This document shows positions 1-64,000 of a DNA stretch of 64,000 bases, one piece after another. The stretch is taken from assembly GCA_031266775.1 (NCBI GenBank), contig JAISAQ010000061.1, positions 1-64,000 on the forward strand, written 5' to 3'. The translations under genes were made by a program, and so were the position numbers. Under the pieces are notes generated by a model. The model saw nothing but the letters and a program-made list of their open reading frames with translations. It ran no database searches and was not told the origin of the DNA. Origin of the DNA: Treponema sp. (GTDB taxonomy: Bacteria; Spirochaetota; Spirochaetia; Treponematales; Breznakiellaceae). Every line of letters starts with the position of its first letter. Position 1 is the stretch's first letter.

Positions 1-3
1 TTA

Positions 4-21
4 CCCCCCCCCCCCCCCCCC
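4..21. repeat. Poly-C homopolymer tract (18 C)
   Basis: Eighteen consecutive C residues open the window and run into a short hairpin-like CCCGC-TT-GCGGG. The remaining bases up to the first gene at 205 show only one more small GC hairpin (154-166) and a Shine-Dalgarno sequence. Poly-G/C tracts of variable length regulate tpr genes in Treponema pallidum, so this could be a slippage-prone regulatory tract. It could equally be an assembly artefact, because it lies at the very edge of the window. Confidence 0.6.
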
Positions 22-204
22 GCTTGCGGGACGTATAGCAGTTTTACCTGATACGTTTCGTTTTTCCTGTAGTATCGCCCCGTCCGGTGCCTTTGTTTTT
101 GCATTCCCCGCGTCATACCTAACCAATCCCGAAAGACAGTTGTGTCCGCGTTACCCCCGCTGCGGGGCGCCAACTCCCGCCGTAAATTATGAAGGAAGAA
201 AAAC

Positions 205-723
205 ATGAAAGATATGACGGTAAGGAAATGCGCCGTGCTGGCAGCCCTTCTTTGCGCCACGCTGCCGGTTTCCGGCTGCAGATCAATCGCCAGAGAGTTG
301 TCGGCGGGTAAATTCACCTATGACGAGTCGGTTTCCCCGGAAAAAAGCGCCCTGGTAGTGTTCACCGACACGATCCGCGTGGTAAGTTACAACGGGACCA
401 ATGTTGACAGGAAGGTATGGTATCCCAAAGTAAAAACCCGGATAAACAAGGTTACGTTGCCGGCGAGGGCGGCGTCGATTCATGTTGACTTGCGTTGCGA
501 TATCACCAGAGGCCCTGTCATATACCGTATTACTCGAAATGATATAGAGCTGCGCTTTAAGTTTGAAGCCGGAAAGGAATATACCGTTTCCGGTTATTCG
601 AAGGGAAAAGGTTTTCTGGGTCTCGAAAGTCTCGAATTCGGCGTGGGTATTTGGGAATATGCCTCCACCAATCCCGGTAATCTGAATAAAATGATAAAGA
701 GCTGGAAGCTTGGGGAGCTTTAA
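205..723 (+). CDS. Small exported lipoprotein of unknown function
   Basis: A 172-residue protein that I do not recognise as a named family. The N-terminus is a lipoprotein signal peptide: basic residues, a hydrophobic core around residues 10-22, then the lipobox LPVSGC, so Cys25 should be lipidated and the mature protein anchored in the inner or outer membrane facing the periplasm. The body is rich in beta-prone segments, including ALVVF near residue 49 and a YTVSGY stretch near 125, and has no catalytic motif. GAAGGAAG lies 7 nt before the chosen ATG, which supports this start; an ATG three codons later is possible. It ends 59 bp before an exported protease on the same strand, which probably shares its transcript and compartment. 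Function is unassigned. Confidence 0.75.
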   Translation: MKDMTVRKCAVLAALLCATLPVSGCRSIARELSAGKFTYDESVSPEKSALVVFTDTIRVVSYNGTNVDRKVWYPKVKTRINKVTLPARAASIHVDLRCDITRGPVIYRITRNDIELRFKFEAGKEYTVSGYSKGKGFLGLESLEFGVGIWEYASTNPGNLNKMIKSWKLGEL

Positions 724-782
724 TCCCGCGGATCACGGTATCTTGCGTAAAAACCTGAAGTATACAAAAGAAAGGAGTTGCC

Positions 783-2468
783 ATGAAGTTCCGGTTTTGT
801 GCGGTTTTGTTTTTTACCGGCGCCGTTCTTGGGTTTGGTCAGAGCGCCCTGCTGCGGGATTATGTGGGCCTCATCAATCAGACCTTTCATCCCGATATTG
901 TCGCGTATATGAACAAGTTCAAGACGGAGTTTGGAAGAGACGGCGATGACGATGCGGCAAAGGGAATCGACGCCTTTCTTAAGGGCGGTTCCGGCTCCGG
1001 TTTTATTTATGTGGACACGGCGGGGAACAACTATATTCTTACCAACCACCACGTTATTACCCAGTCCTATACCCTCTCGGTTACCTTTGAAAAACAAGAC
1101 GGGAGCAAAACCAAATACGAAGGGCTCTCCATTCTGGCGGCCGATGAGGATATGGACATTGCCCTCCTTGCCTTTCCCGCCGGAGTACGGCCCTTTAAAC
1201 AGGGGCTGGCCTTTTTGAACAGGGCTGTGGATGAGGGTGAAGATGTCTATTCCGCGGGTTTCCCCGGTCTGGGCGGAATTTCCCTGTGGCAGTTCGGCAG
1301 GGGCATGGTCTCCAATGCATCGGTACGGTTCCCCGCGGGGGAAGATACGGACAGGATGATGGGTCCCTATATACAGCATACCGCACAGGTTGATCCGGGC
1401 AACTCCGGCGGCCCTCTGCTGGTTCCCCGTGAGGGGGCGCCCGCCGGATACGCGGTGGCGGGGATCAATACCCTGAGCGCCCGTTTCAGGCAGGCGGCGA
1501 ATTACGCCATACCCCTTAACCGGGTTCAGGAATTCATTAACACCGCCTTGAGTACGGAAACGGTAAACGAATGGGAACGGCTGGATAAACGGCTGGCCTC
1601 TTTTATGGAAGGACTTGGAGATTCCAAAGCGGTATACACCCATATCGCCCGGTACCTTTCCCGGGACTGTATCGCCCAAAACGCCGACTTTGCCATGTCC
1701 GAGGTATTAGCCAGAGCGCCCCTCCCGGTGGAAGAGGAAATTACCAATACCTTCAATTACTATCCCGTGGACGGCATGCACTATGCCGTAGCCTGGGTTA
1801 TAGAAAGCAAACTGCGTTCCAAAAACGGCGCCATTTCCATACAGATGGAGGAAACCGCCGCACAGGTTAAAAATGAATACGCTGTTGTCTTTAGCATAAA
1901 CGGCGAAAAGGTTAAAACCGAATGGATAAACGAGTACGGGAACTGGAGGCTCAATACCTTCGAAGGTATCCGGAAGCGGCCTGAAACGGTAAGGGCCGCA
2001 ACCAGCAGTAGAAACAAAAAAGAAGGGGCCGCGGATTTTAAGCATGGCATGATCTCCGGCGGCTATACCCACATTATTGATCTTGGGCCGGCGGTCTATC
2101 TGGATTTTTCAGTGCCCCTGGATTATGCGTATATGCTTCTCAGTCTTCATGCGGTCTACGGTTTTAAGGGGGTGGATAAAACGCAATTATGGTTCCCGAT
2201 CCCCCCTGATCCCGATTATTATCTGCGGGTAGAAATAATGGCCGGCTGGCAGTATACCTTTGATCTGAACAAGGTTGGGCTTATGCCCTTTGCTCAAACC
2301 GGGATTGGGTATGATACTACCGCGACGGTTCTGCATATAGGCCTTTCCGTCCGGGCCGGCTGTACGGTTACTTTTAGGGATGTCAAAGGCCTTTTCGCAT
2401 CCGCTTCATATCAGTTTAATCTGCTTGACCGGCAATTGATCAGCGTAGGAATCGGTTATGGGTTTTAG
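783..2468 (+). CDS. Exported trypsin-like serine protease with C-terminal beta-barrel-like domain
   Basis: A 561-residue protein beginning with a signal peptide (roughly residues 1-20, hydrophobic VLFFTGAVLGFG). Residues 65-270 are a trypsin/DegP-type protease fold with a complete triad: His90 in TNHHV, Asp125 in DMDIALL and Ser208 in GNSGGP. No PDZ domain follows, unlike DegP/HtrA. A linker of about 120 residues leads to a final part (about 420-561) of alternating hydrophobic strands (GGYTHIIDLG, AGWQYTF, FAQTGIGY, SASYQF) ending in IGYGF. A terminal Phe is the usual outer membrane beta-barrel insertion signal. I infer a periplasmic protease tethered to the outer membrane by its own barrel. 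AAAGGAG precedes the ATG. It is convergent with the gene ending at 2501. The protease call is firm; the barrel is inferred from strand pattern only. Confidence 0.85.
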   Translation: MKFRFCAVLFFTGAVLGFGQSALLRDYVGLINQTFHPDIVAYMNKFKTEFGRDGDDDAAKGIDAFLKGGSGSGFIYVDTAGNNYILTNHHVITQSYTLSVTFEKQDGSKTKYEGLSILAADEDMDIALLAFPAGVRPFKQGLAFLNRAVDEGEDVYSAGFPGLGGISLWQFGRGMVSNASVRFPAGEDTDRMMGPYIQHTAQVDPGNSGGPLLVPREGAPAGYAVAGINTLSARFRQAANYAIPLNRVQEFINTALSTETVNEWERLDKRLASFMEGLGDSKAVYTHIARYLSRDCIAQNADFAMSEVLARAPLPVEEEITNTFNYYPVDGMHYAVAWVIESKLRSKNGAISIQMEETAAQVKNEYAVVFSINGEKVKTEWINEYGNWRLNTFEGIRKRPETVRAATSSRNKKEGAADFKHGMISGGYTHIIDLGPAVYLDFSVPLDYAYMLLSLHAVYGFKGVDKTQLWFPIPPDPDYYLRVEIMAGWQYTFDLNKVGLMPFAQTGIGYDTTATVLHIGLSVRAGCTVTFRDVKGLFASASYQFNLLDRQLISVGIGYGF

Positions 2469-2500
2469 AGAACCGGTAAATGCGGCGTCTCCAAGAGGCA

Positions 2501-3370
2501 TTACAGGTCCAACAGCGCGGCCAGCTTCGCTTCCTCGCCGGGCGACATTGCGCCGGGGAGAATGGCGGGCAGGGCGGGATCAGGCGGCAGGAGAAAACCG
2601 CCGTCAAGGAAACGGCGGAACAGGGCGGCGTAATCCCCGTTACGGCCGCAAGGCGCGGCCGTGAGGTAGATTCCCCGGCGGCGCCAGGCGCCGTGAAGCG
2701 TAGGCCCGGCCCGTTTGCCCGCCATGGCGGCAAGATCGTATACGCCGCGGGCGGCGGCGGCAAGAAGCGCCGGGGAAATAATATCCGGGGGAGGAAAAGC
2801 CCCCTCAAGGGCGGGATCAAGGGCAAAAACCCCTATGCCGCAGGGCCAGGAAGGCCCGCCCGCCGCCGTTCCGTACTGCGGGGAAATTACCGGCAGCACA
2901 GGGATCAGCGCCGGAATGTGTCCGGGAACAGCCAGCGGGGCGGCGGGATCGATAAAAGGGCGCCAGAGCGAAACGGCCGCCTCTTCAGGCGGCGTCTCCC
3001 CGGCGGCGGGGTCGGAGAGGCGGGCAGACTCAAAGCCCGCCGCCTTTAGTATGCCGCCGAGGGAAGATCCGGGCCCGTATACCCGGAAGATCCTGCCGGG
3101 AAACAGCAGGGACAGGGCTTTGAGGAAACGCCTTTGGAGGGGATGGGGGAACGGAACAAAGAGCCGCCTTTCCGCCGCGTTTTTAAGTTCACGGAGAACC
3201 GAAGGCGGCGTGTGGCCCAGAACGGCCGCTCCCCCCGCCTGCCAGAGATCGGTGAGCCGTCCGGCCTGAGTGTACAGGTGAAAATCCCGCGCCCGCAGCA
3301 CGGGGGGGACAAGGGAGAGCAGCGCGCCGGAAACTTCGTGTCCGGAATCTTCCCGGAGGCGCGGATTCAA
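2501..3370 (-). CDS. Degenerate aminotransferase-like protein (class III-like fragment)
   Basis: A 289-residue protein translated from a TTG start that overlaps the TGA stop of the upstream helicase gene (TTGA), so translation is probably coupled. The N-terminal stretch resembles the opening of class III PLP aminotransferases (a phrase like GRLTDLWQAGGAAVLGHTPP, then PSVLRELKNA). The end (GGFLLPPDPALPAILPG, then MSPGEEAKLAALL) resembles the C-terminus of glutamate-1-semialdehyde-type enzymes. At 289 residues it is far shorter than the usual 420-450, the large-domain core is collapsed and I see no convincing PLP-binding lysine motif, so it is unlikely to be an active aminotransferase. Composition is strongly Ala/Pro/Gly rich. 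It may be a repurposed PLP-fold relic or a decaying gene. Family placement is tentative. Confidence 0.6.
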   Translation of the reverse strand: MNPRLREDSGHEVSGALLSLVPPVLRARDFHLYTQAGRLTDLWQAGGAAVLGHTPPSVLRELKNAAERRLFVPFPHPLQRRFLKALSLLFPGRIFRVYGPGSSLGGILKAAGFESARLSDPAAGETPPEEAAVSLWRPFIDPAAPLAVPGHIPALIPVLPVISPQYGTAAGGPSWPCGIGVFALDPALEGAFPPPDIISPALLAAAARGVYDLAAMAGKRAGPTLHGAWRRRGIYLTAAPCGRNGDYAALFRRFLDGGFLLPPDPALPAILPGAMSPGEEAKLAALLDL

Positions 3371-5697
3371 CTGTCCCTGCCTATTTTGGTGTACTGCCTG
3401 CTCTGGAAGCGGCTCAGGAAGCGCGTTTCGGCGCCGGTGTCAAAGCGCACCCGGATCACAGGCCCGTCTTCTTCCTCCTGTATGGCGACAACCGCGCCGT
3501 ACCCGTGATCGTCATGAAAAACCCTGTCCCCGGTACGCCAGCGGCCGTCCGAGGAGGACTTCCCGCTTCGGGAGGAAAACGTGTCCGGGCGGGCAGGCGG
3601 GCTTTCGGCCTTCTTCGTCCCGGTAAAGCCATAGGGGATGCCGCCTATGATCCGCAACCCTTCCCTGTCCACTTCCCGTAAAAAAAGGCTCGGTTCCGAA
3701 GGCGCGGCGCGCCCGAACACACGGCGCACCGCGCAGGAAGTAAGGTACAGTTCATCCATGGCCCTGGTCGCGCCCACATAGAAAAGCCGCCGTTCCTCCT
3801 CAAGATCCTCGCCGGCCTTGCCGGTTCGGGGGAAAATTCCCTGCTCAAGTCCCGTCATGATTACCCGGGGAAATTCAAGACCTTTGGTATTGTGAAAGGT
3901 GATGAGGACCACCGCGTCGGCGTTGTTTTGGGCGCTGTCCCCGGCGGAGCGGTCAAGTTCTATATGCTCAAGGAATTCCAGAAGACCTTCCACGGTGGGC
4001 TTGTAGAGGCTTGCCGCGTTCGCCAGTTCCTGCAAGTTGAAAACACGCAGGTTTCCCGCGATTTCATCATGTTCCTCATGATACGCCGCTATGCCGGAAT
4101 TTTCCGCCAGAGCGACCACCAGCGCCGAAAGTCCTTCCCCGGCCCTGAGGGAGGTTTTTCCTTTTGACTGCTTTTTTTTCGATTGATCTTTCTGTGATAC
4201 ATCCTGCTTTGATTGAACCTTCCGTCCGCCCGCGCCCTTTTCAGCCTCTTCATCCCCGGTTATTTCAAGGAAGGAACGGCCATCCCCGATTACCGCGAGG
4301 AACGTTTCGATACCGGCCCTTGCCCTGGCGGAAACATCACCGGTGCCTCTTGCGGCGGCGGCAAGGTTGTACGCGTCCGGATTGTCCCCGGCGGCGTCGA
4401 CGATCCTGTCGACGGTAACAGGACCCACGCCGCGGGCGGGCTTGTTTATCATACGCCTAAAGGCGACTTCGTCACGGGGGTTGGCCAGAAAGGAAAGCAG
4501 GGCCAGCACATCCTTTATCTCTTCCCTTTCATAAAACTTGAGGGAACCGACGACACGGTACGGGATGCCCCGGCGGAGAAATTCGGTCTCGAAAGAAAGG
4601 GACTGTGCGTTGGTCCGGTAGAGCACCGCCCAGTCCGCCCACGGGTTTCCCGCCTTGACCGAATTGGAGATGAGCGACGCGCAGTAGGCCGCCTCTTCGT
4701 CCTGATTGGGCAGAAAGGCCAGAACCGGCAGTTTTCCCCCGCCGCGGCAGGCCCTGAGGGTTTTTCCCAGCCTGCCCCTGTTGTGATCCACCACCGAAGA
4801 CGCGGTTCTCAAGATCTGCTCTGTGGAACGGTAATTCCGCTCCAGCCTGACAATTTCGGTTCCGGGAAAACGGTCGGGGAATTCCAGAATGTTCCGCACT
4901 TCGGCCCCCCGGAAACGGTAAATGGACTGATCGTCATCTCCCACAACGCAGAGGTAATTTTCAGGACTGTACAATTCACGCAGCAGTTCGAACTGGGCCG
5001 AATTGGCGTCCTGATATTCATCTACCATGATCACCCGGAAACGCTCGCGGAACCGGGACGCCGTTTCGGGATGGTTCCGCAGGATTTCGACAGGCTTTTT
5101 GACAAGATCGCCGAAATCCACGTTGCCTGTCTTTGCCAGCCGTTCCTCATACAACGCGTAGATGCGGCGGAACTGCCTGGAGGAATCTACAAGATCAAGT
5201 TCAGCGTCAAGGGGCGAAAGGAAAAGATCCTTGGCCCGCGAAATTTTGAAGGCGGTTCCCCGCACGTCGGCCCTTGCGGCGTCTTCCATGACGGAACCGA
5301 GCAGGGAAACAACGTCGTCATCATCATAAATGACAAAGCCGGAATCGAGCCCGGCGAGGTTTCCGTTCCGCCGTAAAAACCACGCGCCGAAGGAGTGGAA
5401 GGTCCTGAGCATGGCGCCTGTGGCCCGTTCGTCAATGCGCCGGGCCCGTTCCGCCATTTCGCGGGCCGCCTTGTTGGTAAAAGTAACCGCCAGAATGGAA
5501 CGGGGATTGACGCCGCGTTCCCCTATCAGCCAGGCTATTTTTGTGGTGATTACCCGCGTCTTTCCCGATCCCGCCCCGGCAAGAATAAGGAGCGGTTTTC
5601 CGGTATGCCGCACCGCCCTTTGCTGTTCGGGGTTGAGGCGCTCAAGGAACGATGCGATGCCCCCGGCGGTATCCATACCGGCCATGTCAGCCGGCAT
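3367..5697 (-). CDS. pcrA: UvrD/PcrA-family DNA helicase
   Basis: A 776-residue superfamily 1A helicase that unwinds DNA 3'-5' in repair and replication restart. All motifs are readable in order: the Q-motif LNPEQQRAV, Walker A GAGSGKT (residues 41-47), Walker B VDEYQDANSAQ, motif III GDDDQSIYRFRGA, NYRST, YRTNAQS, motif V TFHNTKGLEFPRV and motif VI RRLFYVGATRA. A basic insert of about 20 residues (KQDVSQKDQSKKKQSKGK) sits in domain 2B. The C-terminal 55 residues (GDRVFHDDHGYGAVV onward) match the Tudor-like tail that docks PcrA on RNA polymerase. The start overlaps the end of the GH3 gene by 11 nt and its own stop overlaps the next start, so three unrelated genes form one overlapping leftward chain. 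Met5 and Met8 are alternative starts. Confidence 0.95.
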   Translation of the reverse strand: MPADMAGMDTAGGIASFLERLNPEQQRAVRHTGKPLLILAGAGSGKTRVITTKIAWLIGERGVNPRSILAVTFTNKAAREMAERARRIDERATGAMLRTFHSFGAWFLRRNGNLAGLDSGFVIYDDDDVVSLLGSVMEDAARADVRGTAFKISRAKDLFLSPLDAELDLVDSSRQFRRIYALYEERLAKTGNVDFGDLVKKPVEILRNHPETASRFRERFRVIMVDEYQDANSAQFELLRELYSPENYLCVVGDDDQSIYRFRGAEVRNILEFPDRFPGTEIVRLERNYRSTEQILRTASSVVDHNRGRLGKTLRACRGGGKLPVLAFLPNQDEEAAYCASLISNSVKAGNPWADWAVLYRTNAQSLSFETEFLRRGIPYRVVGSLKFYEREEIKDVLALLSFLANPRDEVAFRRMINKPARGVGPVTVDRIVDAAGDNPDAYNLAAAARGTGDVSARARAGIETFLAVIGDGRSFLEITGDEEAEKGAGGRKVQSKQDVSQKDQSKKKQSKGKTSLRAGEGLSALVVALAENSGIAAYHEEHDEIAGNLRVFNLQELANAASLYKPTVEGLLEFLEHIELDRSAGDSAQNNADAVVLITFHNTKGLEFPRVIMTGLEQGIFPRTGKAGEDLEEERRLFYVGATRAMDELYLTSCAVRRVFGRAAPSEPSLFLREVDREGLRIIGGIPYGFTGTKKAESPPARPDTFSSRSGKSSSDGRWRTGDRVFHDDHGYGAVVAIQEEEDGPVIRVRFDTGAETRFLSRFQSRQYTKIGRDS

Positions 5698-8104
5698 TAC
5701 CGGCGTTGCCAGTGTTGCCAGTGTTAATCGAGCCGATTATCGCCTCGACTTTTTCCGGCGTCAGATCCGGGCTCAGCATGGATATTGAACGGAGGGGCAT
5801 TTCCATTACCATCTTTTCCATCATGAGGCGCAGTCCAGGATCGTTTCCCGCCTGTGCGGCCACCGCGCGAAAATTTTCGGCCAGCTGTCTGCCTGTTTCC
5901 GTATCCTTGATGTCCTGGAGGGTATCGTTGACGGTGAAGGGATCGCCGGGTTTCCTTTCGGCGGGAGGAAGGGGCCTTCCCAAAAGCGCTTCGAAGGCCG
6001 CGCCGCTTACGCCGAATTCCCCTTTCCCCTGCGAGAAATAGTCCGCCGCCTTTTCCCTGAGGGGCGCAAGCGCTTTTTCAAGGCCGTCCCCTTCAACCTC
6101 AATGTCCGCCTCCAGGCGTGTGCCGGCGCTGCCCGAACAGGCAAGCACCGTATAGGTTCCGCCTTCCAGCGCCCAGCATGCGTGCGGCGCGTTGTAATAG
6201 GCAAAGCTCCGTTCATCGAGCGTCACGTTCACTGTCGTACTTTCACCGGGTTTAAGGGAAACCTTTACGAATTCCTTTAGTTCCCTGGGGGCCCTGAGTA
6301 TGGCGGAAGACTTTGCCGCGACATAGAACTGCACCGTTTCGGCGCCTTCCCTGTTTCCGGTATTTTTCACGGTGACTCCGGCCCGCAGCACGCCGCCTTT
6401 TTTGAAGGAAGTCCCCTCCAGTTTCAGGCGGGAATATTCGAAAGACGTATAGGAAAGCCCGTAACCAAAAGGCCAGGCCGTATCCTTGGCCGCGGCGTCA
6501 TAATGGCGGTAACCGACAAAGATGCTTTCGCGGTATTCGGCGGTCTTTCCCTTTCCCGGATACCAGCGGTAAGGCGGGGTGTCCTCAAGGGAAAGCGGCC
6601 AGCTTTCGGCAAGCCTGCCTTCGGGATTGGCCGCGCCGGAGAGAAGATCCGCCGCCGCGGCGCCCGACGCCTGCCCGCCCAGATACATGAGGAGTATTCC
6701 CTTTACCTTGTCCGCCCAGGGAAGAAGGACGGGCGCGCCCAAGTGGAGCACTACCGCCGTATTGGGATTCGCCGCCGCGACGGCTTCTATTAACTTGTTG
6801 TGGCTTTCGGGCATGTCAAGGGAAGAGCGGTCAAAGCCTTCGCTTTCGTATTCATCGGGAAGTCCCGCAAAGACAAGGGCCGCGTCTTTTTTTGCGGCAA
6901 GAGAGGCGGCCTTTTCTATAAGGGCGGCCATGTCCGCCCCGGTGGCCGTGTCCACCCCGGCGCCCGCCTCGTAACCCGGCTCGTACTCCGCCCAGAACCC
7001 CGCCGCGCGGAGCGCGTCAAAAGCGCCTTCAAGCCGCGTGGGGTTTATTTTGCTGCTCCCCGCGCCCTGATAGCGGGGAACTTTGGCGAAGGCGCCTATA
7101 ACCGCGACGCTTTTCCCCGCGGCAAGGGGCAGCATTCCTTCGTTTTTAAGGAGCACCGCCGATTTTACCGCCGCCTTCCGCGCAAGCGCATGATGGGCCT
7201 CCATGTCAGAGGAAGCTCCCTTGTGCCGCTCGAGGGTTTTTTGCGAGGCGAGGATCAGTTCAACGATCCGCAGCACAACGGCGTCAAGTTCTTCTTCGCT
7301 TAAAACACCGCTTTTGAGGGCCTTGAGGATTTTCATATCGTTGTACCCGCTTCCCCCGGGCATCTCCAGATCCAGAGAGGCCTTGACGGCGTCAACACGG
7401 TTGTCCATGGCGCCCCAATCCGTCATTACAAGTCCCTTAAAGCCCCATTCGTCGCGCAGAATACCGGAGAGGAGCCTTTTGTTTTCACATGCATAGGTTC
7501 CGTTGAGCCGGTTATAGGAACACATCACTGTCCACGGCCCGGATTTTTTTACCGCACGCTCAAATCCGGCAAGGTAAATTTCCCGCAGGGCCCGTTCGTC
7601 AACCACGGAATCGCTTGTCATGCGGCGCGTTTCCTGATTGTTGGCGGCGTAATGTTTGAGGCTTGTCCCCACGCCCTTTTGCTGAATGCCTTTTATCAGG
7701 GCCGCCGCCATTTCGCCAGTAAGGAAGGGATCTTCGCTGAAATACTCGAAGTTGCGGCCGCAGAGGGGGCTGCGCTTGATGTTCGCCCCCGGTCCAAGAA
7801 TGACGGAAACCCGTTCGGCAAGACATTCTTCGGCAATGGCCCCGCCCACTTCCCCGAGCAGATCACGGTCGAAGCTGCACGCCATGGCGGAGGCCGCGGG
7901 AAAACACGTCGCCGGAACACTGTCGCCGATACCCAGATGATCGCTTCTTCCCGCCTGTTTGCGGAGACCGTGAGGACCGTCCGTTACCATAATTGAAGAA
8001 AGCCCAAGACGCGTAACGCTCTTCAGGTTCCAGAAATCCAGCCCGGAACAAAGCGAGGCTTTTTCTTCGGGCGTCAATTCAGCGAGTATTTCCCCGGACG
8101 TCAT
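5687..8104 (-). CDS. Glycoside hydrolase family 3 beta-glucosidase-type enzyme
   Basis: An 805-residue cytoplasmic enzyme (no signal peptide) that should release terminal beta-linked glucose or xylose from imported oligosaccharides. The GH3 N-terminal barrel occupies about residues 1-280: TDGPHGLR near the start, KHYAANNQE, and the nucleophile Asp in VMTDWGAMDNR. The GH3 C-terminal sandwich follows (about 315-560, VAVIGAFAKVPRYQGAGSSKINP), then a fibronectin-III-like domain (VKNTGNREGAETVQFYV). A C-terminal helical extension ends in a short NTG/NAG repeat. GGGAG lies just before the ATG. It heads a leftward chain overlapping pcrA. Nearby arabinosidase and transporter genes suggest plant-polysaccharide catabolism, but the exact sugar cannot be read from sequence. 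Confidence 0.93.
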   Translation of the reverse strand: MTSGEILAELTPEEKASLCSGLDFWNLKSVTRLGLSSIMVTDGPHGLRKQAGRSDHLGIGDSVPATCFPAASAMACSFDRDLLGEVGGAIAEECLAERVSVILGPGANIKRSPLCGRNFEYFSEDPFLTGEMAAALIKGIQQKGVGTSLKHYAANNQETRRMTSDSVVDERALREIYLAGFERAVKKSGPWTVMCSYNRLNGTYACENKRLLSGILRDEWGFKGLVMTDWGAMDNRVDAVKASLDLEMPGGSGYNDMKILKALKSGVLSEEELDAVVLRIVELILASQKTLERHKGASSDMEAHHALARKAAVKSAVLLKNEGMLPLAAGKSVAVIGAFAKVPRYQGAGSSKINPTRLEGAFDALRAAGFWAEYEPGYEAGAGVDTATGADMAALIEKAASLAAKKDAALVFAGLPDEYESEGFDRSSLDMPESHNKLIEAVAAANPNTAVVLHLGAPVLLPWADKVKGILLMYLGGQASGAAAADLLSGAANPEGRLAESWPLSLEDTPPYRWYPGKGKTAEYRESIFVGYRHYDAAAKDTAWPFGYGLSYTSFEYSRLKLEGTSFKKGGVLRAGVTVKNTGNREGAETVQFYVAAKSSAILRAPRELKEFVKVSLKPGESTTVNVTLDERSFAYYNAPHACWALEGGTYTVLACSGSAGTRLEADIEVEGDGLEKALAPLREKAADYFSQGKGEFGVSGAAFEALLGRPLPPAERKPGDPFTVNDTLQDIKDTETGRQLAENFRAVAAQAGNDPGLRLMMEKMVMEMPLRSISMLSPDLTPEKVEAIIGSINTGNTGNAGNAG

Positions 8105-8384
8105 ATTTTCTCCCTGGACTTTACGTTAACCGAAGACCGGCCGGCAAGCAGCCGGGCTGCCGGGCTGCCGGACAAGCCCCCCGCCTTTCACGATTACGCC
8201 GAAGCTTCCGTACTTACCCGGAGGCGGCGGCAGGCCGTGAGGCGCGCCTTCCGGTATAAGACTATATTCTGCCCCGCCCTTTGTCAAATACGCCGCCGGC
8301 CCAATACACCGCCGTCCCAGGAACATACCGGCTCAGTGTCCGCGGGGCCCCGTGAAGTCCCGCGTAAAAATCCGGCCTGAAACC

Positions 8385-8414
8385 TTGACTATTTTTGATT
8401 TTGTGTGATATAAT
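8385..8414 (+). promoter_or_regulatory. Sigma70-type promoter of tRNA-fMet
   Basis: TTGACT (8385-8390) and a perfect TATAAT (8409-8414) are 18 bp apart, and the tRNA begins 11 nt after the -10. This gives a very short 5' leader and shows that the host uses a canonical housekeeping promoter. The 280 bp between here and the GH3 start (8105-8384) shows no other feature I can support. Confidence 0.85.
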
Positions 8415-8425
8415 TGGCATATCGG

Positions 8426-8498
<73 letters not shown>

Positions 8499-8501
8499 TA
8501 G

Positions 8502-8543
8502 GCCCATAATTCCTTATAATGCAAGGAATTATGGGCTTTTTTT
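8502..8543 (+). terminator. Intrinsic terminator of tRNA-fMet
   Basis: A perfect 14-bp stem (left arm GCCCATAATTCCTT at 8502-8515, right arm AAGGAATTATGGGC at 8523-8536) closes a 7-nt loop and is followed at once by seven T residues. It starts 3 nt after the tRNA discriminator base. Confidence 0.93.
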
Positions 8544-8564
8544 ATTCGAAAGTCCGGTTTAATA

Positions 8565-8584
8565 CCCCGCGGCTTGCCGCGCGG
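8565..8584. repeat. GC-rich palindrome, possible dispersed repeat
   Basis: CCGCGGC, a TT loop and GCCGCG-C-GG form a near-perfect GC hairpin downstream of the tRNA terminator. Its minus-strand translation gives PRGKPRGI, a phrase I have met repeatedly in spurious spirochaete ORFs, which suggests a multicopy intergenic element. The rest of the 8544-8744 gap shows nothing else. Confidence 0.35.
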
Positions 8585-8744
8585 AGGCTCATTTTGTGGC
8601 TTCAATAAGAATATCAGGATTGTTGACGGCATATTGCAGAACATCGGCCATAATACCGGTATAGCCGCTTCCCATTGTTTTATAGCTTCCGGCAGCGAAG
8701 GCGGGCAATCGGGATCGTAGACCAGCGGCGTTTTCCGCGCTTCA

Positions 8745-8773
8745 TTGAGGTTCCGCCCCCTTTCCTGTATAAT
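8745..8773 (+). promoter_or_regulatory. Promoter placing a leaderless start at 8780
   Basis: TTGAGG (8745-8750), a 17-bp spacer and a perfect TATAAT (8768-8773) are followed after exactly six bases (TATAGC) by the ATG at 8780. Transcription normally starts about 7 nt after a -10, so the mRNA would begin at or next to the A of the ATG. No Shine-Dalgarno sequence is present. One of six promoters in this window with the same 6-nt geometry. Confidence 0.75.
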
Positions 8774-8779
8774 TATAGC

Positions 8780-10795
8780 ATGAAGATAACATCATCCCTT
8801 AAAAACCTTTCCGCCGCGCTGCTGGGGGCGGCGCTGTTTTTTTCGTGCGCGACGGGGGGAAACTCCACGGGAGGAAACTCCCGGGATTTTTCGGAACGGG
8901 AGGGCGGCCTTTCCGCCAAAACCCTCGCTCTTGTCCAAAACGCCGTTTTCGAGGTGGTGCTCCAAAAGCCGGAGGCGGAAAGCGTCGTGTATGAACGGGA
9001 ACTCGACTGGGATCAGGTTCCCTACGCGGCACGGACGGACAAGTATCTTTCCATAGGAACGGCCTTTGCAATATCAAAGACGGAACTTGTCACCGCCTTT
9101 CATGTGCTCAACCTGGGATACGAAAGTATCGCGTACAGCCGTTACTACATCAGGGATTCGGAGGGGAACGTCTTTGAGGTCGATTCTATAACAGGAGGCT
9201 CCAACGAACGGGACTTCCTTATCTTCACCGTAAAAGAAAAAACCTTCAAGGATTTTTTTACCTTTGAAAAGAATTTCAAAACAGGGCAGCCCGTGTACAG
9301 CATCGGAAACGCCCTGGGGGAAGGCATTGTAATACGAAACGGGCTTGTACTGGGAACGGCCCCGGAGGAGGAATCGGGAAGATGGAACCTCCTTAAATCG
9401 TCCGCCGACAGCAATCCCGGCAATTCGGGCGGTCCCCTTGTAACCTCTTCCGGCGGCGTAGTGGCCCTTGTCACAAGCCTCCGCGACAACATTCTCTATT
9501 CGGTTCCCGCGGAAGTCATTCTTGGCTTCGGGCGGACTTCTCTTGAATACCGCACAAGGCCGAATTACGGGCACCTGATCCTCTCAAACAACCGTATCCA
9601 GACATTCGAAACATCGGTTCCCCTGCCCGGCAATTACCGTTCTATCCGTTCGCGCCTTACCGCCGCCTACAAAAACGAATACCATGCGGCCATGACAAGG
9701 CTCTTTGAGGAAGCGCCCGAGTACCTTACCGGCCCGAACAACCGTTACCTCCTTAATTCGTCGCTGCCGTCGGTGTTTCCCGAACTTGATTTTGTGGATA
9801 AAGACGACAACAACTGGAAACTTTCGATCCTGGAGCGGCAAACCTACAGCCTTGCCGATGACGGCATACTGATGAACGCCCGGCTTGGAGGCTTCGGCAT
9901 TTACAAGATCATAAAGCCCCGGACAGTTCCCCTTGAACAGATCTCTACCGATCCCAAATACATCATGGATCTTGTTCTGCAAAACATACGCATGGAAAGA
10001 ACGCTCTGGGGCAGCGACAAATACCGCATCCTCTCTTTCGGCGAACCGGCCGCACAGGGCGGCTATACCGATTCTTTGGGAAGAAAGTGGATCACCGCCC
10101 ACTGGGTTATCGGCTTTAACGATGAAGTCTTCATCATGTTTATTCTTCCCCTGCCCAACGGGCCTGTCCTCATTACCACCATTCAGGACAGTGCCCATCT
10201 TGATGTCTACGAATGGGACATGAAGAAGATCTGCGATCACACCCACACGGTTTATTCGGCGGATTTCAAAGGATGGAATGAATTTTTTGCCCTTAAGGAA
10301 TTTGTGCCTGATTTTCTTGAAGATGTCCACTACACATGGGACGGGGAAAGAATCTCCTTTACATCGAAAGATGTTTCCCTTTCGGCCGGCGGAAACGTCT
10401 TCAGGTGGACCGACGCGTCGGAACTGTTTCTTGCCCCTTCATGGTACGCCGAAAACGGTACGGCTACCTTCGGCATACGCATGTACACCATCAACTGCGA
10501 TGTCCGGGGAAAGGAATACACGGTTCTCTTTAAAAACATAAAACCCGACGAACGGTTCGGCACAAGCGCCCTTGAAAGCTGGAACGACCTTGTGGAAGAA
10601 AAATATCCCTTTGACGGAAAGCCCGCCATATCCGTAAAGGACAACTCGGGCTCGGTGGGCGCCGTTCTCCGCGCGGAGAATCCCGCCGGGGATGTCAGAT
10701 ACACCCTGTACCTTTCCATGACGGACCCCGTGGACGAGGAAAACCTCAGCCGCCGCTTCGAAGCCCTGCGAAGGGGAATTACCGTGCGGAAATGA
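8780..10795 (+). CDS. Trypsin-like serine protease lipoprotein
   Basis: The open frame extends 35 codons further upstream, but I start it at 8780: there the protein begins MKITSSLKNL with a lipoprotein signal (GAALFFSC, lipidated Cys23), and a promoter abuts this ATG. The 671-residue product carries a protease domain at about residues 50-260 with His108 in TAFHVL, Asp145 in ERDFLIF and Ser216 in GNSGGP. The remaining 400 residues are beta-rich and match no domain I know. It is likely a periplasmic, membrane-anchored protease or substrate-binding protease-like protein, a distant cousin of the protease at 783 but without its barrel-like tail. It stands alone, convergent with the arabinofuranosidase gene, with a GC-rich inverted region (10798-10819) between the two stops. 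Confidence 0.88.
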   Translation: MKITSSLKNLSAALLGAALFFSCATGGNSTGGNSRDFSEREGGLSAKTLALVQNAVFEVVLQKPEAESVVYERELDWDQVPYAARTDKYLSIGTAFAISKTELVTAFHVLNLGYESIAYSRYYIRDSEGNVFEVDSITGGSNERDFLIFTVKEKTFKDFFTFEKNFKTGQPVYSIGNALGEGIVIRNGLVLGTAPEEESGRWNLLKSSADSNPGNSGGPLVTSSGGVVALVTSLRDNILYSVPAEVILGFGRTSLEYRTRPNYGHLILSNNRIQTFETSVPLPGNYRSIRSRLTAAYKNEYHAAMTRLFEEAPEYLTGPNNRYLLNSSLPSVFPELDFVDKDDNNWKLSILERQTYSLADDGILMNARLGGFGIYKIIKPRTVPLEQISTDPKYIMDLVLQNIRMERTLWGSDKYRILSFGEPAAQGGYTDSLGRKWITAHWVIGFNDEVFIMFILPLPNGPVLITTIQDSAHLDVYEWDMKKICDHTHTVYSADFKGWNEFFALKEFVPDFLEDVHYTWDGERISFTSKDVSLSAGGNVFRWTDASELFLAPSWYAENGTATFGIRMYTINCDVRGKEYTVLFKNIKPDERFGTSALESWNDLVEEKYPFDGKPAISVKDNSGSVGAVLRAENPAGDVRYTLYLSMTDPVDEENLSRRFEALRRGITVRK

Positions 10796-10861
10796 ACGGC
10801 CGCGCGGCGCGCGCCGGCCTTGGGCCCTATGGCAGTATAATTCCGGCGGAACCTTTCGCCG

Positions 10862-13471
<2,610 letters not shown>

Positions 13472-13475
<4 letters not shown>

Positions 13476-14464
13476 TGCCGCACCCCCTCTACACAATGAC
13501 AGGCGGCGCGCTGCCCTCTGCCCAGATCCCGCATGAGCGGGACTTCAGTTTTGCAGGATTCATTCGCCAAAGGGCACCGGGGATGAAAACGGCATCCCTG
13601 GGGAGGATTGGCAAGATTCGGCGGCGTGCCTTCAAGGCCGGATTTGCCCGACTTGTCCCCAATCACGGGAAGAGAACTTATAAGATGTTTGGTGTAGGGA
13701 TGCCGCGGGCTTTTAAAGATAAGCTGCGACGGCGCCTCTTCCACGAGGCGGCCCGCGTACATGATCCCCACCCTGTCGGCCACATTGGCGTGCACCGCCA
13801 TGTCGTGGGTCACAAGGAGCACCGTGTTTTTCGATTCCCCCTGTATTTCCTTAAGAAGCTGCAGTACGCCCCGCTGCACCACCACATCAAGGGCGGTAGT
13901 CGGCTCATCGGCAATAATAAGGCCCGGATGAAACACCGTCGCCAGGGCAATAGCCACCCGCTGGCGCATGCCCCCGGAAAGCTCGTGGGGATACAATCCA
14001 AGCACGTCAGGGGGCAGCCCCAGTTTCTTTACATGCTCGCGGATGCGTTCAAGAAATTCCTTCCGGTTTTTGATCCCTTCATGAGTGCTGATTATATCCT
14101 CAAATGTTTTTACTACCCTGCGCACGGGATTAAGCACGCTCATGGAACCCTGCATAACGTAGGAAATTTCTTTCCAGCGAATGTTTTTTCGCAGTTCTTC
14201 GCCGCTCACCTTCGTCATGTCAACGCTGCCGCGCTTGAACTGGTAATTCACGCTGCCTTCGTAAATTTTAAGGGGAGGTTTTATTGTTCCCGAAAGAACC
14301 TTTATCAGGGTGGTCTTTCCGCAGCTTGATTCCCCGGCAACCCCGTAAATCTCGTTGGGCTCCAATGTCAGGGACACATCGTCAATGGCGCGGACCGTGC
14401 GGGAAACGCCGTACATTTCCGTCCGGTAGTATGCCTTCAGGTTTTTTACGCTCAGGAACGGCAT
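13472..14464 (-). CDS. Oligopeptide/oligosaccharide ABC transporter ATPase (OppD/DppD type)
   Basis: A 330-residue ATPase partner of the gene that follows. Walker A is GESSCGKTT, where Ser replaces the usual Gly at the fourth position, a tolerated variant. The Q-loop is [13 protein letters not shown], the signature [12 protein letters not shown], Walker [15 protein letters not shown], and the H-loop LVTHDMAV. The oligopeptide-type C-terminal domain contains [14 protein letters not shown], four cysteines spaced as in iron-sulfur or zinc-binding Dpp/Opp tails. The start lies 2 nt after the stop of the permease gene upstream, with GGGGG as ribosome site. The two ATPases should form a heterodimer under the two permeases at 14467-16407. 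Confidence 0.94.
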
Positions 14465-14466
14465 GA

Positions 14467-15324
14467 TTAGGCCCCCATCCGGCGAAGCCGGGTCCTGGGA
14501 TCGATATATTCATTCACGCTGGAAAAAAGAAGATACAGCCCCAGAAAAAGAACTATCGAAACGGCAATGGGAGCGGCCAGCCACCACCATATTCCCGACA
14601 TCAGCGCCTGATGAGAGTTTGCCCAATAAATGGTGGAACCAAGAGACGGGGACATAACATCGGAAAGCCCGAGGATTCCCAGGGTTACTTCCATGCCAAT
14701 GGACCAGATCATGTTATTAATGGTTGTAGCAAACACTACCGGTAATACGAACGGAAGATGTTCCGTCATCGTAATGCGCAGCGGTTTTGATCCCGAATAC
14801 ACGGCGGTTCTTGTAAAGGATCTTTCCTTGAGGCTTAAAACCTGGGCCCTGATAAGCCGGGCGTCCCAGGGCCACCCAAAGATGCCCAGAAATACCGCCA
14901 GGGAAACAATGCTCATCTGCCCGCGGATAAGAAAGCTGATAAGTATCAGTATGGGAAGCACCGGCATAACCACGAAGCTGTCGTTGATTGCCATGAGGAA
15001 TTTGTCGATAACGCCGCCCCGGTAGCCTGCGGTCAGGCCCACGAACACCGCTATTACCCGCGAAACCAGAGCAGTCAGGATTCCCAAATAAAGACTGTTG
15101 CGGACCGCAAAGGTCATCCACCAGAAAATATCCTGGCCGCGGGTATTGGTCCCAAAGAAGTGCTGCGCCGAAGGGGGAAGATCCATTCCCACCTGAAAGG
15201 TCTTGGTCATATCGTAAGGTGAAACCAGGGAAAGAAACGTCAGGCCCAGAATGACCAGGAGGAAAATAAAACCAATACGGAAGCGCCCGTCGTAGTGCAG
15301 AAGATCCCGAAGTACTTTAAACAT
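14467..15324 (-). CDS. ABC transporter permease (OppC/DppC type)
   Basis: A 285-residue inner membrane subunit. One N-terminal helix ([20 protein letters not shown]) is followed by a periplasmic loop containing [14 protein letters not shown], the usual DppC landmark before the transport domain, and five more helices. The EAA-type coupling loop reads [21 protein letters not shown] set the start at 15324 because GGAGG lies 10 nt upstream; the frame is open for 11 more codons without a better ribosome site. It sits 72 bp after the OppB-type permease and 2 nt before the OppD-type ATPase. It should form the heteromeric channel with the permease at 15397-16407. Confidence 0.93.
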
Positions 15325-15396
15325 GATAACCTTGCCTCCATACGGCTGAATAACCACGCATAAAATCGAACAGGAAACGAAGTTTCATGACGCCTC

Positions 15397-16407
15397 CTAC
15401 TGTATCCTGACCCGCGGATCAAACAACGGGTACAACAGATCCATGAGAAGAGCCGCCGTCGCCACTCCAACTATAGAAAAAATGGTAATACCCATTACCA
15501 GGGAATAATCGTTCGCCAGAATCGCGCTGTAGGCCAGGTAGCCCAGACCGGGATAGGTGAATATGACTTCCAGTATCAGGGCGCCGTTGAATATCATGCC
15601 GAGCTGAAGGGCAAGCCCCGTAACCTGGGGCAGCAGGGCATTACGGATCACATACCCGAACAGGATCTTTTTTTCTTTCAAACCCGCAGTCTCGGCATAC
15701 ACCACGTAGTCTTCGCTGATTATATTCGACGTCAGAGACTTCATGCCGATGAACCAGCTCCCAATGCCGACTATTATCAGGCTGAGCGCGGGGAGCAGGG
15801 AATGATAGAGCACGGTTACCGCAAAACGCAGGCTGAATTCGGGCTGGTCGCCCATGGGGTATGCCCCCCGGATGGGGAAAACCGGCCATATATAGGCGAA
15901 GAGCCAGACCAGAAGCAGGGCCATGATGTAATAGGGAATGGGACGTACCCCCTGGCTCAGCACATCAATAGTCCCAAGGAAGCGGTTTTGGGGGTAGTAG
16001 CTCGAAAGTCCGCCCAGGAGGTTGCCGAGTATCCATGAAATAATAGTCGCCGTCAGAAGCAGGCCCAAGGTCCAGGGCATGGCGTTCATGATAAGACGCA
16101 GGACAGGCGTCGGGTAAACCGAAAGGGAGGGCCCCAGGTCGCCCCGGAAGAACCGGGCCCAGAAATTCACATACTGCTCCCATTTGCTCCCTTCAAGCCC
16201 GTACAACTCCGACAGGGCTTTCCTCATGCTCTCAAGCCCGGCGGCGCCGAACTGCCCTCCCGAGGCCATTAATCTGGAAACCTGGGCTTCCACCGGATCG
16301 CTGGGAGAAAGCCGGGGGATGATGAACGTCACAGTAACACCCAAAAAAATAACCATGACATATTGGCCGATTCGCAGAAGTACATAATTCAATAAAAATT
16401 TACGCAC
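15397..16407 (-). CDS. ABC transporter permease (OppB/DppB type)
   Basis: A 336-residue inner membrane subunit with about six helices. The N-terminus ([30 protein letters not shown]) and the [16 protein letters not shown] segment are typical of the OppB/DppB family, as is the EAA loop ([22 protein letters not shown]) and the end [11 protein letters not shown]. The start is GTG with AGGGCG a few bases upstream. It lies 117 bp after the binding-protein gene, separated by a strong hairpin/T-run and a palindrome, so it is probably expressed at a lower level than the binding protein. It works with the permease at 14467-15324. Confidence 0.93.
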
Positions 16408-16434
16408 CGCCCTAACCTCGCGTTTTTAAGCGGA

Positions 16435-16466
16435 AGTTGTTCAAAAACTGAAGTTATTGAACAACT
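16435..16466. repeat. Intergenic palindrome, family copy 1
   Basis: Left arm AGTTGTTCAAAAACT (16435-16449) and right arm AGTTATTGAACAACT (16452-16466) pair over 15 bp with one mismatch and a 2-nt centre. The core AAAACT/AGTT is shared with the palindromes at 24664 and 26827, while the flanking arm sequence differs but still pairs. Confidence 0.7.
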
Positions 16467-16471
16467 CTATT

Positions 16472-16504
16472 AAAAAAATTCCTCCCGGTATTGCTGCCGG
16501 GAGG
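16472..16504 (-). terminator. Intra-operon terminator/attenuator after the binding protein
   Basis: Read on the minus strand, an 8-bp perfect stem (CCTCCCGG and CCGGGAGG, 8-nt loop) is followed by AA and seven T residues. It lies directly after the solute-binding protein stop and before the permease genes, the classic position for a leaky terminator that gives excess binding protein. Confidence 0.8.
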
Positions 16505-16524
16505 TACACAAAGAGAACTTTTGC

Positions 16525-18456
16525 TTACTTGCCGGTAGACCGGAATCTTACATACATATACCGTGAGTTACCCCAGTTAGGGACCGGGTCGGTATAAGGA
16601 TCATTGATGGTCGGGTACCCCGTCCAATAGTATTCATCCATGCAGGTGAACACATTGTATGAACAAATGGGAATCTCATTCATGTCGTCCACAGCCAGCT
16701 GCACATACTCCTTTCCCAATTCGATGACTTTGGGATCGTCGAAGTCAAGCTGGCGGATACTGTCAACGATGGTGTCAAGTTTGGGATTCCGCCAGCGTGA
16801 ATAATTCCGCCCGGCGGCAAGCTGCCCCGAAGGCCGGTACAGGCTGGAATGGAATGTCCCCAGGAAGTAGAACAGATCCGGGTGGCCGCCCCAAGTCTCG
16901 ATGTCCCACATGAACGACGCCTCAAAATTCCCCTGCCGCGCAAGGGTCCAGCGATCGGTGCTTACTTCCATGGTGGCGTCGACGCCGAATTCCCTCCAGC
17001 ATTCCACCACCATGGCGGCGGCGCGGTTCATTGAGGGTTCAAGGTCCGTATTGGCAAGCAGGTTGATTCTGAAAGGCGCGCCGTCATTGAATTCCCACAT
17101 ATTCCTGCTGTTGCGCCGGAGCCCGGCCTTCTTCATCAGTTTTTCGGCGGAGGCCAGATCCCGCTTCCACCAGCCCGCCCCGATGTACTTCTTGATGTCC
17201 GCGGTGTTTGTGGGGACCATGTCGCCCAGGGACTTGCGGGCCTCGGCGGCGATCTCCACCGCCGCGTTGGGGTTGTAGGGCTTGATGGAGGTGCCATCCC
17301 CAAGATCCAGGGCGTAGTTCTGAAGCCAGCCTTCAAGAGGTTCAAAATAAATGGACGGGTACATCCCCGTGGGCGGTATGGCAAGAGCCGAAACCGTCAT
17401 GGCGCCCCGGTAGGAGGCGATGGCCAGCCGGGTAATGTCGATGGACAGAGTCAGGGCCCATCGTACGTTCCTGTCATTGAGGCCGCGCTTCTCATGATTG
17501 AACACGATAGCGGGGAGAGTGGGATCCGGATGGCCCCAGGGGAAACCGGGGAACCATGTCTTTGTGGTAGGATTGCTCCTTGCCAGGGCAATGACTCCTT
17601 CGGGGGCAATGTCGTGGATCACGTCAATTTGATGGTTCTGCTGGGACATGACCTTGACATCGCTGGTACCGGCGTGGATATACATGGCGTACTGGGGCGA
17701 CTGCGCCAGGCTGCCCATGAGGGCCAGGGTGGTCCTCTGCCAGTCGGACCGCTTTTCCCAGAGGAACCAGTTACCCTGAGGGTCGAAGCTCTTGAGCGTG
17801 TAGGGTCCAAGACTGACGGGAGGGTTGAAGGTAAAAGCCAGCACATCGCTCTGCTTCTCGAATATATGCTTGGGCATGATGTAACAGGCGTCCCACCGGA
17901 CGGTAAAGTACGCGTGGAACCGTGAGTTGGGCGATTTAAGGTTAAAAACCACGGTGTAGTTATCGGACTTGGTGATACCGGCCACGGACTCGTTGAACTG
18001 CCCGTTATAGTTGAGGCCCGGGGTTTTCATGTGGGTTTCCACGGTGTAGACAAGATCGTCGGCGGTAAATTCAACGCCGTCACTCCAGAAAATGCCCCTG
18101 CGCAGCTTTACCGTCATCTGGGTAAAGTCCCTGTTGTAAATGGGTTTTTCGGAAGCCAGCGCGTTTTCCCAGACCCCATTAAGCCCGGCGTCGGGATCGA
18201 TGTACCAAAGGGTATCAAGGGCGAGCTGCTGAAAACCCGTGGCGGCGCCCCGAAAACCGGGGGCCCAGCGGTTGAAATTATCCGCCGGAGTAATGCGGCC
18301 GTCGGGATTCTCCAATATGATCGTTTGATTACGGGGCACATTGGCGCCTTCTATCATCTGTGCGCCGCTTGCGCCCCGGCCGCCCTGAGCTCCGGGCCCG
18401 GCAAACAGAAGACCGCACAGGCTGAATATCAAGGCCACGATTAACAGTTTCTTCAT
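16525..18456 (-). CDS. Extracellular solute-binding protein, family 5 (oligosaccharide/peptide)
   Basis: A 643-residue periplasmic binding protein. The signal peptide is MKKLLIVALIFSLCGLLFAG with no lipobox cysteine, so it is probably soluble after cleavage or carries an alternative anchor. The SBP_bac_5 body has the typical LRRGIFWSDGVEFTADDLVYT motif near residue 120 and the second-lobe DRWTLARQGNFEASFMWDIE region. I start it at 18456, where GAGGAGGAG lies 5 nt upstream of MKKLL; the open frame runs 23 codons further without a signal-like start. It heads the importer/arabinofuranosidase operon. Family 5 proteins bind peptides but in several bacteria also oligosaccharides; the downstream GH51 gene favours arabino-oligosaccharides here. 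Confidence 0.94.
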   Translation of the reverse strand: MKKLLIVALIFSLCGLLFAGPGAQGGRGASGAQMIEGANVPRNQTIILENPDGRITPADNFNRWAPGFRGAATGFQQLALDTLWYIDPDAGLNGVWENALASEKPIYNRDFTQMTVKLRRGIFWSDGVEFTADDLVYTVETHMKTPGLNYNGQFNESVAGITKSDNYTVVFNLKSPNSRFHAYFTVRWDACYIMPKHIFEKQSDVLAFTFNPPVSLGPYTLKSFDPQGNWFLWEKRSDWQRTTLALMGSLAQSPQYAMYIHAGTSDVKVMSQQNHQIDVIHDIAPEGVIALARSNPTTKTWFPGFPWGHPDPTLPAIVFNHEKRGLNDRNVRWALTLSIDITRLAIASYRGAMTVSALAIPPTGMYPSIYFEPLEGWLQNYALDLGDGTSIKPYNPNAAVEIAAEARKSLGDMVPTNTADIKKYIGAGWWKRDLASAEKLMKKAGLRRNSRNMWEFNDGAPFRINLLANTDLEPSMNRAAAMVVECWREFGVDATMEVSTDRWTLARQGNFEASFMWDIETWGGHPDLFYFLGTFHSSLYRPSGQLAAGRNYSRWRNPKLDTIVDSIRQLDFDDPKVIELGKEYVQLAVDDMNEIPICSYNVFTCMDEYYWTGYPTINDPYTDPVPNWGNSRYMYVRFRSTGK

Positions 18457-18490
18457 GTTTCTCCTCCTCGAAATTTCTTGTGATTCCACT

Positions 18491-18513
18491 GAACCACATG
18501 GTTCTACCGAACC
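18491..18513. promoter_or_regulatory. Candidate operator of three alternating GAACC/GGTTC half-sites
   Basis: GAACC (18491-18495), GGTTC (18500-18504) and GAACC (18509-18513) are separated by 4 bp each, so the middle half-site forms an inverted repeat with either neighbour at a 9-bp period. They sit just downstream of the predicted start point of the importer operon, a position suited to a repressor or a roadblock. No regulator gene in the window is an obvious partner. Confidence 0.55.
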
Positions 18514-18530
18514 ATTAAGGATCATAAGGT

Positions 18531-18559
18531 AGTATCAGGGACTTTTTCGGATCTGTCAA
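18531..18559 (-). promoter_or_regulatory. Candidate promoter of the importer/abfA operon
   Basis: On the minus strand TTGACA (18559-18554) and GATACT (18536-18531) are 17 bp apart, upstream of the binding-protein start at 18456. The predicted transcript would have a leader of about 65 nt that includes the GAACC/GGTTC array. Confidence 0.6.
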
Positions 18560-18642
18560 CAAAAATAATATTTATCAAAATTATTGATATATAAATAGCG
18601 CACCGCATTGCCTCACGTAAAATTCAAACTGCAGGCGCGCCC

Positions 18643-18674
18643 TTGACAATTATTACAATTGTATGTATATTGTA
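18643..18674 (+). promoter_or_regulatory. Promoter and candidate operator of the vapBC-SDR operon
   Basis: TTGACA (18643-18648) and TATATT (18666-18671) are 17 bp apart. A perfect 10-bp palindrome TACAATTGTA (18654-18663) lies in the spacer, and TACAAT (18654-18659) pairs with ATTGTA (18669-18674) across the -10. Such an inverted repeat over the promoter is where a VapBC complex would be expected to autorepress. Confidence 0.65.
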
Positions 18675-18692
18675 TGAAGCAAGGAGAAAAAT

Positions 18693-18938
18693 ATGCCGTT
18701 ATTACAGGTAAGGGATTTTCCTGAAGATGTTTATGAGGAAATTACTTTTGAAGCCCGCAGGCGGAACAGGACAATAGCCCAACAGACAACTATTCTCATA
18801 AAAAAAGGGCTCGGCGAGGAAATGTCAAACAGGGAACGAAGAAAATTTGCCGTAGAAAAAACCCTTGCCCGGGATGTACCCCAACAGGCAAAATTGCCGG
18901 ATTATGTACAATTTGTTCGTGAGGACAGGGACAGATGA
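18693..18938 (+). CDS. vapB: Antitoxin of a VapBC/FitAB-type toxin-antitoxin pair
   Basis: An 81-residue protein. Residues 1-45 (LLQVRDFPEDVYEEITFEARRRNRTIAQQTTILIKKGL) follow the ribbon-helix-helix pattern of FitA/VapB antitoxins, which dimerise on DNA. The C-terminal tail (VEKTLARDVPQQAKLPDYVQF) would thread into the toxin active site. AAGGAG precedes the ATG by 6 nt. Its last codons overlap the toxin start (ATGA), the usual coupling in these pairs. The pair is visibly AT-richer than its surroundings, consistent with acquisition. Likely autoregulated by the palindrome over its promoter. Confidence 0.85.
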   Translation: MPLLQVRDFPEDVYEEITFEARRRNRTIAQQTTILIKKGLGEEMSNRERRKFAVEKTLARDVPQQAKLPDYVQFVREDRDR

Positions 18939-19360
18939 CGGGGGTGCTTGATGTATGCGGGGCAATGGAAATTTTGCTGCAAAAGGAAAAAGCGGATGCG
19001 TTTGGCAACATAGTACAGGAAGCCGCGCTTGTCATAGCGCCGGATCTGTATATTTCTGAATTAACAAATACTTTGTGGAAATATTACCGGGCAGCTATTT
19101 TAACCAAAGATGAATGTGTACAATATATAAAAGACGGAATAAGTTATGTAGATAAATTTATAAACGGCAAAGATATGTGGCAGGAGGCGTTTTCAGAGGG
19201 AATAAACAATAACCATTCAATATACGATATGTTTTATATGGTTACCGCAAGAAGAAATGACGGCGTACTCATAACCAATGATTCAGTTTTAGCGGAAATA
19301 TGCAGAAACAATAATATTCAAATATACGATCCGGTTCCAAAAACAGGAGGTCACCAATGA
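18935..19360 (+). CDS. vapC: PIN-domain toxin (VapC-type ribonuclease)
   Basis: A 141-residue PIN-domain protein expected to cleave RNA, commonly tRNA, when freed from its antitoxin. The acidic active-site residues are visible: Asp6 in GVLDVCGAME, Glu42 in LYISELTN, Asp99 in HSIYDMFYMVTARR and Asp117 in LITNDSVLAE. The first motif reads LDVCG where many members have LDTS. It overlaps the antitoxin by 4 nt at its start and a short-chain dehydrogenase gene by 4 nt at its end, so three genes are translationally chained. AT-rich codon use contrasts with the GC-rich dehydrogenase that follows. Confidence 0.9.
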   Translation: MTGVLDVCGAMEILLQKEKADAFGNIVQEAALVIAPDLYISELTNTLWKYYRAAILTKDECVQYIKDGISYVDKFINGKDMWQEAFSEGINNNHSIYDMFYMVTARRNDGVLITNDSVLAEICRNNNIQIYDPVPKTGGHQ

Positions 19361-20145
19361 AGGAAATCGTTAACAAAATCAAACTGACGGGAAAAACCGC
19401 CGTCGTTACCGGGGGCCACAGCGGCATAGGCAGGGGAATTGTGGAGGCATTTGCCCAGGCGGGCGCGGCCGGCATCCTCATCGCCGGCAGGCGCGAAGAA
19501 ATGGGGAAGGCCGCCGCACAAGAGGTGTCAAGGGAACACGGGGTAAACTGCGCCTTCCGCCGCGCGGACATTACGGCGGCGGCGGACAGGGAGGCGCTCA
19601 TAAACGACGCGGTCTCGCGTTTCGGCCGGATCGACATTCTTGTGAACAACGCCGGCATTACCCATGTCGAAAACGCCGAAGACATTTCATGGGAAAACTG
19701 GCGCAAAGTCATGGATATCAACCTGGATTCGCTCTTCTTTCTTTCCCAGGCAGCCGGCAGGGTGATGATCAAACAGAAGGGAGGCTGTATCATCAACATC
19801 TCTTCCAATTCCGACCGGCTGGTCATGACTCCCCAGCGCCAGACGGTGTACAACGCAAGCAAGGCCGCGGTCAGCATGATGACCAAATGCCTCGCCTATG
19901 AATGGGCGGAGCATAACATACGGGTCAACGCCGTTTCGCCCGGCTACATACAGAGTGACATACTGCCCGAAGGGGTCCGCAAAGACGGCAAAAAATTCCG
20001 CGATGTCTGGACCGAAATGATCCCCATGGGCCGTTTCGGCTATGCGGAGGAAGTAGGCGCCATTGTACTTTTCGCCGCAAGCGACATCTGCCCCTTCCTC
20101 AACGGTTCGGTGATCCTGGCGGACGGCGGCTACCACTTAACCTAG
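19357..20145 (+). CDS. Short-chain dehydrogenase/reductase in the toxin-antitoxin operon
   Basis: A 262-residue classical SDR using NAD(P)H on an unidentified alcohol or ketone, probably a sugar or polyol. The cofactor site TGGHSGIGRG is near residue 17-26, NNAG near 92, the catalytic Tyr-Lys pair is in VYNASKAAVSM, and the C-terminus [17 protein letters not shown] is typical of 3-oxoacyl-reductase/gluconate 5-dehydrogenase-like SDRs. GGAGG 6 nt before the ATG supports independent initiation in addition to the ATGA overlap with the toxin gene. Its stop overlaps, on the opposite strand, the stop of the ArsR-like regulator, sharing CTAG. It is GC-rich like the chromosome, unlike the toxin-antitoxin genes before it. 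Confidence 0.92.
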   Translation: MKEIVNKIKLTGKTAVVTGGHSGIGRGIVEAFAQAGAAGILIAGRREEMGKAAAQEVSREHGVNCAFRRADITAAADREALINDAVSRFGRIDILVNNAGITHVENAEDISWENWRKVMDINLDSLFFLSQAAGRVMIKQKGGCIINISSNSDRLVMTPQRQTVYNASKAAVSMMTKCLAYEWAEHNIRVNAVSPGYIQSDILPEGVRKDGKKFRDVWTEMIPMGRFGYAEEVGAIVLFAASDICPFLNGSVILADGGYHLT

Positions 20146-21077
20146 GGAATCAGACGGAGCAGTATGTCCTGATCGTAGTTTCCGAAGCCCTTGCCGAAGA
20201 TGTTGATTCCACCGACATGGCGGGCGGAATCCTTTACCCCTATGCGGACCTTGATTGAATGGTGTCCTGAAATATCAAGATCGTCCAGTTTCACGTTTGA
20301 AACGGGCTTGTCGTCCACAAACGTTCCGCCTGAGGTAACCGCCCACGTAACAAGGATGCCGTACTGCGAACCTTCGAGTTTCCAGAAAGACGGTGTGTAC
20401 CTGCCCCGGCGGTCGCCATAGTCGCCGGGGCTGGTCCAAAAACCTATTTCCACCTCGTTTATCCAGATTGAAATGTCGGAGGGCCACCTCTTGTTGGTGC
20501 CCGGCACCTCGGACGATACTTCCATTACCAGTTCTATGCGTTTAAGGGGAGCGCCCGGACCTGTAAAGAGGGCATTGTTGGGAAATTTGTATTCGACATA
20601 CCCCTTTTCAAACCACACCAGGGCCGCCTTGATACGGTCGGGCGAAAAGAAGATCTCAGGCACATCAAGATAGCCTATTATGGCTTCCCTGCTGCAAAGA
20701 CCGCAGGGAGCGGAGACTTCGTAGGATGTAAAAAGACCGACAGGCATTTCAACTTCAATTACCCTGTTGTCGTTCAGCGCCTCAGGCGGATTAAAACTGA
20801 CAAGAAATTCCTTGTACCGGGCAATACACACCTTCTGGCCGCCTTTAACGCCGTTGGCGTTACGGCTGTCAATGAGCCCGGCTTCCTCAAGGGTAATAAT
20901 GCTGGTCGCGGCGGTTGACTGCGGAATGCCAAGGCGGCGGGCTATTTCGGAAACATTGAGTTCGGTGTTTTGCAGAAGCTCCAGGATGCGGAGGCGGACA
21001 CCGGAGGAAAGGGCCCGCAGGACCCTGGCGTCCCGTGAAGAATCTACCGCCAGAACCTGGCTTCCACCGTGTTTCAT
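20142..21077 (-). CDS. ArsR-like winged-helix transcriptional regulator with C-terminal sensor domain
   Basis: A 311-residue protein. Residues 15-85 form an ArsR-type winged helix ([43 protein letters not shown]). The remaining 220 residues are a beta-rich domain with a CGLC pair near residue 128 that could bind metal, and a repeated W/G-rich sandwich-like pattern reminiscent of carbohydrate-binding folds; I do not know its ligand. Its ATG overlaps the clpB stop (ATGA), so it is co-transcribed with the chaperone yet its stop overlaps the convergent SDR gene. A sugar-responsive role is plausible from the neighbours but unproven. Confidence 0.82.
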
Positions 21078-23677
21078 TCTGCCTGACGGCTCCCGCTTTT
21101 TTTGAAGGTCAAACCGTCCCCGGCGGCGTCCGCGGCAATGGCGTCGCCTTCCTTTAGCTTCCCCGCTATGATAAGCCTTGCCAGGGGATTTTCCAGATCC
21201 GCCTGTATGGCCCGCTTGAGGGGCCGCGCGCCGAACAGGGGATCATAGCCCCGCCCGGCAAGAAACGCTTTGGCGGCCGGCGTAAGCTTTAACGTCATTT
21301 TCCGTTCCGCGAGGCGGAGCGAAAGCAGGTCAAGCTGTATGTCGACTATCTTTCCTATTTCGGCCTTTCCAAGCCTGTTGAAGATCACCGTTTCATCTAT
21401 ACGGTTAAGAAATTCGGGCCTGAAACTCTGCTTGAGCAGTTCCGTAAGCGCGTCCTTTACCGCTTCGCTTTTTTTCGCTTCCAGAATTAAATCCGAACCA
21501 AGGTTACTGGTCATGATGATGATCACGTTCTTGAAATCAACCACCCTGCCCTGCCCGTCGGTAAGGCGGCCGTCGTCAAGGATTTGAAGAAAGACATTGA
21601 ATACCTCAGGATGGGCCTTTTCAATTTCGTCAAAAAGGATCACGCTGTAGGGCCTGCGGCGCACCGCCTCGGTAAGCTGGCCGCCCTGTTCGTAGCCCAC
21701 ATAGCCGGGGGGAGCGCCTATGAGGCGGCTCACCGAATGTTTTTCGCCGTATTCGCTCATGTCTATGCGGGCAAGGGCCTTTTCGTCGTTGAAAAGAAAG
21801 TCCGCCAGCGTCTTGGCAAGCTCCGTTTTTCCAACGCCTGTAGGCCCCAGGAAAAGGAAGGACCCAAGCGGGCGGGCCGCGTCCGAAAGGCCCGCCTTGT
21901 TGCGCCTGATGGCGTCGGCGACGGCCTTGACCGCGGCCTCCTGTCCTACCACACGCTGTTCAAGAACCTTTTCAAGGTCGAGGTACTTCTGCAGTTCTCC
22001 GGAAAGCATCTTCGAAACGGGGATTCCCGTCCATGCCGCCACCACCGCCGCAATGTCTTCCTCGCTTACCTCCTCGCGGAGAAGCGCGCCTTCCCCGTTC
22101 CCTTCGCGCTTCGTCTCTATCTGGCCTGTAAGCCGGGAAAGTTTTTTCTGGGCCTCCGGTATTTTGCCGTGCTTCACTTCGGCGGCGCGGGAAAGATCCC
22201 CCGTGCGTTCGTATTTCGTTTCCTCAATTTTAAGTTCTTCAATCTGCTGCTTCAATTCGCGTATCTGTTGAATATCTTTTTTCTCATTCTCCCAGCGGGC
22301 GGTCATGGCATCCCGCGCGGCCGCAAGATCGGCAATTTCTTTCTCAAGTTTTTCCAGCCTGCTCTTTGACGCGGGATCGTCCTCGCGGGCAAGGGCCTGT
22401 TTTTCGATTGAAAGCTGAAGAAGCCGGCGTTCCAGCTTGTCAAGTTCCGTAGGACGGGAATCCAGTTCCATCTTGAGCCGGCTCGCCGCCTCGTCCACAA
22501 GATCTATGGCCTTGTCGGGAAGGAAGCGGCTGGTGATGTACCGGCTGGAAAGAGCCGCCGCGGCGACAAGTGCCTCGTCCTTGATGCGCACACCGTGGTG
22601 CACTTCGTAGCGTTCCTTGAGGCCGCGGAGTATGGCGACGGTATCCTCAACGGAAGGTTCGGCGGTGTAAACCTGCTGAAAACGCCGTTCCAGCGCGGCG
22701 TCTTTTTCTATGTGCATGCGGTACTCGTCAAGGGTAGTGGCGCCTATACATCGCAGTTCCCCCCGCGCAAGGGCGGGCTTCAAAAGATTGCTGGCGTCGG
22801 TGGCCCCTTCGGCCGCGCCCGCGCCCACGAGGGTGTGAAGCTCGTCGATAAAAAGGATGATCTTGCCGTCCGACGCCTGTACTTCGTGGATCACCGTCTT
22901 GAGCCTGTCTTCAAATTCGCCCCTGAATTTGGCGCCCGCCACAAGGGCCCCCAGATCCAGGGCAAGGAGCTTCTTTCCCTTGAGCCCCTCCGGTACGTCG
23001 CCGGCCACTATGCGCCGGGCAAGCCCTTCGACAATGGCGGTCTTCCCAACGCCCGGCTCGCCGATAAGGACGGGGTTATTTTTGGTGCGCCGGGAAAGGA
23101 CCTGCATACAGCGGCGTATTTCCTCGTCCCTGCCTATAACCGGATCAAGCTTTTCCTGCCGGGCAAGGGCGGTAAGATCCCGGCAGTATTTATCAAGTAC
23201 CTGATATTTTTCTTCGGGGTTTTGATCGGTTACACGGGTATTTCCCCGCACCGACTTAAGCGAAGAAAGAATAGACTGTTTGTTTACCCCGGCTTTCTTC
23301 AGTATATCCGCCGCCTTTCCTTCTCCCCCGGCAAGGGCAATGAGGATATGCTCGGCCGAAACAAATTCGTCCTTCAGCGAAGCGGCTTCCGCCTCCGCCC
23401 TGGCAAGAACCCTTGACGCGGCGGAAGAAAAGTAGATCTGCGCCACTTCGCCGTAAACCCTGGGCAGGGCATTTATCAGGGCGTCCGTCTCCTGTATGAG
23501 CCGGGCCGGAACCGCCCCGATTTTTTCAACCAGGGGGCTTACAATGCCGTCCTCCTGTTCCAGAAGCGCCTTGAGGAGATGTTCAACTTCCACCTGTGAA
23601 TGATCAGCCCTTTGGGCAATGGCGGAAGCCTCGTTAAGCGCTTCCTGCGCCTTGATTGTCAGTTTTTCAAAATCCAT
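21074..23677 (-). CDS. clpB: ClpB disaggregase (Hsp104 family chaperone)
   Basis: An 867-residue AAA+ protein that with DnaK rescues aggregated proteins. The N-domain starts [20 protein letters not shown]1 has Walker [10 protein letters not shown] and Walker [15 protein letters not shown]. The coiled-coil M domain (about residues 405-530, with [18 protein letters not shown]) separates it from NBD2, whose Walker A is [12 protein letters not shown] and Walker [15 protein letters not shown]. Length and order match ClpB rather than ClpC or ClpA. AGGAA precedes the ATG. The 173 bp between it and the divergent HAD gene has no clear heat-shock operator (no CIRCE repeat). Confidence 0.97.
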
Positions 23678-23815
23678 GTTTTTTCCTGTTTCACCGGGCC
23701 GGTTTCATAGCCGGCTGGCCTGAAATTGGCCCTGTTTTTTTCTTTCTTAAAGATACAAAAAGAAAGGCGTTTGAGGCAAGATATCAAGGGGCCGCCCGGA
23801 TGCGCTGCCGCAATA

Positions 23816-23844
23816 TTGATACGGCGGCACCGCTGTAATAAAAT
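23816..23844 (+). promoter_or_regulatory. Promoter placing a leaderless start at 23851
   Basis: TTGATA (23816-23821), a 17-bp spacer and TAAAAT (23839-23844) are followed after six bases by the ATG at 23851. No Shine-Dalgarno sequence is visible (the six bases are GAATTC). Confidence 0.7.
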
Positions 23845-23850
23845 GAATTC

Positions 23851-24636
23851 ATGAAAGATCTCAAGGCCATCAGGGCAAAAAAAGCCTTTATTATTGACAT
23901 GGACGGCGTCATTTACCACGGCAACAGCCTTCTTAAGGGGGCGGAGGAATTTGTCGGCTGGCTTACGGAAAACAGCAAGCGTTTTCTTTTTTTGACCAAT
24001 TCAAGCGAAAGGTCCCCCATAGAACTCGCGCAGAAACTTTCACGGCTTGGGATCATGGTTGACCCCGAGCATTTTTACACGAGCGCGCTTGCCACCGCGG
24101 GCTTTCTTGCTTCGCAGCATCCGGGAGGCTCCATCTACGTTATAGGAGAGCCCGGCCTGATACAGGCCCTGTACGACGCTGGTTTTACCATGAACAACAT
24201 TAACCCCGACTTCGTCGTAGTAGGCGAAGGCAGGGGCTACAGCCTTGAGGCGCTGGAACGGGCCGTCCACCTGGTATCAGGCGGCGCGCGTCTTATCGGC
24301 ACCAACCCGGACCTTTCCGGTCCTGTTGAAGGGGGCATAGTCCCCGCCTGCGGCGCCCTTGTCGCTCCTATAGAACTGACCACCGGCACCAAGGCCTACT
24401 TTGTAGGAAAGCCCAATCCCCTGATGATGCGGCACGGCATCCGCCGCCTCGGCGCCACACGGGAAGAAACGGTGATCATAGGCGACAGGATGGACACCGA
24501 CATAGTCGCCGGCGTAGAATCGGAAATCGAAACCGTACTGGTACTTTCAGGCGTTACCTCAATGAAGGATCTTGCCGTTTACCCCTACCGGCCCAGACAT
24601 ATACTCGAAGGAATTTTTGAAATACCGGACGCCTGA
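23851..24636 (+). CDS. HAD superfamily IIA sugar-phosphatase (NagD-like)
   Basis: A 261-residue cytoplasmic phosphatase. The nucleophile motif is FIIDMDGVIYHGN (Asp16 and Asp18), motif II LFLTNSSERS, and motif III/IV KPNPLMMRHGIRRLG followed by VIIGDRMDTDIVAG. A C2-type cap of about 110 residues in the middle identifies the NagD/4-nitrophenylphosphatase (HAD-IIA) group, which acts on phosphosugars, glycerol phosphate or nucleotides. Exact substrate cannot be told. It has a predicted promoter abutting the ATG. It is convergent with the phosphofructokinase gene, and a perfect 16-bp palindrome occupies the junction. Confidence 0.92.
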   Translation: MKDLKAIRAKKAFIIDMDGVIYHGNSLLKGAEEFVGWLTENSKRFLFLTNSSERSPIELAQKLSRLGIMVDPEHFYTSALATAGFLASQHPGGSIYVIGEPGLIQALYDAGFTMNNINPDFVVVGEGRGYSLEALERAVHLVSGGARLIGTNPDLSGPVEGGIVPACGALVAPIELTTGTKAYFVGKPNPLMMRHGIRRLGATREETVIIGDRMDTDIVAGVESEIETVLVLSGVTSMKDLAVYPYRPRHILEGIFEIPDA

Positions 24637-24663
24637 CCCGGCGGAAAACCGTTTCTTCTACAA

Positions 24664-24697
24664 GGAACTTCTAAAAACTCCAGTTTTTAGAAGTTCC
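24664..24697. repeat. Intergenic palindrome, family copy 2
   Basis: Left arm GGAACTTCTAAAAACT (24664-24679) and right arm AGTTTTTAGAAGTTCC (24682-24697) are perfectly complementary with a 2-nt centre. It fills the gap between two convergent stops and touches the phosphofructokinase stop codon. No T-run follows on either side, so an intrinsic terminator is only one explanation. Confidence 0.85.
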
Positions 24698-25792
24698 CTA
24701 CACCCCCAGACAGGTTCCCACCGCCTTTGCCGTATCAAGCATGAAGTGATCAATGGGCACGGTCTTTACCTTTCCCGCAGGCAGGCTAAGATCGACGGCG
24801 CCTATGCCGTTTCCGGCAAGAGCCACCATTTTACCGTATTCCCCGCGGGCAAGCATGTCCGCGGCGGCAGTTCCAAGGCTTGTGGCAAGAACACGGTCCG
24901 TGGCGCTGGGGACACCGCCCCGCTGTACGTAACCCAGAACGGTGGCTCTTGTTTCCATGCCCGTTTCCCTTTCTATCTCCTTTGCTATACGGTAGCCCGT
25001 GGGAAAATCTGCGCGGTACTTTTTTCTGTCCTTCCTGTCCATCTTTGCCTCTTCTATGGAAAGGGCCCCTTCGGCAACGACCACAATGGAAAAGGTCTTG
25101 CCGGCCCGTGAACGTCCGGCAAGATCGCGGCCTATGGCTTTTATATCGTAGGGAATTTCGGGGATAAGGATAATATCCCCGCCGCCCGCTATTCCGGCGT
25201 ACAGGGCAAGCCAGCCGGCCTTGTGGCCCATGAGTTCTATTACCATTACCCGGTTATGACTCTGCGCAGTAGAATGCAGCCTGTCTATGGCCTCGGTTCC
25301 GATGGCCAGGGCCGAATTAAACCCGAAGGTCCGGTCAGTACCCTCAATATCGTTGTCTATGGTTTTGGGAAGCCCCAGCACGTTGAGCCCCTCGCAGGCA
25401 AGGCGGTAACCTGTGGTATTGGTGCCGTTGCCCCCAAGAACGACAAGGCAGTCCAGGTGAAGGGCGTGATAATTTTTGATGATGGCCGCAACCTTGTCTT
25501 CGGCAACCTCCGAATCGCGGCCTGCCGAATCCTTGAAAGGTTTCTCCCGGCTTGCCCCCAGAATGGTGCCGCCGCGGGTCAGGATCCCCGCAAAATCGAC
25601 GGGACGCAGTACACGGACATTCTGTTCGATAAGCCCCCGGTAACCGTCGGAAATCCCCACTATGGACATGCCGTAACGGCCATGAGCCGCCCGGCAGACG
25701 CCCCGTATGGCGGCATTGAGCCCCGGACAATCGCCCCCCGCCGTAAGGATTCCGAAGGTCCGGGTAACGCTGTCCCTTGTTGTTTCCGTCAC
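24698..25792 (-). CDS. pfkA: 6-phosphofructokinase with mixed ATP/PPi-type active site
   Basis: A 364-residue PfkA-family enzyme of glycolysis, phosphorylating fructose 6-phosphate. The nucleotide loop TAGGDCPGLNAAIR, catalytic PKTIDNDIEGTD (residues 142-152), and the MGHKAGWLAL sugar-binding segment are present. The diagnostic loop reads GGNGT (120-124): the Gly equivalent to E. coli Gly104 favours ATP, the Lys143 of PKTIDND is the residue typical of PPi enzymes, and the Asp that normally precedes the Gly (E. coli Asp103, Mg-binding) is Asn. Phosphoryl donor is therefore uncertain. The start is GTG, overlapping the stop of the Rpn nuclease gene (GTGA); no strong ribosome site is seen, so translation may depend on that gene. 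Confidence 0.93.
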   Translation of the reverse strand: MTETTRDSVTRTFGILTAGGDCPGLNAAIRGVCRAAHGRYGMSIVGISDGYRGLIEQNVRVLRPVDFAGILTRGGTILGASREKPFKDSAGRDSEVAEDKVAAIIKNYHALHLDCLVVLGGNGTNTTGYRLACEGLNVLGLPKTIDNDIEGTDRTFGFNSALAIGTEAIDRLHSTAQSHNRVMVIELMGHKAGWLALYAGIAGGGDIILIPEIPYDIKAIGRDLAGRSRAGKTFSIVVVAEGALSIEEAKMDRKDRKKYRADFPTGYRIAKEIERETGMETRATVLGYVQRGGVPSATDRVLATSLGTAAADMLARGEYGKMVALAGNGIGAVDLSLPAGKVKTVPIDHFMLDTAKAVGTCLGV

Positions 25793-26655
25793 AATGCCTC
25801 TATGTCTTCGGCGGACAGCCCGGTATTCTCCGTAATTTGCCCGGCAGGCACTCCGTGTTTTTTCATTCTGGCGGCAATTTCCCGTATGCCTTTCTGCATG
25901 CCTTTCTCTATGCCTTCCCGTATGCCTTCTTCTCTGGCATGGTTGATCCCGCTGGTCCAGTCGGACAGGGCCATCTCCCTCATCTGGTACGCCCGGAGAA
26001 CCTCTTTATCGCTCGAAACATACGCCATCTTTTCTTCCGCCCTCTGTATACCCGTATCCATGTTAATTACCTCCTCCACCAGTCTCTCGGGGCTCTCCCT
26101 GTCAAACCAGATCAGCCAGCGCTGCAGCGGCTCTCCCTGTATATCCCGCTTCCCCAGCCGCCTAAACTTGACCATGTCAATGAAGTGTATCTCCAGCGCG
26201 TCCGTCAGCAGCACCTCCCGGTATGTGTCTTCCCATATATGAAAACTTGTGTGAAAGGCCGGAACCTGGGACAAAAATTCATAGTTCACGATATTTATCG
26301 CTATCACGTTTGGCGTTTCCCGGTAATCCTGCCCTGCTTCCATTCCACGGGAGAATTCAAGGCTCCAGTAGAAGAGGCTCCGCCGGTCCATGTTCCCCAA
26401 ATTACGGAGCTGGACCTCTATATTGACTCTCGTTCCCGCAACAGTCCTGGCCCGGACATCCAAAATACTGCTTTTATCGCCAACCACCCCGGCGGTAATC
26501 GTCCTGTTTTCGATTATCTCCACCGATTCAATGACATCCCGCCCGTCCCGCCCCAGGACGGCGTTAAGAAAAGCGCAGAGCTGTTCTTCATCGCCTTTTT
26601 CGCCCATGACCTTGAGAAACAAGTAATCGTTGAGGGGATTGAGTCTGTTTTTCAT
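25789..26655 (-). CDS. Rpn-family PD-(D/E)XK nuclease/transposase-like protein
   Basis: A 288-residue member of the recombination-promoting nuclease family, abundant in spirochaete genomes. The N-terminus MKNRLNPLNDYLFLKVMGEKGDEEQL and the nuclease core ILDVRARTVAGTRVNIEVQLRN (Asp then Glu-x-Gln) are characteristic, as is FYWSLEFSRGM and the low-complexity basic/acidic tail (REEGIREGIEKGMQKGIREIAARMK) ending GLSAEDIEAL. I start it at 26655, not at an in-frame ATG 25 codons upstream, because family members begin at MKNRLNP and AAGGG precedes this ATG. It overlaps pfkA (GTGA) and lies next to a repeat-rich gap. It is probably a selfish or recombination gene, not a metabolic partner of pfkA. Confidence 0.85.
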   Translation of the reverse strand: MKNRLNPLNDYLFLKVMGEKGDEEQLCAFLNAVLGRDGRDVIESVEIIENRTITAGVVGDKSSILDVRARTVAGTRVNIEVQLRNLGNMDRRSLFYWSLEFSRGMEAGQDYRETPNVIAINIVNYEFLSQVPAFHTSFHIWEDTYREVLLTDALEIHFIDMVKFRRLGKRDIQGEPLQRWLIWFDRESPERLVEEVINMDTGIQRAEEKMAYVSSDKEVLRAYQMREMALSDWTSGINHAREEGIREGIEKGMQKGIREIAARMKKHGVPAGQITENTGLSAEDIEAL

Positions 26656-26696
26656 GTACGGAACCCTTCCGGTTACAACCGTTCCCTGGAGGCTTC

Positions 26697-26717
26697 CCAA
26701 AACCAACCGGGTTTTGG
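26697..26717. repeat. Short perfect inverted repeat upstream of the Rpn gene
   Basis: CCAAAACC (26697-26704) and GGTTTTGG (26710-26717) flank AACCG. A related hairpin with the same CCAACCGGG centre lies at 26939-26955. Both are in a 410-bp gene-free gap (26656-27065) composed almost entirely of inverted and direct repeats. Confidence 0.6.
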
Positions 26718-26826
26718 AACGAGCCCGCATGTTCTTTATTAACTATATCAAAAACCGGGGATTTTGCAAAGAAAAATCCAGTGCCAGACACGGCTGTTTC
26801 GAAAAAACATTGGCATGATAGTCGAG

Positions 26827-26857
26827 GCTGTTCCAAAACTTCAGTTTTTGGAACAGC
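26827..26857. repeat. Intergenic palindrome, family copy 3
   Basis: Left arm GCTGTTCCAAAACT (26827-26840) and right arm AGTTTTTGGAACAGC (26843-26857) pair completely apart from one extra T. The core matches the elements at 16435 and 24664. Confidence 0.75.
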
Positions 26858-26867
26858 TTCTTACCCC

Positions 26868-26926
26868 TGGAGAAAATTGCACAAGCCGCAAATGCTTACC
26901 TTATAAGGAATTGGCAATTTTCTCCA
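26868..26926. repeat. 13-bp inverted repeat with 33-bp spacer
   Basis: TGGAGAAAATTGC (26868-26880) and its perfect complement GCAATTTTCTCCA (26914-26926) bracket 33 bp with no coding potential. They could be the ends of a small defective element or a long hairpin. Confidence 0.6.
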
Positions 26927-26938
26927 AGAGCTTGTTTC

Positions 26939-26955
26939 AAACCCAACCGGGGTTT
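26939..26955. repeat. Hairpin AAACCC/GGGTTT related to 26697
   Basis: AAACCC (26939-26944) and GGGTTT (26950-26955) surround AACCG, the same centre as the hairpin at 26697-26717. Confidence 0.45.
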
Positions 26956-26974
26956 CCAGAGGTTCCCTATATTT

Positions 26975-27002
26975 TGTCCGTGTTGGTCCGTGTCGTCTGT
27001 GG
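26975..27002. repeat. CCGTG-type 10-bp-period direct repeat
   Basis: TCCGTGT recurs at 26977 and 26987, then a variant TCTGTGG at 26996, and TCGTCCGTGCC again near 27041. Read on the minus strand this gives FFTTDDTDQHG, a phrase seen in spurious proteins of many bacteria, which points to a widespread intergenic repeat. Confidence 0.5.
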
Positions 27003-27065
27003 TAAAAAATAAAAACTCAAAGCTCGGCCTGTTCGTTAATTCGTCCGTGCCGCCCCCCGGCGCGT

Positions 27066-27094
27066 AAAAAAAGGCTGTCTTTCGACAGCCCTTT
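27066..27094 (-). terminator. Intrinsic terminator of the outer membrane protein gene
   Basis: On the minus strand a GGCTGTC/GACAGCC stem with a 4-nt loop (GAAA) is followed by seven T residues, 39 nt after the stop of the gene ending at 27133. Confidence 0.92.
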
Positions 27095-27132
27095 TCCTTT
27101 TTGAAAGGCAACCGCAGTGCGGTTAACCGGTC

Positions 27133-28428
27133 TTAGAAGGAGAAATCAAATTCGATGGGAATGGAGAAGTAACCGTTGTTAATTCCGTAGAAGCTCCACG
27201 GATCGGAGTTGTTGCGAACCCTGTAGGCAATACCGGGCTTGACAGCGCCGCTGCCGACGGGGATCTTGAACCATGCGCCGAACCCTGCCTGGGCGCCGCC
27301 GCCGAATGTGTGATCACCGGTTTGTCCGAATTGATTAAGAAGAAGCAACGGTACATCAGTCTTGGCCTTGTAGTCGCTGGCAGCTTCCATGGCAAAGTAG
27401 ACGCCTACCGTGCCGAAACCAAGATCATAACTGGGTTCAAGCGCGAAAGCCACAATAAAAGGCTCGTTCTCTTTCCAGTAGTAATCACCAAAGGGGGTTT
27501 CTATATTTACCCTCTCATTTCCAAGGAAATAGGTGTCAATACGGCCCCAGATGCCGAAACTACCGAAAGTACCGCTAGCGCCTACAGAAGCCTGCCAAGG
27601 AGCAGTCCTGTAATCCTTAATGGTGATCATACCATTCAGCGGCGCCATAGAAACAGAGAAATCATCCTGTAGCTTGTACCTGAAGGGAACCTTGACGCCT
27701 ACGTCGAGGGTAAGGCCTTCAACGGCGGTAAACTTGAACGCCGCTTCAATGCGCCGGCCGTTGGCATCACGGGTGTTAACGCCGTCGGCATCGGAGTTCA
27801 GGTACTGCGCACGGATAAGCCCAAGGCCCGCCAGTTCATAGCTGACCGCAAGCTGGAACCGCTCGTACACCCTGAACGCGGGGGTAACATTGGCGCTGCC
27901 CGCATAGGCGGTGCCCGCAAGGTTACTGATATTAAAGTGTACACCCAAACCCGGCACAGGGTAGATGTCAAGAAGGGCGCCGATGTCGCCGGTAAAGCGG
28001 CTGAAGATGTTGTCTTCGCCCTTGGCGGCAAGAGCGGCCATGGCCCACCCGTCGTTGGCCCCTATGGCCCCGCGGATATCATCCTGCTGGTAGCGGCCCA
28101 CCGTAAGCCGGATTTGATCTATGGGTTTTACCCACGCACCGGCCCAGTCGTCCAGCGAAACAGTAGCGTTTTCATTAACGTTCAACTGAGTCTTGAAGCC
28201 CGCCTTGCCGTCTTCGGTTTCCCCGGCAAAGGTGATCTGGGCATAACGGGCCCTGTCGCCGCCCCAGCCGATGACCGAACCGGCGTTGACGTTGTCGTCC
28301 TGATTTTTAATATTCTCGACTTCAAGGGGAACAAATACCCCGTGTACGCCCGCCGACACGGCAACTTCCGCGAATACAGCAGGGCCGAGCAAAACGAGAA
28401 CAATAGAAATAGCTATAAGCTTTTTCAT
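27133..28428 (-). CDS. Outer membrane beta-barrel protein (porin-like, spirochaete type)
   Basis: A 431-residue protein with a clean signal peptide (MKKLIAISIVLVLLGPAVFAE, cleavage after Ala20). The mature part is a series of amphipathic strands, many with paired aromatic ends (FGIWGRIDTYFLG, AFALEPSYDLGFGTVGVYFAM, AGFGAWFKIPVG), ending SIPIEFDFSF with the terminal Phe expected of an outer membrane barrel. No named porin family is certain, but the start VAVSAGVHGVFVPLEV resembles treponemal outer membrane proteins. AAGGAGG precedes the ATG, a promoter lies upstream and a strong terminator follows, so it is a single-gene, probably highly expressed unit. Confidence 0.85.
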   Translation of the reverse strand: MKKLIAISIVLVLLGPAVFAEVAVSAGVHGVFVPLEVENIKNQDDNVNAGSVIGWGGDRARYAQITFAGETEDGKAGFKTQLNVNENATVSLDDWAGAWVKPIDQIRLTVGRYQQDDIRGAIGANDGWAMAALAAKGEDNIFSRFTGDIGALLDIYPVPGLGVHFNISNLAGTAYAGSANVTPAFRVYERFQLAVSYELAGLGLIRAQYLNSDADGVNTRDANGRRIEAAFKFTAVEGLTLDVGVKVPFRYKLQDDFSVSMAPLNGMITIKDYRTAPWQASVGASGTFGSFGIWGRIDTYFLGNERVNIETPFGDYYWKENEPFIVAFALEPSYDLGFGTVGVYFAMEAASDYKAKTDVPLLLLNQFGQTGDHTFGGGAQAGFGAWFKIPVGSGAVKPGIAYRVRNNSDPWSFYGINNGYFSIPIEFDFSF

Positions 28429-28509
28429 ATTTCCTCCTTACATTTAACGAAAGGGAAGCAACCGACGGCTACCTTAGCCCCTTCCTATTTCATATATCTT
28501 CCATATTCA

Positions 28510-28538
28510 GTAATATCATGTCAATAACTATTTGTCAA
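28510..28538 (-). promoter_or_regulatory. Candidate promoter of the outer membrane protein gene
   Basis: Minus-strand TTGACA (28538-28533) and TATTAC (28515-28510) are 17 bp apart, giving a leader of about 75 nt before the ATG at 28428. A second TTGACA lies 14 bp downstream of the first. The surrounding 28440-28637 is AT-rich and otherwise empty. Confidence 0.5.
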
Positions 28539-28637
28539 TCATTTTTTAACATATTTTTCACCAAATAAAGACCGGTTTCAACACACAGACAGTCCTGAAA
28601 CAGCCCTGCCGCGGAAAAAACGAAACCGGGGGCCGTT

Positions 28638-28826
28638 TCAGGGGTTTATTTTCAGCGCCCTTTCCGCTTCCTCCGGGGTAATGCCAAGGCCCTCCACTAT
28701 TTTCGCGGGGGCAAGACCCATTCCCGCAAACCTCCGGGCGCTTTCCAGTTTTTCCCGGTATGCCCGTTCTTCGGCCTCGCCGCGGCCCACTTCCCTTGAA
28801 GCCCTCATTTCGGAATAATAATCCAT
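28638..28826 (-). pseudogene. C-terminal remnant of an Rpn-family nuclease
   Basis: Sixty-two codons whose product (MDYYSEMRASREVGRGEAEER, then ARRFAGMGLAPAKIVEGLGITPEEAERAL) matches only the tail of Rpn nucleases: a charged helix followed by the GL-x-x-x-I-x-x-x-x-G-x-x-x-E-E motif, compare the end of the intact gene at 25789. The nuclease core is missing. The frame stays open upstream to about 29018 but reads as Pro/Leu-rich nonsense, as if other DNA replaced the 5' part. It is most likely an inactive fragment. Confidence 0.6.
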
Positions 28827-28846
28827 TTCCGCCTTTTCCCGGAACA

Positions 28847-29045
28847 GGGCCCGCGCAAGGGATAGGAGCAGAAATACCGGAAGCCCGGGGCTGAGGAATT
28901 GGAGCGGATAGCCCGGTCTGGCCGAAGGCCAGATGCGCCCAAAAAGAAGCTTGGGACCGGAAAAAGGATCTTGACCAGATAAGGAACCTGGGCTACATTT
29001 ATAGATGTGGGGATTGCCCTACAGAGCCATGCAATAGAGGGGCGT
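28847..29045. other. Structured intergenic block joined to the Rpn remnant
   Basis: On the plus strand AGGGATAG (28858-28865) and CGGATAGCCC (28905-28914) bracket a GC-rich segment, and a perfect hairpin TCTGGCC-GAA-GGCCAGA (28917-28933) follows. I have seen similar GGGATAG...GGATAGCCC blocks between genes in unrelated bacteria but cannot name the family. It may be a structured RNA of a mobile element. No convincing gene lies in it. Confidence 0.35.
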
Positions 29046-29621
29046 TTAACCTGCAGGGGTTGGCGCAGTGCCTGAGCATGGCTCTATTTTTATATTTTCA
29101 AGATAATGGTGGTAATATTTATCGCCGTATGGTTTTGTCTTCTTAACGGTGTTAATGGCCGCAAAAGATGTCCCGTTTACTACACATTCATAGATAAAAT
29201 AAGAAAAATTCTCTATATTTGGCCGTCTTTTTTCATCTGGTGCATCATGGTCAAAGGAAGAATTTTCGAGCAGCTCGTCCAAAATTTTAATAGAAAGTAC
29301 CTGTTCACGGGTTTTCGACTTCATTTTCCATTCACCCAGACCGTCATTGGATACCTTTATTGTCCGTCCGGTTGCCTTATTGGCAAATTCTTTGCCCAGG
29401 AAGTGCCGACGGGCGTAATCCAAGCATACTTTTTTGAGTTCCACCACGGAAAGGAGCTTTTCGTCTTTATTTTCAGTTGCTGTAGCCTTCTCCTCCACCT
29501 TTCTGTCCTCCGTCGCATACACATTCACAGCCTGTCCCTTGGCTTGTTCTCTTGCCAGCCATTCCAGGGAACTGATAAGCCGTTCAAGCCCAAGGTTGAT
29601 ACTGCGATATTCAGATTTTAT
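29046..29621 (-). pseudogene. Fragment of a phage/mobile-element polyvalent protein domain
   Basis: About 191 codons open from a TAA (29624-29622) with no ATG near the 5' end; the first usable start is GTG at 29528, inside apparently coding sequence (SINLGLERLISSLEWLAREQ before it). The product has YARRHFLGKEFANKATGRTI, then REQVLSIKILDELLE, RRPNIENFSYFIYE, NGTSFAAINTVKKT and KYYHHYLENIKIE. This order resembles the LPD/Barnase-EndoU-RelE-like domains of large polyvalent proteins in phages and conjugative elements. It is much shorter than a polyvalent protein and lacks a proper start, so I read it as a detached domain left by an integrated element. It is AT-rich compared with parB next to it. 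Confidence 0.55.
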
Positions 29622-29673
29622 TTAAATCATAGCATCTTCGCGGTAAAAAAATTCTGTGGGCCACGTGTAGCCA

Positions 29674-30585
29674 TTATCCCCCCAGAATTTCGTAAAGCCG
29701 TTCCAAATCTTCCATAGAATAGTAGTCAATATGAATACGGCCCTTGTCAAGATCGCCGTCTATGATCACCCTGGTTCCCAATTTTCCGATGAATTTTTCC
29801 TCCATGGCTTTCAGTTCCGGCGCGCGGCGGGCGGCGCTTCCTCCCGCGCCTTTCTTGCCGCCCGGCGCGGCAGCTTTGTCCTTGGAAGCGTCCTGGTTAA
29901 GGGCCGCGGCCCGTTTTTCGGCGTCACGGACGGTAAGATCCTGCTTGATTATTTCATCAAAGAGAAGTTCCTGGCCCTTTTCATCCGGAACGGCCAGTAC
30001 GGCCCTGGCATGACCCGGCGACAGGCTGCCGTTTTCAAGGCCGTCCCTGATCTTCCGGGGAAGTTTGAGGAGCCGCAGGGCATTCGCCACAGTAGACCGG
30101 TTTCTGCCGACCCTGGCGGACACCTCGTTCTGGGAAAGGCCGGCGGCCTCCATGAGGCGCCTGTAGGCAAGGGCCTCCTCTATGGGGTTAAGATTTGCCC
30201 GCTGTATGTTTTCCACAAGGGAAACTTCCATGCGCTTCTCTTCCGAATAGGAACGGAGTATCACAGGCACGCTGGAAAGGCCCGCGATGCGCGCCGCCCG
30301 GCACCGCCGTTCCCCGGCCACGATCGTATAATTCCCCCCTTCCGCTTCTTCGGCAATAACCGGCTCTATAATTCCGTGTTCCCGTATAGAATCGGCCAGA
30401 TCCCGCAGTTCCGCCTCGTCAAAATGCCTGCGGGGCTGATCGGGGTTCGGCTGCAGCTTTTCCAGATCGATAAAAAGCTCCCGGCCCGGATGCCAGATGT
30501 CCGCCTGGGGGGAAGAAGATCCGCCGTCCTCTCCCCGCGGCAGGAGGGCGTCAAGCCCCTTGCCCAGCCCGTGTTTAGGCGCCAC
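29674..30585 (-). CDS. parB: ParB chromosome-partitioning protein
   Basis: A 303-residue CTP-dependent DNA clamp. The N-terminal ParA-stimulating segment (APKHGLGKGLDALLPRG) is followed by the ParB nuclease-like domain (LQPNPDQPRRHFDE, GERRCRAARIAG with the CTP-binding GERR box, ENIQRANLNPIEEA) and the helix-turn-helix (GLSQNEVSARVGRNRSTVANALRLL). The C-terminal dimerisation domain ends DYYSMEDLERLYEILGG. I start it at the GTG at 30585, which yields the conserved N-terminus and has GAGGTGG upstream; a longer open frame would add about 53 unlikely residues. It overlaps parA by 11 nt. No clear parS site was recognised in the window. Confidence 0.96.
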   Translation of the reverse strand: MAPKHGLGKGLDALLPRGEDGGSSSPQADIWHPGRELFIDLEKLQPNPDQPRRHFDEAELRDLADSIREHGIIEPVIAEEAEGGNYTIVAGERRCRAARIAGLSSVPVILRSYSEEKRMEVSLVENIQRANLNPIEEALAYRRLMEAAGLSQNEVSARVGRNRSTVANALRLLKLPRKIRDGLENGSLSPGHARAVLAVPDEKGQELLFDEIIKQDLTVRDAEKRAAALNQDASKDKAAAPGGKKGAGGSAARRAPELKAMEEKFIGKLGTRVIIDGDLDKGRIHIDYYSMEDLERLYEILGG

Positions 30586-31333
30586 GACGCGCCACCTCTT
30601 CGGCAAGGCTCCTGTACGCCTTTGCGCCCGGACACTGGGGATCGTAGAGCGAAATGGGAAGCCCGTGCGAAGGCGCCTCGGAAAGCCGGACATTCCGGGG
30701 GATGATCGTCGAAAAAACCCTGTTTTTGAAGTAGGCGCTGACATTCCTCACAACATCCTGGGCAAGGCGTGTCCGGGGATCGTACATGGTAAAGAAGATT
30801 CCCCCTATGTTAAGCGGGGGGTTGACGCTTTTCTGAATGCGTTTAACGGTCTGCAAAAGAAGGGAAAGCCCCTCCATGGCGAAATACTCGCACTGCATGG
30901 GTATAAGTACCGCGTCGGCGGCGGCCATGCCGTTAATGGTAAGGACCCCCAGCGAGGGGGGACAGTCAATGAGGATGTACTCGTAGCGGTCACGGATGGG
31001 GGCCAGTGCCTTTTTAAGGAAAAGATCCCGGTCGTTCTGTTCTATAAGCTCAACCGCGGCCCCGGAAAGGTCTATACTGGCGGGTATTACTTCAAGGGCG
31101 GGAATCCTGGTGCGCCGTATTGTTTCCCCCACGCCGGCTTTTCCGGCAAGAAGTTCGTAGATCCCCGGCCTGAAAGGCGCGGCCCCTATGCCGCTTGAAA
31201 GGTTCGCCTGCGGGTCAAAATCCACGAGCAGCACGGATTTTCCCGCTTCCGCGAGGTATGCTCCAATATTAAGGGCGGAAGTTGTCTTCCCCACCCCCCC
31301 TTTCTGGTTTACAAATACATGGATCCTTCCCAT
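30575..31333 (-). CDS. parA: ParA/Soj chromosome-partitioning ATPase
   Basis: A 252-residue Walker-type ATPase that moves or segregates ParB-bound origins. The deviant Walker A is NQKGGVGKTT near residues 8-17, switch regions VDFDPQANLSSG and LIDCPPSLGVLT follow, and the C-terminus contains RNVRLSEAPSHGLPISLYDP, all typical of chromosomal Soj. The ATG at 31333 gives the expected MGRIHVFVNQKGG. It has no Shine-Dalgarno; a TATACT hexamer lies exactly 6 nt upstream, predicting a leaderless mRNA. Divergent from the Cof-type HAD gene, whose start is only 72 bp away. Proximity to the replication origin is possible but no origin is seen. Confidence 0.96.
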   Translation of the reverse strand: MGRIHVFVNQKGGVGKTTSALNIGAYLAEAGKSVLLVDFDPQANLSSGIGAAPFRPGIYELLAGKAGVGETIRRTRIPALEVIPASIDLSGAAVELIEQNDRDLFLKKALAPIRDRYEYILIDCPPSLGVLTINGMAAADAVLIPMQCEYFAMEGLSLLLQTVKRIQKSVNPPLNIGGIFFTMYDPRTRLAQDVVRNVSAYFKNRVFSTIIPRNVRLSEAPSHGLPISLYDPQCPGAKAYRSLAEEVARRGA

Positions 31334-31339
31334 GCCGAC

Positions 31340-31345
31340 AGTATA
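31340..31345 (-). promoter_or_regulatory. -10 element abutting parA (leaderless geometry)
   Basis: Minus-strand TATACT (31345-31340) is followed by six bases (GTCGGC) and the parA ATG. The -35 region is weak, with nothing closer to consensus than TAGTAT or AGTATT at 17-18 bp. The element is back to back with the divergent promoter at 31370-31399. Confidence 0.55.
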
Positions 31346-31369
31346 CAACAAAACGGGCAAAAAATACTA

Positions 31370-31399
31370 TTGAAAACCGGCGGGAGATGGGGTTATTCT
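31370..31399 (+). promoter_or_regulatory. Promoter placing a leaderless start at 31406
   Basis: TTGAAA (31370-31375), an 18-bp spacer and TATTCT (31394-31399) are followed by six bases (ATAGAC) and the ATG at 31406. GGAGATGGGG lies too far upstream (about 13 nt or more) to serve as a good ribosome site. Confidence 0.65.
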
Positions 31400-31405
31400 A
31401 TAGAC

Positions 31406-32233
31406 ATGACGCCCGTTCGTTTACTGGCCCTTGATCTGGACGATACCCTGCTCCGTTCGGATCTTACCATTTCGTACCGTACCCGCAACGTCATTAAACG
31501 GGCGGAAGCGGAGGGGGTCGCCGTGATCCTGGCCTCCGGCCGCGCCCCGGCGGCGATGGAGCGTTTTTCCCGCCTTTTGGGGATGCACAAGAATCCCGGT
31601 TACCTTATCTGCGGCAACGGGACGGTGATACGGGAAAGCCATACGGGAAACGTGGTGTACGAATCGCGCATAAAAGAGGGGCCGGCCCTGACCGCCTACG
31701 ATTTAGCGGCCGCGGAGGGTTTTGCCGTTCAGATCTACGAGGACGACATTATCTATATATCCCGGTCCAACGAATTTGCCGACGCCGATCAGAAGCTCAC
31801 GGGGCTCAGGCAGGTGGTGGTGGAGAATTTCAGGGCCATGGTGGCCGGCGGGGTTTACAAGCTGATCATTCCCGGGGATCCCATGCTGCTTGGCCCGCTG
31901 GAAAGCATTATAAGAACCTATCTGGGAAAAGAAATTACCCTCTTTACCAGCAAACCCTATTTTCTGGAAATTCTTCCCGCGGAAACCGACAAGGGATCCG
32001 CGCTTGCCAGGGTGGCGAAACTGGCCGGCGTGGAAAGGGAGGAGGTTCTTGCCATTGGGGATTCGATGAACGACGAAGCCATGATCCGCTGGGCAGGGAT
32101 GGGAGTTGCCATGGTAAACGGGGATGAACGAATCAAAAATATCGCGAGCCTTGTAACCGAAAAGTCCAATGACGATGACGGCGTCGCCGAGGTTATCGAA
32201 AAGTACGTTTTAAGGAAGGGACGGCGGGCATGA
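31406..32233 (+). CDS. Cof-type HAD hydrolase
   Basis: A 275-residue HAD-IIB phosphatase. The nucleophile motif is LLALDLDDTLLRSD, motif II ILASGRAPAAM, motif III SALARVAKLAG with its Lys upstream (EILPAETDKGSALA), and motif IV AIGDSMNDEAMIRWAGMGVAM. The C2b cap lies between. Members dephosphorylate sugar phosphates, FMN or pyridoxal phosphate; the exact substrate is open. The ATG at 31406 is preferred over an upstream in-frame ATG at 31319 that would add 29 unlikely residues and run into the parA promoter. It overlaps the CBS-HATPase gene (ATGA) and so heads a four-gene cluster. Confidence 0.92.
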   Translation: MTPVRLLALDLDDTLLRSDLTISYRTRNVIKRAEAEGVAVILASGRAPAAMERFSRLLGMHKNPGYLICGNGTVIRESHTGNVVYESRIKEGPALTAYDLAAAEGFAVQIYEDDIIYISRSNEFADADQKLTGLRQVVVENFRAMVAGGVYKLIIPGDPMLLGPLESIIRTYLGKEITLFTSKPYFLEILPAETDKGSALARVAKLAGVEREEVLAIGDSMNDEAMIRWAGMGVAMVNGDERIKNIASLVTEKSNDDDGVAEVIEKYVLRKGRRA

Positions 32234-33168
32234 GCGTTGAAACTCCCGATATACCCATCAGCACCGTCGATTCCCCTTCCGCGGTTCTGGAACTTATTTA
32301 CCAACTCAAGGTTAAGGACGTCATGGTAAGCGCGGTGATCTGCGCCAAAAAAGACAGCACCCTCCGCCATATACAGGCCGTTATGCGGGAGAATTACATT
32401 ACCGGCGTGCCCATTGTCGAAGAACAGCATATTATGGGGATTATTTCCATTGAGGATATTATCAACGCCCTGGATCAGGGCTTTATTGAACATACGGCGG
32501 AAATGCACATGACGCGGAATGTCATTGTTCTTGAAGAAGACATGCCCCTTTCTTTCGCCATTTCCTACCTTAACAAGTACCGCTACGGCCGTTTTCCCGT
32601 GATCAACAAAAAACAGGAGCTTACCGGCATTCTTACATCCAAAGATGTCATTGGTACGCTGCTTGCGGAAATGAACCGCGAGGTTCTAAGGCTCGAAAAG
32701 ATGCACAACAGCGCGGGCGGATCTTCATCGCCCTATTCGGAAATGGAATTTACCACGACCCGCTACGATTTTGAAACCGCCGGGCGGGCTTCTACCGAGA
32801 TAAAAAAGGCCCTGAAACAGCGGGATTTTGATCCCAAGGTGATACGCCGGGTTGCCATTGCCAGTTATGAACTGGAGATAAACCAGGTGGTCCACTCGCA
32901 CGGGGGTACGATAAGCTGCTCCATACAGCCCGACAAGATTACGATCATCGCCGCCGATACGGGGCCGGGAATAGAAGACGTGAATCTTGCCTTGCAGGAA
33001 GGCTGGTCAACGGCAAATGAGTGGATACGTTCCCTTGGCTTTGGCGCCGGCATGGGACTTGCCAATACCAAGCGCGTCTCCGACGAATTTACGATTAATT
33101 CGGCGCCCGGTTCGGGAACCAGGGTGCGATCGGTGATGTGCGTTAATTCCCCCAAGGACGAAGCATGA
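32230..33168 (+). CDS. CBS-pair protein fused to an anti-sigma-type HATPase domain
   Basis: A 312-residue signalling protein. Two CBS domains occupy about residues 28-155 (VKDVMVSAVICAKKDSTLRHIQAVMRENYITGVPIV, then RFPVINKKQELTGILTSKDVIG), which usually sense adenine nucleotides. Residues 175-310 are a GHKL/SpoIIAB-like ATPase: N-box ASYELEINQVVHSHGG, DTGPGIED, and GFGAGMGLANTKRVSDEF. No histidine phosphoacceptor domain is present, so it looks like an anti-sigma or switch kinase. It is followed by DRTGG and PHP genes; I recall the same trio near hydrogenase or Complex-I-like genes in clostridia, though no hydrogenase is in this window. AAGGAAGGG and an ATGA overlap support the start. Confidence 0.88.
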   Translation: MSVETPDIPISTVDSPSAVLELIYQLKVKDVMVSAVICAKKDSTLRHIQAVMRENYITGVPIVEEQHIMGIISIEDIINALDQGFIEHTAEMHMTRNVIVLEEDMPLSFAISYLNKYRYGRFPVINKKQELTGILTSKDVIGTLLAEMNREVLRLEKMHNSAGGSSSPYSEMEFTTTRYDFETAGRASTEIKKALKQRDFDPKVIRRVAIASYELEINQVVHSHGGTISCSIQPDKITIIAADTGPGIEDVNLALQEGWSTANEWIRSLGFGAGMGLANTKRVSDEFTINSAPGSGTRVRSVMCVNSPKDEA

Positions 33169-33199
33169 CCGCACAGGCGCGCGGCGCGGGAAGTCCCGC

Positions 33200-33538
33200 G
33201 TGACCATACATGAAGCCGCCTTGGCCCTGGGATGCGAGATCGTGCAGGATCAGTTCGGCGACGGGGATCTTGCCGGCGCCTATACGTCGGATCTGCTTTC
33301 CGACGTCATGGCAAACGCGAAAGACGGGGGCGCCCTGATCACCATACAGGCCCATAAAAACACGGTGGCGGTGGCGACGCTGGTGAATATTACAGCGATC
33401 ATCGTCTGTAATTCCCGCCCCATTCCCCAGGACATGCTGGATTCGGCAAAAGATGAAGGAATAGCCGTACTTCTGACAAGGGAAAACCAGTTTACCGTTT
33501 CCGGAAAACTCTATGCCGCTCTTGGCCGATCTGCATAA
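33200..33538 (+). CDS. DRTGG-domain protein
   Basis: A 112-residue stand-alone DRTGG domain (IHEAALALGCEIVQDQFGDGDLAGAYTSDLLSDVMANAKDGGALITIQAH). In other proteins this fold accompanies CBS domains or phosphotransacetylase and is thought to sense a ligand. The start is GTG; it overlaps the right arm of a hairpin (CGCGGGA, AG, TCCCGCG at 33185-33200), so translation could be structure-controlled. No strong ribosome site is seen. It overlaps the PHP gene by 26 nt and follows the CBS-HATPase gene by 31 bp. Confidence 0.85.
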   Translation: MTIHEAALALGCEIVQDQFGDGDLAGAYTSDLLSDVMANAKDGGALITIQAHKNTVAVATLVNITAIIVCNSRPIPQDMLDSAKDEGIAVLLTRENQFTVSGKLYAALGRSA

Positions 33539-34295
33539 CCATTCCTGCCTTTCTCCCTGCGGTTCGCTGGATCTTTCGCCGAGGCTTCTTGTTGAACTGG
33601 CCGCGGCAAAGGGGGTGCGCCTTCTTGCCCTGACGGATCACAATTCAAGCCTCAACTGCCCCGCGTTCGCAAAGCTCTGTCCCCGTTACGGGATCATCCC
33701 CCTTTTCGGCATGGAGGCTACCACGCAGGAGGAAATTCACGTCCTCTGCCTCTTTAGCGGCCTTGAAGAAGCCCTTGCGTTTGGCGAATACGCCTACAGC
33801 ATCATCATGCCCCTGCCAAACGATCCTGAAAAAACCGGAGATCAGGTCTACGTTGACGAAGATGACAATATTGAAGGCGAAGTTGAATATTTTCTTCCCA
33901 ACGCGCTGGATCTGGGTATTGACGGCATAGGCGCACAGGCGGCCGCCTTCGGCGGCATCATCATTCCCGCCCACGTGGACCGCGCGGCCTTTTCCATGAC
34001 AAGCCAGCTTGGCGCTGTGGTCGAAGGCCCCTGGGCGGCGGTGGAATGTGTCCGTATTCCGCCGCGCACAGGAGCGCCCCCCCAGGGCGGGGAAGCGTCC
34101 CTGCTTGACACGCTCGGCTATCCCCTTACTACGTCTTCGGACGCCCACTACCCCGAGCACGTTGCCCGCCGTCCCTTTGAGCTTGATACCTGCGCCGAAG
34201 AACTGCAGCCCGGAGGGCCCGGAACGAAAGCGGATCTTGAGGTTCTGAAACAGGCGCTGGCAAAAAGGCCAAGGCTGAAAGAGCCTTCTTCCTGA
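33513..34295 (+). CDS. PHP-domain phosphoesterase
   Basis: A 260-residue metal-dependent phosphoesterase or nuclease of the PHP superfamily. Metal-ligand motifs are DLHNHSCLSPCG (His8 and His10), LLALTDHNSSLN, FGMEATTQEEIHVL (Glu and His), IIPAHVDR and the final SSDAHYPEHV. An acidic insertion (VDEDDNIEGEVEYF) separates the second and third parts. The usual substrate of this stand-alone group is unknown; related enzymes cleave nucleotides (pAp phosphatase) or histidinol phosphate. It overlaps the DRTGG gene by 26 nt, implying coupled synthesis with the CBS-HATPase-DRTGG set. Confidence 0.88.
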   Translation: MPLLADLHNHSCLSPCGSLDLSPRLLVELAAAKGVRLLALTDHNSSLNCPAFAKLCPRYGIIPLFGMEATTQEEIHVLCLFSGLEEALAFGEYAYSIIMPLPNDPEKTGDQVYVDEDDNIEGEVEYFLPNALDLGIDGIGAQAAAFGGIIIPAHVDRAAFSMTSQLGAVVEGPWAAVECVRIPPRTGAPPQGGEASLLDTLGYPLTTSSDAHYPEHVARRPFELDTCAEELQPGGPGTKADLEVLKQALAKRPRLKEPSS

Positions 34296-34332
34296 ACTTT
34301 TTTTGGATTCCGTCCGCCGGAATGTGCCGATA

Positions 34333-35553
34333 ATGACACAGATCATGTTTTCAGGAAAAACCGGAACGCTTGCCGCCGTATGCCTCCTCCTTTCGGGGCG
34401 CCTTTTTGCCGCCGCTCCCATCCTGCTTGAGGGTACGCATACCTCCGCACAGGCGGAATCCGGGGCCAGAGCGGCGGAAACGCGGTTCAGGGTAGTCGCG
34501 GCGGCGGAAAAATACCGGGGAACCCGCTACCGTTACGGGGGCATCGACGATCAGGGGTTTGACTGTTCGGGCCTTGTCTACCGGAGTTTCAGGGACGCGC
34601 TTTCGGTATCCGTGCCCCGCACCACGGGGGGACTTTATGCCTGGGCGGAAAAAATAAGCGACGGGGAAATGGAAACCGGCGATCTGCTCTTCTTTAGAAC
34701 CACGTCCGCGAAAACCGTTTCCCATGTGGGAATCTACGCCGGAAACGGCCGCTTTATCCATTCCGCGTCGGAAGGTCCCCAAACCGGGGTAATATATTCG
34801 GATTTAAGCGAAAAATACTGGAGCAGAACCTACGCCGGAGCGGGAAGAGCCCTGCCGCCGGGAGGGAGCCTTGATCCACAGATCCCCGCGGAAACGGCCG
34901 TTATAACAGAGACCCGTCTTAACGGCGTGGACGGCGCGGTGCGGCCCGGAGCGGACAACTCAGGCAGCAGGGTCAGGCCCGGCCCGGCGCTGCCTGACGG
35001 CGGCAAAGACGGCAAAGACAAGGAAGAGGATTCGTTCGAGTTCGGAACATACCGCATGGGAATAGGGATTGCCCCTTCATGGAACGGCTTCCTCAAAAAC
35101 GGGTTTCCCATACGGGGAACAGCCGGGTATATACGCGTAGCCGCCGAAACGCACACATGGAAACGGCCCGTGCTGCTGGGACTGGAACTGCGGCCTGAGT
35201 GGGACAAGACGCTGGGCGTATTCCGCCTTCCTGTGACCTTTTCCGCGGGTTTTGACGACAGACTCAGGATCTTTTTGGGCCCGTCTTTCAGTTTCGGCGA
35301 TCCGGTACTACAGACGGAAAACGGAGAACGGCGCTACCGGGGAGGAACCGCGTGGCTGGGAGCGGCGGGCATCTCCGCCGCCCCGTTTTCCTGGAATGTC
35401 AAACACGGCGTCCTGGCGCTGTACGGGGAATTTGCCTGGCAGTCCTACTTCAGCAATTCGGCCGGAAAAAACTGGAACGCCGATATATGCGCCGGGCTGC
35501 GGTTTTCCACCGGATTGTGCTTCACCTGGAATTTATCCGCGCCATTGCGGTAA
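34333..35553 (+). CDS. NlpC/P60 peptidoglycan hydrolase with C-terminal beta-barrel-like domain
   Basis: A 406-residue exported protein. The signal peptide (VCLLLSGRLFAAAP region) is followed by an NlpC/P60 domain at about residues 50-155 with catalytic Cys78 in GFDCSGLVYRSF, His131 in SHVGIYAG and His143 in FIHSAS. These enzymes cut D-Glu-mDAP bonds in peptidoglycan. A polar linker (PGPALPDGGKDGKDKEED) leads to a final 180 residues of alternating strands (YRMGIGIAPSW, AAETHTW, LLGLELRPEW, AWLGAAGIS, ALYGEFAWQSYF, AGLRFSTGLCFTW) like an outer membrane barrel, ending in LSAPLR instead of Phe. Start choice is uncertain: I use 34333; 34345 would also give a signal peptide. It parallels the protease-barrel protein at 783. 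Confidence 0.85.
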   Translation: MTQIMFSGKTGTLAAVCLLLSGRLFAAAPILLEGTHTSAQAESGARAAETRFRVVAAAEKYRGTRYRYGGIDDQGFDCSGLVYRSFRDALSVSVPRTTGGLYAWAEKISDGEMETGDLLFFRTTSAKTVSHVGIYAGNGRFIHSASEGPQTGVIYSDLSEKYWSRTYAGAGRALPPGGSLDPQIPAETAVITETRLNGVDGAVRPGADNSGSRVRPGPALPDGGKDGKDKEEDSFEFGTYRMGIGIAPSWNGFLKNGFPIRGTAGYIRVAAETHTWKRPVLLGLELRPEWDKTLGVFRLPVTFSAGFDDRLRIFLGPSFSFGDPVLQTENGERRYRGGTAWLGAAGISAAPFSWNVKHGVLALYGEFAWQSYFSNSAGKNWNADICAGLRFSTGLCFTWNLSAPLR

Positions 35554-35583
35554 AAGCGCAAATCTGATACCGTAACAACTACA

Positions 35584-37191
35584 ATGACATTCGATATGGA
35601 TACCGTAAAGAATCTTCATCCTCTGGAAATACAGATCATCCTTGCGTATAAAAAAGATGATGAGCTGTGGGTTGAAAAGGTTGAACGCGATCTTGGCCTT
35701 AAAAGCGGGAACGGCAATCAGGCGCTTTCCTGGCTTGCGGGAAAGGGCATCGTCAGGGAGCTGCGCCGGGAAACGGAGGTGTTTTTTGAACTGACCGATC
35801 TGGGCCGCGAATGGAAAGAAAAGGGATCGCCTGCCGAACGCATTGTGGAACTGATACGGCTAAAGGGGAACCTTACCCTGCCTGAAATTGCCGGAAACCT
35901 CGGCATGGACAACAAAGATGCGGGAAGCGCCTTCGGCATTCTTTCCAAATCCGGCGTTCTTGCCATGGACGGGGAGAAACGGGTACGTATGGCGCTGTCC
36001 GCCGAAAACCTTAAAGACGGCCGTCCGGCAAAGGGCGAAGGGGCGGCGTACCTTGCGCTGATACGGGGCCTTCTGGATAAGGTGGCCGGGGAAGGGCGTA
36101 TCGCCGCCGCGGAACTTTCCGGGGCGGAAGAAGAGGCCATGGCGGGCATCGCCAAAAAGCGCGCCGCCGCCGGCGCTCCCTTTAGAGAGGCGGACCGGGA
36201 GCGGGTGATATACGGCTTCACCGTTGAAGGCGAAAAAGTCCCCGCCGGGGAAATTGCCGCGCTTCTTGAAAAGGCGGGAATAACAGGCGGCGAAACCGGC
36301 GTCCTTACCCCGGAAATGATCGCGGAAGGAAGCTGGAAGGGCAGGGCTTTCAGAGCCTACAACGTAAAAGTACCGCCGGTACGGCTCATTCCCGGACGTA
36401 CCAACCCCTATGCCGATTTTCTTGAAAACGTCAAAGACAAACTTGCTTCACTTGGTTTTGAAGAATTCGACGGTCCTTTGGTAGAAACGGAATTCTGGAA
36501 TTCCGACGCGCTCTTCATGCCCCAGTTCCATTCGGCCCGTGACATACACGATGTGTACCGCCTGTCCGATCCCGAAACGGCTGCGTCCATAGAAGAGCCA
36601 TGGCTTTCCAATGTAGCGGCTGCCCACGAAAACGGCGGCGGGACCGGAAGCCGCGGCTGGAATTACGCCTTTGACCGGGATTTTACGCGGCGGCTCATAC
36701 TGCGCAGCCAGGGCACCGTCCTTTCGGCAAAAACCCTTCCCCGCGCAAAAGTACCCGGCAAATATTTCGGCATAGTCCGCTGTTTCCGTTACGACAAGGT
36801 GGACGCCACCCATCTTCCCGATTTTTATCAGACCGAAGGAATTGTCCTTGGCGAGGAAGTGAATCTGCGGACGCTTTTGGGCATGCTTGAAATGTTCGCC
36901 GTTGAAGTGGCGGGCGCAAAAGAAGTCAAATATGTTCCCGGCTATTTTCCCTTTACCGAACCGTCCGTGGAAGTCCACATCAGGCATCCTGTCCTCGGCT
37001 GGTTTGAGCTGGGCGGTTCGGGTATCTTCAGGCCCGAAGTCACGTCTCCCCTTGGGGTGAATGTGCCCGTCGCCGCCTGGGGCATAGGCATAGACCGCAT
37101 GGCCCTCATGGCCCTTGGGCTCAACGACCTCCGGGAACTGTTCAGCTATGATCTTGAAAATGTGCGCCTAAGAAGGACAAGCGGCCAGTAA
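35584..37191 (+). CDS. pheS: Phenylalanyl-tRNA synthetase alpha subunit, archaeal/eukaryotic type
   Basis: A 535-residue class II synthetase subunit that charges tRNA-Phe. It has the long N-terminal winged-helix region (residues 1-160) of the archaeal/eukaryotic form, not the short bacterial coiled coil. Class II motifs are visible: FDGPLVETEFWNSDALFMPQFHSARDIHDVYRL, then FRYDKVDATHLPDFYQTEG and EPSVEVHIRHPVLGWFELGGSGIFRPEV, ending GIGIDRMALMALGLNDLRELF (motif 3). Spirochaetes are known to carry this horizontally acquired PheRS. No Shine-Dalgarno is visible before the ATG; an ATG at 35596 is another option. It lies 42 bp before pheT. Confidence 0.97.
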   Translation: MTFDMDTVKNLHPLEIQIILAYKKDDELWVEKVERDLGLKSGNGNQALSWLAGKGIVRELRRETEVFFELTDLGREWKEKGSPAERIVELIRLKGNLTLPEIAGNLGMDNKDAGSAFGILSKSGVLAMDGEKRVRMALSAENLKDGRPAKGEGAAYLALIRGLLDKVAGEGRIAAAELSGAEEEAMAGIAKKRAAAGAPFREADRERVIYGFTVEGEKVPAGEIAALLEKAGITGGETGVLTPEMIAEGSWKGRAFRAYNVKVPPVRLIPGRTNPYADFLENVKDKLASLGFEEFDGPLVETEFWNSDALFMPQFHSARDIHDVYRLSDPETAASIEEPWLSNVAAAHENGGGTGSRGWNYAFDRDFTRRLILRSQGTVLSAKTLPRAKVPGKYFGIVRCFRYDKVDATHLPDFYQTEGIVLGEEVNLRTLLGMLEMFAVEVAGAKEVKYVPGYFPFTEPSVEVHIRHPVLGWFELGGSGIFRPEVTSPLGVNVPVAAWGIGIDRMALMALGLNDLRELFSYDLENVRLRRTSGQ

Positions 37192-37198
37192 AAGGCCA

Positions 37199-37227
37199 TT
37201 GAACAAGGCCCTTTTTTCGCGTATTGT
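37199..37227 (+). promoter_or_regulatory. Promoter placing a leaderless start at pheT (37234)
   Basis: TTGAAC (37199-37204), a 17-bp spacer and TATTGT (37222-37227) are followed by six T residues and the pheT ATG. It lies wholly in the pheS-pheT gap, so pheT may have its own leaderless transcript besides read-through. Confidence 0.6.
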
Positions 37228-37233
37228 TTTTTT

Positions 37234-39003
37234 ATGCCTAAAATTGAAGTAAACGAACAAGCCTTTTATACGCTGGCCGGATGTCCCGGCGGAAAAAGCC
37301 GCTGGAACACAAGGGAAGAACTGGAAGAAGCCCTCTCCTGTGCGAAGGCGGAACTGGATTCGGACGCGGAGTCTATGGACGGGAACATTCCCGTTTCCGA
37401 TCGTGTTCTTAAAATAGAGCTGAACGATACCAACAGGCCCGATCTCTGGGGAACCGCCGGCTGCGCCCGGCAGCTTAAAATTTACGGAGGCGGCGCAATT
37501 CCTTTGTATCCCTTTTTTTCTTCCCCGGAAAAAACGCTCCCGGCAAAACACAAGGTCATCGTTGAAAAAACGGTAAAACAGGTGCGGCCTTACCTTGCCG
37601 GTTTCGTCGCGTCAGGAAGGGCGATCACCGATCCTATGCTGCGGGACATGATACAAACGCAGGAAAAACTTGCGTGGAATTTCGGCCGCAAACGCAGGAC
37701 CATTTCCATGGGGCTGTACCGCACCGCCATCATAGGCTGGCCCATTATGTACCGGGCGGTAGATCCCGACAGCGTTTCTTTCATACCCCTCCAGTGGGAC
37801 ATGCCCCTTACCTTAAGGGAAATCCTCAGGCAGCATCCCAAAGGAAAAGAATATGCCTTTATACAGGAACACGAACCCCTTCATCCGCTGCTTGCCGATT
37901 CGTCGGGCGCCGTTCTTTCCTATCCGCCCATCATCAACTCGGCGGATCTCGGAGCCGTCAAGGCGGGGGACAGCAATCTCTTTGTGGAATTGACCGGAAC
38001 CGATCAAAGGGCGGTAACGCTGGCCGCGTCTATTGTAGCCTGCGATCTTGCGGACAACGGTTTTACCATTGAGCCTGTGGAAATCAATTACGAATACGAT
38101 ACGCCCTTTGGCAGAACCTGCGTTACTCCCTGGTACTTTCAGGAGCCGGTGTTCTGTTCGCTTTCGCGCATCGAAAAATATCTGGGTGAAAAAATAAGCG
38201 CCGCCGATTCGGTAAAGGCCCTTGCCCGCATGGGCGTCCGGGCGGAAGAAGCCCGCGACGCCGAAAGAGGTTCCCAGGGCGGCCCCGTGCCCGGCGTAAG
38301 GGCGTTTCCCCCCGAATACCGCAACGATTTTCTTCATGCCGCGGATGTAATGGAAGATGTTATGATGGGCCGGGGACTTTCAACGTTTAAACCCCTGCGT
38401 CCCCGGGATTTTACGGTTGGACGCCTTGCCCCCATTACCCTTTTCAGCCGCCGGGTCAAGGGCATTATGGCGGGCCTGGGTTATCAGGAGATGATCTACA
38501 ACTACCTGGGCTCAAAAAAAGATCTCGTGGAAAACATGGGAGGCTCTGGCGGGCGCATCATCCGCATCAGCAATCCCATGACGGAGAACTACGAGTACGT
38601 GCGCGACTCTGTCCTCGCGTCACTGCTTGAAAGCGAAGCGGTTTCGGGCCACGCCGCGTATCCGCACCGCATCTTCGAAACAGGCAAAGTCGCCTACCGG
38701 GACGCTTCGGAAAACACGGGAGCGGCGACACGGCAGTACCTTGGTTTTCTTCACGCCGACAGGGACGCCGGTTTCAACACCGCGGCGGGACAGCTTCAAA
38801 CCCTTTTCTATTATCTTTCGCGCGATTACACAACCGTGGAATCGGATGATCCCCGCTTTATTCCCGGCCGCGCCGCGTCCATCGTATACAGGGGAAAGCC
38901 CGCCGGCGTATTCGGCGAAATACACCCCGCGATCCTTGAAAACTGGGGCATCACCGTTCCCTGCGCCGCCGGCGAAATGGATCTTGACGCGCTTATTGAA
39001 TAG
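37234..39003 (+). CDS. pheT: Phenylalanyl-tRNA synthetase beta subunit, archaeal/eukaryotic type
   Basis: A 589-residue beta subunit of the same PheRS, shorter than the roughly 800-residue bacterial beta chain and lacking its N-terminal tRNA-binding (EMAP-like) and C-terminal anticodon-type domains. It starts MPKIEVNEQAFYTLAGCPGG as in archaeal/eukaryotic beta subunits. The B3/B4 editing region (LNDTNRPDLWGTAGCARQLKIY, then VRPYLAGFVASGRAI) precedes B5 (FGRTCVTPWYFQEP) and the catalytic-like core DFTVGRLAPITLFSRRVKGIMAGLGYQEM. No Shine-Dalgarno is present. It is convergent with the RelE-type toxin gene. Confidence 0.96.
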   Translation: MPKIEVNEQAFYTLAGCPGGKSRWNTREELEEALSCAKAELDSDAESMDGNIPVSDRVLKIELNDTNRPDLWGTAGCARQLKIYGGGAIPLYPFFSSPEKTLPAKHKVIVEKTVKQVRPYLAGFVASGRAITDPMLRDMIQTQEKLAWNFGRKRRTISMGLYRTAIIGWPIMYRAVDPDSVSFIPLQWDMPLTLREILRQHPKGKEYAFIQEHEPLHPLLADSSGAVLSYPPIINSADLGAVKAGDSNLFVELTGTDQRAVTLAASIVACDLADNGFTIEPVEINYEYDTPFGRTCVTPWYFQEPVFCSLSRIEKYLGEKISAADSVKALARMGVRAEEARDAERGSQGGPVPGVRAFPPEYRNDFLHAADVMEDVMMGRGLSTFKPLRPRDFTVGRLAPITLFSRRVKGIMAGLGYQEMIYNYLGSKKDLVENMGGSGGRIIRISNPMTENYEYVRDSVLASLLESEAVSGHAAYPHRIFETGKVAYRDASENTGAATRQYLGFLHADRDAGFNTAAGQLQTLFYYLSRDYTTVESDDPRFIPGRAASIVYRGKPAGVFGEIHPAILENWGITVPCAAGEMDLDALIE

Positions 39004-39047
39004 GAGATTCCCCCTGCCGCCCGTATCGGCATAGCTATACCGCAACT

Positions 39048-39374
39048 TCAGGTATTGAACAATGTCCGCTTAAAAACACGATTTTGTCCAATAATTTTAT
39101 ATATTTCCATCTTGTCCCTTTTCCCTATACTCCGTATTTCGATTATTTCTATCTCGTTTTTTATTATTCTATAAACAATTCTATACGCTTTCTTTGCTGC
39201 ATATATTTTATAGTATCCGGTCAAATCGATATTGTTTTTATTTCCCAAGGTTTCACCAATAAACGGATTCTCCTTTAATTTATCAATCTTTTCATTGACT
39301 TGTTTTTTTATGCTTCCGTCAAGAGATGTATAATCCTCAGCGGCTTCAGGAATAAATTGAATTTCAAAACTCAT
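39048..39374 (-). CDS. RelE/ParE-family toxin
   Basis: A 108-residue type II toxin, MSFEIQFIPEAAEDYTSLDGSIKKQVNEKIDKLKENP, then YYKIYAAKKAYRIVYRIIKNEIEIIEIRSIGKR, the standard RelE/ParE fold with the KAYRIVYRI core. RelE-type members cleave ribosome-bound mRNA; ParE-type poison gyrase; sequence alone does not separate them here. I start it at 39374, where ATGA overlaps the antitoxin stop; eight more codons upstream are open. It is AT-rich against a GC-rich background. It ends 45 bp from the pheT stop, convergent. Confidence 0.9.
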   Translation of the reverse strand: MSFEIQFIPEAAEDYTSLDGSIKKQVNEKIDKLKENPFIGETLGNKNNIDLTGYYKIYAAKKAYRIVYRIIKNEIEIIEIRSIGKRDKMEIYKIIGQNRVFKRTLFNT

Positions 39375-39646
39375 GTTTCTTTCCGGATATTTTCCCATGG
39401 GATATTGTTCCCGGGATCATATTTTTTCGATCTTTTTTCCACCAGGTTTCTTATCTCGAATTGTTCAAATATTTCTTCAATGTTTTTTAAATGTTCATAT
39501 TCATCATAGGAAAGCAAGACCGCTTCCATGTTGTTGTTTTTTAATATGTATACTGCCTTTCCGGAATCCGACAGCTCCCGGATAGTCTGGGTAAGCTCTT
39601 TCTGAAGCCGGGTTATGGGAACCATTTGCTTAGTTTCTATCAACAT
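39371..39646 (-). CDS. Phd/YefM-family antitoxin
   Basis: A 91-residue antitoxin. Residues 1-55 match the Phd/YefM DNA-binding fold (MVPITRLQKELTQTIRELSDSGKAVYILKNNNMEAVLLSYDEYE); the C-terminal IEEIFEQFEIRNLVEKRSKKYDPGNN would neutralise the toxin. AAGGAG lies 6 nt before the ATG at 39646, which I prefer over an in-frame ATG 12 codons upstream. It overlaps the toxin gene by 4 nt. Autoregulation is likely through the palindrome over its -10. Confidence 0.9.
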   Translation of the reverse strand: MLIETKQMVPITRLQKELTQTIRELSDSGKAVYILKNNNMEAVLLSYDEYEHLKNIEEIFEQFEIRNLVEKRSKKYDPGNNIPWENIRKET

Positions 39647-39663
39647 ATATTTCTCCTTACTAA

Positions 39664-39700
39664 TATACATAGTATAATACATATTTTACTACAATGTCAA
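39664..39700 (-). promoter_or_regulatory. Promoter and palindromic operator of the RelE-type pair
   Basis: Minus-strand TTGACA (39700-39695) and TATACT (39676-39671) are 18 bp apart. The inverted repeat TATAC-ATA-GTATA (39664-39676) covers the -10 and the predicted start point, the expected site for antitoxin autorepression. Confidence 0.7.
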
Positions 39701-39750
39701 GAGGGCTTGAGGGATAAAAAGGAAGCGGAAAAACCATGCCATGCGTATAA

Positions 39751-39779
39751 TTGACAGCTGTATTTTCCTCCGGTACTAT
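39751..39779 (+). promoter_or_regulatory. Promoter placing a leaderless start at 39786
   Basis: A perfect TTGACA (39751-39756), a 17-bp spacer and TACTAT (39774-39779) are followed by six bases (TATTTT) and the ATG at 39786. No Shine-Dalgarno sequence is present. Confidence 0.75.
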
Positions 39780-39785
39780 TATTTT

Positions 39786-41603
39786 ATGAAAAAGCTGCCC
39801 GTTCTTTTCCTGTGCGCCCTTGCCTTTTTTTCCTGTTCCCGCGAAGAAGAGCTTTCTATTGAAGAAATAAATGCCGTCACAGGCGGGGGCATCGACTACA
39901 TACTCGAAAAAACGGTAAGCAAGCCCTGGAGGGGGGAGTCTTTTCTTCCCGGAAGACTCGGGGGGATCTGGCGCAGCGCCGTTCCGGCGGACCCCAAGAG
40001 TTTCAACGATCACATAGCCGAACAGGACTCTTCTACCGCCGCCGTGGTGGCGATGATGAGGGACTACCTTGCCGATTACGACGTATCCGCGCGAAAATGG
40101 GTGCCCCGGTGCGCGTTCTTTGAAGTCCGGGCCGACGAGGAAGCGGAAACGCTCGACGTGATCTACACCCTGCGCGACAATCTGTACTGGAGTTACTACG
40201 GCTCCGGTAAAAAGATCCCCGTTACAAGCGACGACGTCGTCTTCTGGTACAACGAAATAGACGGGAATCCCGCGTTTCAGGGTTCCGGCTATACCGGGCA
40301 GTTTCTTGTCATGAAAGACGGAACAAGGGCCCACATCGACATAGAAAAAATCAACGACAAGCAGTTCGTTTTTCATTTTCCCCGCATTGTGGCGGAGCCG
40401 GTCTTTTCCACCAATCTCCAGATCTCCCCGCGCATAGACTACGAACAGGCGTACCGCGAGCGGGGCGCCGAGGGGGTGAGGGATCTCTTCAACATCAAAA
40501 CAGACCCGCGCCTTATTCCGTCCATGGGAAAATGGTTCCTTGCCGAATACACCGCGGGCCAGCGCCTTGTGTACAAACGGAATCCCGACTACTGGGACAA
40601 AGACAGCGGCGGCGTTTCCATTCCCTACACGGAGGAAGAAATCGTCCGCATTATCCCCGAGGAAAACACCCAGTATCTTCTTTTCAAGCAGGGGGAAATA
40701 GAAACCTACGCGCCGAGACCTGAGGATCTTGACGAACTTACAGGCGCGGAAAATGCCGATTACACGGTGTTCAACGCCGAAGGCTCCCTGAGCGCCTCCT
40801 TTTGGACCTTCAACCAGAATCCGAAAAACAGGAACACTCCCCAATACGAATGGTTCACCAAGAAAGAATTCCGCCAGGCAATGAGCTGCCTGCTTAACAG
40901 GGAGCGCATCGTGGCGCAGGTGTACCGGGGGCTTGCCGAACCCAAACTCGATATTTTTCCCGAACCGAATCCCTACTACAACGCGGACATTACCCTTTCG
41001 TATCTCTACAATCCCGAACGGGCGTTTCGGTTCCTTGAACAGGCGGGCATGAGGCGGGACATTTCCGGCGTTCTGCGGGATGAAAAAAACCGGCCGGTTG
41101 TCTTTGACCTTACCATACGATCCGAAAGCGCCATGGTGTCCGATATCGCGTCCATCATCATGGCGGACCTTTCCAACGCCGGAATAACGGTAAACATACG
41201 GGTCATCGATTTTCAGAAAATGGTTGAACAGCTTTTTACAACCTTTGAATGGGATTCGATGATCATGGGGCTTTCGGGAAACCAGGTTTTTCCCACCGGA
41301 GGAAGCAACGTGTGGCCTTCCGCCGGGAACCTTCACTTCTGGTACCCCCTGCAGAAAGAGCCCGCGACGGACTGGGAAGCGCGCCTTGACTTCCTCTACA
41401 ACGAAGGGGCCTTTACAATAGACAGGGAAAAGGCGCAGGGTATCTGGGATGAATTTCAGCGCGTGCTTCTGGAACAGTGCCCCATGATATACCTTATAAG
41501 GCCGCGTTCGTTCTTCGCCCTGCAAAACCGCTGGGATTTTTCCAACGCGTACTTCGACAACCTTTCGGGTTTTGAATCAAGCCACATATTCTTAAAGCCA
41601 TGA
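39786..41603 (+). CDS. Extracellular solute-binding lipoprotein, family 5 (peptide)
   Basis: A 605-residue binding protein with a lipoprotein signal (MKKLPVLFLCALAFFSC, lipidated Cys17). The SBP_bac_5 body includes RRDISGVLRDEKNRPVVFDLTIRSESAM and the lobe-2 FTTFEWDSMIMGLSG region. The ligand is probably an oligopeptide, judged only from the transporter type. I start it at 39786 because the lipobox spacing is then normal and a promoter abuts it; an in-frame ATG at 39741 would put 15 residues before the signal. It overlaps the permease gene (ATGA) and heads a system of two permeases and two ATPases. Confidence 0.93.
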   Translation: MKKLPVLFLCALAFFSCSREEELSIEEINAVTGGGIDYILEKTVSKPWRGESFLPGRLGGIWRSAVPADPKSFNDHIAEQDSSTAAVVAMMRDYLADYDVSARKWVPRCAFFEVRADEEAETLDVIYTLRDNLYWSYYGSGKKIPVTSDDVVFWYNEIDGNPAFQGSGYTGQFLVMKDGTRAHIDIEKINDKQFVFHFPRIVAEPVFSTNLQISPRIDYEQAYRERGAEGVRDLFNIKTDPRLIPSMGKWFLAEYTAGQRLVYKRNPDYWDKDSGGVSIPYTEEEIVRIIPEENTQYLLFKQGEIETYAPRPEDLDELTGAENADYTVFNAEGSLSASFWTFNQNPKNRNTPQYEWFTKKEFRQAMSCLLNRERIVAQVYRGLAEPKLDIFPEPNPYYNADITLSYLYNPERAFRFLEQAGMRRDISGVLRDEKNRPVVFDLTIRSESAMVSDIASIIMADLSNAGITVNIRVIDFQKMVEQLFTTFEWDSMIMGLSGNQVFPTGGSNVWPSAGNLHFWYPLQKEPATDWEARLDFLYNEGAFTIDREKAQGIWDEFQRVLLEQCPMIYLIRPRSFFALQNRWDFSNAYFDNLSGFESSHIFLKP

Positions 41604-42688
41604 AGAGGGGAGGCGTCGCCGGAGCCGCGGCGTATATAGCGGGGCTGCTGTATCTTTTAAGGAGGAAGGCGCCCCTTGCCTCCTATATTGCCGGCCGCCT
41701 TCTTACCATGGTTGTCATGCTCTTTATTTTGGGCCTTGCCGTCTTCGGCCTCATGGAGCTTGCCCCGGGGGACATTGTCGATCAGATCATGCTCCAGCAG
41801 CTTTTCAGCGAAAACCAGGGCAGGGCAGGACAGGACAGGGACGCCCTTTCCATGGAGCAGCTTGAGGCGCGGCGGAAAAGCCTGGGCCTGGATCAGCCTT
41901 TTTATGTACAGTATTTCAAATGGCTTAACAGGGTAATTGTGCACCACGATCTTGGCGTAAGCCTTATTTCCCGCGCGCCCGTTTCGTTTCTTATCGCCTC
42001 GCGGCTGCTTAATTCGGTTGTCCTTAACCTCATATCGCTTGTGCTCATCACGTTCTTCTCGTTTCTCCTGGGGGTCTACTTTTCAACCAAAGCCGGAACC
42101 GCCGCGGATCTTGCGGTAACTTTTTTCGCGCTGGTGCTTCACGCCTTTCCCGGCATTCTGCTCCTCATACTGCTGCAACTTTTCGCGTCGGCGACAGGCG
42201 CCTTTCCCGTAACGGCGTATCCTTCCTTTCCGTTTTCACAGGCGCCCGGCCGTTTTGTCTTTTCCTACATGCACCACATCTTTCTTCCGCTGCTCGCCGC
42301 GTTTCTGGGGGGCATAGGGGGAACGCTTCGCATGATACGGGCCACCATGCTTGACCAGCTGGGCCAGCCGTACATTACAAGCCTCCGTTCAAGGGGCATA
42401 GCCGAATGGCGCGTCTACTTCAGCCACGCGTTCAGGAACACCCTTAACCCCTACATCACAGGGAGCGCAAACCTGCTTGCAAGCCTCTTTTCGGGATCGC
42501 TGATCCTTGAAATCATCTTCGCCTACCCCGGCATAGGAAGGCTCATGTATGAAGCTGTTTTACAGGAGGACATTAACCTCGTCCTTTCAAACATCATGTT
42601 CATTTCCTTCCTCGTACTCCTGGGAATGGTGCTGGCGGATATACTGCTCGCCCTTGTAGACCCAAGAATAAGGTACGGGAAAGAATGA
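41600..42688 (+). CDS. Peptide ABC transporter permease (OppB/DppB type)
   Basis: A 362-residue inner membrane permease. An extra N-terminal hydrophobic segment (GGVAGAAAYIAGLLYLL) precedes the normal first helix (LLTMVVMLFILGLAVFGLMELAPGDIVDQIM). The loop has an acidic/Gln insert (SENQGRAGQDRDALSMEQLEARRKSLGLDQPFYVQYFKWL). The EAA loop is ATMLDQLGQPYITSLRSRGI, and the protein ends LLALVDPRIRYGKE. It overlaps both neighbours by 4 nt (ATGA), so binding protein and both permeases form one coupled unit. Confidence 0.93.
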   Translation: MKRGGVAGAAAYIAGLLYLLRRKAPLASYIAGRLLTMVVMLFILGLAVFGLMELAPGDIVDQIMLQQLFSENQGRAGQDRDALSMEQLEARRKSLGLDQPFYVQYFKWLNRVIVHHDLGVSLISRAPVSFLIASRLLNSVVLNLISLVLITFFSFLLGVYFSTKAGTAADLAVTFFALVLHAFPGILLLILLQLFASATGAFPVTAYPSFPFSQAPGRFVFSYMHHIFLPLLAAFLGGIGGTLRMIRATMLDQLGQPYITSLRSRGIAEWRVYFSHAFRNTLNPYITGSANLLASLFSGSLILEIIFAYPGIGRLMYEAVLQEDINLVLSNIMFISFLVLLGMVLADILLALVDPRIRYGKE

Positions 42689-43794
42689 AATTCCTCCGCT
42701 ACCTCAAAAAACGGCCCATCGCGGCGGTGAGCCTGGTTTTCCTTGTCCTGCTTTACCTTGTGATGCTCTTTGCCGAATTTATCGCGCCCTGCAGCCCCAC
42801 GTCATCTTTCGGGAACGCGGCGTACCACCCGCCCAACATCCGTTTCTACCGTGAAGAAGGGGGGCCGCCGAAACCCGGCGCGCAGGAAGCGCGGGTAATA
42901 AACACCGTCAACTGGAAGTACGCGCGGGTGCGCGGCCGCTACGAAGAGATCCGCTTGTTCGCCCGGGGCGAGCCGTACAAACTCTGGGGCATCTTCAGGG
43001 CGGAACGCCATCTTTTTACCACGGGGCCCGGATCGTACCCCGCGTTTTTTATGGGGGCGGATCATCTGGGGAGGGATCTTTTTTCACGCATCATCTACGG
43101 GAGCCGCATATCGCTGACCATAGGCTTTGCGGCGACCGCCGTCTCGCTCTTCCTTGCCGTGCTTTTGGGCGGGCTCGGCGGCTATTTCGGCGGCTTTACC
43201 GACTGGACCATTATGCGCTTTTCGGAATTTTTCATGCTTGTTCCGGGGCTGTACCTTATCCTCTTTCTCCGCTCGCTGCTTTCCTCCTCCATGGATTCAG
43301 GAGGGGCCTACATGATGATCACTATCATCCTTTCGCTTGTGGGCTGGCCCGGCTCGGCGCGGACCGTGCGGGGCATGGTTCACGCTGTTAAACGGGAAGA
43401 GTTTGTCCTTAACGCGCAGCTTGAAATGATCCCCGCCCCGGTGATCATCATGCGTTTCATCATTCCCCAGATAGCGAGCCTTCTTATTGTCAGCATTGCC
43501 CTTTCCATTCCGGGCTTCATCATGACCGAGACGACCCTTTCCTACCTGGGGCTGGGCATTACAGACCCCGCCGTAAGCTGGGGATCTCTTATCAGGCGGG
43601 ACATTTCCACGCTGTCAAACCTGCGGAATTATCCCTGGCTGCTTTTTCCCGTGTGGTTCCTTCTTGCCGTCACGCTTGCCTTTAATTTCATCGGCGACGC
43701 CCTGCGGGACTACTACGATCCCTACCACACGATTTTTCCCCGTTTTATACGCCCAAAAGAAAAAAGGAAGAAATCAGGAAGCGGGCCCCTTTGA
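42685..43794 (+). CDS. Peptide ABC transporter permease (OppC/DppC type)
   Basis: A 369-residue permease. After the first helix (AAVSLVFLVLLYLVMLFAEFIAPCSPTSSFGN) there is a long periplasmic insert of about 90 residues (NIRFYREEGGPPKPGAQEARVINTVNWKYARVR) before FMGADHLGRDLFSRIIYGSRIS, the family landmark; this insert explains the extra length over the common 280-300. The EAA loop reads AVKREEFVLNAQLEMI. It ends with a basic tail (RPKEKRKKSGSG). Its 3' end overlaps the convergent hemerythrin gene by 21 nt. Confidence 0.92.
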   Translation: MKFLRYLKKRPIAAVSLVFLVLLYLVMLFAEFIAPCSPTSSFGNAAYHPPNIRFYREEGGPPKPGAQEARVINTVNWKYARVRGRYEEIRLFARGEPYKLWGIFRAERHLFTTGPGSYPAFFMGADHLGRDLFSRIIYGSRISLTIGFAATAVSLFLAVLLGGLGGYFGGFTDWTIMRFSEFFMLVPGLYLILFLRSLLSSSMDSGGAYMMITIILSLVGWPGSARTVRGMVHAVKREEFVLNAQLEMIPAPVIIMRFIIPQIASLLIVSIALSIPGFIMTETTLSYLGLGITDPAVSWGSLIRRDISTLSNLRNYPWLLFPVWFLLAVTLAFNFIGDALRDYYDPYHTIFPRFIRPKEKRKKSGSGPL

Positions 43795-44193
43795 AACGGA
43801 CCTGATGTAGGCGGCGACTTTGACATCCTGGCCCTTGATGTGGGTAACCAGCCAGCCGCCTATCTTGTCGCGGACTTCGTTGACAAGTTCGCCGCTTGAG
43901 CCTTTCCACATTTCGCGCACCTTAAGATCGTGTATTACCGTCTTGAAACTGTCGTGGATTTTTTTATGGTTGGGATAATCGGGGTAGTTGTATTTCTGCT
44001 GCAGCATTTCTTCCTCGAAAAAATGCTTGATGGTGTAATCGTTAAGAAAATTAAGACTGTTTGACACCGCCTCCCCGCCCTTCCCCGACTCGATAGCGTC
44101 CATCAGGCCGTTGACGGCGGCAATGAGTTCCTTGTGCTGGCTGTCGATAACGCTGTGTCCTGTCTCCAGATCCTTTGTCCACTCGTACTTCAT
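43774..44193 (-). CDS. Bacteriohemerythrin (di-iron O2-binding protein)
   Basis: A 139-residue single-domain hemerythrin. The iron ligands are all readable: His20 in SQHKEL, His57 and Glu61 in HFFEEEM, His76 and His80 in HKKIH, His118 and Asp123 in HIKGQD. Such proteins bind O2 or NO and may act as oxygen sensor, carrier or detoxifier in anaerobes and microaerophiles. AGGGGG precedes the ATG. It sits on the opposite strand in the middle of a peptide transporter locus, its 3' end overlapping the permease gene by 21 nt, its 5' end 86 bp from the ATPase gene start. Confidence 0.94.
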   Translation of the reverse strand: MKYEWTKDLETGHSVIDSQHKELIAAVNGLMDAIESGKGGEAVSNSLNFLNDYTIKHFFEEEMLQQKYNYPDYPNHKKIHDSFKTVIHDLKVREMWKGSSGELVNEVRDKIGGWLVTHIKGQDVKVAAYIRSVSKGPAS

Positions 44194-44279
44194 GATCGCC
44201 CCCTAAAACCCGGACGGGGCCGGGCTTGTTTTCAAGACATATTTTTTCCAGTATACTCAAACAGCCGGGGAGTGCCAAT

Positions 44280-45266
44280 ATGCGGACGGGCGAAGCCCTT
44301 CTTGAAGTTGAAAATCTAACGGTCTCTTTTTCCACAAACAGGGGGCTTCACGCGGCGGTGCGGGGGCTTTCCTTTAGCCTCGATGCGGGGGAGATCCTTG
44401 GAATCGTGGGCGAAAGCGGCTCGGGAAAAAGCGTAAGCACACAGGCGATTCCTTCACTGCTGCCGAAAAACGCCCTTGTATCGGGTTCGGTACGCTACCG
44501 GGGCAAAGAACTTTTGGGACAAAGCGTTTCGTTTCTCAGGGAATACCGGGGGAAGAAGATAGGCATGATCTTTCAGGAACCCGGCCGCTCTTACGATCCC
44601 CTGCAAAATATGGAAAGCGTGTTTTTTGAGACCTTCAGAAACAGCGACAGGAGCATTACAAGGGACCTTTCCAGGGAAAAGGCCGCCGCCCTTCTTTCGG
44701 AGACGGGGCTTGAACGGGGAAGGGAACGGCTTTCAGGCTTTCCCCACCAGTTTTCAGGCGGGCAGCTCCAGCGCATAGGCATAGCCCTTGCGCTCGCGCA
44801 GGGATGCGATCTGCTTATAGCCGATGAACCGACAACCGCCCTTGATGTTACCATTCAAAAACAGATAGCGGCTCTGCTGCGGAGGCTGCGGGAAACGCGG
44901 AATATTTCCATTATCTTCATCAGCCACGACATTAACCTCGTGGCGGAAATTGCCGGCCGCATCCTTGTAATGTACGGCGGGCTCATTATGGAAGAAGGGA
45001 AATCGGCCATGTTCGCGGAGGGGGCCGTTCACCCGTATTCGAAAGCCCTGCTCGCCGCGTCCCCGCGCTTCGGCAGCCATTATTCGCGGGAAAGGCTGCG
45101 GACCATACCGGGCAGGGTAACGGACCCGGCTCAAACCGAACCGGGATGCCCCTTCGCCCCCCGCTGCGCGGAGGTGTCGGACGAATGCGGAAAAGGCGTG
45201 CCGCCCCTCCTCCCCCTTGACGGTGAAGGGCGACAGGCGCGCTGTGTGAGGATTCCATGGCGGTAA
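44280..45266 (+). CDS. Peptide ABC transporter ATPase (OppD/DppD type)
   Basis: A 328-residue ATPase. Walker A is GESGSGKSVSTQ, Q-loop MIFQEPGRSYDPLQNM, signature FSGGQLQRIGIALAL, Walker [15 protein letters not shown], and the H-loop FISHDINLV. The C-terminus has CPFAPRCAEVSDEC. The ATG at 44280 is preferred because GGGGAG lies 8 nt upstream; an in-frame ATG at 44226 would add 18 residues. It shares the locus with the permeases at 41600-43794 despite the intervening hemerythrin gene, and overlaps the next ATPase by 10 nt. Confidence 0.93.
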   Translation: MRTGEALLEVENLTVSFSTNRGLHAAVRGLSFSLDAGEILGIVGESGSGKSVSTQAIPSLLPKNALVSGSVRYRGKELLGQSVSFLREYRGKKIGMIFQEPGRSYDPLQNMESVFFETFRNSDRSITRDLSREKAAALLSETGLERGRERLSGFPHQFSGGQLQRIGIALALAQGCDLLIADEPTTALDVTIQKQIAALLRRLRETRNISIIFISHDINLVAEIAGRILVMYGGLIMEEGKSAMFAEGAVHPYSKALLAASPRFGSHYSRERLRTIPGRVTDPAQTEPGCPFAPRCAEVSDECGKGVPPLLPLDGEGRQARCVRIPWR

Positions 45267-46312
45267 TTACTGTTTCAAATCTACGGAAACGCTTTAATCT
45301 GGAGGCGGGTTTCTTCGCCCGTTTCGGGCGTTTTGTCGACGCGGTGCGCGGCCTCTCTTTCTCCATAAACAGGAACGAAAACTACGGCCTTGTCGGGGAA
45401 TCCGGCTGCGGCAAAACCACCGCCGCGCGGCTGCTTGTACGCATGTACGAACGCGACGGGGGAAGCATCTTCTTCCGCGATACCATCGACGTGTCCGCGC
45501 TCAAAAAGAAAGATCTAAGGGAATACCGCCAAAAAGTGAAGTACGTGTTTCAGGACCCCGCGCGTTCCCTTAACCCGCGCATGAGCGCCTATGAGGTGCT
45601 GGTCTCGGGGTACAGATGGTCGCCGGGCGCAATGCGGCAGGAGGAGATGCGCGGCGCGGAGAAGGGCGGAGAAAAACGGATCAGGGGGCACACCAGAGCC
45701 TGGGAAAAACAGGCGCGTGAAGAAGCGGGGGCCATACTGGAGGAAGTGGGGTTAAGCCGGGAGGATCTTGAAAAACGGCCCGCGGAATTTTCGGGGGGGC
45801 AGCGGCAGCGCATTTCCATAGCCCGGGGGCTCTTGATGAAACCGGATCTTCTTGTCTGCGATGAAATTGTTTCCGCCCTTGATGTTTCCATACAGGGGCA
45901 GATCCTCAACCTGCTTCTTGACCTGCGGGAAAAACGGGATCTTTCGTTTCTCTTCATTGCCCACGATCTCAGGGTTGCCTCTCATTTCTGCGACCGCATA
46001 GGCGTAATGTACAGGGGGGAACTCATGGAAGAGGCCCCCGCCGCCGGCCTCTGGAAAACGGGAAGCCACCCCTATACAAGGCTGCTCTTTTCATCGGCGC
46101 CGGGTCTTTCGGCGAGCGCGGGGCCCCAGGGGGAAACCGCGCCCGCACCGGTCCCACCCGCGCCGTCCGCGCCGCCCGAAGACGGAGGGGAAGGCGAAGA
46201 GCGGTGCTCCTTTGCCGGCCGCTGCCCCATTGCGGCACAACAATGTTTCGAAAGCCGTCCCCCTCTGCGCGAAACAGGCGGCGGTCATAAAATAAGATGC
46301 TTTAATGTCTAG
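45257..46312 (+). CDS. Peptide ABC transporter ATPase (OppF/DppF type)
   Basis: A 351-residue ATPase. Walker A is GESGCGKTTAARL, signature FSGGQRQRISIARGL, Walker B LLVCDEIVSALDVS (Cys and Ile replacing the common Ala and Pro), and the H-loop FIAHDLRV. Two features are unusual: a charged insertion between the Q-loop and signature (MRQEEMRGAEKGGEKRIRGH) and a Pro-rich linker (APAPVPPAPSAPPEDGGEGE) before the Cys-rich tail CSFAGRCPIAAQQC. It overlaps the lhr start by 8 nt. Confidence 0.92.
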   Translation: MAVITVSNLRKRFNLEAGFFARFGRFVDAVRGLSFSINRNENYGLVGESGCGKTTAARLLVRMYERDGGSIFFRDTIDVSALKKKDLREYRQKVKYVFQDPARSLNPRMSAYEVLVSGYRWSPGAMRQEEMRGAEKGGEKRIRGHTRAWEKQAREEAGAILEEVGLSREDLEKRPAEFSGGQRQRISIARGLLMKPDLLVCDEIVSALDVSIQGQILNLLLDLREKRDLSFLFIAHDLRVASHFCDRIGVMYRGELMEEAPAAGLWKTGSHPYTRLLFSSAPGLSASAGPQGETAPAPVPPAPSAPPEDGGEGEERCSFAGRCPIAAQQCFESRPPLRETGGGHKIRCFNV

Positions 46313-49300
46313 CGTCTGTGCGCGGGACCTTTCACTGCCGCCTTCGTTTCATCCTTTAGTACGGGAATGGTTCACGGAAACATACGGAAAACCCACGGCG
46401 GTCCAGGCCGCCTCCTGGCCCGTCATAGCGGAAGGCAGCCATGCGCTGCTCCTTGCGCCGACAGGAAGCGGAAAAACACTCGCCGCGTTTCTTGCGGCCC
46501 TGTCACGGTTCTGCACGCCTCCTCCCGGCGGTTTCGGGAAAAGCGAATACGCCGCCGGGGAACTTTCCGTCCTCTATGTGTCGCCCCTCAAGGCTCTTAA
46601 CGAAGACATCAGGCGGAATCTTCTTGAGCCGCTTTCGGGCATACGGGCGCGTTTTGAAAAATCGGGCGTTCCCTTTCCCGCCATACGCGCCGAAACCCGT
46701 TCCGGCGACACGCCGCAGCCGGAGCGCCGCCGTTTCCTTGTTTCCCCTCCGTCCATCCTCGCGCTGACCCCCGAAAGCCTCGCCATCATCCTGCTTAACC
46801 CAAAGGGAAGAAAAGTGCTTGCCTCCGTAAAGTACGTGATCCTCGACGAGATACACTCGGCGCTGGGGACCAAACGGGGAAGTTTTCTTTCCTGCCAGAT
46901 TGAACGGCTTGCCCTTGTCGCGGGCGAATTTCAGCGGGTAAGCCTTTCGGCGACGGTAAAGACACCCCAGGCCGCGGCGGAATTTACCGGGGGAACAAAA
47001 CGCGCCGTCCGCATTATCGCCCCGCAGGAGGAAAAGCGGATAGAACTTGCCGTGGAATTTTCAGGCGGTACAGGCCGGGAAAAGGCGGATTCAAACGGCG
47101 AAGGGGAAAGCGGGCCTTACCGTTTTTTAATAGATCTTATTCTGAAAAAAACCGAAAAAAAAGAAAATGCCGGAAACGGAACACAGTCGCCGCTGCTTGT
47201 GTTTACCGATTCACGGCGGCACGCCGAACGCATTGCCTTCCTTGTCAACAGGAAAGCGGGACGCCTGGCGGCCTACGCGCACCACGGTTCCCTCGCAAAA
47301 GAAATACGGCGCGCGGTGGAAAAGCGCCTTGCCGAAGGGAGCCTTTCCTGCGTCATAGCCACCTCCTCCCTTGAACTCGGCATAGACATAGGCGGCATAG
47401 ACGAAGTGATACTGGCCGGAAGCCCTTCGTCGGTTTCGCAGACGCTTCAGCGCATAGGCCGCTCCGGGCACGGCGCGGGAAGGATCAGCAGTGGAACGCT
47501 GGTCCCCTTTCACAGAATGGATCTTCTTCTTGCCGCGGGCCTTGCCGAAGCGGCGGCGGAAAGGGACATCGAAGAAATACGGCCCGTCGAAAATCCCCTT
47601 GACATACTGGCGCAGATCATCCTTTCACTCTGTACCGAAAAGGATTACAACGTTGACGGGCTCTACGAACTGATCCGGAGCTTTTACATATTCAGAAACT
47701 TAAAGCGGCCCTCCTACGACGCGGTGATCGCCATGCTCACCGAAACATACCGCAGAGTCCGCGGCATACGGCCGCGTCTTTATTTTGACAAAACGGACGG
47801 AACGCTTTCCGCCGCGCCCGGCGCACTGGAACTCCTTTACACGCAGGGCGGGGTTATCGCGAACCGGGGCTACTATTCCCTCCGAATCGCCGGAAGCGGA
47901 GAGGGCGGCGGGACAAAGATAGGGGAACTGGACGAGGAATTTGTCTGGGAACGGAGAACGGGGGACTGTTTTGAATTCGGAACCAGGGGCTGGCGCATCA
48001 CCGCCATAGGGCCCGAAGCGGTCCAGGCCGTTCCCCTTGAAAAGCCCGCGGATTACATTCCCTTCTGGAAGGCGGAAAAGGCGTTCGAAAGTCCCGTACT
48101 GGCGCGCCATGTTCTTGCTGTTCTTGAAAGGTACAGCGCGGCCAGAGAGAGCAGAAGGCCCTTTTGGCAGGACGGGATCATTCCCGGTTTTTCCAAAGAC
48201 GCGGCGGAAAACCTTGAAAAGTTTCTTGACGCCCAGTACACGGCGCTGGGCTCCCTTCCGGGAAAAAACAGGATAAACGTTGAAATCATACGCGAAACGG
48301 GGGCGAAAAGAGGCGGGCGGGGATTATGCCAGGTTGTGCTGCACTGCTTCCGGGGCGGGGCGGTCAACTACCCCTTCTCGCTTGCCCTGGCACAGTCGCT
48401 TGAGGAAAGACTTGGCGTCCGCGTCGATGTTTTTTCCGGCGACAACGGCATCCTTCTTGTCATGCCGGGAGCCGAAGAATCAGGCGCGGAAGTCCTGCTT
48501 CGTGACGCGCTCGGGGATCTTGACAAAGACGGCGGCGGGGGAATTTCCAGGGGAGAGCGGCTGTTCAGAAAGCGGCTTGAATCGTCAAGCATCTTCGGCG
48601 CAGCCTTCAGGGAAGCGGCGGAAAGGAGCCTCGTTATCTCAAGGCCGCTCTTCGGAAAGCGCACGCCATTGTGGATCACGCGGCAAAAATCAAAGCGTCT
48701 TTTTGACGCGGCGGGCGGGGAGGAAGGATTTCCCGTAACGGCGGAAGCCTGGCGCAGCTGTCTTAAGGACATGTTTGACATGGAAGGATTCCGGGAACTG
48801 CAGGAGGATATCCAGGGCGGCGTGGAACTCCGGTTCTCAATAACTTCCCGTCCCAGCCCCTTTGCACGGGACTTTGTCAGGGAAGAAACAAGCGCCTTCA
48901 TGTACGAATACGACGAACGGGAAGATCTGCGCCGCGCGCCTTTTGGGGGAACGGGGACCTCTCTTTCCGACCGCGCGATTGCGGACGCCCTGGGCGAAGC
49001 GTCCCTGAGGCCCCCGCTCGGCGCACAGACGGCGCGGGAGTTTGCCGGACGGCTGAGGAGGGAAATTCCCGGCTGGACCGCGGAAGACAAACAGGGCCTT
49101 GCCGAATGGGTCAAGGAGCGCATCGCCATTCCTTTTGACGAATGGGACACCCTTGCCGCCGCGCTGCCCGCCGTATTAAAAAAGGAGCTTGATGAAGATC
49201 CTTCGCTCGGCGGAAGAATAGCCGTCCTCGAAACGGACATGCCGCCCGGCCGGGAAGGCGTTTCCGTTGTGATCCACCGGGAATGGGAAGAGGCATGGCG

Positions 49301-50828
49301 GGACAAGCCGGCGAGGCTCGGCCTCCTTGGCCCGTGGCTCCGCTATGAGGGGCCCGTTTCTGTTTCCCGCGCCGCACAGGTGTTCGCGGCGGAAGAAGCG
49401 GAGGCCGAAGACGCGGCCCGCGCCCTTGCCGAATCGGGCGAAGCCGCCTGTGATGTTTCGGTAACGGGCATAGCCGGGAAGCTCCTCTGCGATACCGGCA
49501 ACCTTGATCTCCTCCTCAGGCTTGCCAGGAAGAAGGCGCGCCCGCTTGTAAGGGAACGCCCCGCCGCCCTGCTTGCCCCCTTCCTCGCCATGCGCCAGGG
49601 TATACTGAACAAAAATTCCCCCGGCGTCCTGCCTTGGGAAACTATTTCCTGCTTAAGCGCCCAGGCGGATCTGTGGGAAACCGAATTTTTCCCCGCCCGC
49701 CGCAAAGATTACGCCCCCGGAATCCTCGACAGCGCCATACAGGAAGGAAGCCTCCTCTGGTACGGAGACGGAAAGGGAAGGGCCGGTTTTTCAAGGCCGG
49801 ACGATCTGGATCTTGCCGCACCATGGGCCGCCCGCAACGAAGCTAACGGCGCGGGGAAACGCGGCCGGGGCGGACCTCAGGCGGCGGAAGCCCTGGACGC
49901 CCGTTTCTTTGACAGGCCCCGTGATTTTTGGGAGATACGGGAAGCCCTTAAAACGGAAAACCGCCTGACCGCGGAAATTATCTGGAACGAGGCGTGGAAG
50001 GGCCGCCTTTCCGCCTGCTCATGGGAACCGGTGCGCCGGGGCCTTTCGGAAGGCTTTATTCCCAAAGAAGATTCCGAAGAAAAGGATCTTTCCGTTCTTC
50101 CGCAGGGTTATCCCTACGGGGCGGTACGCCGCCGTATCCCCCGCGCCATCCGCGACAAATGGCGGGGCGGGCCGCCGGTATACGGCCTCTGGTATTCGCT
50201 TGTTCCGGATTATGCCGCGGACCCGTTTGAGGAAGAAGAATTAAACCGTGATCGTGTACGGCTCCTCTTAAAGCGCTGGGGGATCATCTCGCGGCCCCTC
50301 CTTGAAAAAGAGGCCCCTCCCCTTTCATGGCAGGCGCTTCTTCCGGCCATACGGCGCATGGAGCTTGCCGGGGAACTTGCCGCGGGCCGTTTTTTCAACG
50401 GGATCAATTCCCTCCAGTTCGCCCGGCCTTCCATAGAACACGAACTTGAAGAGGCCGAAGCGTCGCCGCAAACATACTGGATGAACGCCGCGGACCCGGC
50501 AAGCGTCGCGGGGCTTTCCGTTGAGGGGCTCGATCCCCGTCTTCCCGCCCGTTCCCCCTTTAACAGGCTCTGCTTCAGGGGAAAGGACCTCATCGCCGTT
50601 TCCCTTAAAAGCGGAAAGGAACTGCGGATCTTCACGGATCCAAAGGACGGCGAAGGCGCACAAGACGCGGCGGCCTTCGCGGCGTCTCCCCGGTTCCGCG
50701 CGGTACAGCCCGAAAAAAAGATCGTGATTGAACGCATCAACGAAAAAGCCGCCGCGGAAAGCGAATACTCAAACATATTCCGGGAGCGGGGCTTTACGGC
50801 GGACCGGGGAAAGCTTGTCCTCTGGTGA
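46305..50828 (+). CDS. lhr: Lhr-family large helicase-related protein
   Basis: A 1507-residue superfamily 2 helicase close to the length of E. coli Lhr (1538). Helicase core: AVQAASWPVIAEG, Walker A PTGSGKT (residues 52-58), VSPLKALNEDIRRN, DEIHSALGTKRGSF (DEIH box), SLSATV, then TDSRRHAERIAFLVN, SSLELGIDIGGIDEV and GRSGHGAGR (motif VI). A winged-helix and Lhr-specific domain follow, and the C-terminal part (from about residue 870) matches the second half found only in full-length Lhr, whose other known homologues include uracil-DNA glycosylase activity. It probably acts in DNA repair. Translation is coupled to the ATPase gene (its ATG lies inside the AAT-GTC-TAG end of that gene). Confidence 0.95.
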   Translation: MSSVCARDLSLPPSFHPLVREWFTETYGKPTAVQAASWPVIAEGSHALLLAPTGSGKTLAAFLAALSRFCTPPPGGFGKSEYAAGELSVLYVSPLKALNEDIRRNLLEPLSGIRARFEKSGVPFPAIRAETRSGDTPQPERRRFLVSPPSILALTPESLAIILLNPKGRKVLASVKYVILDEIHSALGTKRGSFLSCQIERLALVAGEFQRVSLSATVKTPQAAAEFTGGTKRAVRIIAPQEEKRIELAVEFSGGTGREKADSNGEGESGPYRFLIDLILKKTEKKENAGNGTQSPLLVFTDSRRHAERIAFLVNRKAGRLAAYAHHGSLAKEIRRAVEKRLAEGSLSCVIATSSLELGIDIGGIDEVILAGSPSSVSQTLQRIGRSGHGAGRISSGTLVPFHRMDLLLAAGLAEAAAERDIEEIRPVENPLDILAQIILSLCTEKDYNVDGLYELIRSFYIFRNLKRPSYDAVIAMLTETYRRVRGIRPRLYFDKTDGTLSAAPGALELLYTQGGVIANRGYYSLRIAGSGEGGGTKIGELDEEFVWERRTGDCFEFGTRGWRITAIGPEAVQAVPLEKPADYIPFWKAEKAFESPVLARHVLAVLERYSAARESRRPFWQDGIIPGFSKDAAENLEKFLDAQYTALGSLPGKNRINVEIIRETGAKRGGRGLCQVVLHCFRGGAVNYPFSLALAQSLEERLGVRVDVFSGDNGILLVMPGAEESGAEVLLRDALGDLDKDGGGGISRGERLFRKRLESSSIFGAAFREAAERSLVISRPLFGKRTPLWITRQKSKRLFDAAGGEEGFPVTAEAWRSCLKDMFDMEGFRELQEDIQGGVELRFSITSRPSPFARDFVREETSAFMYEYDEREDLRRAPFGGTGTSLSDRAIADALGEASLRPPLGAQTAREFAGRLRREIPGWTAEDKQGLAEWVKERIAIPFDEWDTLAAALPAVLKKELDEDPSLGGRIAVLETDMPPGREGVSVVIHREWEEAWRDKPARLGLLGPWLRYEGPVSVSRAAQVFAAEEAEAEDAARALAESGEAACDVSVTGIAGKLLCDTGNLDLLLRLARKKARPLVRERPAALLAPFLAMRQGILNKNSPGVLPWETISCLSAQADLWETEFFPARRKDYAPGILDSAIQEGSLLWYGDGKGRAGFSRPDDLDLAAPWAARNEANGAGKRGRGGPQAAEALDARFFDRPRDFWEIREALKTENRLTAEIIWNEAWKGRLSACSWEPVRRGLSEGFIPKEDSEEKDLSVLPQGYPYGAVRRRIPRAIRDKWRGGPPVYGLWYSLVPDYAADPFEEEELNRDRVRLLLKRWGIISRPLLEKEAPPLSWQALLPAIRRMELAGELAAGRFFNGINSLQFARPSIEHELEEAEASPQTYWMNAADPASVAGLSVEGLDPRLPARSPFNRLCFRGKDLIAVSLKSGKELRIFTDPKDGEGAQDAAAFAASPRFRAVQPEKKIVIERINEKAAAESEYSNIFRERGFTADRGKLVLW

Positions 50829-50840
50829 CAGGCTCATTGT

Positions 50841-50899
50841 ATCGATAATATCGATCGGCAATATTGATCGATATTATCGATCAGTAATATTGATCGATA
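50841..50899. promoter_or_regulatory. 26-bp-period array of TATCGATC half-sites upstream of rex
   Basis: TATCGATC (50849-50856), its inverse TGATCGATA (50865-50873), TATCGATCA (50875-50883) and TGATCGATA again (50891-50899) alternate with a 26-bp period. The largest inverted repeat is 16 bp, perfect (50841-50856 with 50866-50881). This does not resemble the TTGTGAA-N4-TTCACAA site of known Rex proteins. It may be an autoregulatory operator, an lhr transcript end, or both. Confidence 0.65.
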
Positions 50900-50919
50900 A
50901 TTATTTAACGATGTACAGT
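50890..50919 (+). promoter_or_regulatory. Candidate rex promoter
   Basis: TTGATC (50890-50895) and TACAGT (50914-50919) are 18 bp apart and the ATG follows 7 nt after the -10, again with no Shine-Dalgarno. The -35 is within the last half-site of the repeat array, so a bound repressor would block it. TATAGT at 50919-50924 is a stronger hexamer but too close to the ATG. Confidence 0.4.
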
Positions 50920-50926
50920 ATAGTAT

Positions 50927-51583
50927 ATGGAGATCAGGCGGAAAATTCCCTCGGCGCCTTCTGTACGCAGGCTGCCTTCGTATTTGACCATTGTAAAACA
51001 GCTTCAACACGAAGGAAATGAGCATATTTCCGGAGCTCTTATAGCAAGAGAAATGGGCCTTGAACCGATTCAAATAAGAAAAGATCTTGCCATAACGGGC
51101 ATAACGGGCAAACCGAGAATAGGATACCCTGCCGGGGCGCTGGCGGACGCCATTGAACGTTTTCTGGGCTGGTACGACGTTCAGGACGCAGTCCTCGCGG
51201 GCGCGGGCAATCTGGGGAGCGCTCTCATGGGCTACCGGGAATTTCAGTCCCACTGTCTTAATTTTGTGGCGGCCTTTGACACCGATTCCCGGAAGATCGG
51301 CGCCGGCATTCATGGAATTCATGTTTTATCCATGGAAACGCTGGAAACAGAGGTCCGGCGCCGGGGAGTCAAAATTGCCGTCCTTACCGTCCCCGCCGAA
51401 GCGGCCCAGGCGGTTACCGATATTCTGGTAAGGGCGGGAATAGAGGGGATCTGGAATTTTACCAACGTAAAACTCAAAGTGCCCGGCAATGTAGTGGTCC
51501 AGAGGGAAGATCTTTCCTCAGGCTACGCCATGCTGAGCGTAATGATGAAAACCAGAAACCGGACGGAAAAGGAAAGCCCCTGA
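50927..51583 (+). CDS. rex: Redox-sensing transcriptional repressor Rex
   Basis: A 218-residue Rex repressor that senses the NADH/NAD ratio and controls fermentation and respiration genes. The N-terminal winged helix is IPSAPSVRRLPSYLTIVKQL, then SGALIAREMGLEPIQIRKDLAITG, with the family hallmark Q-I-R-K-D-L. The Rossmann domain starts DAVLAGAGNLGSALMGY (GAGNLG) and contains FDTDSRKIG and the domain-swap tail end. The ATG at 50927 is the only sensible start, since an in-frame TAG lies two codons upstream. Upstream sits the repeat array described separately. Confidence 0.96.
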   Translation: MEIRRKIPSAPSVRRLPSYLTIVKQLQHEGNEHISGALIAREMGLEPIQIRKDLAITGITGKPRIGYPAGALADAIERFLGWYDVQDAVLAGAGNLGSALMGYREFQSHCLNFVAAFDTDSRKIGAGIHGIHVLSMETLETEVRRRGVKIAVLTVPAEAAQAVTDILVRAGIEGIWNFTNVKLKVPGNVVVQREDLSSGYAMLSVMMKTRNRTEKESP

Positions 51584-51685
51584 ACCGTTAAAGCGGGCGG
51601 AAAAATACCCGAATCGAATCAGGCGAATCCGGCGTCCGCCATGATTGATCCGGGCCGGTTTCTTCTGTAAAATCCAGAATTGGAG

Positions 51686-51715
51686 TTGTTTAGTAACCCG
51701 GCTGGTTACTATACA
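51686..51715 (+). promoter_or_regulatory. tRNA-Leu promoter with inverted repeat in the spacer
   Basis: TTGTTT (51686-51691) and TATACA (51710-51715) are 18 bp apart, 11 nt before the tRNA, the same distance as for tRNA-fMet. Inside the spacer a perfect 8-bp inverted repeat occurs: TAGTAACC (51691-51698), CGGCT, GGTTACTA (51704-51711). Confidence 0.65.
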
Positions 51716-51726
51716 AGAATGAGACT

Positions 51727-51809
51727 GCCGGGGTGGTGGAATGGTAGACACCGGGGACTTAAAATCCCCTCCCCGCAAGGGGGTACGAGTTCAACTCTCG
51801 TCCCCGGCA
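51727..51809 (+). tRNA. tRNA-Leu (TAA)
   Basis: An 83-nt class II tRNA. Acceptor stem GCCGGGG/CCCCGGC with discriminator A, anticodon loop CTTAAAA giving TAA (reads UUA/UUG), a long variable arm (stem CCCC/GGGG region, 51769-51783) and T-arm ACGAG-TTCAACT-CTCGT. CCA is not encoded. A GGGTTAACCC palindrome follows but no clear T-run. Confidence 0.95.
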
Positions 51810-51825
51810 ATCCGGAACAGCAGGG

Positions 51826-52902
51826 TTAACCCAACAGTAACGCCGCATCGTCATAATAGGAAAAATTATCAACCATGCAGCCCAAAACAAGCTGGGGTAT
51901 GAACTTTCTGCTGCAGTCCTCCTTCCTGCGGATCCCCGTCAGATACTCGCAGGTTATCATGATGCTCTCCCGTCCAAATTCCGCCTGGTTCTGAAACAGG
52001 GTGGCGGTTAAACTGTGGGAACGCAGTTTTTCATTCAATTTGGGGTAGAGATCATGCCCAATTATGGCAACATCATGATACCCCGGATGTTTATCAAACC
52101 AGTCGCAGACCCCCAAGGCATTGTATGAGGTTACATAGATGCCGTCCAGATCCGGGTGAAGCCGCATCAGAGCTCCGGTTTGTCTATACGCGACCTTGTG
52201 ATCCTCATGGGTCTCGTACATTTTTACAACCTCAAGATTGTATTTTTCCGCATCCGCGTAAAAGCCTTCGATACATTCCCGGTGTACCAGCATGTTTTTA
52301 TCCCCCGGGAAGAGGGCTATTTTTTTCTTTCGCGTTTTGCCGGGAATTACCATCCCGAGAAATTCGGCGGCCATTTTTCCGGCCACATAGGTATTCATCC
52401 GCACACCCCCGATAAGACCGGGAATATCCTCCGCCCCAAAAATGGTATTGTATATGATGGGAATCCCCGCGGCGCCGATGCGTTCCAGTTCATTCCGGTA
52501 TATGTTAAATTGATGGCTGCAGGTTAAAATCAGGGCGTTGATTTTCTCCTTCCGTATCTGCCGGAGAATCTTGCGCAGATCTTCCGGCGTTTCCAGGGAA
52601 GGATAGGGGAACTCAAGAATATGGCATTTACTGTCCTTGAGTTCCAGTGCCGCCTTGCGTATACCCCCGGCGATATAATAGTAAAATTCTCCGGGTTCCA
52701 TCGGAAAAACCGCCGCAATCCGCAGCTCCTTGCGTACCAGAGCCCGGGCGGTCTCATTGGGGGTATAGTTCATCCGTACTGCGGTTTCCTGAATCAAAAG
52801 CCGGGTGCTTTCGCTTATTTGGGATTTGCCGGTCAAGGCCTTTGATACGGTATTCGCGCTGATCCCCAGATGCTTGGCGATGTCTTTTATGGTTGTACGC
52901 AT
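51826..52902 (-). CDS. LacI-family transcriptional regulator
   Basis: A 358-residue repressor. The headpiece [36 protein letters not shown] (residues 3-37) is a canonical LacI helix-turn-helix, followed by the hinge [16 protein letters not shown]. The rest is a periplasmic-binding-like sensor ([55 protein letters not shown]), probably binding a sugar. AAGGG precedes the ATG. It is divergent from the glycosidase/transporter operon, with 270 bp between the two starts that hold a candidate double operator with a central CG, as LacI proteins prefer. It should control that operon. Confidence 0.94.
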
Positions 52903-53071
52903 GAGCCCTTAGCATAACTCTATTTGTCATAAATTTCTATGCGTCCAAGTTCAAATTAGGCCAAAATGGGGAGCCGGCTGAATGATTGCAAAAAATATTT
53001 CAATCCGGCTGTTTTTGCTATTCTCCTGTATAGTATTTCTGTCACATTTTGAATTAAAAAAAATAAAAAAC

Positions 53072-53100
53072 TTGCAATTTTGAACAAGCCATGATATAAC
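53072..53100 (+). promoter_or_regulatory. Candidate promoter of the glycosidase/sugar transporter operon
   Basis: TTGCAA (53072-53077) and TATAAC (53095-53100) are 17 bp apart. An alternative pair is TTGAAC (53080-53085) and TATAAA (53102-53107) at 16 bp. Either places the start point at or inside the palindromic operators that follow. Confidence 0.6.
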
Positions 53101-53108
53101 ATATAAAG

Positions 53109-53144
53109 TGAACGTTAACTTATTTGATGATAAGTTAACGTTAA
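53109..53144. promoter_or_regulatory. Double LacI-type operator
   Basis: TTAACGTTAA (53135-53144) is a perfect CG-centred palindrome and TGAACGTTAA (53109-53118) is a one-mismatch copy; their centres are 26 bp apart. Together they form a 13-bp perfect inverted repeat (53111-53123 with 53130-53142). They lie between the -10 and the ribosome site of the glycosidase gene, beside the divergent LacI gene. A T-run after the second arm means a hairpin attenuator is also conceivable. Confidence 0.65.
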
Positions 53145-53172
53145 TTTTTTGAGAAGAAGAAGGAGCATTTTT

Positions 53173-54168
53173 ATGGAAACATTTGATTTTTCTTCGGTTC
53201 GGGGTTTTAACTATCAACCAAGCGCGGGCAGTACCAGTTTTGAAAACTGGCGTTATTTCAGGCCGGAGCTTTTTGAACTGGAACTGCGCCGGGGAAAACA
53301 ATATTTTCCCAAGTTCAACACGGTCCGCTATTGGCTTTCCTGGGATGCTTTTATACGGGAACCGCGTAATTTTGCGGATCATTTTGAAGTTGCCCTGAAA
53401 ATTGCCGATTCCCTGGGTTTACGGGTAATGCCGTGCCTGTTCAACCGCTGGCATAATGAATTTAACGATAACGGCGGCCTTTACCTGGATAATATTATTC
53501 CTGGATATGGATGGGCTTACAAACCTCATTTTTACAAAGAATATTTTGATATGATTGTAGGGGAGCATAAGAACGACAAACGGATCCTGGTATGGGATCT
53601 CTGTAACGAACCGTTCTCTTATACCCGGCGGCTCGATCAAATGGGAGAGATTCCTGACATTGAATACGCCTGGCTCAAAGAGATGTATGATTATATAAAG
53701 GCGATGCCGGTTAGCCAGTATGTTTCTTTCAGCCCCCATCCAGGCACAGGATTAACCGCAACATTTAAAGAATGGGAAGAGTGGAATGAAAAAATGGCGG
53801 CTTTGATGGATGTCATTGTAATTCACCCCTATTTTACGGCCGATCAAAGTGATAGCGCCGCCAAGGCCTTGTACGAAAAACAATTGGATTCCTATGCGGC
53901 CCTTGGCGCCAAGCTGAAAAAAGGCATCATTGCCAGCGAAACCTGCTGGGGATCATTGGATGACGAATGGCGGATCTCAAATATCCGGTATACCATGACG
54001 GAATTAAAGAAACGAAAAATCGGTATTATGCCTCATGCCCTGCACCACAGCCTTGTGGCTGATTTGCATTTGCCTGAATATGGACCTGTGGGCGGCCCTG
54101 GGGATCTTCGTTTTATTAACGCGGACGGTACTTTGCGCAAAGGACATGAGGTATACAACGAATTTTAA
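53173..54168 (+). CDS. Cytoplasmic TIM-barrel glycoside hydrolase (GH5-like)
   Basis: A 331-residue hydrolase without a signal peptide, thus acting on imported oligosaccharides. It has a (beta/alpha)8 pattern with the start VRGFNYQPSAGST, acid/base Glu146 in WDLCNEPF and candidate nucleophile Glu256 in IIASETCWG, plus substrate-site HPY and HHS. It resembles GH5/clan A enzymes but I cannot assign the family or linkage. I start at 53173 (AAGGAG 8 nt upstream) and not at the upstream in-frame start at 53149. First gene of the LacI-regulated operon, 59 bp before the binding protein. Confidence 0.82.
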   Translation: METFDFSSVRGFNYQPSAGSTSFENWRYFRPELFELELRRGKQYFPKFNTVRYWLSWDAFIREPRNFADHFEVALKIADSLGLRVMPCLFNRWHNEFNDNGGLYLDNIIPGYGWAYKPHFYKEYFDMIVGEHKNDKRILVWDLCNEPFSYTRRLDQMGEIPDIEYAWLKEMYDYIKAMPVSQYVSFSPHPGTGLTATFKEWEEWNEKMAALMDVIVIHPYFTADQSDSAAKALYEKQLDSYAALGAKLKKGIIASETCWGSLDDEWRISNIRYTMTELKKRKIGIMPHALHHSLVADLHLPEYGPVGGPGDLRFINADGTLRKGHEVYNEF

Positions 54169-54227
54169 GGTGAGTTTCACTGTTGACGCGGTGTTACTAA
54201 ATTATGAAGATAAATTTGGAGGCAAAG

Positions 54228-55565
54228 ATGAAGAATTTCAGAAATGCAACCATGGTTGCCGTGGTTTTACTTGCCCTTTTATCCATTGCGGCTTGTAAAA
54301 AAGAAAGTGCCGCAGCAGCCGCAGGTGGAACCACTCAAGCTGCCCGTGAAATTGTTTTTTGGGATATGCTATGGGGCCCTGCCGATACATATCCCGCGAT
54401 GGTCCAAGAGATGGTCAATCAGTTCAATTCAGTGAACACGGATAACATTCATGTAACCATGCAGAATATCCCTTGGGATAACTTCTACCAGGTGTTCCTT
54501 ACGGCGGTAACTTCACGGGCGGCGCCGGATGTCTCGACCGGAGCGTTTATGCAGTCCATTCAGTATGCGGAAATGGGAGAAGGTCTTTCCCTGGATCCCA
54601 TTGTGGAACAGTGGAAGAAGGAAAACAATCCCATTCTGAATGATTACGACGAGGCCCTGTTTAACCTGCACATGTATGAGGGAAAACATTATGGCTTGCC
54701 CTGGATGCTCGATCCACGGTTGATCTTGTACCGTACCGATTATTTTGAGCAGGCCGGAATCACGAAACTGCCCGCCAATTGGGCGGAATTTCTTGAGACC
54801 TGCGCCAAACTGAAGCAGACTCTTCCTCCGGACGTATTTCCCTTCGTGTTTCCGGGCGGCGGTGATTATAACGGCCTCCAGTCCCTGATTACCTTCCTGG
54901 TTCAAAACAACGTCGGCCTTACCGATGTGAATGGTCAGCCGGACTATACCAATCCGAAGGTTACGGAGGTCCTGCGGTTTATCAATACCATGTATGTCAA
55001 TGGGTATATTCCTGACGGCCTCCCGGCTTACAAGCAAACCGATGCCGAAAAACTGTTTCAGGCGGGAAAGGCGGCCATGCTTATGCAAGGCATGACGGAC
55101 TTGAAGGATTTTCCGGAGATTGACGCAAACGCCGCCGTCTTACCCCCCATGGCCGGCTCCAGCGGTACGGCGAAGTATTATACCTGGGCAAACGCCATCG
55201 GCGCCTATTCTCAGACCAAGGATCCGGAAGCAAGTTTAGCCTTTATCAAATGGTTCCTGGAAAATGAACTTCCTCTTTGGCCAAAAGGCTTGCTTACCTC
55301 CATACCCGTCCGGAAAAGTTTCCGTTCGGATCCTTATTTTACCAATGCCTGGCAGAAAAAACAGGTTATAGAACTGGTACTTCCTACAGTAGTGCCAGTG
55401 ATATACCCGTCGCCGAATATCTACCTGCCCTTCTCGGTTATTGAAGGCGAAGCAACGCCGATGATGGGCTTGGTAAAAGCCTGCGCGAGAAATCCTGATT
55501 ACAGGGCGATACAACAGGAAGTACAGGATATCATGTTAGCTGCCTGGGCGGAATTTGATATGTAA
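54228..55565 (+). CDS. Sugar ABC transporter substrate-binding lipoprotein (family 1)
   Basis: A 445-residue binding protein with a lipoprotein signal (VVLLALLSIAAC, lipidated Cys near residue 24), followed by a low-complexity Ser/Ala linker. The body has IVFWDMLWGPADTYPAMVQEMVNQFN, LPWMLDPRLILYRTDYFEQAG (hinge), and GKAAMLMQGMTDL, typical of the MalE/CUT1 group that binds di- and oligosaccharides. I start it at 54228, where GGAGG lies 5 nt upstream; an in-frame ATG at 54204 is less likely. It is followed by a stem-loop and two permeases. No ATPase is in the operon, so it must use one encoded elsewhere (MsmK-like), as CUT1 systems often do. Confidence 0.94.
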   Translation: MKNFRNATMVAVVLLALLSIAACKKESAAAAAGGTTQAAREIVFWDMLWGPADTYPAMVQEMVNQFNSVNTDNIHVTMQNIPWDNFYQVFLTAVTSRAAPDVSTGAFMQSIQYAEMGEGLSLDPIVEQWKKENNPILNDYDEALFNLHMYEGKHYGLPWMLDPRLILYRTDYFEQAGITKLPANWAEFLETCAKLKQTLPPDVFPFVFPGGGDYNGLQSLITFLVQNNVGLTDVNGQPDYTNPKVTEVLRFINTMYVNGYIPDGLPAYKQTDAEKLFQAGKAAMLMQGMTDLKDFPEIDANAAVLPPMAGSSGTAKYYTWANAIGAYSQTKDPEASLAFIKWFLENELPLWPKGLLTSIPVRKSFRSDPYFTNAWQKKQVIELVLPTVVPVIYPSPNIYLPFSVIEGEATPMMGLVKACARNPDYRAIQQEVQDIMLAAWAEFDM

Positions 55566-55596
55566 GGTTTGGTAATTCCAAAGAGTAGACAAACGG

Positions 55597-55621
55597 GGGT
55601 GGCATTTCAAAAATACCACCC
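55597..55621 (+). other. Intercistronic stem-loop after the binding-protein gene
   Basis: GGGTGGCATTT (55597-55607) and AAATACCACCC (55611-55621) pair over 11 bp with one mismatch. No T-run follows. Such stem-loops after binding-protein genes often stabilise the upstream mRNA and raise its level over the permeases. Confidence 0.65.
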
Positions 55622-55647
55622 TCTTGCATTTTAAAGGAGACCCAACC

Positions 55648-56547
55648 GTGAATTCAAAGCCATTTGGCAGATTAAGACTGCGGAATAACAGTCTTGGGTA
55701 CTGTCTGCTTATTCCCGCTACTTTACTCATCCTTGCAATCAGTATCTATCCGTTGATACGGGGGATTACTCTCGGTTTTATGAGTTACAGCATACGCCGT
55801 ATACGGGCGGCTGGATTTAACGGGATTGACAACTTTATCCGGATCTTGACAACCGACGCCGAATTCTACGGTACCTTGCTGTTCTCCTTTGGTTATGCCC
55901 TCGCAGTGGTGGTTCTGTCCTATGTGCTCGGCATGTGTTTCTCATTGCTTCTCAACCGGAACATAAAATTCCGGGGTTTTTTCCGCGCCATGATTCTTAT
56001 CCCGTGGATCATTCCCCCCGTGGTCGCCGCGACAAACTGGACCTGGCTCTTAAATGATCAGCTCGGATTTGTTAATCTTATGCTGCGCAAAGCAGGTTTT
56101 ATTGATAAACCAATACTCTTTCTGGCGGATCCCGTCCTGGCCCGCTTAACCGTCTGTTTTACCGGGGCGTGGAAATCATTTCCCTTTATGACAATAGTGC
56201 TCCTTTCCGGCATGCAGGGTATTCCCGACGAACTCTACGAATCGGCATCCATTGACGGCGCCGGTTTTTTCCGTTCCTTCCGCCATATCACGATACCCAT
56301 GCTAAAAAATGTTACCATGATCAGCACAGTCCTTATGTTTATATGGACCTTTAACAATTTCGAAAATATATACCTCCTGACCAAAGGCGGACCCGCAAAT
56401 GCAACCTTTGTTCTGCCCATCCTGTCCTACTACACGGCATTCTTCCGGTCCCAGCTTGGATATGCGTCGGCAATTTCCACCCTTATGCTGGGTGTGCTCC
56501 TGGTCCTCGCGCTAATCTATATGCGTATATTGCGGACAAGCAAATAA
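55648..56547 (+). CDS. Sugar ABC transporter permease (MalF/CUT1 type)
   Basis: A 299-residue inner membrane protein of about six helices: LGYCLLIPATLLILAISIYPLIRGITLGF first, and the EAA loop GIPDELYESASIDGAGFFRSFRHITIPML, which docks on the ATPase. I start it at GTG 55648 because GGAG lies 8 nt upstream; a TTG at 55624 would start inside the stem-loop flank. Overall it is a typical MalF-like partner of the next gene. Confidence 0.93.
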   Translation: MNSKPFGRLRLRNNSLGYCLLIPATLLILAISIYPLIRGITLGFMSYSIRRIRAAGFNGIDNFIRILTTDAEFYGTLLFSFGYALAVVVLSYVLGMCFSLLLNRNIKFRGFFRAMILIPWIIPPVVAATNWTWLLNDQLGFVNLMLRKAGFIDKPILFLADPVLARLTVCFTGAWKSFPFMTIVLLSGMQGIPDELYESASIDGAGFFRSFRHITIPMLKNVTMISTVLMFIWTFNNFENIYLLTKGGPANATFVLPILSYYTAFFRSQLGYASAISTLMLGVLLVLALIYMRILRTSK

Positions 56548-56558
56548 AGGAAGAATTT

Positions 56559-57395
56559 ATGAGGCTGAAAAACAGAAAAGCTGTTAAAAATATATTAACC
56601 TACCTTGGATTATTGCTGATAATTATTATTGTTGATTTTCCTTTTTTCCAGATGGTATCGGTTTCTTTTAAAACCAGGGCGGAGGCATTGGGAACTACAA
56701 CTTTTTTTCCCCGGCACATAAGTACCGATAATATTATCCGTGTATGGATGCAGACCGATTTTCCCCGTAATATCCTGAACAGTATTATTGTTGCGGTAGC
56801 TTCTACAGTATGTTGCATAATAATTGCGGTTATCGCCGGTTACGCCCTTTCCCGTTTCAAGGGTAAAGTATTTTCGGGATACGCTGTCCTGCTCCTTATG
56901 CTTCAGTTGTTTCCCGCTATACTATTGCTTATTCCTCTTTTTGTTATCTTTACCGGCCTGGGCCTCGTGGATACGCTGTTCGCCTGTGTTCTGGCATATA
57001 CCACGACAAACCTCGCCTTTTCAATCTGGATGATCAAGGGATTCATGGATTCTATTCCCTTTGATCTGGAAGAGGCGGGCATGATAGACGGATGTACCCA
57101 ATTCATGGCCTTTCTGCGGATCATCATTCCCATTTCCATGCCCGGTATATCCACCGTCGGGATCTTTACCTTTATCAACTCCTGGGGTGAGTATACCCTC
57201 GCCTCAATCCTTCTCAGGAGTGACAAGAATATCACGCTGACACTGGGGCTGCAAAAATTTGTGCTTCAGTTTACCGCTGATTGGCCCGCATTGATGACGG
57301 CTTCGTCAATCGCGACCATCCCTACAATCCTTTTTCTGGTATTCGCTCAGAAATACCTGATCCGCGGCATGTCTGCCGGGGCGGTAAAAGGATAA
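56559..57395 (+). CDS. Sugar ABC transporter permease (MalG/CUT1 type)
   Basis: A 278-residue permease. Its first helix is ILTYLGLLLIIIIVDFPFFQMVSVSF; the EAA loop is DSIPFDLEEAGMIDGCTQFMAFLRIIIPI, and the C-terminus FLVFAQKYLIRGMSAGAVKG is the usual MalG ending. AAGGAAG precedes the ATG. It forms the channel with the permease 11 bp upstream. Confidence 0.94.
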   Translation: MRLKNRKAVKNILTYLGLLLIIIIVDFPFFQMVSVSFKTRAEALGTTTFFPRHISTDNIIRVWMQTDFPRNILNSIIVAVASTVCCIIIAVIAGYALSRFKGKVFSGYAVLLLMLQLFPAILLLIPLFVIFTGLGLVDTLFACVLAYTTTNLAFSIWMIKGFMDSIPFDLEEAGMIDGCTQFMAFLRIIIPISMPGISTVGIFTFINSWGEYTLASILLRSDKNITLTLGLQKFVLQFTADWPALMTASSIATIPTILFLVFAQKYLIRGMSAGAVKG

Positions 57396-57434
57396 GGACA
57401 ATATTGTGAATATCCATGACATGAGGAGCCTGAC

Positions 57435-57491
57435 ATGAATAGTACCCATATCGATGCCCCGGTTCGGGCTTACGGGGTTGTAAGAACATGA
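57435..57491 (+). CDS. Possible 18-codon leader peptide ORF
   Basis: An ATG at 57435 with GAGGAG 8 nt upstream opens an 18-codon frame (MNSTHIDAPVRAYGVVRT) whose TGA overlaps the ATG of the zinc dehydrogenase gene (ATGA). The dehydrogenase has only a weak GGGG of its own, so coupling through this short frame could drive its translation. No product homology is recognisable; it may be incidental. Confidence 0.35.
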   Translation: MNSTHIDAPVRAYGVVRT

Positions 57492-58537
57492 AGGCCCTGG
57501 TAAAAGCCGCAAAAGGCGAAGGTAATATTGAGGTACGGGATGTCCCTGCTCCTAAAATAAAAAACCATGACGATGTGTTAATACGCATAAGCGCCGCCGG
57601 GGTATGCGGAACGGATCTGCATATCTATCATGATGAATTTCCCTATTGGCCGCCGGTGGTGCTGGGCCACGAATTCTCCGGCCTTGTAACCGAAACGGGT
57701 AACGGCGTTACACGGTTTAAGCTTGGGGATCGGGTCGTCGCGGAACCTCATACCCATTTCTGCGGAAAGTGTTATCTCTGCAGGTCCGGTAACATACAGC
57801 TCTGCCAGGAGAAACGTTCCCCCGGCTGGGGTATAGATGGCGCCTTTGCCGAATTTATCGTAATGCCGGAACTGTTTCTCCACCGTATCCCCGATATCCT
57901 AAGCGACGAGATTGCCGCTTTGGCGGAGCCTATGGCGATTGTGGTGACAGGGGTGCTTGAGCGGGGCAAGTCCTGCCCCGGCGATACGGTGGTAATCGTC
58001 GGCGCAGGTCCGATAGCATTGCTATCGGTAGCAGCGGTAAAAGCCGCAGGAGCAAAAGAAATATTTGTCCTGGGGACCAATGCGGATGAAGAGCAGCGTT
58101 TTCCGGCGGCCAAGTCCCTTGGAGCGGACAGGATCATCAATGTTATGAATACTGATGCTTCCGCAGCAATTCTTGAAGAAACCAGGGGTGTAGGGGCGGA
58201 TCATGTAATTGAGGCAAGCGGTTCCGCAGCGGGGGTGAATACGGCAGTGGAGGCGGCAAAAAAATGCGGCAGGATCACCGTACTGGGGCTGCCGGGGGAA
58301 GAAAAAATTCCCGTACCCTGGGGGGATATGGTAAAAAAAGCCCTGGATATCAGCTTTTGTTTTAGTTCAAGTGTATCTTCCTGGGAAAGGGCGATTTCGA
58401 TCCTTTCATCATCACCAGGCAATTTCAATGCGTTGATTTCACACCGCGCAAAGATTGATGACTGGAAAAAAGTTTTCACCGATATTGAGACCGGGAAGGC
58501 AATTAAAGTTTTGTTTGTTCCGGAAAGGATTAAATAA
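57488..58537 (+). CDS. Zinc-dependent medium-chain alcohol/sugar dehydrogenase
   Basis: A 349-residue MDR-family dehydrogenase, probably oxidising a sugar or polyol with NAD(P). Catalytic zinc ligands are Cys40 (AGVCGTD), His61 and Glu62 (GHEFSG); the structural zinc has four Cys (92, 95, 98, 106 in FCGKCYLCRSGNIQLC). Rossmann loop VVIVGAGPIALLS. It resembles sorbitol/threonine dehydrogenases. The stop overlaps the next dehydrogenase start by one base (TAATG). Part of the LacI-controlled catabolic block. Confidence 0.92.
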   Translation: MKALVKAAKGEGNIEVRDVPAPKIKNHDDVLIRISAAGVCGTDLHIYHDEFPYWPPVVLGHEFSGLVTETGNGVTRFKLGDRVVAEPHTHFCGKCYLCRSGNIQLCQEKRSPGWGIDGAFAEFIVMPELFLHRIPDILSDEIAALAEPMAIVVTGVLERGKSCPGDTVVIVGAGPIALLSVAAVKAAGAKEIFVLGTNADEEQRFPAAKSLGADRIINVMNTDASAAILEETRGVGADHVIEASGSAAGVNTAVEAAKKCGRITVLGLPGEEKIPVPWGDMVKKALDISFCFSSSVSSWERAISILSSSPGNFNALISHRAKIDDWKKVFTDIETGKAIKVLFVPERIK

Positions 58538-59592
58538 TGGCAGCCATGCAAGTAATTTCCGTTAACGCGCCCCATGATGTACAATTTATTGAAAGGGAGA
58601 TTAAACAACCCGGTCTTGGCGAGGTACTTGTCAAAGTCATGTCCGCCGGAATTTGCGGAACCGATGCGGATATCATTTCCGGGGATCTTATCTATTTTAA
58701 AAACGGAATGGCCTCTATGCCTATTGTGCCGGGACACGAGTGGTCAGGCCAAATCGTCGAATGTGGACCCGGGGTCCGAAACTTTGCGGTGGGAGATCGG
58801 GTAACCGGTGAATGTACCGTCGCCTGCGGTCACTGCAAATACTGCGTAGAAGGTTACACCAACATGTGTATTAACCGTACCGAAACCGGGGTGATGAACC
58901 GGGACGGCGGCTACGCCGAGTATATCACCTTTCCCGTAACCAGCCTGCACCAGTGTAATGGCCTGGAATATGATACCGGCGCCTGTGTGGAACCTGCCTG
59001 CATTGCCATGAGCGCCATAAAACGTTCGGGCATTACCCCCCGGGACAATGTACTCGTCATAGGCCCGGGCCCAATCGGGCTTATGGCCGCCCAAATCGTA
59101 AAAAAAATTTATCATGCCAACAAGGTCATCCTGTCCGGAACCCGGGACGATAGGCTGGCCCGGGCTTCGGGCTACGGTCTGGATGGGATTATCAATGTCC
59201 GGCGGGAGAATTTACCGGAGAAGGTCCGGGACAGTACCCGGGGGGAGATGATCGATGTGGTCATTGAAGCTGCCGGAGCTCCCTCTTCCTTTACGGATAT
59301 GGAAAAGATCCTTAACCCTGCCGGAAGAATATCCCTGCTCAGTTTTTTTGGATCCAAAGAAGTAAAATGCAACTGGGATTTTATCAGTACCAATAGTATT
59401 ACTGTTTATGGATCCCTCGGCAGTCCCGGTGTATGGCCTTTTGTAATCGCAAAACTGGAAAGCTGCGATATTGAGGTAGACAGTATTATCTCCCACCGGC
59501 TGCCCCTGAAAAGCCGGGAAGATTTTCTTAACGCTTTTTACCTTATGGAAGAACGCAGGGATAATGTATGCAAGGTGATACTCCATCCGTAA
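58537..59592 (+). CDS. Second zinc-dependent medium-chain dehydrogenase
   Basis: A 351-residue MDR enzyme, paralogous to its neighbour. Catalytic ligands Cys40 (AGICGTD), His67 and Glu68 (GHEWSG); structural zinc Cys 97, 100, 103, 111. Rossmann loop VLVIGPGPIGLMAAQ. The two enzymes differ clearly in the substrate lid (this one has SGDLIYFKNGM at 48-58), so they likely act on successive or different intermediates. AAAGGA precedes the ATG. A 171-bp gap follows before the SDR gene. Confidence 0.92.
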   Translation: MAAMQVISVNAPHDVQFIEREIKQPGLGEVLVKVMSAGICGTDADIISGDLIYFKNGMASMPIVPGHEWSGQIVECGPGVRNFAVGDRVTGECTVACGHCKYCVEGYTNMCINRTETGVMNRDGGYAEYITFPVTSLHQCNGLEYDTGACVEPACIAMSAIKRSGITPRDNVLVIGPGPIGLMAAQIVKKIYHANKVILSGTRDDRLARASGYGLDGIINVRRENLPEKVRDSTRGEMIDVVIEAAGAPSSFTDMEKILNPAGRISLLSFFGSKEVKCNWDFISTNSITVYGSLGSPGVWPFVIAKLESCDIEVDSIISHRLPLKSREDFLNAFYLMEERRDNVCKVILHP

Positions 59593-59763
59593 ACTATTCC
59601 GGAGGAAACCCTGAGCGGTGATTTTGGCGAAGCTTCCTGGTATGAAAAATATACCAAAATTCCGCTTGTGTTATCCCATAGGTACGGATAAAATAAAATT
59701 GGGAGTTTTGATATGGATGTTACATTGGGAACAAGTCATGAGGTGTCATAAGGAAAATCACAG
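59593..59763. other. Gap with decayed coding traces
   Basis: No convincing gene. Just after the stop of the dehydrogenase the same frame stays open (TIPEETLSGDFGEASWYEKY, then TKIPLVLSHRYG, then stop), which looks like real protein and may be a fragment of a lost gene. A GTG frame (59618-59767) with GGAGG upstream overlaps the SDR start but reads as less plausible protein. Either could couple translation to the SDR. Confidence 0.35.
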
Positions 59764-60564
59764 ATGAAAGGTTTACACGGAAAGGCCGCCGTCGTTACCG
59801 GCGGTTCCAGAGGGATCGGCAAGGCAGTGGTAGAACGTCTGCTTGAGGAAGGGGTAAGGGTTTTGTTCTGTGGCCGTAATGAAAAAACAGGTCTTGAAAC
59901 CCTCGCCGAATTGCAAAAAACATACGGTGATAAGGCCGCCTTTATAGCCGGTGATATGGAAGATAGAGATATGCCGGGTGTGCTTATTGCGAAGGGGAGA
60001 GATCTCTTTGGTGAATTGGATTTTTTGGTGAATAACGCCTTTCCCTTTACCGCAAAGGGCCTTGACGCAACTTATGAAGACTGGGTCCATACCTTCATGG
60101 CCGGACCTGCCGCCTATGCCCGGACGATAACGGAATTCGTTAAACAGCGGGAAAAGAAAGAGGGGGCTGTGGTATGTGTTTCCAGTATTTCCGGTCATAT
60201 TCCTCAGCCTAACCGCTGGACCTACAACGCCGCCAAGGGGGCTGTAAAGCAGCTGATCCGCTGCGCGGCTTTGGACCTTGCCCCTGCAATCCGGGTAAAT
60301 TGCATAAGTCCCGCATGGGTTAAGACCGGCGAAGTCCTCAAGGCAACCCCCAAGGGGACTTGGGAAAGTGTCCCCCAGGCGTGGAACGACTACCATATGC
60401 TGCAAAGACTCCAGGAACCGTCGGAGATAGCGGCGGTCATTGCCTATCTCCTGAGTGACGACGCCTCGGTGATAACCGGACACGACCTCTTCGCCGATTC
60501 AGGATACCTTGCCATGGGACCCGAAGGGCTCGGTAAGACCGCGAATTTCGCCGGCAGCACTTAA
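59764..60564 (+). CDS. Short-chain dehydrogenase/reductase
   Basis: A 266-residue classical SDR. TGGSRGIGKAV (NAD(P) site, residues 12-22), NNAF near 89 (Phe replaces the usual Gly), catalytic YNAAKGAVKQ and a C-terminus of SVITGHDLFADSGYLAMGPEG. Ala-Ala between Tyr and Lys is normal. The third member of the dehydrogenase set in this operon. AAGGA lies before the ATG. Confidence 0.92.
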   Translation: MKGLHGKAAVVTGGSRGIGKAVVERLLEEGVRVLFCGRNEKTGLETLAELQKTYGDKAAFIAGDMEDRDMPGVLIAKGRDLFGELDFLVNNAFPFTAKGLDATYEDWVHTFMAGPAAYARTITEFVKQREKKEGAVVCVSSISGHIPQPNRWTYNAAKGAVKQLIRCAALDLAPAIRVNCISPAWVKTGEVLKATPKGTWESVPQAWNDYHMLQRLQEPSEIAAVIAYLLSDDASVITGHDLFADSGYLAMGPEGLGKTANFAGST

Positions 60565-60600
60565 CATACGGTAATTATTTCGTTTAATGGAGAAAATTCT

Positions 60601-61254
60601 ATGAGTACTATTATCGATTTGACCGCTCCAATGTTTGACGGTGCTCCGACCATGCCCATGGATCCGAAAATGTCCCTGACCTGGCATTGTTCCCTGGATA
60701 CCTTGGGATACAACCTGTCCCGGCTCACCACTTCAACCCATCAGGGTACCCATATGGACGCGGCCAAACACTTTTATAAAGACGGCGAGTGTATTGATGA
60801 GGTATCCCTGGATCGCTGTATCGTGCGGGCGGTAAAGGCGGATCTGACCGGCAAAAAACCCGGAGACCCCATCGAACCTGCCGACCTGGAACCTTATGAA
60901 AAGTTTATAGGACAGGGTCCGGCCCGGGGGACCGGTATACTGCTCCATACAGGCTGGGACAAGAAGTTTCCGGATCAATCTTTCTTTTCGGGTTTTCCCT
61001 ATGTAACCAAAGGGTTGGCCGATTGGTTCACGGAAAAAAAAGCTGGCTTGGTGGGCATGGATATGCCCACCCCCAACGGTACCGACTGGAAATACGTCCA
61101 TATAAAAATGCTCGGCGCAGGAATTCTGATAGTGGAAGGTTTGGCCAACATGGAACGGCTTCCTTGGGACACCCTCTTTACCTTTTATTCCCTTCCCCTC
61201 AAATTACAGGGCCGGGACGGTTCGCCGGTCCGGGCTATCGCTATTGCAGATTGA
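60601..61254 (+). CDS. Cyclase-family metal-dependent hydrolase
   Basis: A 217-residue protein of the cyclase/kynurenine formamidase-like family. The metal motif is STHQGTHMDAAKHF (His47, His51, Asp53, His57), and the end region has GILIVEGLANMERL, typical of the family. Members hydrolyse amides or lactone-like ring bonds. Within a sugar-oxidising operon a role as a lactonase is an inference only. GGAG precedes the ATG. The gene lies 36 bp after the SDR gene. Confidence 0.9.
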   Translation: MSTIIDLTAPMFDGAPTMPMDPKMSLTWHCSLDTLGYNLSRLTTSTHQGTHMDAAKHFYKDGECIDEVSLDRCIVRAVKADLTGKKPGDPIEPADLEPYEKFIGQGPARGTGILLHTGWDKKFPDQSFFSGFPYVTKGLADWFTEKKAGLVGMDMPTPNGTDWKYVHIKMLGAGILIVEGLANMERLPWDTLFTFYSLPLKLQGRDGSPVRAIAIAD

Positions 61255-61338
61255 GTTTTTTTGCGGAAAGGTTGTGTTCCGTCTTGATGAGGTGTCCGGG
61301 GCAGGTCGTTTCAGGCAGAAAAAATGACGGAGAAAGCT

Positions 61339-62079
61339 ATGTTTATACTGGAAGGCAAGACCGCCCTCATTACCGGCGGAGCGGGAGGCATAGGCGCTGC
61401 CTGCGCCAAAATGTTTGCCCGGCACAGGATCGGCGCCCTGACACTTACCGACGTACGGAAGGAGAATCTGCTGCGGACTGCCGGGGAAATTGAAAAAGAA
61501 TGGGGGCTCGCCTGCATCTGCATTGACGCGGACATCCGCAAAGAAGAGGCCGACGCCGCTATGGTGGCGGAAGCGGCGGACAGGATGGGCCGGCTGGATA
61601 TTCTGGTAAATTGCGCCGGGATCTCCCGGATGGGCAGACTCTACGATGTAACCGGAGAACAGTGGGACTTTACCTTTGATATCAACGTAAAGGGCCTCTT
61701 TTTTGTCTGCCGGGAGGCCTTCAGAATAATGGAGAAACAGAAGAACGGCTGCATCATCAATCTGGCATCCCAGGCGGCCCGGGGAGGCGGCATAGTGGTC
61801 ACCCCCGACTACCCGTCCTCCAAGGCGGCGGTGCTTACCCTCACCAAGAGCCTCGCCAAGTCCGGCGCCCCGGCCGGCATCCGGGTCAACACCGTTTCTC
61901 CCGGCCTCATCGCCACGGAAATGACCGCAACATTTGGTTACGATCCGGCCTCCGTACCCCTGGGGCGGATCGGCAAGGGTGACGATGTGGCGGGGGCGGT
62001 GCTCTTTCTTGCCAGTGATTACGCTTCTTACATCACCGGGGCCTGTATTGATGTTAACGGCGGGATTGCCATGATCTAG
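61339..62079 (+). CDS. Short-chain dehydrogenase/reductase
   Basis: A 246-residue SDR of the FabG/glucose-dehydrogenase-like group. TGGAGGIGAACA, NCAGISRMG, catalytic YPSSKAAVLTLTK and the end DYASYITGACIDVNGGIAMI. I start it at 61339 because GGAG lies 9 nt upstream; an in-frame ATG at 61324 has no ribosome site. It ends the rightward operon, facing the mutarotase gene. Confidence 0.93.
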   Translation: MFILEGKTALITGGAGGIGAACAKMFARHRIGALTLTDVRKENLLRTAGEIEKEWGLACICIDADIRKEEADAAMVAEAADRMGRLDILVNCAGISRMGRLYDVTGEQWDFTFDINVKGLFFVCREAFRIMEKQKNGCIINLASQAARGGGIVVTPDYPSSKAAVLTLTKSLAKSGAPAGIRVNTVSPGLIATEMTATFGYDPASVPLGRIGKGDDVAGAVLFLASDYASYITGACIDVNGGIAMI

Positions 62080-62111
62080 GAGAAGGGAAGGCTTGGCGGA
62101 ATTCTGTTCCT

Positions 62112-62438
62112 TTATTCCAGGTAAAAAACTTCCCGCAGAAATTGCAGCCCCGTGTTGAGATTTTCATTCTCCATGGACACATCCAGCATTTTTGAGGTGA
62201 TGTTATTCCAGCGGATGCAGTCGGAGTCCTCCGTCATTTTTGCAAAAGCTTCGGCGGGATCACCGTCACATTCAAATTCGTAGAAAAATTGATTGCCGTT
62301 CTGAAATATGGAATAATTTTTTATTCCCGCCACCGAATGGGCCTTCATAATTTCCGGCCATGGATTAAGATGCATTTTTACATACTCTTCCACACATTCG
62401 GGTTTTACGTTCCACACCCAGGCGTATTTTTTGGACAT
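62112..62438 (-). CDS. rhaM: L-rhamnose mutarotase-like protein
   Basis: A 108-residue single-domain protein of the L-rhamnose mutarotase family (AWVWNVKPECVEEYVKMHLNPWPEIMKAHSVAGIKNYSIFQNGN, and the end LQFLREVFYLE). The enzyme interconverts alpha and beta L-rhamnose (or a related 6-deoxysugar such as L-fucose) in the cytoplasm. His29 or so and the Tyr/Trp pairs fit the active site. The ATG at 62438 has GGGAGGAGG in front; seven earlier codons are open but less likely. It lies 54 bp after the GH116-like gene on the same strand. Confidence 0.88.
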   Translation of the reverse strand: MSKKYAWVWNVKPECVEEYVKMHLNPWPEIMKAHSVAGIKNYSIFQNGNQFFYEFECDGDPAEAFAKMTEDSDCIRWNNITSKMLDVSMENENLNTGLQFLREVFYLE

Positions 62439-62469
62439 TTTCCTCCTCCCTTGAAACAATTCTGCAATA

Positions 62470-62493
62470 AGGGAACTTAACCGGAAGTTCCCT
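62470..62493. repeat. Palindrome between GH116-like and mutarotase genes
   Basis: AGGGAACTT (62470-62478) and AAGTTCCCT (62485-62493) are perfect 9-bp arms around AACCGG. The outer arms match the GGAACTT of the palindrome at 24664, so this may be a shortened member of the same family. The right arm overlaps the glycosidase stop. Confidence 0.6.
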
Positions 62494-64000
62494 ATCGCTG
62501 TTTTTTACCGGCGGCTATAATCCGGTTTACCAGATTGTTTTGGTCGCTGAAATACTGCGCCAGGTTTTTTCCTTCCAGCGCTACCGGCAGCAGCCACTGG
62601 ATCATATTGGAATAATAATCATGGCCCCATATCGGCTGTCCGCTGCAAGAATCGTAAAGGCAGTACTGATCCCAGGGAGTACAGGTATGGAGGGCTATCA
62701 TTTCATAAAGCCGCTTGCCAATTTCAAGCCCCTGCTCCCGGCGTCCCTTGTAGAGGAAAGTCGTCACTGCGGCAAAACTCTCCCCAATAAATATCTGGGC
62801 GGAATGATCGTTGGCTTCGTCCAGTTGTATCCGGGATTCTAAAACACCGCCGCCCTTATCCCTGCTTCTTTCAAACTGAACGGAATAGAAACGTTCTCCA
62901 TTGGGAGTAACACCGTTAACCATGCCAAAAGCGGTGGCTCCTGCATTGAGCCTTAAAACAGCATCCAGAACCAGTCCGGTTTTCTTTTCATCCACCACGG
63001 GACCGGTACCGGTAATTGCAGCACACCATTCCGTCATAAGCTGATTCCCCAAGCTTACCTCGCAGTTTTCCTTTCCCTCAGGATTTGTCCACAGCCGGTA
63101 GTAGTCACCCCGCCAGAGTTTTTCGTCAAAGGCCTTTATACCCTTTGCAAAGGCACCGTCACATTCAGCGGCGAACTCCCCGTCCTCCATCAGGTTTGCT
63201 GTAGCGGCGGCGGCCTTGAGGGTGGCAAGCCAAACGCCCGCCACATATACCGAAGTGCCCCACCAGGGCCAAATATCGTAGAATTGATTGGCCGGCCATA
63301 TTTCGCCGGGAAGTACGTGGGGTTGATCGTTGACCAGGCCGTCGCCGTCATCATCCAGGGTATAATGATACCGTACGGCGCGCTTGAGGGATTCGTAGTA
63401 TTCCTTCAGTTTTTCCTTATTCCCGGTACGCTGGTACCACCGGAGGATCTGCTGAACATAGTACCCTGCGTCCAGGGGGTGCTGGCAGTGATACCGTACA
63501 TCCCGCATAGAAGTTTCAAGGCCGAAGGAAAAGCAGATCTCCCCATCCTCAGCCTGGAAATGGCGGAAGGCCCTGAGGGCGGTTTCTTCCAGTTCGGGAA
63601 AGAAAAACAGGAAGGGAAAATGTCCGTGCATACGGCATACCATGGTTTCCGTAATCGGACAGCCACGGTGGCTCTCATTGTGGGTGAACCACCCGCAATC
63701 CCCGCTCCACCATTCGTCCTTTCGGGTTTTGGCGATCCAAACGGTGTTTTTAGCAATACTGTACATGTTCTGGACAAGGGCGTCCTTGAGCCAGGGGGGA
63801 TAATCTTCCGCGTAGATGATCCCCTGCCAGTTCTGTGACCGCCTGAGCCAAAGATCGAAATTATCCAGCACCAATTGCGCCGTTTCTGCGGCCGATTTAT
63901 AAAGGGTAGCATAAAAGTTAACATGGGCTTCGTTGCCTTTGTCCCGCCAGTGGGGAGCATACCAGGAAAATACCGCCCGAAGAGAGACCGTTTCTCCCGG
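62492..64000 (-). CDS. GH116-like glycosidase, N-terminus beyond the window
   Basis: 502 visible codons with the 5' end cut by the window edge: reading continues in frame through 64000 (VFSWYAPHWRDKGNEAHVNFYATLYKSAAETA) with no start. The (alpha/alpha)6-barrel pattern is similar to GH116 (DUF608) enzymes, which act on beta-glucosides, xylosides or glucosylceramide: WSGDCGWFTHNESHRGC, DDDGDGLVNDQPHVLPG, FYDIWPWWGTSVYVAGVWLATLKAAAATA, and FGMVNGVTPNGE. The final DQYCLYDSCSGQPIWGHDYYSNMI matches the family end. Exact substrate unknown. Upstream of rhaM on the minus strand, it likely shares its transcript. Confidence 0.85.
   Translation of the reverse strand, partial: PGETVSLRAVFSWYAPHWRDKGNEAHVNFYATLYKSAAETAQLVLDNFDLWLRRSQNWQGIIYAEDYPPWLKDALVQNMYSIAKNTVWIAKTRKDEWWSGDCGWFTHNESHRGCPITETMVCRMHGHFPFLFFFPELEETALRAFRHFQAEDGEICFSFGLETSMRDVRYHCQHPLDAGYYVQQILRWYQRTGNKEKLKEYYESLKRAVRYHYTLDDDGDGLVNDQPHVLPGEIWPANQFYDIWPWWGTSVYVAGVWLATLKAAAATANLMEDGEFAAECDGAFAKGIKAFDEKLWRGDYYRLWTNPEGKENCEVSLGNQLMTEWCAAITGTGPVVDEKKTGLVLDAVLRLNAGATAFGMVNGVTPNGERFYSVQFERSRDKGGGVLESRIQLDEANDHSAQIFIGESFAAVTTFLYKGRREQGLEIGKRLYEMIALHTCTPWDQYCLYDSCSGQPIWGHDYYSNMIQWLLPVALEGKNLAQYFSDQNNLVNRIIAAGKKQR

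Follow-up and report, generated by a model that had tools for sequence, protein, structure and literature searches.

The sugar L-rhamnose is common in plants and microbes (PMC3870299), and the bacterial routes for its use set out in the literature consulted are either phosphorylating or run via a dehydratase and an aldolase. In the LRA pathway (fungi, Azotobacter, Sphingomonas), the sugar is oxidized at C1 by a dehydrogenase and the lactone is then hydrolyzed (passages of PMC3870299). According to PMC13067680, two related large spirochetes use rhamnose by a non-conventional route with RhaK; its passages on this do not mention the SDR1-CYC module described below. Here, we analyzed a stretch of 64,000 nucleotides (the window) from a Treponema genome (G000, 87% completeness). 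With moderate confidence, we propose that the oxidative module of this stretch oxidizes L-rhamnose, or a 6-deoxyhexose close to it, without phosphorylation, via lactone and aldonate as in the first two LRA steps, and is here joined to an oligosaccharide importer. The sequence-only reading of the window had not recognized the combination as a described pathway; no paper on it, nor on any cyclase-family or PDH-like rhamnose pathway, was found in the open-licence PMC literature.

The genes are arranged as two convergent operons. Operon A (53173-62079, plus strand) encodes a GH5-like protein, a CUT1 importer, two zinc dehydrogenases (ADH1 and ADH2), SDR1, the cyclase-family hydrolase CYC and SDR2, and all nine reading frames are intact. 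Operon B (minus strand) comprises a second CUT1 importer, a GH116-like glycosidase and RhaM, and starts beyond position 64000. The contig continues for 4.3 kb past the window end to 68260; this part holds the operon B importer genes (64707-68098), upstream of GH116, and no kinase, isomerase or aldolase gene. The GH116-like gene (62492..64000 in the window, minus strand, with its start at contig position 64693) matches PF12215 (E = 4.4e-15) and PF04685 (E = 4e-33), the latter covering the catalytic region with 115.6 bits against a gathering score of 26.3. The last gene of operon B codes for a RhaM/YiiL L-rhamnose mutarotase (62112..62438, minus strand; PF05336, E = 1.3e-23, 83.7 bits against a gathering score of 23.4), which reaches 44.8 bits with the narrower model TIGR02625, below the cut-off of 99.6. 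Divergent from operon A lies the gene of a LacI-family regulator (51826..52902, minus strand; LacI, PF00356, E = 6.2e-11; Peripla_BP_4, PF13407, E = 4.1e-21). All gene types listed earlier for this locus (LacI, CUT1 solute-binding protein and two permeases, two zinc dehydrogenases, two SDRs, cyclase, RhaM, GH116) are present. LacI, however, falls outside the span in which they had been placed, and GH116 and RhaM belong to the opposite operon.

Two probable LacI operators precede operon A, one at 53106..53121 (AAGTGAACGTTAACTT), an imperfect palindrome, and one at 53132..53147 (AAGTTAACGTTAATTT). The identical 16 bases of the first occur upstream of ADH2 in another genome (G100), where this gene, 60% identical to ours, adjoins a LacI ortholog of 79% identity (L094). 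Allowing up to two mismatches, the operator pattern is found at three places in the genome, two of which are those at operon A, while the reversed-pattern control gave no matches. The third site (G000:C19:51541) is situated amid phage-like genes and was taken as chance. No operator copy for operon B was detected in the 162 bases available before the contig end. Operon A is thus predicted to be under LacI control, probably via the two palindromic LacI-type operators in front of it.

Operon A appears to be a composite of two cassettes. The first would be a native importer of oligosaccharides, of which the genome has a paralogous copy at another place; it consists of the GH5-like protein (53173..54168), the CUT1 solute-binding protein (54204..55565; SBP_bac_1, E = 1.1e-33) and two permeases (55624..56547 and 56559..57395; BPD_transp_1, E = 5.4e-15 and 2.3e-16), all on the plus strand. 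A paralogous importer cassette without the oxidative genes is present at G000:C94, including a GH5-like paralog of 78% identity, and in a sister species (G049). The glycosidase family of the GH5-like protein is unsure and the earlier GH5 call is a weak one: PF00150 scored 21.1 bits, below the cut-off of 23.5, sequence matches in the PDB had E-values of 0.001-0.5 only (the best two being GH5 mannanases), and the predicted model, which by fold matches GH5 enzymes best, is of low confidence (mean pLDDT 62.8). Neither an alpha-L-rhamnosidase nor a RhaS-type importer was found in the window. The second cassette (SDR1-CYC-SDR2 plus ADH1 and ADH2) would be part of an oxidation module conserved across phyla.

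Within this module, SDR1 and CYC are a conserved pair. CYC (60601..61254, plus strand; PF04199, E = 3.4e-27), a metal-dependent hydrolase and proposed sugar lactonase, carries HQGTHMD at residue 47, fitting the HxGTHxD metal motif of PF04199 cyclase hydrolases; the motif is invariant in two ortholog sets of 13 and 12, and the fold is closest to enzymes of the kynurenine formamidase/isatin hydrolase type. CYC orthologs (69-100% identity) occur in 13 of 145 family genomes, with the next best match at 35%, and 35 further loci with CYC at 63-86% identity were found in Spirochaetota, Bacteroidota and Bacillota. The cultured bacterium Christensenella hongkongensis is a carrier, with SDR1-CYC at L069. 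To tabulate the 35 loci, identity thresholds of 48% were applied for most genes, 45% for ALDH, SucC, SucD and LPD, and 30% for GH78. SDR1 (59764..60564, plus strand; PF13561, E = 8.3e-47), a proposed L-rhamnose (6-deoxyhexose) 1-dehydrogenase, accompanies CYC in 27 of them and is missing from eight, some of which are at contig ends; it is 63-88% identical in ten relatives from three phyla, and its best models are sugar or generic dehydrogenases, none over the cut-off. SDR2 (61324..62079, plus strand; PF13561, E = 4.7e-56) is a proposed second (aldonate) dehydrogenase, whose orthologs in relatives come after E1/E2 genes. YxxxK is present in both SDRs.

The two zinc dehydrogenases of the MDR type occur in fewer genomes. 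ADH1 (57488..58537, plus strand; PF08240, E = 2.5e-31), of the L-threonine 3-dehydrogenase/polyol type (best NCBIfam model L-threonine 3-dehydrogenase, 253 bits, below the cut-off of 380), is carried by 3 of 145 family genomes, with orthologs (72-73%) only in the CYC carriers G052 and G057. ADH2 (58537..59592, plus strand; PF08240, E = 3.8e-28) is found at no less than 60% identity in two of the 145. Their zinc motifs are complete. ADH1 and ADH2 are therefore rare additions to the module, whose core includes SDR1 and SDR2, and the four dehydrogenases, which together with a possible hydrolase had suggested stepwise sugar oxidation, are not one conserved set.

The link to a 6-deoxysugar, in turn, is supported by the neighbors of SDR1-CYC in relatives. 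Solute-binding proteins of the RhaS type adjoin the pair in 13 of 35 loci (TIGR02637, 269.6 bits, below the cut-off of 342), and the RhaT symporter family (PF06379) occurs in four, once above the NCBIfam cut-off (373.9 versus 369); the RhaT-type label given to an ABC ATPase in the same table is a working name. GH78 alpha-L-rhamnosidase genes are present in L051 (two), L056 and L058, the last below the table threshold and detected by Pfam only, and in G034 a GH78-like gene adjoins an ALDH-SucCD-LPD cluster. RhaM accompanies CYC in seven loci. The mutarotase gene, which in our window is in the operon opposite the oxidative genes, comes after SDR1-CYC-GH116 in the relative L023/L040. Model scores for RhaS, RhaM and the ADHs are mostly under curated cut-offs.

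We infer the substrate and every reaction of the pathway proposed here. RhaM would interconvert the anomers, SDR1 would oxidize C1 to yield the lactone, CYC would hydrolyze the lactone to the aldonate, and SDR2 would convert this to a keto-aldonate. For CYC, which had been taken for a possible ring-opening hydrolase, a predicted lactonase step from the SDR1 product to the aldonate is a better reading than the opening of an oxidized ring. The lactonases of the LRA pathway belong to families different from the cyclase-family hydrolase that takes their place in the module. The module loci also differ from that pathway in having no dehydratase, and the window locus has no keto-deoxyrhamnonate aldolase or diketo hydrolase. 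Instead, downstream enzymes of two kinds follow, which never occur together in one of the 35 loci. Twelve loci pair a DHDPS-type aldolase, confined to Bacteroidota, with a D-2-hydroxyacid dehydrogenase, and ten have a PDH-like E1/E2 complex, which SDR2 accompanies in most cases; chain cleavage may accordingly be carried out by the former pair in Bacteroidota and by a dedicated E1/E2(/E3) complex in other relatives. E1a is present in 11 of 13 CYC carriers but in only 1 of 132 other family genomes (p = 9e-14), and a CoA-acylating ALDH in 10 of 13 versus 4 of 132 (p = 3e-10). If the proposal is true, a compact gene set, common to anaerobes from three phyla and partnered by a dedicated PDH-like complex, would provide an added route that reaches acetyl-CoA or keto acids with neither a kinase nor a dehydratase, and an unassigned cyclase-family hydrolase would gain a function.

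In G000 itself, neither a module E1 (best E1b 42%, no E1a match) nor the ALDH was found, which leaves the oxidation chain open-ended in this genome. A fused E1 (41-42% identity), accompanied by E2 and E3-type genes of its own, looks like the general complex and was rejected as the module enzyme. Since E1a (or, in G018, E2) is present in all but one of the 13 family carriers, the cassette might be an incomplete leftover here, or perform only a partial oxidation with excretion of the sugar acid. We regard this as quite unlikely: the nine reading frames are intact, the operators are conserved, the assembly is just 87% complete, and the near relative G034 has its E1 genes on a separate contig (L089).

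The ordinary LRA-type route, with an L-rhamnonate dehydratase encoded elsewhere and SDR2 or the MDR enzymes acting as 2-keto-3-deoxyrhamnonate 4-dehydrogenases to give pyruvate and lactate or lactaldehyde, shares the first two steps with our proposal. Its last step suits the DHDPS-type aldolases of Bacteroidota, strong matches to MR_MLE (a dehydratase superfamily) occur in 9 of 16 non-family carriers as well as in G020 and G093, and the reference list of PMC10444878 includes a keto-deoxyrhamnonate dehydrogenase of the MDR type. However, no mapped module locus contains a dehydratase, and 11 of 13 spirochete carriers, G000 among them, have no strong match in a search that covered MR_MLE and not IlvD/EDD- or UxaA-type dehydratases. 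A PDH-like complex, moreover, has no place in the classical scheme, and we consider this route unlikely. The classical RhaA/RhaB/RhaD pathway has RhaM, RhaS-like and RhaT-like parts in common with the module, in which isomerase, kinase and class II aldolase genes are all lacking. Their absence, noted earlier, is true of this contig stretch, whereas elsewhere the genome has a separate rhamnose-type locus (G000:C93, L095) with RhaA, a class II aldolase, its own RhaM and a CUT2 importer. Adjacent kinase and aldolase genes beyond the window had been named as evidence against an oxidative locus; RhaA and the aldolase agree with this only in part, as they are not adjacent. RhaA is encoded by 83 of the 145 family genomes and by most carriers (12 of 13 in the family, 13 of 16 outside). 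The module therefore does not take the place of the isomerase pathway, and its role as the sole rhamnose route was rejected. A different but related sugar fits this distribution better than a second rhamnose route does. The substrate could then be a neighbor of L-rhamnose (another 6-deoxyhexose, a modified rhamnose, L-mannose or L-lyxose), with RhaA and the aldolase handling rhamnose itself. RhaA is indeed over-represented in carriers (12 of 13 versus 71 of 132 other family genomes, p = 0.007), and the module RhaS and RhaM have clearly diverged from the copies in the separate locus of G000 (41% and 28% identity). RhaT above its curated cut-off and GH78 genes, on the other hand, share runs with SDR1-CYC, and we judge such a neighbor sugar improbable.

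For our proposed pathway, a tentative and rather doubtful version of the final steps is an acetoin-type split. The CH3-CHOH-CHOH end of L-rhamnonate would be handled like 2,3-butanediol: SDR2 would oxidize C5 to give an acetoin-like 5-keto-rhamnonate, E1/E2/E3 would cleave C4-C5 to acetyl-CoA and a C4 semialdehyde acid, and the CoA-acylating ALDH with a SucCD-type ligase would yield a dicarboxylate with ATP gain. Dehydratase, kinase and aldolase would then all be dispensable. The native substrates of SucCD are C4 dicarboxylates. The module ALDH is similar to SauS (395 bits, below the cut-off of 600), an acylating sulfoacetaldehyde dehydrogenase that likewise acts on an anionic aldehyde. Similar to the module are acetoin dehydrogenase operons (E1/E2/E3 with butanediol dehydrogenase): plasmids of Enterococcus and Acinetobacter carry E1 genes of 45-46% identity next to 2,3-butanediol dehydrogenase. 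In the E1a tree, however, the module E1a sequences group in a separate clade (100/99), which is nearer to sugar-operon E1 than to acetoin E1 with weak support (72/66).

The oxidative inositol route of Thermotoga maritima consists of IolG/IolM/IolN. It is similar in combining zinc dehydrogenases resembling scyllo-inosose 3-dehydrogenase with a hydrolase, whereas our module has rhamnose markers and not inositol genes; ADH1 and ADH2 were rejected as inositol-type IolM (NF041097, 216.5 and 204.9 bits, cut-off 450). Plasmid tblastn searches with SDR1 and ADH2 returned no match at E limits of 1e-35 and 1e-50, and for CYC the matches listed did not exceed 34% identity. One of the latter comes from Rhizobium, where its locus also has genes of UxuA, the mannitol dehydrogenase family and a Zn oxidoreductase, a context that weakly favors a sugar-acid role.

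The contig is 68,260 bases long, the window covering its first 64,000, and belongs to a 3.1 Mb assembly of 108 contigs (87% complete). Two operons converge at 62,080-62,112. Operon A, on the forward strand, encodes a GH5-like protein, a CUT1 substrate-binding protein (SBP), two permeases, the zinc dehydrogenases ADH1 and ADH2, the short-chain dehydrogenase SDR1, the cyclase-family hydrolase CYC and a second short-chain dehydrogenase, SDR2. ADH1 and ADH2 overlap by one base, the gaps within the operon measure 11-171 bases, and the LacI gene is divergent from it. Operon B, on the reverse strand, starts past the window and carries its own CUT1 importer, followed by GH116 and the L-rhamnose mutarotase RhaM. 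The sequence-only reading had listed the right genes but merged both transcription units into one; the dehydrogenases are in operon A only. Tail to tail with LacI, a forward-strand frame (50927-51583) reads like what we take to be a Rex-type redox regulator.

CYC orthologs (69-100% identity; next best match 35%) occur in 13 of the 145 Breznakiellaceae genomes, and the nearest named relatives are Treponema MAGs. Scanning the contigs of GTDB species for CYC yielded 41 loci, 35 of which are module-like (63-86% identical); the remaining six (26-35%) were left out of the table. The module-like loci belong to Spirochaetota, Bacteroidota (Prevotellaceae, Tannerella, Dysgonomonadaceae) and Bacillota, with Christensenella hongkongensis HKU16 as a named strain among the last. 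Among these 35 loci, some of which share one MAG and many of which stop at contig edges, SDR1 is present in 27, a RhaS-type SBP in 13, SDR2 in 11 and RhaM in seven. The genes of a PDH-like complex (E1a, E1b and E2) each occur in ten loci (Spirochaetota 8, Bacillota 2), and a DHDPS-type aldolase and a D-2-hydroxyacid dehydrogenase in 12 each, with all 12 aldolase loci being Bacteroidota MAGs. E1 and the aldolase pair were found together in none of the 35. At three loci (L041, L042 and L045, 91-100% identical to each other in this gene), a DUF4432 (PF14486) gene adjoins CYC and is a possible further mutarotase-like member of the module. L041 is one 3.4 kb contig on which two copies of CYC face each other around SDR2 and the DUF4432 gene; the contig end truncates one of them. 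L042 also carries, upstream of transporter genes, a 94-codon frame (2541-2825) that seems to be an ADH2 remnant (87% identity). Contig C14 (L002) terminates in about 20 consecutive G (~6240-6260), apparently an artefact of sequencing or assembly.

Several rhamnose markers adjoin SDR1-CYC. These include a CUT2 transporter, its SBP reaching 269.6 bits against a RhaS-model cut-off of 342, RhaT symporters at L046, L047, L073 and L074, of which the L047 protein exceeds the NCBIfam cut-off, GH78 alpha-L-rhamnosidases at L051, L056 and L058, and RhaM. In genome G034, SDR1-CYC-GH116-RhaM form a single run (L023/L040), and a GH78-like gene adjoins the ALDH-SucCD-LPD cluster. The markers, each assigned by family name, are independent and come from three phyla; rhamnose is the likely substrate of the module.

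As a sugar dehydrogenase gene adjoins that of a metal-dependent hydrolase whose HxGTHxD site is intact and whose fold is hydrolase-like, the natural reading is that SDR1 would oxidize the sugar at C1 and CYC would probably then hydrolyze the lactone. The predicted CYC fold resembles kynurenine formamidase and isatin hydrolase; the model has a mean pLDDT of 77 and is weak near residues 40-45. The aldonate would then pass to one of two downstream enzyme sets. There is no obvious sign of the usual 2-keto-3-deoxy route, as the mapped module loci contain no dehydratase and 11 of 13 spirochete carriers of CYC have no strong MR_MLE match. The E1/E2 set would, in our preferred reading, cleave a keto-aldonate, possibly in an acetoin-like manner. 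E1 relatives with 45-53% identity lie in sugar operons on Rhizobium, Sinorhizobium, Priestia and Clostridioides plasmids, and others in the same range belong to acetoin operons (Enterococcus and Acinetobacter). In the E1a tree, the module forms its own clade (100/99), with its neighbours weakly placed. PDH-like E1/E2 complexes inside sugar PTS/ABC operons (L107, L146, L148 and L150; Rhizobium, Clostridioides, Sinorhizobium and Priestia plasmids) suggest that such complexes in sugar breakdown are a wider theme. C2 of L-rhamnonate is of the D type. For the Bacteroidota set, we infer that L-rhamnonate would undergo 2-oxidation and then aldol cleavage to hydroxypyruvate and lactaldehyde.

Across the 145 family genomes, module-type E1a (at least 79% identity; next 52%) occurs in 12, 11 of them CYC carriers (p = 9e-14), a CoA-acylating ALDH (at least 76%) in 14, ten of them carriers (p = 3e-10), and ADH1 (at least 72%) only in G000 (the genome with the window), G052 and G057, all carriers (p = 6e-4; Fisher tests treating related genomes as independent). 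The ALDH gene is usually followed by SucC and SucD, often also by LPD; ADH1 adjoins SDR2 in G052; and ADH2 (at least 60%) is present in two carriers, G000 and G100. The carriers without module-type E1a are G000 and G018, in the latter of which E2 and SDR2 lie at the edge of a contig. Neither the E1 of the module nor the ALDH was found in the G000 assembly; each could be missing by chance, given its 87% completeness and the position of the G034 E1 genes on another contig.

RhaA, the isomerase, is encoded in 83 of the 145 family genomes, including 12 of the 13 CYC carriers (Fisher p = 0.007, related genomes treated as independent); of the 16 carriers outside the family, 13 have it. G000 itself has a separate rhamnose-type locus (G000:C93, L095, 5711-13213) with a CUT2 importer, a RhaM paralog, a class II aldolase and RhaA, within which no kinase was seen. 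Thus, the module adds to the isomerase route without replacing it, or it serves a related sugar.

Two routes are described in PMC3870299, the RhaA/B/D one and a non-phosphorylating one of four enzymes; its text contains neither "cyclase" nor "spirochaet". For SAR202, PMC10444878 reconstructs a scheme of fucose and rhamnose oxidation centred on mandelate-racemase-type enzymes; according to PMC13067680, related spirochetes use rhamnose by a non-conventional route that involves RhaK. No rhamnose module of a cyclase-family or PDH-like kind was found in the open-licence PMC literature searched, which agrees with the initial impression that the gene combination matches no described pathway. The oxidative module is real, non-phosphorylating and probably rhamnose-directed, and its combination is new as far as searched.

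The window locus is a rearranged member of this module. A paralog of its importer cassette lies at G000:C94 (L143, 7869-12064) in the order SBP-GH5-like-permease-permease (GH5-like 78%, SBP 67%, permeases 84% and 84% identical to operon A), and the sister species G049 has a partial copy. Of the 390 genomes of the order, only three encode the GH5-like protein (E<=1e-30). As both cassette copies lack the oxidative genes, whereas the oxidative part comes from a widespread module, operon A appears to be a native oligosaccharide importer fused to an oxidative cassette.

The region between LacI and the GH5-like gene contains two palindromes (53106-53121 and 53132-53147). Allowing up to three mismatches, the window holds four matches, namely these two counted on both strands, compared to 0.32 expected from shuffles; with up to two mismatches, the whole genome has matches in three places and none to the reversed-pattern control. 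In G100, from the same family, the identical 16 bases precede the ADH2 ortholog (60%), next to which a LacI ortholog (79%) is encoded; this supports the palindromes as a dedicated putative operator of this LacI. The third operator-like match in the genome, taken as a chance site, is surrounded by phage-like genes at G000:C19 (L138, 2326-9075), which by eye include integrase- and primase-like ones.
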